A stretch of DNA of 33,031 bases from positions 1 to 33,031 of IMG/VR virus record IMGVR_UViG_3300023202_000338. One strand, 5' to 3'. Below, one piece after another: positions 1 through 33,031 of this stretch; within the stretch, counting starts at the first letter, position 1, and each line of letters opens with the position of its first letter. A program made the position numbers and the translations under genes. The notes under the pieces were generated by a model that saw only the letters and a program-made list of their open reading frames with translations, was not told where the DNA came from and did no database searches. The stretch comes from a virus.

Positions 1-48
1 ACTGGACGACTGGACGACTGGACGACTGGATGACTGGACGACTGGGCG
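1..48. repeat. Short 8-bp tandem repeat (actggacg)
   Basis: The window opens with six consecutive 8-bp units of the form ACTGGACG, the fourth changed to ACTGGATG and the sixth to ACTGGGCG. The same ACTGGACG ACTGGGCG pair recurs in every copy of the adjoining 52-bp repeat, so the short repeat appears to be an expansion of part of that unit. The array starts at base 1, so its true left edge is unknown. No coding potential is evident. Confidence 0.85.
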
Positions 49-193
49 GCGGTACCCTCCGCCTGTTGACTGACTACGGAGACGACTGGACGACTGGGCG
101 GCGGTACCCTCCGCCTGTTGACTGACTACGGAGACGACTGGACGACTGGGCGGCGGTACCCTCCGCCTGTTGACTGACTACGGAGACGACTAC
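33..193. repeat. 52-bp tandem direct repeats, three copies, each with a small hairpin
   Basis: The segment beginning GGTACCCTCCGCC recurs at 51, 103 and 155, giving an exact 52-bp period. Copies one and two are identical; copy three diverges at its 3' end, where GACTACGATG supplies the start codon of the first gene. Each copy contains GGCGG-TACCCT-CCGCC (5-bp stem, 6-nt loop) at 48-63, 100-115 and 152-167, then TTGACTGACTACGGAG, whose GGAG acts as the ribosome binding site in the last copy. TACCCT fits the -10 motif (TAnnCT) seen elsewhere in the window. The array could be a multiplied promoter/leader, an operator array or an iteron-like origin; the sequence does not decide. Confidence 0.9.
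134..162 (+). promoter_or_regulatory. Candidate weak promoter for the first gene, repeated in each 52-bp unit
   Basis: ACGACT (134-139), a 17-nt spacer and TACCCT (157-162) resemble a sigma70-type promoter with a poor -35 (only the GACT part of TTGACT matches). The -10 element ends 32 nt before the ATG at 195, the same spacing as several better promoters in this window. Equivalent elements occur 52 and 104 bp upstream. This is inference from motif and spacing only. Confidence 0.35.
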
Positions 194-194
194 G

Positions 195-560
195 ATGCAG
201 GACGTAGACAACACTCAGGACGTGATCGACTCGCGCGACGTGATCGAGCGAATCGAGGAGCTAAAGGAGCTGCGCGACGATGTGACCGCCGACGCGGACG
301 ACCTCGCCGAGCTTCGCGCTCTGGAAGCGCTCTCCGAGGAGTGCGAGGGCTACGCTCCCGACTGGACCCACGGCGAGACCCTGATCCGGCGGAGCTACTG
401 GCCTGCGTACGTGCGCGAGCTGGCCGACGACATCGGCGAGACCGCGCCGGACACGTGGCCGGGACGCTGCATCGACTGGGATCAGGCCGCCGAAGAGCTG
501 GAAGCGGACTACATGGCCGTCGACTTCGACGGCGTCGAATACCTGATGCGCGCGGGATGA
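195..560 (+). CDS. Small acidic conserved-type phage protein, unknown function
   Basis: 121 aa, ATG start preceded by GGAG (182-185) in the last copy of the tandem repeat. The N-terminal third is acidic and helical-looking (rich in D, E, L and I). The C-terminal half (about residues 53-121) has the pattern HGETLIR...YWPAYVRELADDIG...WPGRCIDW...AAEELEADY...FDGVEYL, which I recognise as a widespread small phage/plasmid protein pattern usually left as hypothetical. Some such proteins are loosely labelled anti-restriction, but no ArdA assignment can be supported here. It is the first of a run of small genes on the plus strand, a position typical of early accessory genes. Confidence 0.8.
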   Translation: MQDVDNTQDVIDSRDVIERIEELKELRDDVTADADDLAELRALEALSEECEGYAPDWTHGETLIRRSYWPAYVRELADDIGETAPDTWPGRCIDWDQAAEELEADYMAVDFDGVEYLMRAG

Positions 561-564
561 TGAG

Positions 565-783
565 ATGACCGGACCTACGAACGCCGAACGAGCACGCCGG
601 GGCCTCCTGTTGCTCCGGCTCTACGGGGATGTCACCGACGGCGGCACGCGCCGAGACGAGGTACCTTCGTTCCTGACGGATCTCCCCCGGCGCGAGGAGG
701 TGGACAACTTCGTTCTCTCGACCGCGCACCTGCACCCCGCTGACGCCGACAGGATCGAGGGCTTGGCGGTCTACGACTGGTAG
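565..783 (+). CDS. Hypothetical 72-aa protein
   Basis: 72 aa, ATG start 4 nt after the stop of the preceding gene, so translation is probably coupled. The protein starts MTGPTNAERARRG, has a leucine-rich stretch (LLLLRLYG, about residues 14-21) and ends in a mixed charged region with FVLSTAHLHP. No motif or family is recognised. Composition and codon pattern resemble its neighbours, and the overlapping minus-strand frame is arginine-rich shadow. Function unknown; the assignment rests on position and coupling. Confidence 0.65.
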   Translation: MTGPTNAERARRGLLLLRLYGDVTDGGTRRDEVPSFLTDLPRREEVDNFVLSTAHLHPADADRIEGLAVYDW

Positions 784-787
784 GCGG

Positions 788-823
788 GACTCACTCACTC
801 ACTCAGGAGAGCATCATGGGAAG
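788..823 (+). repeat. Duplicated leader (copy 1): ACTC repeats, SD, ATGGGAAG
   Basis: GACTCACTCACTCACTC followed by AGGAGA, GCATC and ATGGGAAG. The 36-bp block recurs at 1264-1295 with one fewer ACTC unit and one G-to-A change. It carries the Shine-Dalgarno (AGGAGA, 804-809) and the first codons of the 149-aa gene. Confidence 0.85.
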
Positions 824-1265
824 TTACACCTACGACGAGCTGCGGGCGATCCTTGGCCGTCATGCGGCGTGGCTGCGCGGGGAGCCCGGAGGCTCCCACG
901 CGGACCTGCGCGACGCGGTCCTGTCCGGCGCGAGCCTGTTCGGCGCGAGCCTGGTCGCGCCCACGGTCTTGCTGCTGGCATGGTGGGGGCCGGTCTCTGA
1001 CGAGCTGTGCGCGGACCTTATGGTATGGGATGCCGCGAACCACCCGGACCCGTCGGCCTTCGACGACTGGGCGTCTGGCTCGGGCGGTTGTCCCTACGAC
1101 GGCGTTTCGGTGCAGCGCGCGGCCTACTTCGAGGAGCAGCGCGACCTCTGGGATCCCGACCGGCCTGTCCGTCGGCCCTACGACCTGATGGTCGACCTGA
1201 TCCGCGAGAAGTGCGCGCCCGGCAGCGCCGATCACCTGATCTCTTCGACGGACTCGTCGGAGTGA
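816..1265 (+). CDS. Degenerate pentapeptide-repeat protein
   Basis: 149 aa, ATG start with AGGAGA 6 nt upstream. The N-terminus reads as a short opening domain (MGSYTYDELRAILGRHAAWL) followed by ADLRD AVLSG ASLFG ASLVA (about residues 30-49), which fits pentapeptide repeats of the A(D/N)LXX type. Phage pentapeptide proteins commonly open with a similar RHAAWLRGE segment before the repeats, so this one looks cut to about four repeats. The rest, with WDAANHPDPSAFDDW and a Trp/Asp-rich tail, matches nothing I know. With so few repeats a full DNA-mimic beta-helix is unlikely. Role unknown. Confidence 0.75.
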   Translation: MGSYTYDELRAILGRHAAWLRGEPGGSHADLRDAVLSGASLFGASLVAPTVLLLAWWGPVSDELCADLMVWDAANHPDPSAFDDWASGSGGCPYDGVSVQRAAYFEEQRDLWDPDRPVRRPYDLMVDLIREKCAPGSADHLISSTDSSE

Positions 1266-1295
1266 CTCACTCACTCAGGAGAACATCATGGGAAG
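1264..1295 (+). repeat. Duplicated leader (copy 2)
   Basis: GACTCACTCACTC-AGGAGA-ACATC-ATGGGAAG, a near-identical copy of the leader at 788-823, overlapping the end of the pentapeptide-like gene. The ATG it delivers (1288) opens an 83-codon frame that looks non-coding (long Arg/Ala runs). The probable real gene here begins at 1328 in another frame. The duplication therefore seems to have copied the leader together with the first codons of the upstream gene. Confidence 0.8.
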
Positions 1296-1327
1296 CCGGA
1301 GCCTCCCGACCCCTTCAGGGTGCGCGG

Positions 1328-1606
1328 GTGACTCGGCGACCCGACTACATCCTCGAGCTGCGCCGGGCCTCCGTGCTCGGGACGGCGCTCGCCATGTCCT
1401 CAACGATTCTTGTCGCGTGCGCCGCCGTGCCATGGCTGGAGGCGCGGCCCGACCTCGCCGCTCGCGTGCTCCTGCTACCGCACGCCGGGCTCGTCGTCGC
1501 GTGCTTCGTGCTGCTGTGGCGCTTCCTGGGGGACCCTGACTTGACCGGCGGACGTGCGCGGGGTAGCCTCCCTCCCCCTGACGAACGGAGAGAGGGCCGA
1601 TGCTGA
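1328..1606 (+). CDS. Small membrane protein with two predicted TM helices
   Basis: 92 aa from a GTG at 1328 with AGGG 7 nt upstream. The first residues are charged (VTRRPDYILELRRAS), then a hydrophobic segment at about residues 14-36 (LGTALAMSSTILVACAAVPW) and a second at about 45-67 (VLLLPHAGLVVACFVLLW), ending in a polar Arg/Pro/Asp-rich tail. Two helices with a short loop is a holin-like shape, but the location among early small genes does not favour lysis. The GTG start is chosen because this frame shows coherent membrane segments whereas the ATG at 1288 opens a low-complexity frame. It overlaps the next gene by 7 nt. Confidence 0.6.
   Translation: MTRRPDYILELRRASVLGTALAMSSTILVACAAVPWLEARPDLAARVLLLPHAGLVVACFVLLWRFLGDPDLTGGRARGSLPPPDERREGRC
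1541..1569 (+). promoter_or_regulatory. Promoter P1 (TTGACC-17-TAGCCT)
   Basis: TTGACC at 1541-1546 and TAGCCT at 1564-1569 with a 17-nt spacer, inside the 3' end of the membrane protein gene. The -10 ends 30 nt before the ATG at 1600. It matches the TTG-N20-TAnnCT pattern found at several other gene starts in this window. Confidence 0.6.
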
Positions 1607-1866
1607 GGACGCTGGGCCGGGCCTGGAAGAGGTTGGCCCCGCGCGTGCGCGCTACGGCGACCGCCGCCGGGGACGCCCCGCCGGGCGTGCCCGAGCACGT
1701 CGCCCGGCAGCGTCGGCGTGCTGCGCGAGCGCGCGGCGCGAACCGACGGCGAAGCGACTTCTCGCGCCGGTGGGCGATCTTCCGCGCCGCGCGGATGGTG
1801 GAAGGTAAGCGAATCGACGCCACGAACCGCGGCCCGCTGCGCAGGCGACTGCGCGGCGGTTTCTGA
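1600..1866 (+). CDS. Small, strongly basic protein
   Basis: 88 aa, ATG start overlapping the previous stop; GGAGAGAGG (1589-1597) lies directly upstream. The protein is very rich in Arg and Ala (for example RQRRRAARARGANRRRSDFSRRW near residues 37-59, given as pattern only) and ends RRRLRGGF. Such a charge profile suggests nucleic-acid binding or structural packing, but no domain is recognisable. Its own promoter-like element (P1) suggests that it starts a transcription unit. A high-GC shadow frame can also look Arg-rich, so confidence is moderate. Confidence 0.6.
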   Translation: MLRTLGRAWKRLAPRVRATATAAGDAPPGVPEHVARQRRRAARARGANRRRSDFSRRWAIFRAARMVEGKRIDATNRGPLRRRLRGGF

Positions 1867-1881
1867 CTGGAGACTAGGACG

Positions 1882-2112
1882 ATGAAGGTAGCTACAAGGA
1901 CGACGCAGAAGTGCGTTCCGGTTGACGAGTGCCTGCCCGGCACCCTGGTACGCTCACGTAGCGGCGGGTGGTATGCACTCAGCAGGCTAGATCGAAAGGG
2001 TTTAGCCGTATCAGCAACCCGGATTGGGGACGGTGCTAAGACTTCCTTTTCGTTCGGCACGCTCGTGGAGGTCTACCCGGACGCCGAGGTGGTCCCGGGC
2101 GAACCGGCGTGA
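1882..2112 (+). CDS. Hypothetical 76-aa protein
   Basis: 76 aa, ATG start with a GGAG-containing leader. Mixed composition with a central Ser/Arg/Gly part (LVRSRSGGWYALSRLD) and a C-terminus (FSFGTLVEVYPDAEVVPGEPA) that reads as short beta strands. Codon use is less GC-extreme than its neighbours around 1985-2040, with several A/T-ending codons, which may hint at a separate origin. The stop overlaps the GTG of the next gene by 4 nt. No family recognised. Confidence 0.75.
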   Translation: MKVATRTTQKCVPVDECLPGTLVRSRSGGWYALSRLDRKGLAVSATRIGDGAKTSFSFGTLVEVYPDAEVVPGEPA

Positions 2113-2642
2113 CTGCCCGCCGGGACGCGACCGCGCCACCGCCCGAGTTGGTCGAGGGGTTCGTGCCCGAGCCGGAGCCCGAGGGTTGGGATCACCTTTT
2201 CTCGGACCCGGCGGCGGACGTGGCAGAGGCGCGCGCACGCATCGGGCAGCAGCCGCAGGGCGTCAAGTACCCCTATGAGTGTAAGTGGCTTTCCTTCGAG
2301 CAGACCGAGCAGCAACGCGACTGGTCAGAGAAGCTGGGACTCTATGGCGAGTCCGAACCAGACGACCCGCCCCGCTCCGACGCCGACTTCCGCGATGATC
2401 CGCGCTACGACGAGGTGCCCGCACTGCGCGGCCCCGACGGCCGGCCCGTCGTCGTGCAGCTCCACGACCCGCACGAGGTCGACGCCCGCGACTCCGTCGT
2501 CCCCGCGCGACGACTGCCCCGCGGGACGCGGACTCCGACGCGGGACGCGACTCCCTCCCGGGACGCGGGCGGCACGAGCTGGCGCCCGCGCCCGCGCGCC
2601 GGGGGAGCCTTCGACCTCGACGCCCCTTGCGGGGTCGTCTAG
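2109..2642 (+). CDS. Hypothetical 177-aa acidic protein
   Basis: 177 aa from a GTG overlapping the preceding stop (GTGA). The first two thirds are acidic with Trp/Tyr (GWDHLFSDPAADVAEARARI, YPYECKWLSFEQTEQQRDW), suggesting a folded domain. The last third becomes a Pro/Arg/Thr-rich tail with three imperfect GGGACGCG repeats in the DNA (about 2521-2570), probably disordered. It directly precedes the primase-helicase and its 3' end holds the promoter-like element P2. No family recognised. Confidence 0.7.
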   Translation: MTARRDATAPPPELVEGFVPEPEPEGWDHLFSDPAADVAEARARIGQQPQGVKYPYECKWLSFEQTEQQRDWSEKLGLYGESEPDDPPRSDADFRDDPRYDEVPALRGPDGRPVVVQLHDPHEVDARDSVVPARRLPRGTRTPTRDATPSRDAGGTSWRPRPRAGGAFDLDAPCGVV

Positions 2643-2655
2643 CTTGCCGTAGTCT
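2627..2655 (+). promoter_or_regulatory. Promoter P2 (TTGCGG-17-TAGTCT)
   Basis: TTGCGG at 2627-2632, 17-nt spacer, TAGTCT at 2650-2655, straddling the stop of the 177-aa gene. It is followed at once by AGGAGG (2656-2661), so a transcript starting about 7 nt after the -10 would begin after that Shine-Dalgarno. Either this promoter is not used, or the primase start lies downstream of 2665. Confidence 0.5.
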
Positions 2656-2664
2656 AGGAGGTCC

Positions 2665-5322
2665 TTGGAGGCGAGAGAGCAACTGCCCGTCGTCGGCGTC
2701 TGCCGCGACCGTCGGCAAGTCGGGGCCCGGCGTCCCGGGCCCGGCGTCCCGCTCATGGAGTGCGTCCCCCTGTACGAGGCGCTTTCCCGCGAGTGGCCGT
2801 CGGACGCGCACGTCACCACGTACGCGCCGACCGGCCAGACGAAGTGGCCGCGCCTCAACAAGTCCGTCCTCGAGCCCTTCCGTGCGCTCGGGGGCGACGT
2901 GCTCGCCACGTGCATGATGTTCGACTGGGACACGCCCGGCCACGTCGACCTCGACGGGGACAGGTACGAGGCGATGGTCGAGCAGCTCGCCAACGCAGCC
3001 GACGCCGGGCTGTGGCTGGCGGGCTGCTTCTACGCCGCGTACACGACGCGCGGCGGGATGCGTCTCGTCTACGTGCTGGAGCGCCCCGTCCCCGTCGACG
3101 AGGCCGAGGGTTGGGTGCGCGCGGTCGTGCGGGACTTCGCGCAGCACGGCATCGCGCTGGACCCGAGCTGCGCGGACTGGACGCGGCTCTTCCGACTGCC
3201 GCGCGTGCTGCGCGACGGGCAGCGGACTTCCCAGCACCCGCTCTTCGAGTGCGTCGTCCAGGAGGGCGCGCGCCTCGACGTGGATCGACTCGTCCGCGTC
3301 GAGGCGCGGAAGACTACTTCCGTGGACGCGCCGGCCCTCGACCTCCCGATGCCCGACCCGAGCGCGTCGCGCGACCTGCTGCGCGAGCGGAGCGACAAGA
3401 CCGGCAATCTAGTGATGACGCCCTGGCTGCGCGAGGCGCGCAAACGACTGCGCGGGCGGAGCTGCTACGCGTGCGCGTTCGAGGGCGCGGAGGTCGCACC
3501 GCAGGGGGAGCGACACCACGCGATCATGCGCTACGTGGGGGAGGCGTGCGCGGCGCTGCACCGACTGGACGGTACGACGCCCGAGCTCGTCTTCGCCGTC
3601 TTCGTCGACGCGATGCTCCGCATCGACCCGCAGACGTGTCGCGACGACCCGTTCGAGACCCTCTGGGAGGCGGTGCTCTACTGCTGGGCGCGCGAGCAGG
3701 AGCGCAAGCGCGTCGAGGACGAAGACCAGCGCACCCGCGAGGAAGGGAGGGAGTCCGTCCGCGCGAAGATGCTCGAGGGCGTGCGGACGTGGTGCGACCA
3801 CTCGTCGCTGACCGGCACTGACGACGAGGCCGGCGACTGGCTCGATGAGCACCTGGTCGCCTGCCACGGCCGCTCGTTCCACGTCATGCGCCGCGACGGG
3901 TTCTACGACTCGCTCCCGGTATCCGCGGGGCTCGTGCCGGCGCGCGTGCGCGAGCTCGGCATGGACTCGATGGTGGACCTCGTCGAGGAGGACCCGACCA
4001 CGGGACGGCTGCGCGAGGTTTCGCCGCAGACTCTGCTCAACCGCTGCGGCACGATCGTGCGCGCCGCCGAGGGCGTGATCGGGCCGGGCGGTTCCACGAT
4101 CCGGGACGTCGGCACGGACCGCGCGACGTTCCTCATGCACATGTTCGCCCGGCGCACGGACCTCGAGCCCGAGTACGACGCCGAGGTCGACGAGTGGTTG
4201 AACACCCTCGCCGGCGACGAGAACTACTACGACCTGTTGCGCTGGATCGGACACGCGCTGGACTTCGAGGGCGGACCCATCTGCGCGCTCTCGATCGAGG
4301 GCCCGCCGGGTGTGGGCAAGGGGCTGCTCATGCAGGGCCTCGCCGAGACGGTGGACACACAGACGTTCGCCGACACCAAGGAGCTCGGGAACTTCCAGTC
4401 GCAGATGGTACGCACGCCGTTCCTGCTCATCAACGAGGGCCTGCCGACGAAGATGCCGGGCACGAAGGACGTGGCCGACACCTTCCGTGCGCTCGTCGAC
4501 GGCAGCGCCACGGTCGTGAACCAGAAGCACCAGTCCCCGATCGTGGTGCACAACCCGATGCGCGTCGTCGTCGCCGCGAACAACGAGGACGTCGTCTCGC
4601 TCCTCGCCGGCGACAAGGACCTCTCGCCGCACGACCAGGAGGCGCTCGCGATGCGTCTATTCCACCTCGAGGTCGACGAGGGGGCCGCCGAGTACCTGCG
4701 CGTCAAGGGAGGGTTCCTGCACACGGCTCGCCCGGGCCGCCGATGGGTGCGCGGGCACGCCGGCGAGGCGAGCGCGCACGTCGTGGCGAAGCACTTCCTG
4801 CACCTCCACGCGACTCGCCCGGAAGTCAGGAGGGGCAGTCGGTTCCTCATGGAGGGTCCGCGGGACTCGAGACTCGTCCGACGCCTGAGCACGCGCTCGG
4901 GCAACGCGCCCGAGGTCGTCGAGACGGTCATCCACATGATCGAGAGCAACAAGCAGGACCAGGACGCCATCGTCGTGCAGGACGGCAGCATCTACGTGAC
5001 GACCGGCGGCGTGGTGAACCACCACCGGAACGCGTTCGCGTCGAAGTCGCGGCGCTCGCTCTCCTCGCGCGCCGTCTCTCGTACGCTGGACAGCCTGCGC
5101 ACTGCCGGTAGCCCGACCGAGCCGTACTCCATCAAGATCGGGGACAAGCCGGTGCGCAAGCGCTGGCGCGAGCTGGACTCACGCCGCCTGCTCGGAGAGG
5201 CCGTGGAGTACGGCTATCGCTGCGAGCGGCTACGCAGGATCGTCGAGGCCGGCGCTGCCGGCACGCACGTGCGCGTCGGTGACGAAGCGCGCTTCAGGCT
5301 GCCGAACCGACGCGATGGTTGA
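2665..5322 (+). CDS. Primase-helicase fusion (AEP-type primase plus DUF5906/D5-like helicase)
   Basis: 885 aa as called from TTG 2665; ATG 2755 is an alternative (855 aa), because residues 1-30 are low-complexity. It should make primers and unwind DNA at the phage fork. The N-terminal half has an archaeo-eukaryotic primase-like DxD (Asp87-Trp-Asp89 in FDWDTPG), then RGGMRLVYVLERP and DWTRLFRLPRVLRDG, typical of phage PrimPol domains. The C-terminal half has Walker A GPPGVGKG (546-553) and FLLINEG (586-592), as in DUF5906/D5-type SF3-like helicases. VVNQKHQ and RVVVAANNED follow as expected. It opens the replication block, and its stop overlaps the nuclease ATG by 8 nt. Domain order and motifs make the assignment firm; the start is not. 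Confidence 0.9.
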   Translation: MEAREQLPVVGVCRDRRQVGARRPGPGVPLMECVPLYEALSREWPSDAHVTTYAPTGQTKWPRLNKSVLEPFRALGGDVLATCMMFDWDTPGHVDLDGDRYEAMVEQLANAADAGLWLAGCFYAAYTTRGGMRLVYVLERPVPVDEAEGWVRAVVRDFAQHGIALDPSCADWTRLFRLPRVLRDGQRTSQHPLFECVVQEGARLDVDRLVRVEARKTTSVDAPALDLPMPDPSASRDLLRERSDKTGNLVMTPWLREARKRLRGRSCYACAFEGAEVAPQGERHHAIMRYVGEACAALHRLDGTTPELVFAVFVDAMLRIDPQTCRDDPFETLWEAVLYCWAREQERKRVEDEDQRTREEGRESVRAKMLEGVRTWCDHSSLTGTDDEAGDWLDEHLVACHGRSFHVMRRDGFYDSLPVSAGLVPARVRELGMDSMVDLVEEDPTTGRLREVSPQTLLNRCGTIVRAAEGVIGPGGSTIRDVGTDRATFLMHMFARRTDLEPEYDAEVDEWLNTLAGDENYYDLLRWIGHALDFEGGPICALSIEGPPGVGKGLLMQGLAETVDTQTFADTKELGNFQSQMVRTPFLLINEGLPTKMPGTKDVADTFRALVDGSATVVNQKHQSPIVVHNPMRVVVAANNEDVVSLLAGDKDLSPHDQEALAMRLFHLEVDEGAAEYLRVKGGFLHTARPGRRWVRGHAGEASAHVVAKHFLHLHATRPEVRRGSRFLMEGPRDSRLVRRLSTRSGNAPEVVETVIHMIESNKQDQDAIVVQDGSIYVTTGGVVNHHRNAFASKSRRSLSSRAVSRTLDSLRTAGSPTEPYSIKIGDKPVRKRWRELDSRRLLGEAVEYGYRCERLRRIVEAGAAGTHVRVGDEARFRLPNRRDG

Positions 5323-7093
5323 GAAGCCTGTCCGCCTGTCCTTCTCCCAGGTCGACGCCTGGCGCGCGTGCCACCGCAAGGACTGGCTGCAGCGCGTCGC
5401 GCGCGCGGAGACCTACTACCGGGACTACTTCCACTTCGGCAACGTGCTCCACTCCGTGTGCGAGCGCTGGCTCCTCGCCGACGACCGAGGCGTCGACCCC
5501 GAGACCGGCGAGCCCGTCGAGCTCTACCCGAAGGACTGGCACGTCGACCCGGACACGGGAGTCGCCCTGGACTCCGAGAAGCAGGCGTTGATCGCGAAGC
5601 TCGTCGGGAAGGCGATCGACGAGGGCGTGCTCGTGCGTGCCGCCGGCCGCGAGGTCGAGGTCGAGTTCGACCGCTTCCTCTGCGACGTCGACGGACGAGA
5701 GGTGCGCATCGTCGGCAAGGTGGACGTGCTCGAGCCCGAGGGCGTCACCGACCACAAGACCGTCGGGAAGTGGCGCTACGCGAAGTCCGCGCAGCAGCTC
5801 CAGCAGGATCCCCAGGTCCTGCTCTACTTGTGGGAGCTCGTGCAGCGCTACCGCGAGCGCGGCGAGGAGCCGCCCGAGCGCCTGTTCGTGCGCCACAACC
5901 AGTTCGGCAAGGACCCGGAGCGCCCGAAGGTCAGGAAGACCGAGGGCTGGGTCTCGGTGAGCGACGTCGACGCCGCGGTCGAGGGCTACCGTCGCGACGC
6001 CGCGAAGATGCTCCAGACCCGCGCCCTGCCGGACTGGCAGTCCGTGCCCGGCCCCGAACCAGGCTCGAACGCCTGCATGGCCTACGGGGGGTGCGACTTT
6101 CAACGCATCTGCTCGGGCGAACTCTCCGTCGAGGAGCACGACGACTTGCTCCGCCGCCTGAACCGGGATAGACTCTGCACCGACCAGACTACATCCAAGA
6201 GGACGAACGACGTGACGAACGACAGGTTGTCCAAGATGCTCGCCGCGCGGGGCAAGCCCGCGGCGGCGTCCGCCCCTGCCCCCGAGCTGAACTCCGGTCC
6301 GCCGCCCGCCGAGAGCGTCTCCGGCGAGGCGCCCACCGCCGTCGCCCCGGACGAGCCGACGCCTGCGGCGGAGCGCAGCGAGCCGGCGCCGTGGTACAGT
6401 GCCGGGTGTCCGTCGTGCTCGAGCAACCCAACGCCGGGAGTCACGAAGGCCAACCGGCCGTGCGTCGTCTGCAACGCGCGCCAGAAGGCGGAGGGCGGCG
6501 TGACCTCCGATGACTTCGTGATCACCCCAGGCGGTGCACCGGGCACGCTGGAGTGGACTCCTCGCGAGGGCGTCGAGGCGTCGACGGGGGGCGCGGCAGC
6601 TCCGCCCGTCGCCGAGCCGAAGGCCGAGCAGCGCGTCGAGACCGACCCGCCGAAGCCCGAGCCGAAGCCCGAGCCGAAGCCCGAGCCGAAGCCCGAGCCG
6701 AAGCCCGAGCCGAAGCCCGAGCTCGAGCTCGACCCCAAGCCCGCCAAGCGCGGGCCCGGACGCCCGCCCAAGGGCTTCACGCTGTACGTGAAGTGTCGCC
6801 CGACCAAGGGCACGGCCGTCGGGAAGGTCATCCATCTCTCCGACGCTCTCCGTGCGCACATCCGCGCGATGGAGGTGAACCCCTCGAACGGGGGCAGCGA
6901 GGAGTCGCCCGCGAACTTCTGGGCCATGCGCGCCTTCGACAGGCGCGAGGTGCTGAACAGCAACGCCGAGCGCATGGCCTCCGACTTCGGGACGGGGCAC
7001 GTCGTCGCGGACGTCGAGGGCATTCGGGAAGGTGACGAGATCGTCGCTCTCCTGCGGGGCCTCGCTTCGCACGTCGTGGAGGGTGTGGCGTGA
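5315..7093 (+). CDS. PD-(D/E)XK nuclease (RecB/Cas4-like) fused to a zinc-ribbon, AT-hook-like protein
   Basis: 592 aa from ATG 5315, overlapping the primase stop. Residues 1-290 are a RecB/Cas4-type nuclease: LSFSQVDAWRAC at the start, Asp137 in GKVD, Asp146-His-Lys148 as the D...DxK core, and DPQVLLYLWEL resembling the QxxxY region. Four cysteines (Cys19, Cys254, Cys260, Cys266) could hold an Fe-S cluster as in AddB/Cas4. From residue 300 the chain changes: Pro/Ala-rich, then a zinc ribbon Cys365-x2-Cys368-x14-Cys383-x2-Cys386. Six KPEP-type repeats and RGPGRPPKG (479-487, AT-hook-like) follow, then a folded C-terminus. A promoter, SD and GTG at 6146-6214 suggest that the second half (293 aa) may also be made alone. 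Likely role: DNA end processing in replication or recombination. Confidence 0.8.
   Translation: MVEKPVRLSFSQVDAWRACHRKDWLQRVARAETYYRDYFHFGNVLHSVCERWLLADDRGVDPETGEPVELYPKDWHVDPDTGVALDSEKQALIAKLVGKAIDEGVLVRAAGREVEVEFDRFLCDVDGREVRIVGKVDVLEPEGVTDHKTVGKWRYAKSAQQLQQDPQVLLYLWELVQRYRERGEEPPERLFVRHNQFGKDPERPKVRKTEGWVSVSDVDAAVEGYRRDAAKMLQTRALPDWQSVPGPEPGSNACMAYGGCDFQRICSGELSVEEHDDLLRRLNRDRLCTDQTTSKRTNDVTNDRLSKMLAARGKPAAASAPAPELNSGPPPAESVSGEAPTAVAPDEPTPAAERSEPAPWYSAGCPSCSSNPTPGVTKANRPCVVCNARQKAEGGVTSDDFVITPGGAPGTLEWTPREGVEASTGGAAAPPVAEPKAEQRVETDPPKPEPKPEPKPEPKPEPKPEPKPELELDPKPAKRGPGRPPKGFTLYVKCRPTKGTAVGKVIHLSDALRAHIRAMEVNPSNGGSEESPANFWAMRAFDRREVLNSNAERMASDFGTGHVVADVEGIREGDEIVALLRGLASHVVEGVA
6146..6174 (+). 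promoter_or_regulatory. Internal promoter P3 (TTGCTC-17-TAGACT) inside the nuclease ORF
   Basis: TTGCTC at 6146-6151, 17-nt spacer, TAGACT at 6169-6174. It is followed by AAGAGGA (6197-6203) and a GTG at 6212, in frame with the long ORF, which would yield a 293-aa protein starting VTNDRLSKMLAARG. The motif, SD and start mimic other gene starts in this window. Confidence 0.55.
6212..7093 (+). CDS. Probable independent start for the zinc-ribbon/AT-hook protein (nested in the 592-aa ORF)
   Basis: 293 aa if translated from GTG 6212, in frame with the upstream nuclease. AAGAGGA sits 8 nt upstream and promoter P3 ends 37 nt upstream. In the upstream reading, the residues encoded across this junction (RLNRDRLCTDQTTSKRTND) look like read-through of a leader rather than a designed linker. 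The product has a Pro/Ala-rich head, a C-x2-C...C-x2-C zinc ribbon, a KPEP-repeat spacer, an AT-hook-like GRPPKG and a 100-residue C-terminal domain of unknown fold. DNA binding is the natural guess. Whether the cell makes a fusion, a separate protein or both is undetermined. Confidence 0.5.
   Translation: MTNDRLSKMLAARGKPAAASAPAPELNSGPPPAESVSGEAPTAVAPDEPTPAAERSEPAPWYSAGCPSCSSNPTPGVTKANRPCVVCNARQKAEGGVTSDDFVITPGGAPGTLEWTPREGVEASTGGAAAPPVAEPKAEQRVETDPPKPEPKPEPKPEPKPEPKPEPKPELELDPKPAKRGPGRPPKGFTLYVKCRPTKGTAVGKVIHLSDALRAHIRAMEVNPSNGGSEESPANFWAMRAFDRREVLNSNAERMASDFGTGHVVADVEGIREGDEIVALLRGLASHVVEGVA
6653..6724 (+). repeat. 12-bp in-frame repeats encoding Lys-Pro-Glu-Pro units
   Basis: Six units of AAGCCCGAGCCG (the last ends CTC) run in frame and encode a KPEP-repeat spacer between the zinc ribbon and the AT-hook-like motif. 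Such stretches form stiff, extended, charge-alternating linkers. Repeat number is likely to vary by slippage between related phages. Confidence 0.9.
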
Positions 7094-7269
7094 ACGGGCG
7101 GGTCTCGCGGCTCATCCGTCGGCTCGCGCGGTGCGCGCAGGAGTCCGAGAAGCAGCTCAAGAAGCGCTGGAACGAGATTCCTCGCGATCGGCGCTCGGTA
7201 GCCGCCCTGCGCAGCTCGGTGCTGTTCGCCGAGGGCAAGGTGCGCGAGGCGCTCGGCAAGCGGGCGTAG
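7090..7269 (+). CDS. Small basic helical protein (59 aa)
   Basis: 59 aa from GTG 7090, which overlaps the upstream stop (GTGA), to TAG at 7267-7269; the helicase GTG follows 3 nt later. Reading VNGRVSRLIRRLARCAQESE then KQLKKRWNEIPRDRRS, it is basic and looks like two amphipathic helices. Tight packing between two replication genes makes it a likely real, translationally coupled gene. No family recognised; it could be a cofactor of the nuclease or helicase. Confidence 0.65.
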   Translation: MNGRVSRLIRRLARCAQESEKQLKKRWNEIPRDRRSVAALRSSVLFAEGKVREALGKRA

Positions 7270-7272
7270 CCC

Positions 7273-9366
7273 GTGGACGAGTTGTCCCGTAGGCTCGCCG
7301 CACGCGGGCGGGACGTGCCCGCCCCGGAGAAGCCGCCGGTCGACATCGAGGCCGTGCTGGAGGCGCGAGGCACGTCGCCCGAGCAGCAACGAGGCACGAG
7401 CTTCGCGGAGATTCGGCGGATCGTCGACTTGCCGGTGCGCGGCAAGCTGACACCCGAGGAGATCGAGGAGATCAGCCGGATCTACTGCCAGGAGGCCGCA
7501 CTACGTCGAGGGTTTCGCCTGTTCGAGGAGCAGGCGCGCATGATCTCGGAGTTCAGCTACCTCGACGGTGCGTTCGGGAACGTGCCCGTCGGGCGGGGCA
7601 AGACGCTCATCGACATCGCGCTCGCGCAGGTGAGCTACGCCGACAAGGGGCACCGCAAGGTCCTCGTGCTCGTGCCTCCCGGCAACGTGGACTCGATGGT
7701 GCGTCTCATACCTCAGATCCGCAGGTGGATCACCGTGACCGTACCGCTGCACTACGTGCAGGGCAACGTCAGAGCTCGCGGGAGACTCGCCGGCTCCGGT
7801 CTCCCCGGCTGCTACGTCATGCCGTACTCGTTGCTGTCCACGCCGGACACAGTCGACATCCTGAACGCCATCGAGCCCTCCGTGCTGATCTGCGACGAGG
7901 TGCACCGGCTGAAGAACCGCACGTCCGCCCGGACCAAGCGGATCACGAAGTACCTGCGAGGGCACCCCGGCACGAAGTTCGTCGGCATGTCAGGTACGAT
8001 CACGAACAAGTCCCTCATGGACTATTGGCACCTCCTCGGTTGGGCCCTCGGGGGCAACGCGCCGGTGCCCATGAGCCGCGACCTCATCTACCAGCTCGCC
8101 GCGGTGCTGGACGCCGACGCGGACCCGACCGACGACGCCATTCGACGGTGGGCGCCGCTGCGGTACTGGGCGCGCGCGTGGTTCCCCGACGAGCCCGTCA
8201 CGGGCACGGTCGAGGGACTCCGCCGTGCCTACCGCCTTCGCTTCTCCTCGGCTCCGGGCGTCGTGCCGTCGAGCGGAGAGCAGCTCGACACCGGGCTGCT
8301 GCTGCGCAACGCCCCGCGCGAGGACGCCGTGCACTCCCCGTCCCAGGCGGGTAGGAAGCAGCTCGACGAGATGATCCAGACGGTACGAGACCTGTACGTC
8401 ACCCCGTCGGGCGACGAGTTGGCGCACGCCGTGCAGGCGCACAAGTGGCTGCGCGAGCTGACGGTCGGGTTCTACAACCAGCAGGTCTGGCCGGAGCCGG
8501 AGAAGATCGCGCGCAGGCACGGCGTCGGCGAGGACGACGCGCGCGAGATGATCGTGCGCGCGCAGACCCACCACGACCTACACCAGGAGTACGTGGGGGC
8601 GCTGCGCAAGTGGCTCTCGAAGGGCCAGCAGGACAAGCTCGACACGCCGCGTCTCGTGGGCCAGAACATGGCCGCTCACGGCGCGCGCGACGTGGGCGAG
8701 GGGCTGTACCGCTACTGGAAGGCGATGAAGGATGAAGAGTTCCGCGAGATGCCCCAGCGCGAGAGCCGACCGGTGCGCGTCTGCCCCTTCAAGGTCGACT
8801 ACGCCGTGCGGTGGGCCCTACGCAACGCCGCGCTGCCTGACCGAGGTGGTGTCATCTGGGTCTACCACCGGGCAGTCGGCGAGTGGGTGCTCGAGGCGCT
8901 GCAGGAGGCCGGCATCGAGGGCGTGGTTCCCGCGCCGGCGGGGAACGTACCCGAGCTCGAAGACCCCCAGCACAGGAGCAGCATCTTCGTCGCGTCGATC
9001 TTCGCGCACAACACGGGGCGGAACATGCAGCACCACCGGCACCAGCTCTGTCTGGAGTGGCCGCGCAACGCGGTCGCCGCGCAGCAGATGCTGGGCCGAC
9101 TGCATCGCACCGGCCAGGACGCCGACGACCTCGTGGTGGGCCTGTGCGACGTGACGGACTACGACGTCGAGGCACGCGCGGCGGGGCTGAACGACGCGCT
9201 GTACCAGACGCAGACGACCGGCGAGGTGCAGAAGGTCATCTGGGCGCGGTACGAGCCCACGCCGCAGACGATGCCGACCGCCGTGCTGCGCGAGCGCGGT
9301 TTCGAGCCGGAGACCCTCACCCGCGAGCAGGAGCAGATGCTGTCCGAGCAGTTCGACACGGCTTGA
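7273..9366 (+). CDS. SNF2/SF2-type DNA helicase or translocase
   Basis: 697 aa, GTG start 3 nt after the preceding stop. The ATPase motifs are in SF2 order: Walker A GRGKT (residues 107-111), DEVH box (208-211, in LICDEVHRLKN), motif III SGT (240-242, in GMSGTITNKS) and motif VI QQMLGRLHRTGQ (604-615). The last has the QxxGRxxRxGQ form characteristic of the SNF2 group. Proteins of this kind translocate on duplex DNA; phage versions sit in replication modules and are thought to remodel forks or displace proteins. A long insert between the two RecA-like lobes (about residues 260-500) is rich in charged helices. Neighbours (nuclease, polymerase) support a replication or recombination role. Confidence 0.88.
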   Translation: MDELSRRLAARGRDVPAPEKPPVDIEAVLEARGTSPEQQRGTSFAEIRRIVDLPVRGKLTPEEIEEISRIYCQEAALRRGFRLFEEQARMISEFSYLDGAFGNVPVGRGKTLIDIALAQVSYADKGHRKVLVLVPPGNVDSMVRLIPQIRRWITVTVPLHYVQGNVRARGRLAGSGLPGCYVMPYSLLSTPDTVDILNAIEPSVLICDEVHRLKNRTSARTKRITKYLRGHPGTKFVGMSGTITNKSLMDYWHLLGWALGGNAPVPMSRDLIYQLAAVLDADADPTDDAIRRWAPLRYWARAWFPDEPVTGTVEGLRRAYRLRFSSAPGVVPSSGEQLDTGLLLRNAPREDAVHSPSQAGRKQLDEMIQTVRDLYVTPSGDELAHAVQAHKWLRELTVGFYNQQVWPEPEKIARRHGVGEDDAREMIVRAQTHHDLHQEYVGALRKWLSKGQQDKLDTPRLVGQNMAAHGARDVGEGLYRYWKAMKDEEFREMPQRESRPVRVCPFKVDYAVRWALRNAALPDRGGVIWVYHRAVGEWVLEALQEAGIEGVVPAPAGNVPELEDPQHRSSIFVASIFAHNTGRNMQHHRHQLCLEWPRNAVAAQQMLGRLHRTGQDADDLVVGLCDVTDYDVEARAAGLNDALYQTQTTGEVQKVIWARYEPTPQTMPTAVLRERGFEPETLTREQEQMLSEQFDTA

Positions 9367-9390
9367 CTTCCCCGGTCTCGGGTGTATCCT
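9363..9390 (+). promoter_or_regulatory. Promoter P4 (TTGACT-16-TATCCT)
   Basis: TTGACT at 9363-9368 overlaps the helicase stop; after a 16-nt spacer comes TATCCT at 9385-9390, with TG immediately before it. It is the best -35 in the set and lies in the 85-bp gap before the 198-aa gene (ATG 9452). Confidence 0.65.
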
Positions 9391-9451
9391 CGAGGCCCTG
9401 GCTACGAAACCGCGGGCGCCGAGCTGGCGACCCGCCAGGAGCAGAGAAGCG

Positions 9452-10048
9452 ATGGAACAGGAAAAGTACGCAGTTCCCGACGGGGCGTTCACGGACCTGG
9501 ACGGCGCCGGCGGTCTGAACGTCGCGCAGTACGTGCGTTTGGGGCGCTACGTGGCGCTCGTGCGGGAGGTCCGGTATCTCCCGAAGGCTGGCCGGAACAA
9601 GATCCCGGCGACCGTGATCGAGATGGACGTGCTCGCGTGCCTCAGCGCGCCCGAGACTTGGGCGGACGGGGAGCCGGGCAAGTCGGTACCGCACACGCCC
9701 CACTCCGTCGGCGATCGGATCACCGACTTCATCAACATGGCGAAGGTGTACGCCGCCCAGGCGCTGAACTCCTTCATCGGCTGCTGCATGGGGGTCGACC
9801 CGAGGAAGGTCGGCCCCGAGCACGCCGCGACCGTCTGCGGGCCGACGCAGCCGGTGGCTGGCACGATTCTCCTCTTCAACGCCTTCGAGAAGGAGAACGA
9901 GTCCGGGACGGTGGTCTACTCGCGCGTGAACTACGAGCGCGTCGTGCCGGCAGCGGAGCTGGCCGACATCCTCGACGAGGCCGGCATCCGCGTGCTCGGC
10001 GGCGAAGCCAAGCTCGCCGAGATGGTCGAGGCCGAGACCGCCGCCTAG
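9452..10048 (+). CDS. Unknown 198-aa replication-module protein (candidate ssDNA-binding protein)
   Basis: 198 aa, ATG start with AGAGAAG about 4 nt upstream, behind promoter P4. Alternating hydrophobic stretches suggest beta structure: QYVRLGRYVALVREVRYL (about residues 25-42), ATVIEMDVLACL (51-62) and TILLFNAFEKENESGTVVYS (about 137-156). The tail is acidic (EMVEAETAA). Beta-rich core plus acidic tail, between helicase and polymerase and at high expected expression, fits a phage SSB with an OB fold. No signature is recognised and this remains inference. Another non-enzymatic replication accessory protein is possible. Confidence 0.75.
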   Translation: MEQEKYAVPDGAFTDLDGAGGLNVAQYVRLGRYVALVREVRYLPKAGRNKIPATVIEMDVLACLSAPETWADGEPGKSVPHTPHSVGDRITDFINMAKVYAAQALNSFIGCCMGVDPRKVGPEHAATVCGPTQPVAGTILLFNAFEKENESGTVVYSRVNYERVVPAAELADILDEAGIRVLGGEAKLAEMVEAETAA

Positions 10049-10171
10049 CATCGGAACGTAGCGGGGCTCTCGGGACTCGCGGGTCGCTGACCCTCCCCTT
10101 TCCCGACTCAGCCCTCTTCGGGTCGCCTCGCGCGACCGAGGGCCCCGCCCTTTCCCCGCCGGAGCCACGAC
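10049..10171 (+). promoter_or_regulatory. Intergenic gap with an imperfect hairpin before the polymerase gene
   Basis: 123 bp without a gene. It contains GGTCGC (10121-10126), loop CTCGC and GCGACC (10132-10137), flanked by CCTC (10113-10116) and GAGG (10138-10141), giving a bulged stem. Pyrimidine-rich stretches (CCCTCCCCTTTCCC near 10090) surround it and no U-run follows, so it is a weak terminator or a leader structure controlling polymerase expression. No clear promoter is seen. Confidence 0.45.
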
Positions 10172-12397
10172 GTGCTGACCATCGCGATCGACACAGAGAC
10201 GGACCTGATCGGCCCCGGGAACGTGGTGCCGCGTATGGTCTGCACCTCGGCGGCCTACAGGGACGAGACCAACGAGCTGCAGTCCGTGCTCCTCGCCTCG
10301 AGTGAGCGCGACGACCTGCTCGTCTTCTGGCAGTCCCTGCTCGAGGACGACGAGATCCAGCTCGTCTTCCACAACGCAGGCTTCGACCTCGCGGTAGCCG
10401 CGCGTGAGCTCCCGGAACTCCTCCCGCTCATCTGGCGGAAGCTCGCTTCCGGCGAACTCGTCACCGACACCGCCGTGCGCGAGCGCATCCTGCGCATCAC
10501 CACGACGGGTGACGTCAGTTACGAGGAGCTGCCCGACGGCAGCAAGCTGAAGCTGAAGTACAGCCTCGCCGACCTCGCCGAGCGACACCTCGGCGTGGAC
10601 ATGCGCGAGGAGAAGGACGACCCCGAGGGCTGGCGCCTCAACTTCGCGGCGCTGATGGGGCTACCGGCCGACGAGTACCCGGAGGCCGCCGCGGGGTACG
10701 CGCGCAACGACGCCGTACGCACGCTCGAGATCTACGAGCGACAGGAAGAGATCTCGCGGGGCAACATCCACGGTCCCCACTCCACGAGGGGCGAGTACGA
10801 GAAGACGGCGCTATCGTTCGCGCTCTACCTCGTAACCGCGCGTGGCTGGCACGTCGACCCCGTCGAACGGGACAGGCTGAGGGCTTGGGTCGCCGAGGAG
10901 CTGCGCGACGACAAGCTCGAGCTGCTCGTCGAGGCCAAGATCCTGCGCCCCGAGCGGCCGCCGGCACCGTACGCGAACCAGAAGAAGCGCGTCGCCGAGC
11001 TGTTCGAGATGTCCGCGGAGGACGTCGAGTCGCGGCGGTCGTGGACCGACGAGGAGCTGCAGCGTTGTCGCGACGCGGGCATCCGCACGCGCGCCGGGCA
11101 GAAGGGTTCTATCGACACCAAGAAGCTGCACCAGCACGTGCGCGCTGTCTGCGAGCGCCTCGGCGTGGAGGTGCTGCTGACCGAGCCGAGCGAACGCTAC
11201 CCCGAAGGGCAGGTCAGCACCAAGGAGTCGTTCGTCGCCGAGCTGGCGCCGCACGACGAGGTGCTATCGCAGTTCCACCATCGGCAGGGGTTGCAGCAGA
11301 TCGTGAACAAGGAGCTGCCCCCGCTCGAGTCGCCGATCGTGCACTTCAACTACACGCCGGTGGTGTCCTCGTACCGCACGAGCAGCCACGGGGCGCAGAA
11401 GGGCAGGGAGCTCTACCCGGCGACGCAGGGCCACAACGTGAACCCGAAGGTGCGTCGCGCGTACGTCGCGCGCCCCGGGATGGTCCTCTGCAGCGCGGAC
11501 TACGACCGCCTGGAGCTGTGCACGCTCGCGCAGAAGTGCTACGAGCTGTTCGGGCAGAGTCGCATGCGCGACCTCATCAACGAGGGCGTGGACTTGCATG
11601 CGTACCTCGGTGCGCAGATCGCGCTCGAGATGCAGCCGGACTTCGCCGGCGCGGTCTACAAGTTCCGCGAGGACCCGATGGCGGTCTACCGCGCGTTCAC
11701 GGAGCTCAAGGGCTCGGCAGACGAGGAAGTCGCCGCCATCTACGCGAAGTTCCGCAAGCTCGCGAAGCCGACCGGGCTCGGCTACCCGGGCGGTCTGGGG
11801 CCGGCCAAGTTCGTGAACTTTGCCGCCAGCAAGGCGTACAAGGTCCACGTCGACGAGGAGACCGCCTCGAAGCTGCGAGAGATCTGGTTCGGCACGTTCC
11901 CTGAGATGCGCTCGTACTTCGACTGGGTGAACAGCAACTGCGTCGACCCGATCAACCCGGGCGACGTCGACGAGGAGACGGGTCGCAGGCGCGAGCGATA
12001 CTGCTACTACACCCCGCTCGGCTTATACCGCGCTGGCTGCGCGTTCACCGAGTGCGCGAACGGCGCGGGGCTGCAGAGCTTCGCGGCGGACGGGTTCACG
12101 CTGGCGACGTTCAACGCCGTGCGCGCGTGCAGCGATCCCGAGTTCGGGTCGGTGCTGTACGGCGCGCACGTGCTGAACCAGGTGCACGACGAGATCATCT
12201 GCGAGTGGGAGGACGACGAACGCTCGAGCGAGCGTGCCGAGGAGTTGGCGCGGGTCATGCGCCTCTGCATGGAGGTCGTCGTGCCCGACGTGAAGATCAC
12301 CGTCGAGCCGGCGCTCATGCGGCGCTGGGACAAGGACGCAAAGTCCGTGCGCGACGAGCAGGGCCGACTAGTCGTTTGGGAGGATGAAGAGCGATGA
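10172..12397 (+). CDS. polA: Family A DNA polymerase with 3'-5' exonuclease domain
   Basis: 741 aa from GTG 10172. It replicates the phage genome. The proofreading domain has Exo I Asp7-Thr-Glu9, Exo II HNAGFD (Asp72) and Exo III YARND (Tyr176, Asp180). The polymerase domain has motif A ADYDRLEL (Asp443, Glu448), motif B RKLAKPTGLGYPGG (Arg528, Lys532) and motif C VHDE (671-674, Asp673). There is no 5'-3' exonuclease domain. By simple alignment with E. coli Pol I, the O-helix position equivalent to Phe762 is Leu536, and motif A has DRLELC for the usual SQIELR. Its stop overlaps the resolvase ATG by 4 nt. Family assignment is secure; the alignment of motif B is by eye. Confidence 0.95.
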   Translation: MLTIAIDTETDLIGPGNVVPRMVCTSAAYRDETNELQSVLLASSERDDLLVFWQSLLEDDEIQLVFHNAGFDLAVAARELPELLPLIWRKLASGELVTDTAVRERILRITTTGDVSYEELPDGSKLKLKYSLADLAERHLGVDMREEKDDPEGWRLNFAALMGLPADEYPEAAAGYARNDAVRTLEIYERQEEISRGNIHGPHSTRGEYEKTALSFALYLVTARGWHVDPVERDRLRAWVAEELRDDKLELLVEAKILRPERPPAPYANQKKRVAELFEMSAEDVESRRSWTDEELQRCRDAGIRTRAGQKGSIDTKKLHQHVRAVCERLGVEVLLTEPSERYPEGQVSTKESFVAELAPHDEVLSQFHHRQGLQQIVNKELPPLESPIVHFNYTPVVSSYRTSSHGAQKGRELYPATQGHNVNPKVRRAYVARPGMVLCSADYDRLELCTLAQKCYELFGQSRMRDLINEGVDLHAYLGAQIALEMQPDFAGAVYKFREDPMAVYRAFTELKGSADEEVAAIYAKFRKLAKPTGLGYPGGLGPAKFVNFAASKAYKVHVDEETASKLREIWFGTFPEMRSYFDWVNSNCVDPINPGDVDEETGRRRERYCYYTPLGLYRAGCAFTECANGAGLQSFAADGFTLATFNAVRACSDPEFGSVLYGAHVLNQVHDEIICEWEDDERSSERAEELARVMRLCMEVVVPDVKITVEPALMRRWDKDAKSVRDEQGRLVVWEDEER

Positions 12398-12918
12398 ACA
12401 TACTCGCGGTCGACCCCGGTTCGCGCGTGACGGCGTTGGCGAGTTTGTCCCGTAAGAGCCTCAGCGTCCAGGTGCTGCGCGCCAAGGGCGAAGTGGGGAT
12501 GATATGCCAGGTCGTAGACGAAATGAGGTACCTGTGCGAGGGTTGGATCCCTTACGACCACGTCGTCGTGGAGGGCCAAGAGTACCGCCACGCTCGGGGG
12601 TCAAACCCGAACCAGCTCATGCCTCTGGCGCACGTCGCTGGGGCCGTAGCCGGGGCTGCTCTAAGGAGTAACCGCGACATGGCGCTGACCTTCGCCCGCC
12701 CCACGGAGTGGAAGGGCACCGTGCCGAAGCTGCCCCACAACATGCGCACGGCGAAGAAGCTCGGTTGGAAGTTCCACGCGAGCGAGACGAAGGCGCCGTA
12801 CGTCGTCGTCGACGATTGCGGTGATACCGATATCGTCGGCGAAGTTCGACCGCGCGAGTGGTCCGACGTGCTCGACGCCGTCGGGCTGGCCCTCTGGATG
12901 AAGGGGCAGAAGAGATGA
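12394..12918 (+). CDS. RuvC-like Holliday junction resolvase
   Basis: 174 aa, ATG overlapping the polymerase stop; GGAGG lies about 12 nt upstream in the polymerase coding region. The RNase H-fold acidic set is complete: Asp7 in LAVDPGS, Glu60 in VVVEGQ, and Asp158 with Asp161 in SDVLDAVGLAL. This matches the Asp/Glu/Asp-x2-Asp arrangement of RuvC, and the length is close to bacterial RuvC (about 170 aa). It would cut four-way or branched junctions made during replication so that concatemers can be packaged by the terminase. Its gene directly follows the polymerase and overlaps the next gene by 4 nt. Confidence 0.82.
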   Translation: MNILAVDPGSRVTALASLSRKSLSVQVLRAKGEVGMICQVVDEMRYLCEGWIPYDHVVVEGQEYRHARGSNPNQLMPLAHVAGAVAGAALRSNRDMALTFARPTEWKGTVPKLPHNMRTAKKLGWKFHASETKAPYVVVDDCGDTDIVGEVRPREWSDVLDAVGLALWMKGQKR

Positions 12919-13268
12919 CCGAGCACGTCCTGAAGGATAGCGGAGAGCGCGAGGTCTTCTCGACCGGCAGTAGGCGGGATACCCGTGCCGGCAAGGGTCG
13001 CTACGACCTCATGTCGCCGTCCGCTCTTCGTCGTCTCGCTCTCGTGTACGAGCGTGGCGCCGAGAAGTATGGCGATCGCAACTGGGAGAAGGGCCAGTCG
13101 ATGTCCCGGTGCATGGACAGCGCGCTGCGCCACCTCTTACAGCGCCTCGACGGCCACCTAGACGAGGACCACCTCGCGCAGGCTGCGTGGAACATCCTAG
13201 CGTGCATTCATTTCGAGGAGAAGGTCGCCGTCGGCGAACTTCCGCCCGAGTTGGCTGACCTGCCGTGA
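12915..13268 (+). CDS. DUF5664 / dATP-dGTP diphosphohydrolase-like protein (MazG-like)
   Basis: 117 aa from ATG 12915. It matches a family I recognise as DUF5664, annotated in phages as dATP/dGTP diphosphohydrolase. The pattern is VFSTGSRRDTRAGKGRYDL (residues 14-32), then SPSALRRLALVYERGAEKYG, DRNWEKG, ALRHLLQRL and EDHLAQAAWNILACIHFEE. The repeated acidic/His helices resemble the all-alpha MazG-type NTP pyrophosphatase core (Glu46, Glu50, EDH). It would hydrolyse purine dNTPs to monophosphates, changing the nucleotide pool. In 2-aminoadenine (Z) phages the MazZ enzyme does this next to PurZ; no PurZ or DatZ gene is present here. The activity is inferred from family only. Confidence 0.82.
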   Translation: MTEHVLKDSGEREVFSTGSRRDTRAGKGRYDLMSPSALRRLALVYERGAEKYGDRNWEKGQSMSRCMDSALRHLLQRLDGHLDEDHLAQAAWNILACIHFEEKVAVGELPPELADLP

Positions 13269-13864
13269 CGGAGATTCAGGCCCACGCGCCGAAGATCTGG
13301 ACACCGCCGACGCTCATCGTCGGCGAGGCGCCTTCCCGGCAGATGCAGGAGGCGATCGACGCCGGCGACGAGAACGCCGCGTCCTACGCCTGCCTGCACC
13401 CGAACCTGGCCGCGATCGCCGGCATCGACGTGAAGGACCTCTACCTGCTGTTCCGGCGCGCGAACCTGCTGCAGCGCTGGCCCGGACCCTCGCGCTCGGG
13501 CAGGGGCGACGACTTCGACGAGTCCGCGGGGCGTGCCTCGGCGTTGGCCCTGTCACGCTACGTCAAGGACCCCCACAACCGCGTGCGCGAGGTCGTCCTC
13601 CTCGGCCGGCGCGTGGCCCGCGCCTTCGGGTTCGGGCCGCAGACACCGTTCTTCGCGGAGCTCATCGATAGGGGCCCGCGGCTCTATGTTGCCCCGCACC
13701 CGTCGAAGGTGTCGAGGTGGTGGAACAAGCCCGAGAACGTTGCCGGAGCGCAGTCCTTCTGGCTCGCGATCGTCGCCGACGCGCGAACCGCGATGAAGGA
13801 TGCTTGCGCGAGGCCGAGACCCGGTGTACTCTCCAGGCTCACCCGAAAGAGGAGCACGACGTGA
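13265..13864 (+). CDS. Uracil-DNA glycosylase superfamily-like protein
   Basis: 199 aa from GTG 13265 (overlap GTGA). LIVGEAPS (residues 17-24) resembles the GEAPG motif of family 4/5 uracil-DNA glycosylases, VVLLGRRVARAFG sits in the middle, and APHPSKVSRWWN (His145-Pro-Ser147) resembles the C-terminal HPS motif. These suggest the UDG fold, which removes uracil or related bases. The catalytic Asp/Asn after GEAP is not obvious (Ser24-Arg-Gln follows), so activity is uncertain and a different base or a binding role is possible. The last 20 residues (RPRPGVLSRLTRKRS) are encoded over promoter P5. The preceding DUF5664 gene points to base quality or DNA modification. Confidence 0.72.
   Translation: MTEIQAHAPKIWTPPTLIVGEAPSRQMQEAIDAGDENAASYACLHPNLAAIAGIDVKDLYLLFRRANLLQRWPGPSRSGRGDDFDESAGRASALALSRYVKDPHNRVREVVLLGRRVARAFGFGPQTPFFAELIDRGPRLYVAPHPSKVSRWWNKPENVAGAQSFWLAIVADARTAMKDACARPRPGVLSRLTRKRSTT
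13804..13832 (+). promoter_or_regulatory. Promoter P5 (TTGCGC-17-TACTCT)
   Basis: TTGCGC at 13804-13809, 17-nt spacer, TACTCT at 13827-13832, within the 3' end of the UDG-like gene. AAGAGGAG (13847-13854) and the GTG at 13861 follow with standard spacing, 28 nt after the -10. Confidence 0.6.
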
Positions 13865-14169
13865 ACGAACAGAACGGCACCGCCGAACAGCCCCCGGAGA
13901 CCCTCGAGGTCGACGGGATCGTGCACAAGCGCGAAGTCCCGCCCGACAGCGGGCTCTACCTGATGCGCAGCGGCGGTCAGACGCCCGGCGCCATCGCGCA
14001 GCTCGCGTGGTTCGTCGACGACGAGGGCGCGCACAAGGCGAAGGTCTTCACGCACGGCACCGCCGAGACCCCCGACGCGCACAAGCTCGTGTCGCTCCCC
14101 CTCGCGCCGTACTACTTCGGTCCTCGCATCGAAGCGCGCGACGGTAAGCTGGAGCTCATCGAGTGGTGA
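13861..14169 (+). CDS. Hypothetical 102-aa protein
   Basis: 102 aa from GTG 13861, with AAGAGGAG 6 nt upstream and promoter P5 further up. The N-terminus is acidic and polar (VNEQNGTAEQPPETLEVDG), followed by a beta-rich region (LYLMRSGG, AQLAWFVDDEG, AHKAKVFTHG) and YYFGPRIEARDGKLELIEW at the end. It resembles small soluble phage proteins of unknown role. Having its own promoter and a strong SD suggests substantial expression. The stop overlaps the next GTG by 4 nt. Confidence 0.78.
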   Translation: MNEQNGTAEQPPETLEVDGIVHKREVPPDSGLYLMRSGGQTPGAIAQLAWFVDDEGAHKAKVFTHGTAETPDAHKLVSLPLAPYYFGPRIEARDGKLELIEW

Positions 14170-14354
14170 GCCGCGACGACCACGCCGCGGACGAGCTCGT
14201 GCGCGCCGCGACGAAACAGGACTCACCCTCGATCACCTCGTCGATGGGCCATCGAACCATCGAGATCGGAGATCGACTGCAGGGGGCGATCGGCCTCGTC
14301 GTGATCGCGTGGACCCTGATGAAGCTGCTCAGCATGTGGAAGGGATCGGCATGA
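14166..14354 (+). CDS. Small single-pass membrane protein
   Basis: 62 aa from GTG 14166 (an adjacent in-frame GTG at 14163 is also possible). A polar N-terminus of about 38 residues is followed by one hydrophobic helix (LQGAIGLVVIAWTLMKLLSM, about residues 38-57) and a short KGSA tail. This N-out/C-in or reverse topology occurs in small holin or antiholin-like proteins and in phage inner-membrane proteins of unknown role. The next gene begins 4 nt inside its stop. No family recognised. Confidence 0.62.
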   Translation: MSRDDHAADELVRAATKQDSPSITSSMGHRTIEIGDRLQGAIGLVVIAWTLMKLLSMWKGSA

Positions 14355-14629
14355 ACAACGTCAGCAGGCGCACCGTGCGCCGAACGCAGAAGGGCCCTCG
14401 GATCGAGACCGTCGGGCCGTCGCCCTGGATCTCGGTCTCGGCGCCGACGCTCCTCGAGGAGCTGAGCGACGAGCAGCGTGCCCAGCTCGAGCGCGCGGGG
14501 GAGCTGGTGGTCACGGTCGGCGACACGGCCTCGACGAGCGGCGAGGAGCGGCGCGAGTACCGGGTCGACCCCGCGTACGGCAGCGTCGCCTCACCGCGAG
14601 AGTCCGACGAGCACGAGGTGGGTTCGTGA
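14351..14629 (+). CDS. Hypothetical 92-aa protein
   Basis: 92 aa from ATG 14351 (overlap with the previous stop), AAGGGATCGG upstream. A basic start (RRTVRRTQKGPRIETVG) leads into WISVSAPTLLEELSDEQRAQLERAGELVVTVG, which looks like a helix-turn-strand, and an acidic Ser/Glu-rich tail. The middle resembles a small alpha/beta motif but no family is recognised. Coupled to its neighbours on both sides. Confidence 0.7.
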   Translation: MNNVSRRTVRRTQKGPRIETVGPSPWISVSAPTLLEELSDEQRAQLERAGELVVTVGDTASTSGEERREYRVDPAYGSVASPRESDEHEVGS

Positions 14630-14970
14630 CCGACGCCGACATGCATGCCCGGGTGCGCGCTGTCGACGAGCTCGTCGCGGACGTGCTGCAGCAGGTCGAC
14701 CGCATCGACAACTACTTCATGCAGCACCCGATCAACGGCCGGGAGCTGTCCGAGGCCGAAGCCGGGCACCTGATCCGTCGGCGCCAGCTCGGGATGATCG
14801 TGCGCTCGACCCTCGACAAGCTCGAGTTGATCTGGAACGTGGCGGACCCCGAGTACGGTCCGCGGATGTTCGGGTTCACCGACGACGACCTCTTCGAGCT
14901 CGGCCTGAAGTACCGTCGAGACGCCCAGAAGGCTGCAGACGAGCGCGAGGGTGGACCCGAGGCCGGCTAG
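14626..14970 (+). CDS. Hypothetical 114-aa helical protein
   Basis: 114 aa from GTG 14626, overlapping the preceding stop. Mostly predicted helix: AVDELVADVLQQVDRIDNYF, EAEAGHLIRRRQLGMIVRS, DKLELIWNVADPEYG and ELGLKYRRDAQKAADE. Charged helical bundles of this size are often oligomerisation or scaffold-like factors. It is the last gene before a promoter-like element and hairpin, so it may end a transcription unit. Function unknown. Confidence 0.75.
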   Translation: MTDADMHARVRAVDELVADVLQQVDRIDNYFMQHPINGRELSEAEAGHLIRRRQLGMIVRSTLDKLELIWNVADPEYGPRMFGFTDDDLFELGLKYRRDAQKAADEREGGPEAG

Positions 14971-14980
14971 CAGGTAGGAT
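14951..14980 (+). promoter_or_regulatory. Candidate promoter P7 (GTGGAC-18-TAGGAT)
   Basis: TAGGAT at 14975-14980 lies within GGTAGGATGG (14973-14982), an exact 10-mer shared with 18992-19001. The -35 match (GTGGAC, 14951-14956) is weak. The -10 ends 28 nt before the GTG at 15009. Confidence 0.45.
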
Positions 14981-14985
14981 GGGGG

Positions 14986-15003
14986 GCTCCCCCGGCCGGG
15001 AGC
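14986..15003. promoter_or_regulatory. Hairpin GCTCCC-CCGGCC-GGGAGC in the leader of the repeat-protein gene
   Basis: A perfect 6-bp stem (GCTCCC 14986-14991, GGGAGC 14998-15003) with a self-complementary loop, ending 5 nt before the GTG at 15009. It may be a terminator for the upstream operon, an operator or a translation-control hairpin; no U-run follows. It leaves almost no room for a Shine-Dalgarno outside the stem. Confidence 0.5.
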
Positions 15004-15008
15004 TCTAG

Positions 15009-16094
15009 GTGCCGCTCACCCCCAGCACCGTCCTGCGCACAGACGACGCGGGCGGGAAGACGTTCCGTGTCCTCGACGACGGCGCGGGGAACCTCTGGCA
15101 GGTCATCGCGCTGGGGGACGAAGACGGCGCGCAGGCCGGGATCGCGAGCAACCCGCTCGCGGTCTCGGTCGCGTCGCTCCCCCTGCCGACCGGCGCCGCG
15201 ACGGAGGCGACCCTCGCGTCGATCCTGTCTGCCCTGGGCGGCACTCTCGCCGTCTCGGTCGCGTCGCTCCCCCTGCCGGCCGGCGCAGCCACGGAGGCGA
15301 CGCTCGCCACCCTGGCGACCGAGGCGACGCTCTCGGCGGTGAGCGGGAAGCTCCCGGCCTCGGTCGGGGCGAAGACGGCGATCGGTTCCCTCTCCGTGGT
15401 GCTCGCTTCCGACCACGGCGCCCTGCCCCTGCCGACCGGGGCCGCCACCGAGGCGACCCTCGCATCCGTCGACGCCGCTCTGGCCGGCACCCTCGCCGTC
15501 TCCGCCGCGTCGCTGCCATTGCCGGCCGGGGCCGCCACCGAGGCGACCCTCGCATCCGTCGACGCCGCTCTGGCCGGCACCCTCGCCGTCTCCGCCGCGT
15601 CGCTGCCCCTGCCGACCGGGGCCGCCACCGAGGCGACCCTCGCGTCGCTCCTCACCGAGCTACAGGGGAAGGCGGACCTCGGGGAGACGCAGCCCGTCTC
15701 CGCCGCGTCGCTGCCCCTTCCGACCGGAGCAGCGACGGAAGCGACGTTGTCGTCAGTCGACTCCGCGCTCGCGGGCACACTCACGGTGCAACCCGACACG
15801 AGCACGGCGACGTCGGAAGAGGCCGTCCTCGCGTTCGGCGACATCAACGCCACCTTCACCGAGGAGATTGATCCGTCGGGGCCCGTCGTGGGCATGATCA
15901 TCCAGAACAGCCTCGACCAGCCTGTCGAGATCTCGATCGACAATGGCAGCTCGACGTTCATCACCGTGCTGCCTCGCAAGAACCCGACCATCGACCTCGA
16001 GGCTATAGGGCGTGTGTTCTCGGACGACGTGCACGTGCGCTACCTCAGCGCAGCCCCGACCGAAGGCACCCTCGTGATTACGCTGATCGAGTAG
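15009..16094 (+). CDS. Repeat-containing virion-associated protein (ASLPLPTGAATEATL repeats)
   Basis: 361 aa from GTG 15009. After a beta-rich N-terminus (LRTDDAGGKTFRVLDDGAGN) come about seven repeats built on VSxASLPLPxGAATEATLAS (about residues 50-255). Two are near-perfect 30-aa units encoded by a 90-bp DNA repeat (15461 and 15551). The C-terminus (about 265-361) is a beta-strand-rich domain (MIIQNSLDQPVEISIDNGSS, VRYLSAAPTEGTLVITLIE) like a capsid-decoration or fibre head. Such SLPLPTGAATEATL repeats occur in siphophage structural proteins. The next gene begins directly after its stop. Virion role is inferred from family resemblance and neighbours. Confidence 0.8.
   Translation: MPLTPSTVLRTDDAGGKTFRVLDDGAGNLWQVIALGDEDGAQAGIASNPLAVSVASLPLPTGAATEATLASILSALGGTLAVSVASLPLPAGAATEATLATLATEATLSAVSGKLPASVGAKTAIGSLSVVLASDHGALPLPTGAATEATLASVDAALAGTLAVSAASLPLPAGAATEATLASVDAALAGTLAVSAASLPLPTGAATEATLASLLTELQGKADLGETQPVSAASLPLPTGAATEATLSSVDSALAGTLTVQPDTSTATSEEAVLAFGDINATFTEEIDPSGPVVGMIIQNSLDQPVEISIDNGSSTFITVLPRKNPTIDLEAIGRVFSDDVHVRYLSAAPTEGTLVITLIE
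15419..15640 (+). repeat. 90-bp in-frame tandem repeats within the repeat protein gene
   Basis: A 90-bp unit (CGCATCCGTCGACGCCGCTC at 15461 and again at 15551) encodes a 30-aa repeat; the copies are almost identical at the DNA level, implying recent duplication. Flanking shorter and more diverged copies lie from about 15160 to 15740. Confidence 0.85.
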
Positions 16095-16550
16095 ATGTCC
16101 TACGTCGAAGATGATAGCATTCCCGAAGTCGGACGCACGGTGGTGTACACCGCTCACGGTCCGAACCTGCGCAACACCGCGCAGGCGCACTTCTTCGGGA
16201 CTGACCGCGGCGGCGGCGGGGTGGGCATGAAGCCCGCTTACCCGGGCCGCATCACGCGCCTAGAGTTCACCGGAACGATCACGACCGGACACGCGTCGGC
16301 GGTGCTGACGGTGACGGTCTGGAAGAACACGGTAGCGACAGTCGTATTCGAGACGACCAAGTCCATGAACGAGACGCCAGACCTCGACTTCATTCTCGAG
16401 CAGAGCGAGGCCGGCGGGGACGTCGTGGACTCGAACACGTTCGAGACCACGGACGACTGGGGGATCGTCGCGGCCCTCGACACGGGCACGGCGGTGATCG
16501 AGAACATCGGCGTGATGATGGAGGTCGTCTACGACGACGTCGACGAGTAG
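16095..16550 (+). CDS. Beta-rich 151-aa structural-type protein A
   Basis: 151 aa, ATG immediately after the previous stop. After MSYVEDDSIPEVGRTVVYT it has a Gly-rich loop (FGTDRGGGGVG) and alternating strands: ITRLEFTGTITTGHASAVLT, VTVWKNTVATVVFETTK and NIGVMMEVVYDDVDE. This pattern fits a beta-sandwich such as a head-decoration, fibre or receptor-binding subunit. The gene 16768-17223 has the same length and a comparable strand layout, suggesting paralogous subunits, though identity by eye is low. Its stop overlaps the next gene's GTG. Function inferred from composition and position. Confidence 0.72.
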   Translation: MSYVEDDSIPEVGRTVVYTAHGPNLRNTAQAHFFGTDRGGGGVGMKPAYPGRITRLEFTGTITTGHASAVLTVTVWKNTVATVVFETTKSMNETPDLDFILEQSEAGGDVVDSNTFETTDDWGIVAALDTGTAVIENIGVMMEVVYDDVDE

Positions 16551-16768
16551 TGGCAGACAGCGCAGACCTCAAGTTCGCCGGCCAGATCATCGAGTACCTC
16601 GGTTTCCCCTACCGAGTGATCCTCGACATCGGCGAGCAGGGATTCCTGGTGGTCGACGCCAAGGAGGGTTTCATAAAGGGTCTGCCTCCCGCTCGTTGCC
16701 TGAACATCCCCCGCGGTGCTGTCGACCCCGCCGACGACAAGGGCTCGCCCGGAAGCGGTAAGCTGTAG
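16550..16768 (+). CDS. Hypothetical 72-aa protein between the two 151-aa genes
   Basis: 72 aa from GTG 16550, sharing one base with the previous stop. Sequence MADSADLKFAGQIIEYLGFP then YRVILDIGEQGFLVVDAKEG suggests a small alpha/beta domain; the tail is Pro/Asp/Gly-rich. Its stop overlaps the next GTG by one base, so all three genes are coupled. No family recognised; perhaps a small accessory virion protein. Confidence 0.7.
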   Translation: MADSADLKFAGQIIEYLGFPYRVILDIGEQGFLVVDAKEGFIKGLPPARCLNIPRGAVDPADDKGSPGSGKL

Positions 16769-17223
16769 TGGCGCGCGAGAGCACGCAGACCCGCACGCAG
16801 GGCTGGACCGTCTGGCGCAGCAACCATCGCAAGCCCGGAGCTGCCAACCAGATCATCTGGCCGTGGGGTGGTTCGCTGGGCGGCGGGGAGTACGAGGGGC
16901 ACCGACCTGCGCCGGGGCGACCGTTCAAGATCGTCGGCATGGAGATGGTCTACTACGTGGCGCAGGCTTCCGTCAGCGTCACGATAGGCTGTTCGATCTG
17001 GCGCGAGACCATCTCGTCCTCGAGTCCGGACAATCGCGTCTTCACGATCAGCACCAGCGCCGGCACCCTCGGCGCGTTCCGAAACGTGGCCGTAGCCGGC
17101 GCGGCTGACCCCGTCTTCGAGAACCCCGACGACGCGATCATCGGCCTGGGCCTGACGGGCTCGGGCTCTCCGGTCACGCTGCAAGGCATCAACATCCGCG
17201 TGCGCTGGCGGTACCTCCCGTGA
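16768..17223 (+). CDS. Beta-rich 151-aa structural-type protein B
   Basis: 151 aa from GTG 16768. After a basic start (VARESTQTRTQGWTVWRSNH) it has Trp/Gly-rich turns (IIWPWGGSLGGGEYEG) and strands SVSVTIGCSIWRETISSSS, RVFTISTSAGTLG and VTLQGINIRVRWRYLP. The strand content and length parallel the protein at 16095-16550. I infer a decoration or fibre-type beta-sandwich; a receptor-binding role cannot be excluded. The stop overlaps the next gene by 4 nt. Confidence 0.7.
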   Translation: MARESTQTRTQGWTVWRSNHRKPGAANQIIWPWGGSLGGGEYEGHRPAPGRPFKIVGMEMVYYVAQASVSVTIGCSIWRETISSSSPDNRVFTISTSAGTLGAFRNVAVAGAADPVFENPDDAIIGLGLTGSGSPVTLQGINIRVRWRYLP

Positions 17224-17447
17224 CGTTGCTGATCCTGCTCGACTCACATGCGAGCGATGTCGCCGAGCCGGCGCCGCTCGTGAGGTCTTTCCTCCGAGCT
17301 GCCGTACTGACGTCCACGCTCGTCGCGGCTCGAGTGATTCTCGCCTCGCACCCCCCAGGCGGCATCGCCGAGCGCGACCTTCGCAAGGCGCGCGTGGCGG
17401 TGTACGATGGGCTGAAGGCAGCCATCCTCCAGGAGACGCACAGGTGA
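17220..17447 (+). CDS. Hypothetical 75-aa protein
   Basis: 75 aa from GTG 17220, coupled to its neighbours by 4-nt overlaps at both ends. The first half is hydrophobic (TLLILLDSHASDVAEPAPLV and FLRAAVLTSTLVAARVILAS) and could hold one weak membrane segment; the second half is basic and helical (ERDLRKARVAVYDGLKAAI). Not recognised. Could be a small accessory or membrane-associated virion factor. Confidence 0.6.
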   Translation: MTLLILLDSHASDVAEPAPLVRSFLRAAVLTSTLVAARVILASHPPGGIAERDLRKARVAVYDGLKAAILQETHR

Positions 17448-17797
17448 GCGCCTGCAACCCACAGATCCACGTCGGCGACATCGGAACGCTCGTGGGCGTC
17501 GTCGTCGAGGAGTTCGACGAGACGACCGGGACCTGCGTGTCCGTGGACATCAGCGCCGCGGAGTCGATGTCGATCACGATCACGCGTCCGGACGGAACGA
17601 AGTTCTCGCGTACCGCGGTGTTCACTACCGACGGCACGGACGGACAGATGCACATTCTCTCCGTAGCCGGCGACTTCGATGCCGCGAACGCCAGGTCCGG
17701 CAAGGCGTGGCGGCGGCAGGGGTACGTCGTCTTAGAGGCCGGCGTGAACGAGAAGCGAACCGAGGTCGTCTGGTTCGAGGTCGCCGAGAACCTCTAG
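17444..17797 (+). CDS. Beta-rich 117-aa protein, possible virion component
   Basis: 117 aa from GTG 17444. Strand-rich: IGTLVGVVVEEFDETTGTCV, MSITITRPDGTKFSRTAVF, YVVLEAGVNEKRTEVVWFEV. The layout (short strands, ITRPDGT turn) resembles baseplate upper-protein or Ig-like immunogenic domains in phages, but that is a loose resemblance. It ends the block of beta-rich genes, 6 nt before the packaging-side genes begin. Confidence 0.68.
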   Translation: MSACNPQIHVGDIGTLVGVVVEEFDETTGTCVSVDISAAESMSITITRPDGTKFSRTAVFTTDGTDGQMHILSVAGDFDAANARSGKAWRRQGYVVLEAGVNEKRTEVVWFEVAENL

Positions 17798-17803
17798 CCG
17801 ACC

Positions 17804-18973
17804 GTGACCGACACCCCCGACCACGACCGTTTCTCCTTGGCCGAGCGCAGCTCGCGACACGCGCTAGCCGAGGAGCGTCAACGTGCTCGTAGTCGCATGC
17901 CCCTCGCGCCGCGCGAAGACGAGCCGGCGCCCGACACCGACGGTGCGCGGTTCGCGCTCGAGCCGAACATGCCGGAGCACCGCGACGCTCAGCGCCTGGA
18001 GGTGGCCGGCGAGGGGGAAGAAGAGCCAGACACCCAGACGAGCCACCGCGAGCTCGAGCTCACGATGGGTCGGGTCTTCCTGCGCCAGCAGCTCACGATG
18101 CAGGACCTCCACCCGTTTCGCGTGCGAGTAGCGTACAGGTGGATGCGCGAGGTCTCCGTCCTGAAGTCCCTGGTCGCGCACGACCAGACGCTGACTGACG
18201 GCCTACTCACGGATCGCTGGGACGCTTTCCACGACGGCGACGCCGGCGCTCTACCTGACATGAATGCCTACGCCCGGTCACGCCTCGACGTGGTCGAGGA
18301 GGTCAACGCGCCGGACGGCGTGCCGCTACTCCCACCGCGCGTGCCGGAGGAGTACCTGGACAACGGGGCGGTCTCCGATCGCTACGACCCGGAACACGAC
18401 GAGGGCCTAGCCGCGTGGCTGCGTGCGTTCCGCTCCGTCACCGCGTACTTGGGCGTCGTACACGCGAGTGTCGAGAGCCCGGACGAGGGTCGGTACGGGC
18501 TCTACGGGATGTTCGATCCCCGCACCGTAAGGCTGCTCTTCCCGTCCGTGCAGGAGATCTTGACGTGGGAGGATGTCCTCGTCCGCGAGGTATGGCGCGA
18601 GCTCGTCGCGTCGAGTCGCGAGCAGACCCGCCGCAGCCTGCACCGCCGCTACGGCCTGGCCGACGTCGAGATCCAGCACCTCCTGCGCATGGCCGCCGCG
18701 TACGGCCTGGCGACGAACGAGGTCGACCTCGAGATCGATCGGGCAGTGGCCTGCGCACGCCTGGAAGACCTAGCGCGCCGGTGCCGAGAGGTCGCCGGCG
18801 ACGAGCGCGCCGAGCTCTCCACGATCAAGGCGTGGATGCTGGCGAAGGGCATCACTCGCTCCGAGCCGGAAGACGCCATGAAGGAGTTCGCGGCCGTAAT
18901 CCGGCGCGTCTCGGCGCCCCAGAAGGTCCTGGACGCCCCGGCACCCCAGCCCCGGCTCGGCCCAGGCTCTTGA
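17804..18973 (+). CDS. 389-aa protein preceding the packaging genes (possible small-terminase-like or accessory protein)
   Basis: 389 aa from GTG 17804. The first 90 residues are disordered-looking (RFSLAERSSRHALAEER, acidic GEGEEEPDTQTS). The middle is helical with RVRVAYRWMREVSVLKS and WLRAFRSVTAYLGV. The C-terminal part (about 270-370) has RRYGLADVEIQHLLRMAAAYG and STIKAWMLAKGITRSEPEDA, which look helix-turn-helix-like. It lies three genes upstream of the terminase large subunit, the usual site of the small subunit, but no signature confirms that. Function open. Confidence 0.65.
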   Translation: MTDTPDHDRFSLAERSSRHALAEERQRARSRMPLAPREDEPAPDTDGARFALEPNMPEHRDAQRLEVAGEGEEEPDTQTSHRELELTMGRVFLRQQLTMQDLHPFRVRVAYRWMREVSVLKSLVAHDQTLTDGLLTDRWDAFHDGDAGALPDMNAYARSRLDVVEEVNAPDGVPLLPPRVPEEYLDNGAVSDRYDPEHDEGLAAWLRAFRSVTAYLGVVHASVESPDEGRYGLYGMFDPRTVRLLFPSVQEILTWEDVLVREVWRELVASSREQTRRSLHRRYGLADVEIQHLLRMAAAYGLATNEVDLEIDRAVACARLEDLARRCREVAGDERAELSTIKAWMLAKGITRSEPEDAMKEFAAVIRRVSAPQKVLDAPAPQPRLGPGS

Positions 18974-18999
18974 GCGATCTCCGGCCTTCTTGGTAGGAT
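18970..18999 (+). promoter_or_regulatory. Promoter P6 (TTGAGC-18-TAGGAT)
   Basis: TTGAGC at 18970-18975 and TAGGAT at 18994-18999 with an 18-nt spacer, in the 59-bp gap after the 389-aa gene. It contains GGTAGGATGG (18992-19001), shared with the element at 14973-14982. The ATG of the lipoprotein is 33 nt downstream. Confidence 0.6.
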
Positions 19000-19032
19000 G
19001 GAGTGTTCGTGCCACGAACCCTCACCGAGACC

Positions 19033-19347
19033 ATGATCGTGAAGACCTTCGCCTTCCTGCTCATCGCCCTCCTCGCACTCGCCTGCTCCGGTCCGCAGGT
19101 GACCGAAGCGCACGTCTACCCCCAGGGCGACGTCGCCGGCAACATCAACGTCTACGTCGGTCAGCTCTCGACCGCCGGCAGCACCGAGAGCGTGCCGGAC
19201 ATCGTGGGCGCCGCGGCTGAGGCGATCCCCGACCAGCCGAGCGCGGCCGACACCGTCGGCGGTCTGCTCAACGACGAGCCCGAGGCCGACGAGCCCGAGG
19301 CCGACGAGCCCGAGGCCGACGAGCCCGAGGCCGAGAGCGAGAGCTAG
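19033..19347 (+). CDS. Small secreted lipoprotein with acidic DEPEA-repeat tail
   Basis: 104 aa from ATG 19033 (an upstream in-frame GTG at 19003 would add 10 residues before the signal). MIVKTFAFLLIALLALAC is a textbook lipoprotein signal peptide, with lipobox LALAC and lipidation at Cys18. After SGPQVTEAHVYPQGDVAGN comes a Ser/Ala-rich part, then four repeats of DEPEA and a Glu/Ser end. In Gram-negative phages a lipoprotein beside membrane proteins is often an outer spanin; here no inner spanin with the usual coiled coil is obvious, although the next gene is a membrane protein. Spanin, surface protein or exclusion factor are all possible. Confidence 0.72.
   Translation: MIVKTFAFLLIALLALACSGPQVTEAHVYPQGDVAGNINVYVGQLSTAGSTESVPDIVGAAAEAIPDQPSAADTVGGLLNDEPEADEPEADEPEADEPEAESES
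19272..19334 (+). repeat. 15-bp in-frame repeats encoding DEPEA units
   Basis: GACGAGCCCGAGGCC recurs four times in a row at the 3' end of the lipoprotein gene, giving an acidic, Pro-spaced tail. Exact DNA repetition suggests slippage-prone expansion. Confidence 0.85.
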
Positions 19348-19350
19348 TCG

Positions 19351-19599
19351 ATGGATCTGAGCGAGGCGACTCGCTTGAACATGCTCGAAGCTCGAGTCGT
19401 GGCGAACGAGCGGCGGCTCGAACGCTTCGACAAGGCGTTCTTCGGCGAGGACGGTCGCGGCGGGTTGGCCGCCGACGTGTCGCGCCTGGCAACGCACGTG
19501 CGGGCGCTGCTCTGGGTCGGCGGCATCGCCACTTCGGCCGTCGTGACGGCTGTGGTGTTGATGGTGCTGCAGGGCGGCTACATCGTCATCCCGGGGTAG
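19351..19599 (+). CDS. XhlA-like / small holin-like membrane protein
   Basis: 82 aa from ATG 19351, 3 nt after the lipoprotein stop. The N-terminal half is a charged helix (LSEATRLNMLEARVVANERR, then LERFDKAFF), and after a Gly-rich hinge a single C-terminal membrane segment follows (LLWVGGIATSAVVTAVVLMV, about residues 54-73). The architecture (coiled coil then one TM, 80-90 aa) is that of XhlA-type hemolysin/holin-associated proteins. With the lipoprotein it suggests a lysis locus, but no endolysin is found in this window. Confidence in the family is moderate. Confidence 0.7.
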   Translation: MDLSEATRLNMLEARVVANERRLERFDKAFFGEDGRGGLAADVSRLATHVRALLWVGGIATSAVVTAVVLMVLQGGYIVIPG

Positions 19600-19602
19600 C
19601 CC

Positions 19603-21132
19603 GTGGTCTCCCGCGCCGCACGGCGGTTCGAGGAGCTCTATCGCACGATCCGCGAAGACATCTTCGCGCTGTGCAGGGCCCTGAACTTCACGCCGACGCC
19701 GCAGCAAGCAGTGATCCTAGAGCGCGTCAACCAGGCGAAGCGCGAGGGCATCCTCCGTAACTTCATGGCCGCTAAGAGCGGCCAGGGCAACGGCAAGAGC
19801 GCCATCGCGTTCGTGATCGCGTTGTTCCGCGTGATCCAAGCGTACAAGTCGCTCGCGGTGCTCACAGCACCGACGCAACGCCAGTGCCGCGATGCGTTCC
19901 TCACGCGCGGGCGAGAAATCATGGCCGGCGCGGACCCGGCCATCCAGAGGATCGTCGAGGTCTTGTCGACGAAGGTCACGATCTGCGGGGATCCCGACTG
20001 GGGCGTTAAGACGGTCACGGCCACCGACCCCAAGAATGCCCAGGGCTACCACGTCCCGTACGAGCGCTTCGGTAGCACCCTGTCGATCATCATGGAAGAG
20101 GCGTCCGGCATCGACCGGGAGATCGTCACCCAGTTCAAGGGCACGATCTCCGACCCCGACGTGCTGATGCTGATGATCGGGAACCCGAACTTGCGGGACT
20201 GCTCGTTCTTCGACTGCTTCAACTCCCTGCGCGAGTGGTGGTGGTTGTACACGCTGAACTCCGAGGAAACTGCGCGCACGAACCCCGAGATCCTCAACCC
20301 CGAGCGCAACCTCGAGATCGAGCGCGAGTTCGGGCGCGACTCCGACGTCTACCGAATCCGCGTGCTCGGCGAGTTCCCCTTCCAGGACCCCGACAGCGTC
20401 ATCTCCAGCGAAGACCTCGAGGTCTGTACTCGCACCAGCATGCTCGACCTCGCGCGCGTCGAACGCACGGAAGGGCGCCACCTCGTTCGGCCGCACCAGT
20501 TCGGGATCGACTTCGCGCGCTGGGGCGGCGACGAGAACGTCATCTACCAGCGCCTCGGGAACGCGATCCTCGACCAGTGGATCAGCGTGCACGTCGATCC
20601 GAACGACGTCGTCGACCGGGCGTTCGCGATGCAGTCGCAGAAGGGTTGGACGAACCACCAGACCCTGTACGTCCCCGACGCCGGCGGCTTGGGCCAGGGC
20701 GTCATGGGCAACTTCCGCCGGCGCCGCGGGTGCCGGGTCTATGAGGCCCACGCTCAGGGCACGGCCCACGACAGCCAACAGTACGCCGACTTCATCACCG
20801 AGGCGTGGTTCCACGTGGCGCGACTCGCGCGCCGCAAGAGGATGTACCTGCCGCGGGACCAGCGCCTCATCGCGCAGCTCTCGACGCGTCGCTACACGAC
20901 GAACAAGCACGGCAAGCTCATCATCTACAGCAAGGACGCGTACATGAAGGAGGGGCACGACAGCCCCGACCGCGCCGACGCGTTCGTGCGTGCGCTGTAC
21001 GACTTCGCGACAGTGGGGGGACAGCACGTGGGCCACGGCCCGGGCAAGAAGGTCGGTCCCGAGGTGCAGCACCGCAGCGACCACGTGAGCCTCGAGCAAC
21101 GCGTCGGTATGCAGATCCGGGGCGGGTCGTGA
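19603..21132 (+). CDS. terL: Terminase large subunit
   Basis: 509 aa from GTG 19603, 3 nt after the previous stop. It packages DNA into proheads: an ATPase motor plus headful or site-specific nuclease. The ATPase domain has Walker A SGQGNGKS (residues 59-66, Lys65) and a Walker B-like segment LSIIMEEASG (Glu165-Glu166, with Glu replacing the usual Asp). The RNase H-like nuclease domain has Asp303 in FGIDFARWGGDE, Asp359 in VPDAGG and Asp459 in DRADAF, the expected three acidic residues. Length is normal for phage TerL. The stop overlaps the zinc-ribbon gene. A plausible small subunit lies upstream, but is unproven. Confidence 0.95.
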   Translation: MVSRAARRFEELYRTIREDIFALCRALNFTPTPQQAVILERVNQAKREGILRNFMAAKSGQGNGKSAIAFVIALFRVIQAYKSLAVLTAPTQRQCRDAFLTRGREIMAGADPAIQRIVEVLSTKVTICGDPDWGVKTVTATDPKNAQGYHVPYERFGSTLSIIMEEASGIDREIVTQFKGTISDPDVLMLMIGNPNLRDCSFFDCFNSLREWWWLYTLNSEETARTNPEILNPERNLEIEREFGRDSDVYRIRVLGEFPFQDPDSVISSEDLEVCTRTSMLDLARVERTEGRHLVRPHQFGIDFARWGGDENVIYQRLGNAILDQWISVHVDPNDVVDRAFAMQSQKGWTNHQTLYVPDAGGLGQGVMGNFRRRRGCRVYEAHAQGTAHDSQQYADFITEAWFHVARLARRKRMYLPRDQRLIAQLSTRRYTTNKHGKLIIYSKDAYMKEGHDSPDRADAFVRALYDFATVGGQHVGHGPGKKVGPEVQHRSDHVSLEQRVGMQIRGGS

Positions 21133-21356
21133 TCTGCCCGGGCTGCGGCGGGAAGATCGTGAAGACGCACGTCTACGCGGGCGCGGGGGGCAAGACATCG
21201 GCCGGCGTCTGCACGAAGTGCGGCAAGAGAGCAACGATGGTCGAGTACGTGCACGCCCTGAACCCACCGCACGGTACGGGGGCGAGCTCGCTGGCGAGGA
21301 AGTTGGCCTCGGGCGAGTTCGTGCCCGGGCCCCCGAAGGAGGAGGACGCGAAGTGA
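21129..21356 (+). CDS. Small zinc-ribbon protein
   Basis: 75 aa from GTG 21129 (GTGA overlap with the terminase stop). VICPGCGGKIVKTHVYAG then GVCTKCGKRATMVEY gives a Cys-x2-Cys...Cys-x2-Cys zinc ribbon at residues 3-32, followed by a basic/Pro tail ending PPKEEDAK. Such small ribbons bind DNA or protein. Sitting between terminase and the MuF-like gene, it may be a packaging or head cofactor, but that is inference. Its stop overlaps the next GTG. Confidence 0.78.
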   Translation: MICPGCGGKIVKTHVYAGAGGKTSAGVCTKCGKRATMVEYVHALNPPHGTGASSLARKLASGEFVPGPPKEEDAK

Positions 21357-22348
21357 TAGACCCCGTAGTCGGTGCCGTCGTCGAGTGCCTGCGCAAGCAG
21401 GGCGTGCCGGAGGTCGAGGCCGTCGTGGCGGCCGTGCAGGAGCTCGCCGAGGACCACTGGCGCGAGGTCGCCGGCGACGCCGCGGCAGAGCTCGAGGCCG
21501 AGCTCGCGGCCCTGCCCGACACCTCGCCGACCTCGGACGTCGATCCTCTGGCCGAGCGGACCGGCGCCGAACGCCGGCGGCTCCTGGAGACCCTCGTGGC
21601 CGCCCTGCTGCTGAGCTTCCGTCGGGGCCTGGAGCGTCCCCTGCCGGCCCGCCGGCGCCGGGCGGTCCGGGAGGCCGCCGAGCGCCTCCTCGCGACAGGA
21701 GCGCGCACCTCGGGCGGCTCACTGCGGCTCGCCTCCGCTCCGGCCCAGGAGACGCTCCTGGCCGCTGAGCGAGACCTGACGCTGCTGCTGCGCGGCCGGG
21801 CCCTTCAGCGCGCGGACGAGCTCGAGCGCCTCGTGAGGCTGTTCCTGACGGACGGGGCCGTGCGCGTGCCGGCCGAGGCCGGCGCCGGCGGCGGGAGGGA
21901 GGCGTGGAGGCAGGAGCTCCGAGCCGTCCTGGGGCTCGAGGGGCCGTCGTGGGTGCCGGCGACCGTGGCGGCCTGGGCCTACCGCTGGCACAACGTCGGG
22001 GGCTTCCTGGCGGCCACCGCCGGCGCCGTGGCGCCGCAGACGCTCGTGGCGTTCAACAATCCGCCGGACGGGCCGGACGCCTCCACCACGCCCTTCTGCG
22101 GCATCGTACACGGCCGCGTCGTGGCGGTCGGGCGAGCCCGTCAGCAGCTCGAGCGCTACCGCCGCGCGGTACTCTCCGACGACCTCGACGCCGCGGTGGG
22201 GGCGTGGCCGCTACTCTCCTCGGGGGAGGCGAACGACGTCGACAGGGGCCGCGCCCTCGCGCGTTTCGCGGGCCTCGGGCTCCCCCCGTACCACTGGGAG
22301 TGCCGCACCGTCGTGATCGCCTCCGCGCTGGCTCCGGCCGCGCGCTAG
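21353..22348 (+). CDS. Phage Mu gpF-like minor head protein
   Basis: 331 aa from GTG 21353. The N-terminal two thirds are long Ala/Glu/Arg-rich helices (residues 1-190). The C-terminal third carries the MuF-type signature: WAYRWHNVGG, then TPFCGIVHGRVV and GLPPYHWECRTVV, which resembles the PFCRxxxG...PPxHPNCRS pattern with conserved Cys and His. MuF proteins sit at the portal vertex and help head assembly; related domains are also found in toxins. Normally the gene lies directly after the portal gene, but here it follows terminase and a zinc-ribbon gene with no portal between. It is the last plus-strand gene before the convergent hairpin. Confidence 0.78.
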   Translation: MIDPVVGAVVECLRKQGVPEVEAVVAAVQELAEDHWREVAGDAAAELEAELAALPDTSPTSDVDPLAERTGAERRRLLETLVAALLLSFRRGLERPLPARRRRAVREAAERLLATGARTSGGSLRLASAPAQETLLAAERDLTLLLRGRALQRADELERLVRLFLTDGAVRVPAEAGAGGGREAWRQELRAVLGLEGPSWVPATVAAWAYRWHNVGGFLAATAGAVAPQTLVAFNNPPDGPDASTTPFCGIVHGRVVAVGRARQQLERYRRAVLSDDLDAAVGAWPLLSSGEANDVDRGRALARFAGLGLPPYHWECRTVVIASALAPAAR

Positions 22349-22355
22349 GGAAAGT

Positions 22356-22394
22356 GGGGGCCCCGAGGCAGATCACTCCGCCCGCGGGGCCCCC
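22356..22394. terminator. Bidirectional terminator-like hairpin between convergent operons
   Basis: GGGGGCCCCG (22356-22365) and CGGGGCCCCC (22385-22394) form a perfect 10-bp GC stem with a 19-nt loop. It lies in the 73-bp gap between the MuF-like gene (+) and the tail-side gene ending at 22422 (-). No long T-run is present on either side, so it may need Rho or act as a pausing structure, but position and symmetry fit a shared terminator. Confidence 0.75.
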
Positions 22395-22421
22395 GACGGT
22401 GCCACGACGCACCGGGTACTG

Positions 22422-22898
22422 CTAGCTGGAGGCCATCGCTCCGGTGTCCTTCTCGGCAGCCAGGTGCTCGTTAAACTTGGCCGCCAGCGTCGCGATGGCG
22501 TCTCGGAGTTCGGCGATCGTGTTGGCGACCAGGTCGTCGCGCAGCGCGTCGGCTGTCGCCGGCGCGTCGCCCGGATCCGAGATGACCGCGATGGTGTCCC
22601 CTCCCGAGGACCCGCCACTGCTGTCGGTGAGGTCCGCCACCTCGTTCGCCTGCGGGGCGAGCTTGATCCAGCCCGAGCCCGTGCTGAGGTGCGGCATGAT
22701 GCCCGTGTAGTCGACGTCGTCGTTCGTCGCGACCACGCACAGGCCGTCGTCGTTCTGGCTCGCGGTCGGCAGCGCGCCGACAGTCGCGAAGCTCACGAGC
22801 GGGTACGGCTGATTCGCGAGGATGTCGCGCCAGCTCTCGAGCTCGGCGTCCCAGCCGAGGCTCTCCGAGTCGACTGCGGGGAAGGTCTGCTTCGCCAC
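22422..22898 (-). CDS. 158-aa tail- or head-fibre-type protein
   Basis: 158 aa, minus-strand GTG at 22898, SD AGGAGT just upstream. It is the last gene of the tail operon. The N-terminal part is beta-rich (PLVSFATVGALPTASQNDDG, TGIMPHLSTGSGWIKL) like fibre or sheath-adapter domains. A Ser/Gly linker (SSGGSSGGDT) follows, then a C-terminal helix (ADALRDDLVANTIAELRDAI, AAKFNEHLAAEK) that would form a trimeric coiled coil. This domain order is common in phage fibre proteins. Receptor binding or adapter role is inferred only. Confidence 0.72.
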   Translation of the reverse strand: MAKQTFPAVDSESLGWDAELESWRDILANQPYPLVSFATVGALPTASQNDDGLCVVATNDDVDYTGIMPHLSTGSGWIKLAPQANEVADLTDSSGGSSGGDTIAVISDPGDAPATADALRDDLVANTIAELRDAIATLAAKFNEHLAAEKDTGAMASS

Positions 22899-22908
22899 GG
22901 TTCTACTC

Positions 22909-25629
22909 CTACGTGATGGTGCCGCCCAAGTTCTCGATGTCGATGGTGACGGGCTCGGACGTCTGGGAACCCTTCACCACGAAGATGCGTGCCTTCAGCG
23001 GCGTGTCGAACGAGTAGCCTGGAGAGAGGCCGAGGTCGGACACGTACTGCGCCTTGGTCCAGGTGTAGTTCTTCTCGCCGCCGGTCAGGTCGACCGTACG
23101 CAGCACGGTCGAGTTCTGGTCCATGAGCTCGAGTCGGATGAAGCCGTCGACGCCCGGGTCGGACAACACTGCGACCCCCGCGGGCGTGAGGCCCGCGCCG
23201 TCGTACGGCTTGGCCGGCGGGCTACGGTAGGCCCACGCCAGCTCGACGTCCTCGTCAAGGAAGTAGCTGAAGCTCGTCGGCCCGCCGGAATCGCCGGCGC
23301 GGAACGCCGTGATCGGCACGGGACGAACGCCGAACCCGTAGAGGTCGTGCTCCTGCGCCGTCACCTCGTCGAGGCCGAGAGGGTTGTTCCCCTGCGGCAG
23401 GCTCTTCCAGAAGACGGTCGTCTCCGGCGCGAGCACGAGGTTCTCGAAGAGCTGCACGTCGTCTCGGTCGAGGATCACGACGGGCGTGTCCGCCGCGAAC
23501 GCCTGCTTGGTCGTGCCGGCGCGGTGCCGCAGCACCTCACGCAGTCGGTACTGCCCACCGCCGAGGGACTCGAGCCAGCGCACGAACCAGATCTCCTGGG
23601 CCGTGCCCGACCCGACCACGGCGATCTGCTTCCCGCGGCGCCAGTTCTCCTCCTGGCCGGCGGCGGAGAGGTCGAGGACGTTCGCGATGTCGGGCCCCAG
23701 CGCGTTGATGACGGGCCCCTCGTCGAGCAGGGACGGCCCGGTCGCGAGCAGCGCCTCGTCGAGCCCCCCGCCGGTGTGGAGTCCGCCCTCGTTCCCGAGC
23801 TTGAAGTAGGTGGTGCCGTCCGGCGAGAGGTAGACCGCCGCGTTCGGGACGGCGGCCGAGCGCCGGATTCGCGCCAGGCCGGCGACGACCTTGCCCTCCG
23901 CGTTGAGCACGTGCGGCAGCTCGATCGGGATGACGGCCGGGTCCTCGTCGGTGTCCGGCACCGAGCCGAGGATGCCCCCGCCGTCGGCGAGCGTCGTCGA
24001 GTCCGCCGCGGGGATGCCGTAGTAGTCGGGTACGCCCGTGAGCTCGACCTCGGCGCTGTCCGTGTCGGGCTGCTCCACCTCCAGGCACAGGTACGGCTGG
24101 TCGATGTCCGGGATCGTGAAGCGATGCCCCGGCATGATGTCGCGTGCGTTGCGGTCGGCCTTCACCCTCACGCGGTCCTGGTTGCTGTAGGTCTCCTGGT
24201 CGCGGCGCTTGGCGACAACCTCCGCGGTCGTGAAGTCCCGCACCGTCGGCATCGAGATCTTCTCGACACCGAACAGCTCCAGGAATCCAGCCGAGCCGTC
24301 GTCGTCGATACCGACCTGCATCTCGGAGTAGTTCCTGTTCCGGTCGCGGTAGGTGAACAGCTTGCGGTCGCGCTGCTGCTCGTCGAGCTGGATCGTCTCC
24401 ACTTCGGGCAGCGCCCCGACGATCTCGTCGTCGGTCAGCACAGCGAAGTCGGCCGTCTCCCGGATCGCCACGAAGCGGTACAGCCCGGTGACGGGGTCCT
24501 GGGGCAGCAGGACCCCGAGGTCCTGTAACAGGTCCGACACGATCGACGCGACGCTCTTGAAGTCGTTCGCCAAGAGCGTCGTGCGCAGGTTCTCCGTGCA
24601 CGCGATGCGGCCGACCTCCTCTAGGGAAGCTACGTCGAAGAGGCCGCGGTCGAGAGCCATGCCGTGCGGAGCGCCCGCGAACAGGATCTGGTCGATCGCG
24701 TGGGCGGGGTTCACCCCGTCGTCGGGGTTCTCGATCACCGGCTGCACGGTCCCGACGTCGTCGGTCAGCCCCGAGATCGTCTTGGCCAGGAAGATGCGAC
24801 GAACGCTGCCGCTCTGCTTTTCGACGCTTTCGATCAGGTAGTCGCCGTCCGAGATCGTGTTGCTGGCGATGCGAGCGTAGCGGCCCGGCTTGAAGTCGAG
24901 CGTGCCGTCGAACTGCTTGCCGTCGACCTCGACGTAGTTCGTGCCGACAACGCCGTCCATCGTGTCGCCGATGTCGTGGGGGTCGCCGGTCGCCGTGCGC
25001 GACGGCGAGAAGTACGCCGGTGAGCCGCAGAGCCGGGAGTCGTACGGCACCGTGTCCACCTCGTAGCGCATGCGCGGCCACACGGGATTCGTGCCTAGCC
25101 GCTTGTTGCTCCACCACACGTAGCAGATGAAGGGCCACCGCGAGGTGATGCCAATGCGCTCGGCGTCCCCGAGGTCGGTGTTCGCCGGCTGGTCCTGCTC
25201 GCCCCAGTAGATCTGGAACTCGCCCTCATCGCCCAGGTCGATCGTGGTGCCGGAGGGGTGCGAGTTCGGATCGATCGGGCCGTTGAAGATCACCTTGCCG
25301 TTGGCCTCGATCTTCCACAGGCGACGCACCGGGCCCACGCAGATCGCGTGCCACCCCTCCTCGTACCAGATCTTCTGGCCGGGGCCGCCGCCGCCGCCGA
25401 AGCCCTTGCCCCCCTCGCCCTCCTCGGTCTCGCTGGTGCGGTTGCCTGCCCACAGCATCGAGGCCGCGACGAGCTCGCGTCCGATCAGCAGGGGGGTCGG
25501 CGAGCCGCGCTCGACCGTCGGGGTCGGCTTGAAGTCCTGCACGGGAGAATCGCTGGGCTTCTTCTGCAGCAGCCCCCCGATGTAGCTCACCGCGATGGCG
25601 ACGCCGGCTTGGATGGCGAAGTTGCTCAT
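22909..25629 (-). CDS. Central tail hub / tip attachment protein (J-like)
   Basis: 906 aa from ATG 25629 (minus), overlapping the NlpC/P60 stop by 4 nt. The open frame extends further upstream to 26070, but that part is Arg/Ala shadow over the neighbour. It would form the central tail tip. The N-terminus has a hydrophobic helix (FAIQAGVAIAVSYIGGLL) and ERGSPTPLLIGRELVAASML, as in phage tail-tip proteins. Later segments are typical of siphophage tail hubs of the J/TipJ kind (VTAQEHDLYGFGVRPVPITA; YLDEDVELAWAYR region). The C-terminus is beta-rich. Position after DUF2163-like and NlpC/P60 genes supports it. Host-range determinant by analogy only. Confidence 0.82.
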   Translation of the reverse strand: MSNFAIQAGVAIAVSYIGGLLQKKPSDSPVQDFKPTPTVERGSPTPLLIGRELVAASMLWAGNRTSETEEGEGGKGFGGGGGPGQKIWYEEGWHAICVGPVRRLWKIEANGKVIFNGPIDPNSHPSGTTIDLGDEGEFQIYWGEQDQPANTDLGDAERIGITSRWPFICYVWWSNKRLGTNPVWPRMRYEVDTVPYDSRLCGSPAYFSPSRTATGDPHDIGDTMDGVVGTNYVEVDGKQFDGTLDFKPGRYARIASNTISDGDYLIESVEKQSGSVRRIFLAKTISGLTDDVGTVQPVIENPDDGVNPAHAIDQILFAGAPHGMALDRGLFDVASLEEVGRIACTENLRTTLLANDFKSVASIVSDLLQDLGVLLPQDPVTGLYRFVAIRETADFAVLTDDEIVGALPEVETIQLDEQQRDRKLFTYRDRNRNYSEMQVGIDDDGSAGFLELFGVEKISMPTVRDFTTAEVVAKRRDQETYSNQDRVRVKADRNARDIMPGHRFTIPDIDQPYLCLEVEQPDTDSAEVELTGVPDYYGIPAADSTTLADGGGILGSVPDTDEDPAVIPIELPHVLNAEGKVVAGLARIRRSAAVPNAAVYLSPDGTTYFKLGNEGGLHTGGGLDEALLATGPSLLDEGPVINALGPDIANVLDLSAAGQEENWRRGKQIAVVGSGTAQEIWFVRWLESLGGGQYRLREVLRHRAGTTKQAFAADTPVVILDRDDVQLFENLVLAPETTVFWKSLPQGNNPLGLDEVTAQEHDLYGFGVRPVPITAFRAGDSGGPTSFSYFLDEDVELAWAYRSPPAKPYDGAGLTPAGVAVLSDPGVDGFIRLELMDQNSTVLRTVDLTGGEKNYTWTKAQYVSDLGLSPGYSFDTPLKARIFVVKGSQTSEPVTIDIENLGGTIT

Positions 25630-26102
25630 GCCACCCACCTCGCGCGGTCGCGGGCGCGGTAGACGCGGAAGACGTGCATCACGCGAGGGTCGAGCCCGAC
25701 CCCGATCTCCCGTACCCGCGGGTGGCTGGCCTCCCAGCACGTGTTCGGGCGCACGCCGACGAGCACGAGGTGCCCGGGGCCGCCGTGCTTCGGGCCCGTC
25801 GCCAGCACGTCCGAGGGCTCGACGATCAAGCGCCCCTCGTCGTCGCGCTCCTCGACGCGCTCGAGCTCGGGGTAGAGGCGCAGCAGGCGTCGCATGCCCG
25901 CCATCGCAGCCTCGCGGTCGTGGAACGCGGTGTCGAGCGGCAGGTTGCGGGGGAGCTCGCGTCGACGCCCGTACAGTTCGTCGAGTACGCCGCAGCCGAA
26001 GCGCACGCAGTCGACCGCGCCATCGGGGCCCTTGACCTGCTGCCCGCTCATGTACGGCGTCCCCGCCCACGAGCGCACGACCTCGTCGATGCGTGCTAGC
26101 AC
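25626..26102 (-). CDS. NlpC/P60-type tail peptidase
   Basis: 158 aa from GTG 26102 (minus), overlapping the DUF2163-like stop (TAG 26096-26098) by 7 nt. Residues upstream of this start are low-complexity, which supports it. The motif SWAGTPYMSG...GAVDCVRFGCG places the catalytic Cys at Cys32, and PKHGGPGHLVLVG gives His111, the usual Cys/His pair. Such tail-associated NlpC/P60 enzymes cut peptidoglycan cross-links during DNA entry and correspond to the K-type gene of lambdoid tails. Between DUF2163-like and J-like genes it is in the classic place. Confidence 0.85.
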   Translation of the reverse strand: MLARIDEVVRSWAGTPYMSGQQVKGPDGAVDCVRFGCGVLDELYGRRRELPRNLPLDTAFHDREAAMAGMRRLLRLYPELERVEERDDEGRLIVEPSDVLATGPKHGGPGHLVLVGVRPNTCWEASHPRVREIGVGLDPRVMHVFRVYRARDRARWVA

Positions 26103-27040
26103 GGCGCGTCGTCGATCAGCGGGTTGTAGGGCAGGATCGCGTGGCCCAGCCCACCGAAGTTGAGCTCGTTGTCCCATCGCTGGATGCACTCCTCGATCGT
26201 CTTCGGGCAGCCCGGCACCGCGCGCACGCGCTGCCCGATCCAGGACGCGGGCGGTTGCCGAGAGAGCTTGAACGTCGTGTCCACGCGTCCCGGGTCCCCG
26301 GGCGTCGTGTCGTCCTTGTCCCAGTCCCGGATCCAGATGCGCAGGCCGCGGTACTCCAGGTAGCCGGCCTGCCAGATGTTTCCACGTCCGGTGCCCTTGT
26401 CGACCAAGTCCTCGATCGTGGCCGTAGTCCCGTCAATCGACGCGAGGTCGCAGCCGGACATCTCCGCCGCGAGGCCCGAGCCGGGCCCCTGGCCCGTCAG
26501 CGCACCGATATCGGGGTTCTGGTCGAACGTCACGCAGCCCTTGCCGAACAGCTTCCAGACGCACAGGTGGTCGGCCGGCGGGTTCGCCGAGCGATCGAGC
26601 AGCCGCTTCATCGTGCTGCACACGAGTCGGTCGATCCCGCTCTGGCCCTCGACGTTGCGCAGCGTCCGCAAGATCACGCCGCGAAACCTCACGCGCGTCT
26701 CGTCTCCGGTGTCTCCCCCGACGAACTCCAGGACCCGAACGTCCACCGGCGCGTGCAAGCCTGACGTGAGCTCGTCCGGGATGTAGGCGCGCTTCACGTC
26801 GACGTGCGTCTTCCCGTCACCGAGGGAGCCCGAGTTCTTGCCGAAGCGCACCTCCATCTCCGGCGCTGACGAGAAGGTCTCGCCGTCCAGGGTCACGTCC
26901 GTCGTGTAGTTCGTGAGGCGCACGTACGTCGGGTCATCGTCGAACAGTCCCCCGTCTCCGGCAGGCACGGGCAAGTCCGTCCCCCCGAACGACAGCTCGA
27001 CTCCAAGGTAGTGCTCCTTGTGCGGGTCCGCGAACGTCAC
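26096..27040 (-). CDS. DUF2163-like (phage BR0599-type) tail protein
   Basis: 314 aa from GTG 27040 (minus; GTGA overlap with the upstream gene's stop). Beta-rich N-terminus (VRLTNYTTDVTLDGETFSS), VDVRVLEF and FRGVILRT, then the family hallmark of paired cysteines with an aromatic (Cys160...FGKGC169). Members of the family are tail-assembly proteins of siphophages and gene transfer agents, in the order tape measure, tail protein, DUF2163, NlpC/P60, hub, exactly as here. The C-terminus (about 200-310) is a compact domain with PASWIGQRVRAVPGCPKTIE. Not an enzyme as far as known. Confidence 0.83.
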   Translation of the reverse strand: MTFADPHKEHYLGVELSFGGTDLPVPAGDGGLFDDDPTYVRLTNYTTDVTLDGETFSSAPEMEVRFGKNSGSLGDGKTHVDVKRAYIPDELTSGLHAPVDVRVLEFVGGDTGDETRVRFRGVILRTLRNVEGQSGIDRLVCSTMKRLLDRSANPPADHLCVWKLFGKGCVTFDQNPDIGALTGQGPGSGLAAEMSGCDLASIDGTTATIEDLVDKGTGRGNIWQAGYLEYRGLRIWIRDWDKDDTTPGDPGRVDTTFKLSRQPPASWIGQRVRAVPGCPKTIEECIQRWDNELNFGGLGHAILPYNPLIDDAPC

Positions 27041-29175
27041 AGCACGTCGCTCCACTCGAGCCCGTACATCTTGGCGATGTGGTCGCCGACCAGGTCCATC
27101 TCCTCGTCGGTAAGCGCGCGCCGGAAGATCAGGAACTCGTTCGAGAAGGCCATACGCTCGATGTTGTCGTTCGGGCCCTGCGGCAGGCCGCCACCGCCGC
27201 CGAAGATGTTGCCCCGGAACTGCAGCACGTCGGTGTCGCGCGTTGCTGTGTCCAGGCTAGCGGCAGGGCTCGCCGCGGAGCCGGCCGCGGCGCCCCCGTC
27301 GATGAAGACCTCAGCCGAGACGCCCGGGTCCCAACGCACGGCCAGGATGTAGAGCGCCGAGTCAAGCGGCTGGGTGTAGGTGATGTCGGCGGCCGGCACC
27401 GAGGTGTCAGCCGTCGCGAAGAAGCGCACGTGCCCGTCCGTCGAAAAGGAGGCCCCCTTCTCCCACTCCAAGACTCCCGAACGGTTCACTAACACGCGTG
27501 AAGCTGCGGGGTCCGTGAGTCCAGCGAACCGCGCACACACGAAGATCGTCATGCCGAGCGTGTTGTCGAAGAACGGCTCTTGGCTGTTCTCGAGGGAGAA
27601 GCCCGCGAAGTTGGGCGTGATCGCGAAGTGGTATAAAGTGCGCTGCCCGTGGTTGGGCCAGAACTTCGAGAAGTACGCGAGCCCGGGGGCCGTGTTCGCC
27701 GCCCCGTGGCGTTGCAGGTACGGCTCGTTGAGCGAGGGGTCGTCGTGGTCCTGTCGGCAGTCCAGGAGGAAGTCCACGTCACTGCCGGTCAGGGAGACCC
27801 CCAGCGGGAACGGTCGCGTCACGCGGTCCGGGCCGAAGGGAGAGATCTCCGACACCCAAGCGTTCCCGCTCGCGCTGCACCACAAGTACAGGTCGTCGAC
27901 GTCGGCGATGCTGTTGATGGTCGGGTCGGGGATCTGAGCGCCCGACACCGTCGAGGTCTTCTCCTGCAGCAGGTCGATCAACGTGACCGAGTAGCTCGCC
28001 ACCTCCGGCGTCGTCCACTCCTCGCGGAACACGTCGTCCGCGAGCCGCACTCGGTGCGCGGAGGTGACCTTGCAGATCTCCGAGAGGTTCGGTGGGGCAG
28101 GGATGGTGGAGTCGTAGGTGACCCTCCAGAACGTCGCCATGTCCACGACGCTGTCCACGCCGCGAATGTGGACGTCCCCGTCGTGCTCTACGATTCCCAC
28201 GTGGCTGAGGAAGTCCTGGAGGTGCTCGACACTCCCGACGGGAGCGATGTCGATGTGCGTCGTCGTGCTGGCTACGACCTCGAACAGGTTCTGCGGCGAG
28301 ATCATCCAGAACGGCCGGCGTCGTCCGGCGCGCGACTCCAGGAAGCGTTGCACGGGCCAGGCCACGTCGCGGCCAAGCTGGTTCAGCGCGAGCGTGTACT
28401 GCACCCGCCCGCGCTCCGCGCGAGGCTCCACGATCACCCCGCGGCCGAGCCCGAAGCTCTCCCCGGGGCTCGTAACCGAGGCGACAGCCTCGGCGGTCCA
28501 GTCGTGCTCGACGTCCAGGATCGGATCGCCGAGGTAGGTGCCGAACCCGGTCGGGTTGCCGCTCTCGAGGTAGGGAAGCGCCGACGGGCCCACCACCTCG
28601 GTCCCGGCGATTACGACCGTGGCCTTGTCGTCCGTGGCGAGGCGGAGCGACGAGGACTCGAGCTCGATCTCGACATCCATCACGGGGAAGACGTAGGAGC
28701 CGGCGGCGTACGTGTTGCTCAGGGCATCGCCGGTGAGGTCGATGTCGTTCGCGTTCACGGCGGCGATCGTGCGGTACTCGAACTGGTCGGGGTATCCATC
28801 GGTATCGAGGTCGAAGACCAGCACCCGCGCGCCCACGAAGAGACGGCGCAGGGCGGTGTCGACGTTGAGGGTCGTGCCGGAGGAGCTCGCTGTCGTGCGC
28901 ATCTCGTCCTGGTAGACGGGCACGACGGTCCGCGCGCGCGACATCGAGAGCACGCGCATCCAGAGCTTGTTCGCCTCGTCCTGCGCCAGGCCGGTGAGCG
29001 CGACAGAGAAGCCCCTGGCCGGCCGATCCCAGAGCTGCCGACGGTCCTCGGCAGCGGTCTCCCGCGCCTCGTCGACGTTCGTGCTGCCCTCGTTCTCGAA
29101 GGTGACGCGCGTCTGCCAGTTCGCGCGGAACGGGATCGGCAGAGGATCGGGGAGATCGAGCGGGACGACGGTCAT
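27037..29175 (-). CDS. 712-aa distal tail protein with C-terminal LamG/ConA-like lectin domain
   Basis: 712 aa from ATG 29175 (minus), overlapping the tape measure stop by 4 nt. The N-terminal 200 residues have PFRANWQTRVTFENEGSTNV and RARTVVPVYQDEM, typical of the siphophage distal-tail gene that follows the tape measure. From about residue 490 to 700 is a lectin-like beta-sandwich: LYHFAITPNFAGFSLENSQE, TIFVCARFAGLTDPAASRVL, LYILAVRWDPGVSAEVFIDG and a final helix ALTDEEMDLVGDHIAKMYG. This matches concanavalin A/LamG-like modules (the sequence ...YILAVRWDPGVSAEVFIDG... with a hinge to the helix). Carbohydrate binding on the host surface is plausible. Confidence 0.78.
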   Translation of the reverse strand: MTVVPLDLPDPLPIPFRANWQTRVTFENEGSTNVDEARETAAEDRRQLWDRPARGFSVALTGLAQDEANKLWMRVLSMSRARTVVPVYQDEMRTTASSSGTTLNVDTALRRLFVGARVLVFDLDTDGYPDQFEYRTIAAVNANDIDLTGDALSNTYAAGSYVFPVMDVEIELESSSLRLATDDKATVVIAGTEVVGPSALPYLESGNPTGFGTYLGDPILDVEHDWTAEAVASVTSPGESFGLGRGVIVEPRAERGRVQYTLALNQLGRDVAWPVQRFLESRAGRRRPFWMISPQNLFEVVASTTTHIDIAPVGSVEHLQDFLSHVGIVEHDGDVHIRGVDSVVDMATFWRVTYDSTIPAPPNLSEICKVTSAHRVRLADDVFREEWTTPEVASYSVTLIDLLQEKTSTVSGAQIPDPTINSIADVDDLYLWCSASGNAWVSEISPFGPDRVTRPFPLGVSLTGSDVDFLLDCRQDHDDPSLNEPYLQRHGAANTAPGLAYFSKFWPNHGQRTLYHFAITPNFAGFSLENSQEPFFDNTLGMTIFVCARFAGLTDPAASRVLVNRSGVLEWEKGASFSTDGHVRFFATADTSVPAADITYTQPLDSALYILAVRWDPGVSAEVFIDGGAAAGSAASPAASLDTATRDTDVLQFRGNIFGGGGGLPQGPNDNIERMAFSNEFLIFRRALTDEEMDLVGDHIAKMYGLEWSDVL

Positions 29176-32100
29176 CGCTGAGTCACCATCCCGCGCAGGA
29201 ACTCGCGGTCCTCAGCCAGCGCCCGACGGCGAGCCACGCGCCCGCCGCGCTGTGCGCGCGCGAGGTTGCGCTCGGTCGGCGCCACGGCGGCCACGGCCAG
29301 GCCGCCGCCCGGGCCGGTGGGCGCCGAGAACCCCGACCCGCTGCCGGCGACCGCACCGCCGGTCTGGAACCCGGGGCCCTTGGTCCCGCGGGCGCGGAGC
29401 TTGCCGAGACTCAGCGAGCCCATGAGAGCGTGCACGAGCCCGCGGGGGACCGCGCGCCGGCGAATGGCTTCCATGAAGGCCGTGCCGTACTCGCGCACCG
29501 CGGCGGTCGTGTGCACGAACTCGCCGGGCTGCAGCCACGCGGCGACGGTGTCCTTCGGGTGCACGCCGGGGGGCGGCCCATCGCCGACCCCGCCGCCGCC
29601 GGCGTAGCCACCCGCGAGGGCGTGGGCAGGCGTGGGCGTACCGCGGCGCTTCCCGACGAGGCCGCCCTTGTGGAAGCTGAAGAAGTCGAAGATGCCCTGC
29701 ACTTGTCCCGGGTTCAGTCCCAGCGTGCCAGGGTTCACACCGAACGGCCCGAGGAGCAGCCGCAGGGTAGCGAGTTCTACCAGTTTCTGCGTGATGAGCT
29801 GAGCAATACTCGTCAGTAGCGACCCAAAGCGCTGAAGAATCGTCTGCTCCTGCGCCTGGGGGTTGAACGCGTCGACAATGGACCGCGAAACAAACTCGGT
29901 GAACCCCTCGAACGTGCGGCGCATGATCTGCACCGTGTTCTCGAACATGTTGGCCGCGCTCTGCCCGAACTCCTGCACCGCGAAGAGGATGCCCCCGCGC
30001 ACGGGCTGCTCCGCGGCGATGCGGAAGACCTCCACCGCGCGCTGCGCCTCGGCGATGCGCCGGTTAATGATCTCGCGCTCGAGCTGCTGGTTCTCGAGGA
30101 GTGCCTCCTGTTGACGCTCCAGGTCGTTCTGGACGCTCGTCCCCTCGGCCTTCTCCAGGAGGACCCCCAGCGCTCGTCGCTCGATCCCCTGCTGCTGACG
30201 GAGGATGTCCAATCGCGCGCGCTCGGCCTCGAGCACGTTCTGCGCCTGCGCGCGCTGCAGCTCGGTGGAGTCGGTGTCGAAGATGTTCGTGCGCGCCTGC
30301 GCGAGGCGCTGCAGCGCGTCGGCCTGGACCTGCAGCTCGGCGTTCGCGGCAGAGAGGCGCTGGGTCTCTTCCGCCGCGAGGGCTCGGATGCGAAGAGCGA
30401 ACGCCTCACCGATCTGGCGCTCCAAGACGAGCTTGGCCCGAGTGAGCTCGTTGACCCGCTGCTGGTTGACGACCTCCTCTCCCTGCGCGGAGACGATCTC
30501 CTCGATCAGGGGCGCGATGCGCTCCCGCTGCTCCTCCGACACGAGACCTAGATTGCTCGCCAGCTCGAGGTTCGTCTGGAGTTGCTTCAGTTCCTCGTCG
30601 TTCGCCTCGATCAGCCTCTCGGTCGCGAGGATGCGCTGTCCTGCCACCACGATCTGCTGCCGCGCTCGCCGCAGGCCCTCGCCGTCGGCTTCCGCTATGG
30701 CAACTTCTTGGTCCAGCAAGGCGCTCTGGGCGTCGGCTTGGAGCTGCGCGCGTCGGCGCTCGAGTTGGATCTGCTGTGTGGCGACCTCGACACCCTCCTC
30801 GACGATGTTGCGGACGTTGTTTTCTTCGCGAGCGACGCGCTCGGTCAGGCGCAGCCGTGTACGCTGCGTGCCGACGAGATCGGCCTGCGCGTTGTCGAGC
30901 TCGCGGGAGATCGCCTCGGTCTCCTCTAGCGTCTGGCGCTGCGCGTCGACCAGCGCGCGACGTTGCTGCTGGATACCTCCGGTGAGCCCCACCGTCGCGA
31001 GGTCGAACAGAGCGCGCTCGGTGACGCTCTCGAGTTCCTCGTCGATCTCCCTCACTTGTTCCGCAAACTTCTCGAGCTGGCCGACACCGCCAGCGATGCG
31101 CGCGGGCAAGTCCTCGAAGCGCTGTGCGAGGTCGATCGTCGCGACCTCCGCGCGCTCCACGTCGTCTGCGAAGAAGCTGAACGTACGCTGGATGATTCCC
31201 GTGCGCGCGAGGACGACGCCCAGGGCCACAGCGATCCCGGTGAACAGCAGCCCCACCGGCGACAGCAGCAAGAACCGCAGAGCTCCGGAGATCGCGATGA
31301 AGCTCTTCTGGATGCCCAGCACGCGCTGCGCGATGTTCGCCAGCAGGAGAGCTCCGCGGCCCAGCGTGTTGAAGAAGATCAGTCGCGCCAGGCTCTGGAT
31401 CGCGACGAAGGTAAGGCGCAGCGTGCCGAACAGCGTGGCGAGCCGAATGGCCGACTGCAGGATGTTCGAGAACAGCGAATCCGAGCCGGTCAGCGCCGCG
31501 AAGGCTCGTCCGATCCCGCTCACCGCACCGGCGATGGCGTTCACGACCGTGAGGGCATCGTTCAAGCCCAGGAGAGCGCCTTCGATCGCGGCACCAGCAG
31601 CGCGGGAGACTGTCCCGATCACGGCCCCGATCGCGCGCGCCGTCTGCAGCAGCTCCTCGAACTGCAGCGCCTCCACCAGCCGCCGCCCCTCGGCCACCGC
31701 AACGCGTAGCCCGTTCGCCAGCTCGCGCACGAGTGCGACGGCGCGCGGGCTGAGGCCCGTGATGCGCAGTTGGTCGTCGACTTCGCCCGCCGTGCGGAAG
31801 ACGTCCTCGAGTAGCAGCTTGACCTCGTCGAACACCTCCTCCGTGCCGGCCGCGAGCACCTGCCGAATCGCGTCGGCCACGTTCGTGATGAGGACGCTGA
31901 ACGTCCGGAGGCTCTCTTCACCGGCGACACCGAACGCCTCGAAACGGTCGTTCAGGAACTCGGTGAGCTGCCCGAGCTCGCGCGCGTTGCGGACGTCCTC
32001 GTTCGTGATACCCAGCACCGCGGCGAGACGCGTGGTGCGTAGCTGGATGGTGCCCGACAGAATCGACCGGATCTCCTCGGCGAGCTGGTTCTGGGGCAGG

Positions 32101-33031
32101 CCGATCGCGGTCGCAGCCTGCGAGATCCGGATGGACAGTCGCCGGATCTCGTCGATGTCGAGCCCGGCTGCGAGCCCGGGGCCGATCGCCACCTGGAAGG
32201 TGTCGAGTAGCTGCTCGAACGTCGCGTTCGTGGCGAGGGCGTCCTGACGAAGGAGCTTAACCTGGCGTCTCGCTTCCCGCTGCGCGATGGCGAACTGCTG
32301 CGCCGTGTCGGCCGCTCCGCCGAGCGCGTCGCGCACGTCGCCGGCGGCCGCGATGACGGCCGAGATACCGAGCCGCGCGGTCTCGATCTGCGCGTTGAAG
32401 CGGATCGACTCCGTCACCAGGGAGCGGAACCCGTCGAGCAGGGCGCGCGCGATCGCGAACGCGGCGAACACGCCGACGAGACGCCGGAACGTGAAGAAGA
32501 GCGACTGGAACGTCCCGCCCGTCCGCTTCCCCTGGCGGTCGACCGCCTCGAGCCGCTGCTTGACGTTGCGCAGCGGCTCGATCAGCGAGGCGGTCGTTCG
32601 CGCGATGCGCTGCTGCTCGGTCGCGAAGGCCACCGCTGTCGAGCGGCGCTGCGCCTCCGCGCGCGCAGCGAGCTGCTGCCGACGAGCATACTCCGCGAGA
32701 GCGCGCGAGTGGTCGCGCTCGACGCGCGCGGTCCGGCGCTGCTCTCGCTGCAGGAGGCGCTCCTGCGTGACGCGCAGGCGCTGCTGGCGCACGACCTCGG
32801 CTTGGGTCACGATGCCGCGCCGGCGGGCGATGGCCTCCTTCTCGCGCTCGACGGCCGTGCGGCGCAGCTCGCGCGTGAGCTTGCGCTGAGCCTCCTCCTC
32901 CACCGTCCGGGCTCGCTGCAGGAGGCGCTCCTGCGTGACGCGCAGGCGCTGCTGGCGCACGACCTCGGCTTGGGTCACGATGCCGCGCCGGCGGGCGATG
33001 GCCTCCTTCTCGCGCTCGACGGCCGTGCGGC
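29172..33031 (-). CDS. Tape measure protein (partial, 5' end outside window)
   Basis: At least 1,285 residues, open to the window edge; GTG 32978 is not taken as the start because the frame continues upstream as the same repeat. It sets tail length and is ejected with DNA. The N-terminal region is coiled coil with in-frame 56-aa repeats (168-bp DNA period). Hydrophobic segments lie near 31230-31440 (TLRLTFVAIQSLARLIFFNT, VGLLFTGIAVALGVVLA). Long Glu/Arg/Gln helices fill the middle, and a Gly-rich C-terminus has HKGGLVGKRR and WLQPGEFVHTTAAVREYGTA, a well-known tape measure tail motif (PGEFV...AV..YG). It heads the minus-strand tail operon. Confidence 0.92.
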   Translation of the reverse strand, partial: RTAVEREKEAIARRRGIVTQAEVVRQQRLRVTQERLLQRARTVEEEAQRKLTRELRRTAVEREKEAIARRRGIVTQAEVVRQQRLRVTQERLLQREQRRTARVERDHSRALAEYARRQQLAARAEAQRRSTAVAFATEQQRIARTTASLIEPLRNVKQRLEAVDRQGKRTGGTFQSLFFTFRRLVGVFAAFAIARALLDGFRSLVTESIRFNAQIETARLGISAVIAAAGDVRDALGGAADTAQQFAIAQREARRQVKLLRQDALATNATFEQLLDTFQVAIGPGLAAGLDIDEIRRLSIRISQAATAIGLPQNQLAEEIRSILSGTIQLRTTRLAAVLGITNEDVRNARELGQLTEFLNDRFEAFGVAGEESLRTFSVLITNVADAIRQVLAAGTEEVFDEVKLLLEDVFRTAGEVDDQLRITGLSPRAVALVRELANGLRVAVAEGRRLVEALQFEELLQTARAIGAVIGTVSRAAGAAIEGALLGLNDALTVVNAIAGAVSGIGRAFAALTGSDSLFSNILQSAIRLATLFGTLRLTFVAIQSLARLIFFNTLGRGALLLANIAQRVLGIQKSFIAISGALRFLLLSPVGLLFTGIAVALGVVLARTGIIQRTFSFFADDVERAEVATIDLAQRFEDLPARIAGGVGQLEKFAEQVREIDEELESVTERALFDLATVGLTGGIQQQRRALVDAQRQTLEETEAISRELDNAQADLVGTQRTRLRLTERVAREENNVRNIVEEGVEVATQQIQLERRRAQLQADAQSALLDQEVAIAEADGEGLRRARQQIVVAGQRILATERLIEANDEELKQLQTNLELASNLGLVSEEQRERIAPLIEEIVSAQGEEVVNQQRVNELTRAKLVLERQIGEAFALRIRALAAEETQRLSAANAELQVQADALQRLAQARTNIFDTDSTELQRAQAQNVLEAERARLDILRQQQGIERRALGVLLEKAEGTSVQNDLERQQEALLENQQLEREIINRRIAEAQRAVEVFRIAAEQPVRGGILFAVQEFGQSAANMFENTVQIMRRTFEGFTEFVSRSIVDAFNPQAQEQTILQRFGSLLTSIAQLITQKLVELATLRLLLGPFGVNPGTLGLNPGQVQGIFDFFSFHKGGLVGKRRGTPTPAHALAGGYAGGGGVGDGPPPGVHPKDTVAAWLQPGEFVHTTAAVREYGTAFMEAIRRRAVPRGLVHALMGSLSLGKLRARGTKGPGFQTGGAVAGSGSGFSAPTGPGGGLAVAAVAPTERNLARAQRGGRVARRRALAEDREFLRGMVTQR
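32744..33031 (-). repeat. 168-bp in-frame tandem repeat in the tape measure gene
   Basis: A 120-bp stretch at 32744-32863 is repeated without mismatch at 32912-33031, a period of 168 bp (56 codons). The second copy runs off the window, so copy number is unknown. Encoded unit: a heptad-like, Arg/Glu-rich coiled coil (EREKEAIARRRGIVTQAEVV). Perfect DNA identity indicates recent duplication or strong homogenisation. Confidence 0.9.

Follow-up and report, generated by a model that had tools for sequence, protein, structure and literature searches.

Probable host sigma70-type promoters and a conserved internal start within a nuclease gene in the early gene block of an uncultured G+C-rich phage

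The phage DNA analysed here very probably carries four or more promoters for the host sigma70/sigmaA polymerase (1541, 6146, 9363 and 13804), and the one at 6146 would feed a gene nested within a nuclease gene. The noteworthy part is this nested start beside 6146 and not the promoter set. The count, spacing and positions of the promoter-like sites depart from chance, and both the position of the 9363 site and the internal start in the nuclease gene are conserved in relatives. The window, by which we mean the whole stretch analysed, comprises an IMG/VR virus record from metagenomic DNA in its full length of 33,031 bases; it is linear, probably a fragment, and has 69% G+C. A DNA-level search turned up no known close relative of the window. 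The coordinates of the genes and sites are collected in Table 1.

Table 1. Genes and promoter-like sites of the window.
Feature	Position	Strand	Remarks
Sigma70-like promoter, TTGACC-17-TAGCCT	1541..1569	+	30 nt before gene 1600-1866; generic score 11.9, second best on +
Small gene	1600-1866		downstream of 1541 site
Weak, doubtful promoter-like site, TTGCGG-17-TAGTCT	2627..2655	+	only 9 nt before TTG 2665
DUF5906 primase-helicase gene	2665..5322	+	PF19263; phrog_1156; start TTG 2665; downstream of 2627 site
PD-(D/E)XK nuclease fused to C-terminal protein, single ORF, 592 aa	5315..7093	+	PF12705, E=3.6e-16
Sigma70-like site within nuclease ORF, TTGCTC-17-TAGACT	6146..6174	+	37 nt before internal GTG 6212
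Candidate nested in-frame gene, 293 aa C-terminal protein	6212..7093	+	GTG start; Shine-Dalgarno AAGAGGA
SNF2/DEAD-type helicase gene	7273..9366	+	Pfam; 39% identity to relative L001
Sigma70-like promoter, TTGACT-16-TATCCT	9363..9390	+	overlaps helicase stop codon; 61 nt before next start; best + generic score
OB-fold ssDNA-binding-like (SSB-like) protein gene	9452..10048	+	AlphaFold model and PDB structure match
Family A DNA polymerase gene	10172..12397	+	PF00476; query for relatives
dATP/dGTP diphosphohydrolase gene	12915-13268		
Gene	13265-13864		3' end contains 13804 site
Sigma70-like site, TTGCGC-17-TACTCT	13804..13832	+	inside 3' end of gene 13265-13864; 28 nt before GTG 13861
Additional sigma70-like site, TGGACC-17-TAGGAT	14952..14980	+	28 nt before gene 15009; generic score 11.1
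Weaker additional site, TTCGCA-17-TACGAT	17380..17408	+	35 nt before gene 17444; generic score 10.9
Additional sigma70-like site, TTGAGC-18-TAGGAT	18970..18999	+	33 nt before lipoprotein-like gene 19033; generic score 11.6
Terminase large subunit gene	19603-21132		
Tail genes		-	

The pattern TTG-N19/20-TAnnCT had been picked out by eye in a preliminary description, and its five sites, with their hexamers, their spacers (17, 17, 17, 16 and 17 in order of position) and a -10 element ending in CT, are exactly as described there. Across the whole window the plus strand holds these five copies (1541, 2627, 6146, 9363 and 13804) and no others, and the minus strand holds none. In 200 dinucleotide shuffles the mean was 0.27 copies per strand and the maximum 2, so that the scan of both strands against a shuffled background bears out the non-randomness of the motif. 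Synonymous-codon shuffling, repeated 300 times, gave a mean of 1.18 copies, one of which is the intergenic 1541 site that always persists in such shuffles, and a maximum of 3. To remove the effect of by-eye selection, a census was taken of every NNN-N19/20-NNnnNN dyad with no pattern chosen beforehand. TTG/TAnnCT ranked first of 11,548 dyads on the plus strand, with 5 seen against 0.24 expected (uncorrected p=5e-6), and ranked first again within positions 1-14400 (p=6e-8); no similar dyad came out on top on the minus strand. When the gap was varied from 8 to 35 with the halves fixed, five of the six TTG..TAnnCT pairs on the plus strand fell at 19 or 20, which makes the spacing specific.

The placement of the sites was evaluated with a generic sigma70 score, whose weights were set by hand and give no preference to CT. 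Nine of the 11 best plus-strand sites by this score lie 5-80 nt upstream of a gene start, an interval that covers 7.6% of positions (binomial p=4e-9), and 6146 is among the best-scoring sites. A strict sigma70 scan of the window flags 9363 only and is uninformative at 69% G+C. Beyond the TTG, the -35 hexamers match at chance level except at 1541 and 9363.

Most of the sites had been described as ending about 30-40 nt before a start codon, which holds for three of the five at most. Likewise, several were said to lie inside the 3' end of the preceding gene; 13804 lies there wholly and 2627 and 9363 overlap gene ends, but 6146 is wholly inside the nuclease ORF and 1541 begins 2 nt past a stop. 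Nor does the general placement ahead of phage genes extend to 6146, which would serve the internal in-frame GTG at 6212 and not a separate annotated ORF. Sites 1541 and 13804 are of good geometry, and no homologues of their downstream genes occur in the relatives. The weakest of the five is 2627, whose 9 nt to the start codon are too few for a usual leader; as a promoter with such a leader it is questionable. Part of its match is explained by a Shine-Dalgarno sequence (TAGGAGG) between the site and the TTG start of the primase gene. Either the mRNA would be leaderless, or a later start codon is used, or the site is not a promoter. One relative, L052, repeats this geometry (TTGACG-16-TACCTT-N10-ATG) and another, L013, has a promoter-like site 29 nt upstream of the primase start; the available primase upstream regions of the other relatives contained no counterpart to 2627.

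Three additional sigma70-like sites precede later genes (14952, 17380 and 18970), two of which, 14952 and 18970, have the exact 10-mer GGTAGGATGG in common. All three end in AT, and CT is therefore not common to all promoters of this phage.

Relatives were collected by a search with a three-sequence polymerase alignment, which yielded 65 viral loci along with six from genomes; the helicase, primase and terminase, each used as a single query against viral contigs, found nothing. The genome loci include a Myxococcaceae MAG, Corallococcus praedator and PVC/Planctomycetota MAGs, so that relatives of the phage also occur in assemblies assigned to Myxococcota and Planctomycetota. In the relatives' loci, TTGAC..TAnnnT pairs show a sharp peak at spacers of 16-17 on the coding strand in every G+C class, and 63 of the 94 cases have a Shine-Dalgarno-preceded start within 100 nt downstream, at a median of 40 nt and commonly at 30-60 nt. 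The order helicase, SSB-like gene, polymerase is kept, and the SSB-like family is present in 66 other loci. Around the helicase stop (-50 to +49), 6.0 sigma70-like pairs per gap value were counted against 1.87 at control gaps (55 loci, the window excluded). Between 41 and 80 nt before the SSB-like start, an interval that takes in the distance of 61 nt found in the window, the corresponding values were 5.0 and 1.32 matches (50 loci). About 15 of 50 relatives have a promoter-like site 41-80 nt before the orthologous SSB-like gene, often across the helicase stop codon. The stop falls within the -10 element in L001 and within the -35 element in the window; the position is kept and the letters shift. 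These promoters end in AT, GT, TT or CT, the fifth base of the -10 varying freely, and on this ground we rejected the CT ending as a class mark. The comparison makes 9363 the best supported of the five candidate sites. The protein encoded downstream has an AlphaFold model with a pLDDT of 90.7, and its best PDB match is the OB-fold ssDNA-binding protein PrgE (E=4.5e-5, probability 1.00); the 9363 promoter therefore most likely supplies an SSB.

Could the five matches be accidental, or a by-product of coding sequence, picked out by a reader in search of motifs? The pattern was picked after the sites had been seen, so that the shuffle count is a post hoc test, several sites overlap coding sequence, and 2627 coincides in part with a Shine-Dalgarno element. 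This is very unlikely nevertheless, since the dyad came first among 11,548 unselected ones with 0.27 copies expected, codon-preserving shuffles fail to recreate the motif, and conservation of the 9363 position in distant relatives largely refutes a chance origin. It is also improbable, though less so, that a phage-encoded or modified polymerase or sigma factor reads TTG-N19/20-TAnnCT as an early or middle promoter class of its own. In favour of such a factor, the fifth -10 base is C at the five sites and A at the three sites before later genes, and the distantly related phage P23-45 has two phage RNA polymerases (PMC10770324). Against it, the conserved parts are exactly the contacts of host sigma70, the equivalent promoters of the relatives end in any of the four ways listed above, and the C/A split involves eight sites and was noticed after the fact. 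The scanned proteins of the window, probably a fragment, include neither a phage sigma factor nor a phage RNA polymerase, and a literature search for TANNCT found no paper. A shared regulon of early or middle genes marked by TAnnCT, as first proposed, is thus unsupported, given the AT-ending sites before later genes and the free fifth base in relatives, and the five CT sites are not clearly a separate class. Recognition of the host sigma70 type, the other part of that proposal, appears well supported by the non-random count, the spacing specificity, the position and the conservation in relatives.

We now turn to the ORF in which 6146 is embedded. Its nuclease part has the GxxD and DxK residues and four Cys, which suggests an Fe-S cluster, and PF12705 is the only domain match of the whole ORF. 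Nearly all relatives have the same fused architecture of nuclease and C-terminal part in one uninterrupted ORF, and a separate gene preceded by 6146 was rejected for that reason. Just past the nuclease domain (median 15 codons), about 50 diverged relatives have an in-frame ATG or GTG after a Shine-Dalgarno sequence, followed by a stretch that resembles an N-terminus, for example MSSLLDRLKAR in L015. In the window the internal start reads AAGAGGACGAACGAC-GTG (6212) and is translated as MTNDRLSKMLAARG. At the domain boundary, 57% of 51 ORFs have an in-frame start with a Shine-Dalgarno match of 5 or more, as compared with 8% elsewhere in these ORFs; for the remaining two frames at the boundary the figures are 8% and 0%. 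The reading frame stays open for at least 100 codons beyond the domain in 51 of 53 nuclease ORFs; for the other frames the counts would be 3 and 7. The start codon is ATG in 43, GTG in 7 and TTG in 1 of the 51 ORFs; the starts in relatives were chosen by best Shine-Dalgarno match, and those of the window and L028 were set by hand. The residue after the internal start is S, T, A, G or N in 46 of 51 cases, as compared with 107 of 416 other internal Met (p=1.5e-19), although p-values for the nested start overstate the case because the related sequences are not fully independent.

The relatives are nevertheless well diverged, as their C-terminal domains have only 13-30% identity to that of the window. 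In L053 the domain is encoded by a stand-alone gene beginning MTDLFEKMKALKAKK, with a TTGACA-17-TAAATT promoter of its own, downstream of a separate nuclease gene. The domain is conserved, yet matches no known family or fold: its model predicts an alpha/beta fold with a pLDDT of 85.2, a comparison of 43 members with Pfam gave no Rpn-type match, and PADLOC gave no match. Judged from these comparisons of sequence, the conserved second start probably gives rise to a shorter product of the nuclease gene.

The conservation of the internal start does not extend clearly to the 6146 promoter. From -150 to 0 of the internal start, relatives have 0-1.3 sigma70-like matches per gap value against 0.1-0.5, with few events, and the local RNA fold around 6146-6230 offers no helpful structure (z=0.64). 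Hence 6146 might be a chance match, with the nested start at 6212 served solely by the operon mRNA. The internal ribosome site is kept in about 50 relatives and a promoter is there in only a handful, which makes this a serious possibility, albeit the less probable one. The site scores among the best on the plus strand, however, and lies at a typical distance from the start, and in L053 the stand-alone homologue is preceded by a promoter of its own. We accordingly keep 6146 among the probable promoters.

We infer that transcription is initiated at these sites by host sigma70, and that the short C-terminal protein is made and modulates the full-length nuclease. Host RNA polymerase would read internal promoters that top up transcripts within a packed, co-directional early gene block. 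The essentials of these promoters would be TTG, a spacer of 16-17 bp and TA...T, and the CT ending would be due mostly to the G+C-rich genome and by-eye selection. The 9363 promoter would feed the SSB-like gene. In the nuclease gene, ribosomes would initiate at 5315 and 6212 and make the nuclease with its C-terminal domain as well as the C-terminal domain alone, with 6146 adding mRNA that encodes just the short form. If RpnL/RpnS is a guide, this short protein may bind the nuclease and hold it in check, or assemble with it; complementary roles of the two products, as in two-polypeptide endolysins, would be equally possible. The fuller scenario of a widespread phage lineage with a nested gene, in which the C-terminal protein binds the full-length nuclease and restrains or tunes it as a phage counterpart of RpnL/RpnS, and 6146 raises the dose of this protein in the present phage, is tentative, and we think it rather unlikely to hold as a whole.

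Ordinary as the promoter set is, it allows the transcription of an uncultured G+C-rich phage to be mapped by prediction, and the placement of a promoter at the stop codon of the helicase gene, from where it supplies the SSB-like gene, would recur among diverged phages of this group. The conserved internal nuclease start points to a protein that automatic annotation overlooks in some 50 phages. It also provides a phage case, open to direct testing, in which a nuclease would be accompanied by its own C-terminal fragment.

Sigma70 promoters from different phyla share TTG and T at -7, and most often they have a 17 bp spacer and begin transcription 6 bp past the -10 (PMC8407463). The window's sites resemble such housekeeping (group 1 sigma) promoters in the TTG of the -35, the spacing of 16-17 bp, the TA...T of the -10, their location on the same strand as the genes and a start codon that usually follows about 30-60 nt downstream. 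They differ in a -35 often reduced to TTG and in five -10 elements ending in CT, in a G+C-rich genome, and they are known from sequence. Phage P23-45, a more distant relative detectable through its family A polymerase only, has early promoters whose AT-rich or GC-rich motifs are recognised by its RNA polymerases, both virion and non-virion (PMC10770324); those motifs serve phage enzymes, whereas the motif described here is sigma70-like. In RpnL/RpnS, a PD-(D/E)XK nuclease is checked by its separately translated C-terminal part, which can be a separate gene (PMC10327210). The nuclease gene of the window is similar in its internal in-frame start and in a C-terminal part that is a separate gene in some genomes and more variable than the nuclease. 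It belongs to a phage replication module and not to bacterial defence, its nuclease is of the PF12705 type and not of the Rpn family with a DUF4351-type C-terminal domain, and its C-terminal domain is a predicted alpha/beta fold outside known families; a role in inhibition is suggested by analogy only. Two-polypeptide phage endolysins also make a full-length and a C-terminal product from one gene through an in-frame internal start (PMC9430671); there the gene serves lysis, and here it encodes a nuclease in the replication block.

Two identical copies of the 10-mer GGTAGGATGG are present in the window, at 14973-14982 and 18992-19001, each about 28-33 nt upstream of a gene start, and they are probably the -10 regions of two more promoters. 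The locus of one related phage (L027) carries near-identical TTGACCGCGGCCGCGATCGGCCGTA(T/G) promoters in four copies, at 93, 587, 989 and 2504. Since some of these repeated promoters lie just 6-7 nt upstream of an ATG, their placement suggests that the related phage has leaderless early genes. A strong hairpin, GGGGGCCCCG..CGGGGCCCCC (window 22355-22396, fold z=-2.5), sits where the plus and minus gene blocks converge, and it may terminate transcription in both directions. A search of window 1-16500 turned up no terminators of the T-run type.

The PD-(D/E)XK nuclease gene (window 5315-7093) has an in-frame internal start at 6212 that is conserved across about 50 relatives. The C-terminal domain downstream of this start is of unknown family; in two loci of related phages its counterpart is encoded apart from the nuclease, by a stand-alone gene (L053) or a separate ORF (L061). 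The predicted nested protein also contains an (EPKP)n linker, encoded by a tandem 12-bp repeat (window 6649-6743), which directly precedes its conserved C-terminal domain.

The product of window 9452-10048 is an OB-fold ssDNA-binding-like protein of a fast-evolving family with homologues in 66 loci, the genes of which are located close to those of the SNF2 helicase and the polymerase. The window member itself had no match in Pfam, PHROG or NCBIfam.

ARAGORN called a 97-nt tRNA-Phe at window 26120-26216 (+), antisense to a tail gene, which is probably a false hit. Both ends of the contig carry repeats, and it was probably there that the assembly broke.

Terminal repeats of the window and example counterparts of the nuclease-gene internal start
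Feature	Location	Description
Left-end tandem repeat	window 32-191	unit 52 bp, exact, 3.1 copies
Right-end repeat	window 32748-33031	116 bases, starts 32748 and 32916
Internal-start counterpart	L037:5448	
Internal-start counterpart	L052:3955	
Internal-start counterpart	L053:181	

The phage-group polymerase gene is also found in bacterial assemblies, namely Corallococcus praedator CA031B (L073), a Myxococcaceae MAG (L072) and PVC/Planctomycetota MAGs (L074-L076); in C. praedator it is accompanied by nuclease, helicase and SSB-like genes. These assemblies offer a hint as to the hosts.
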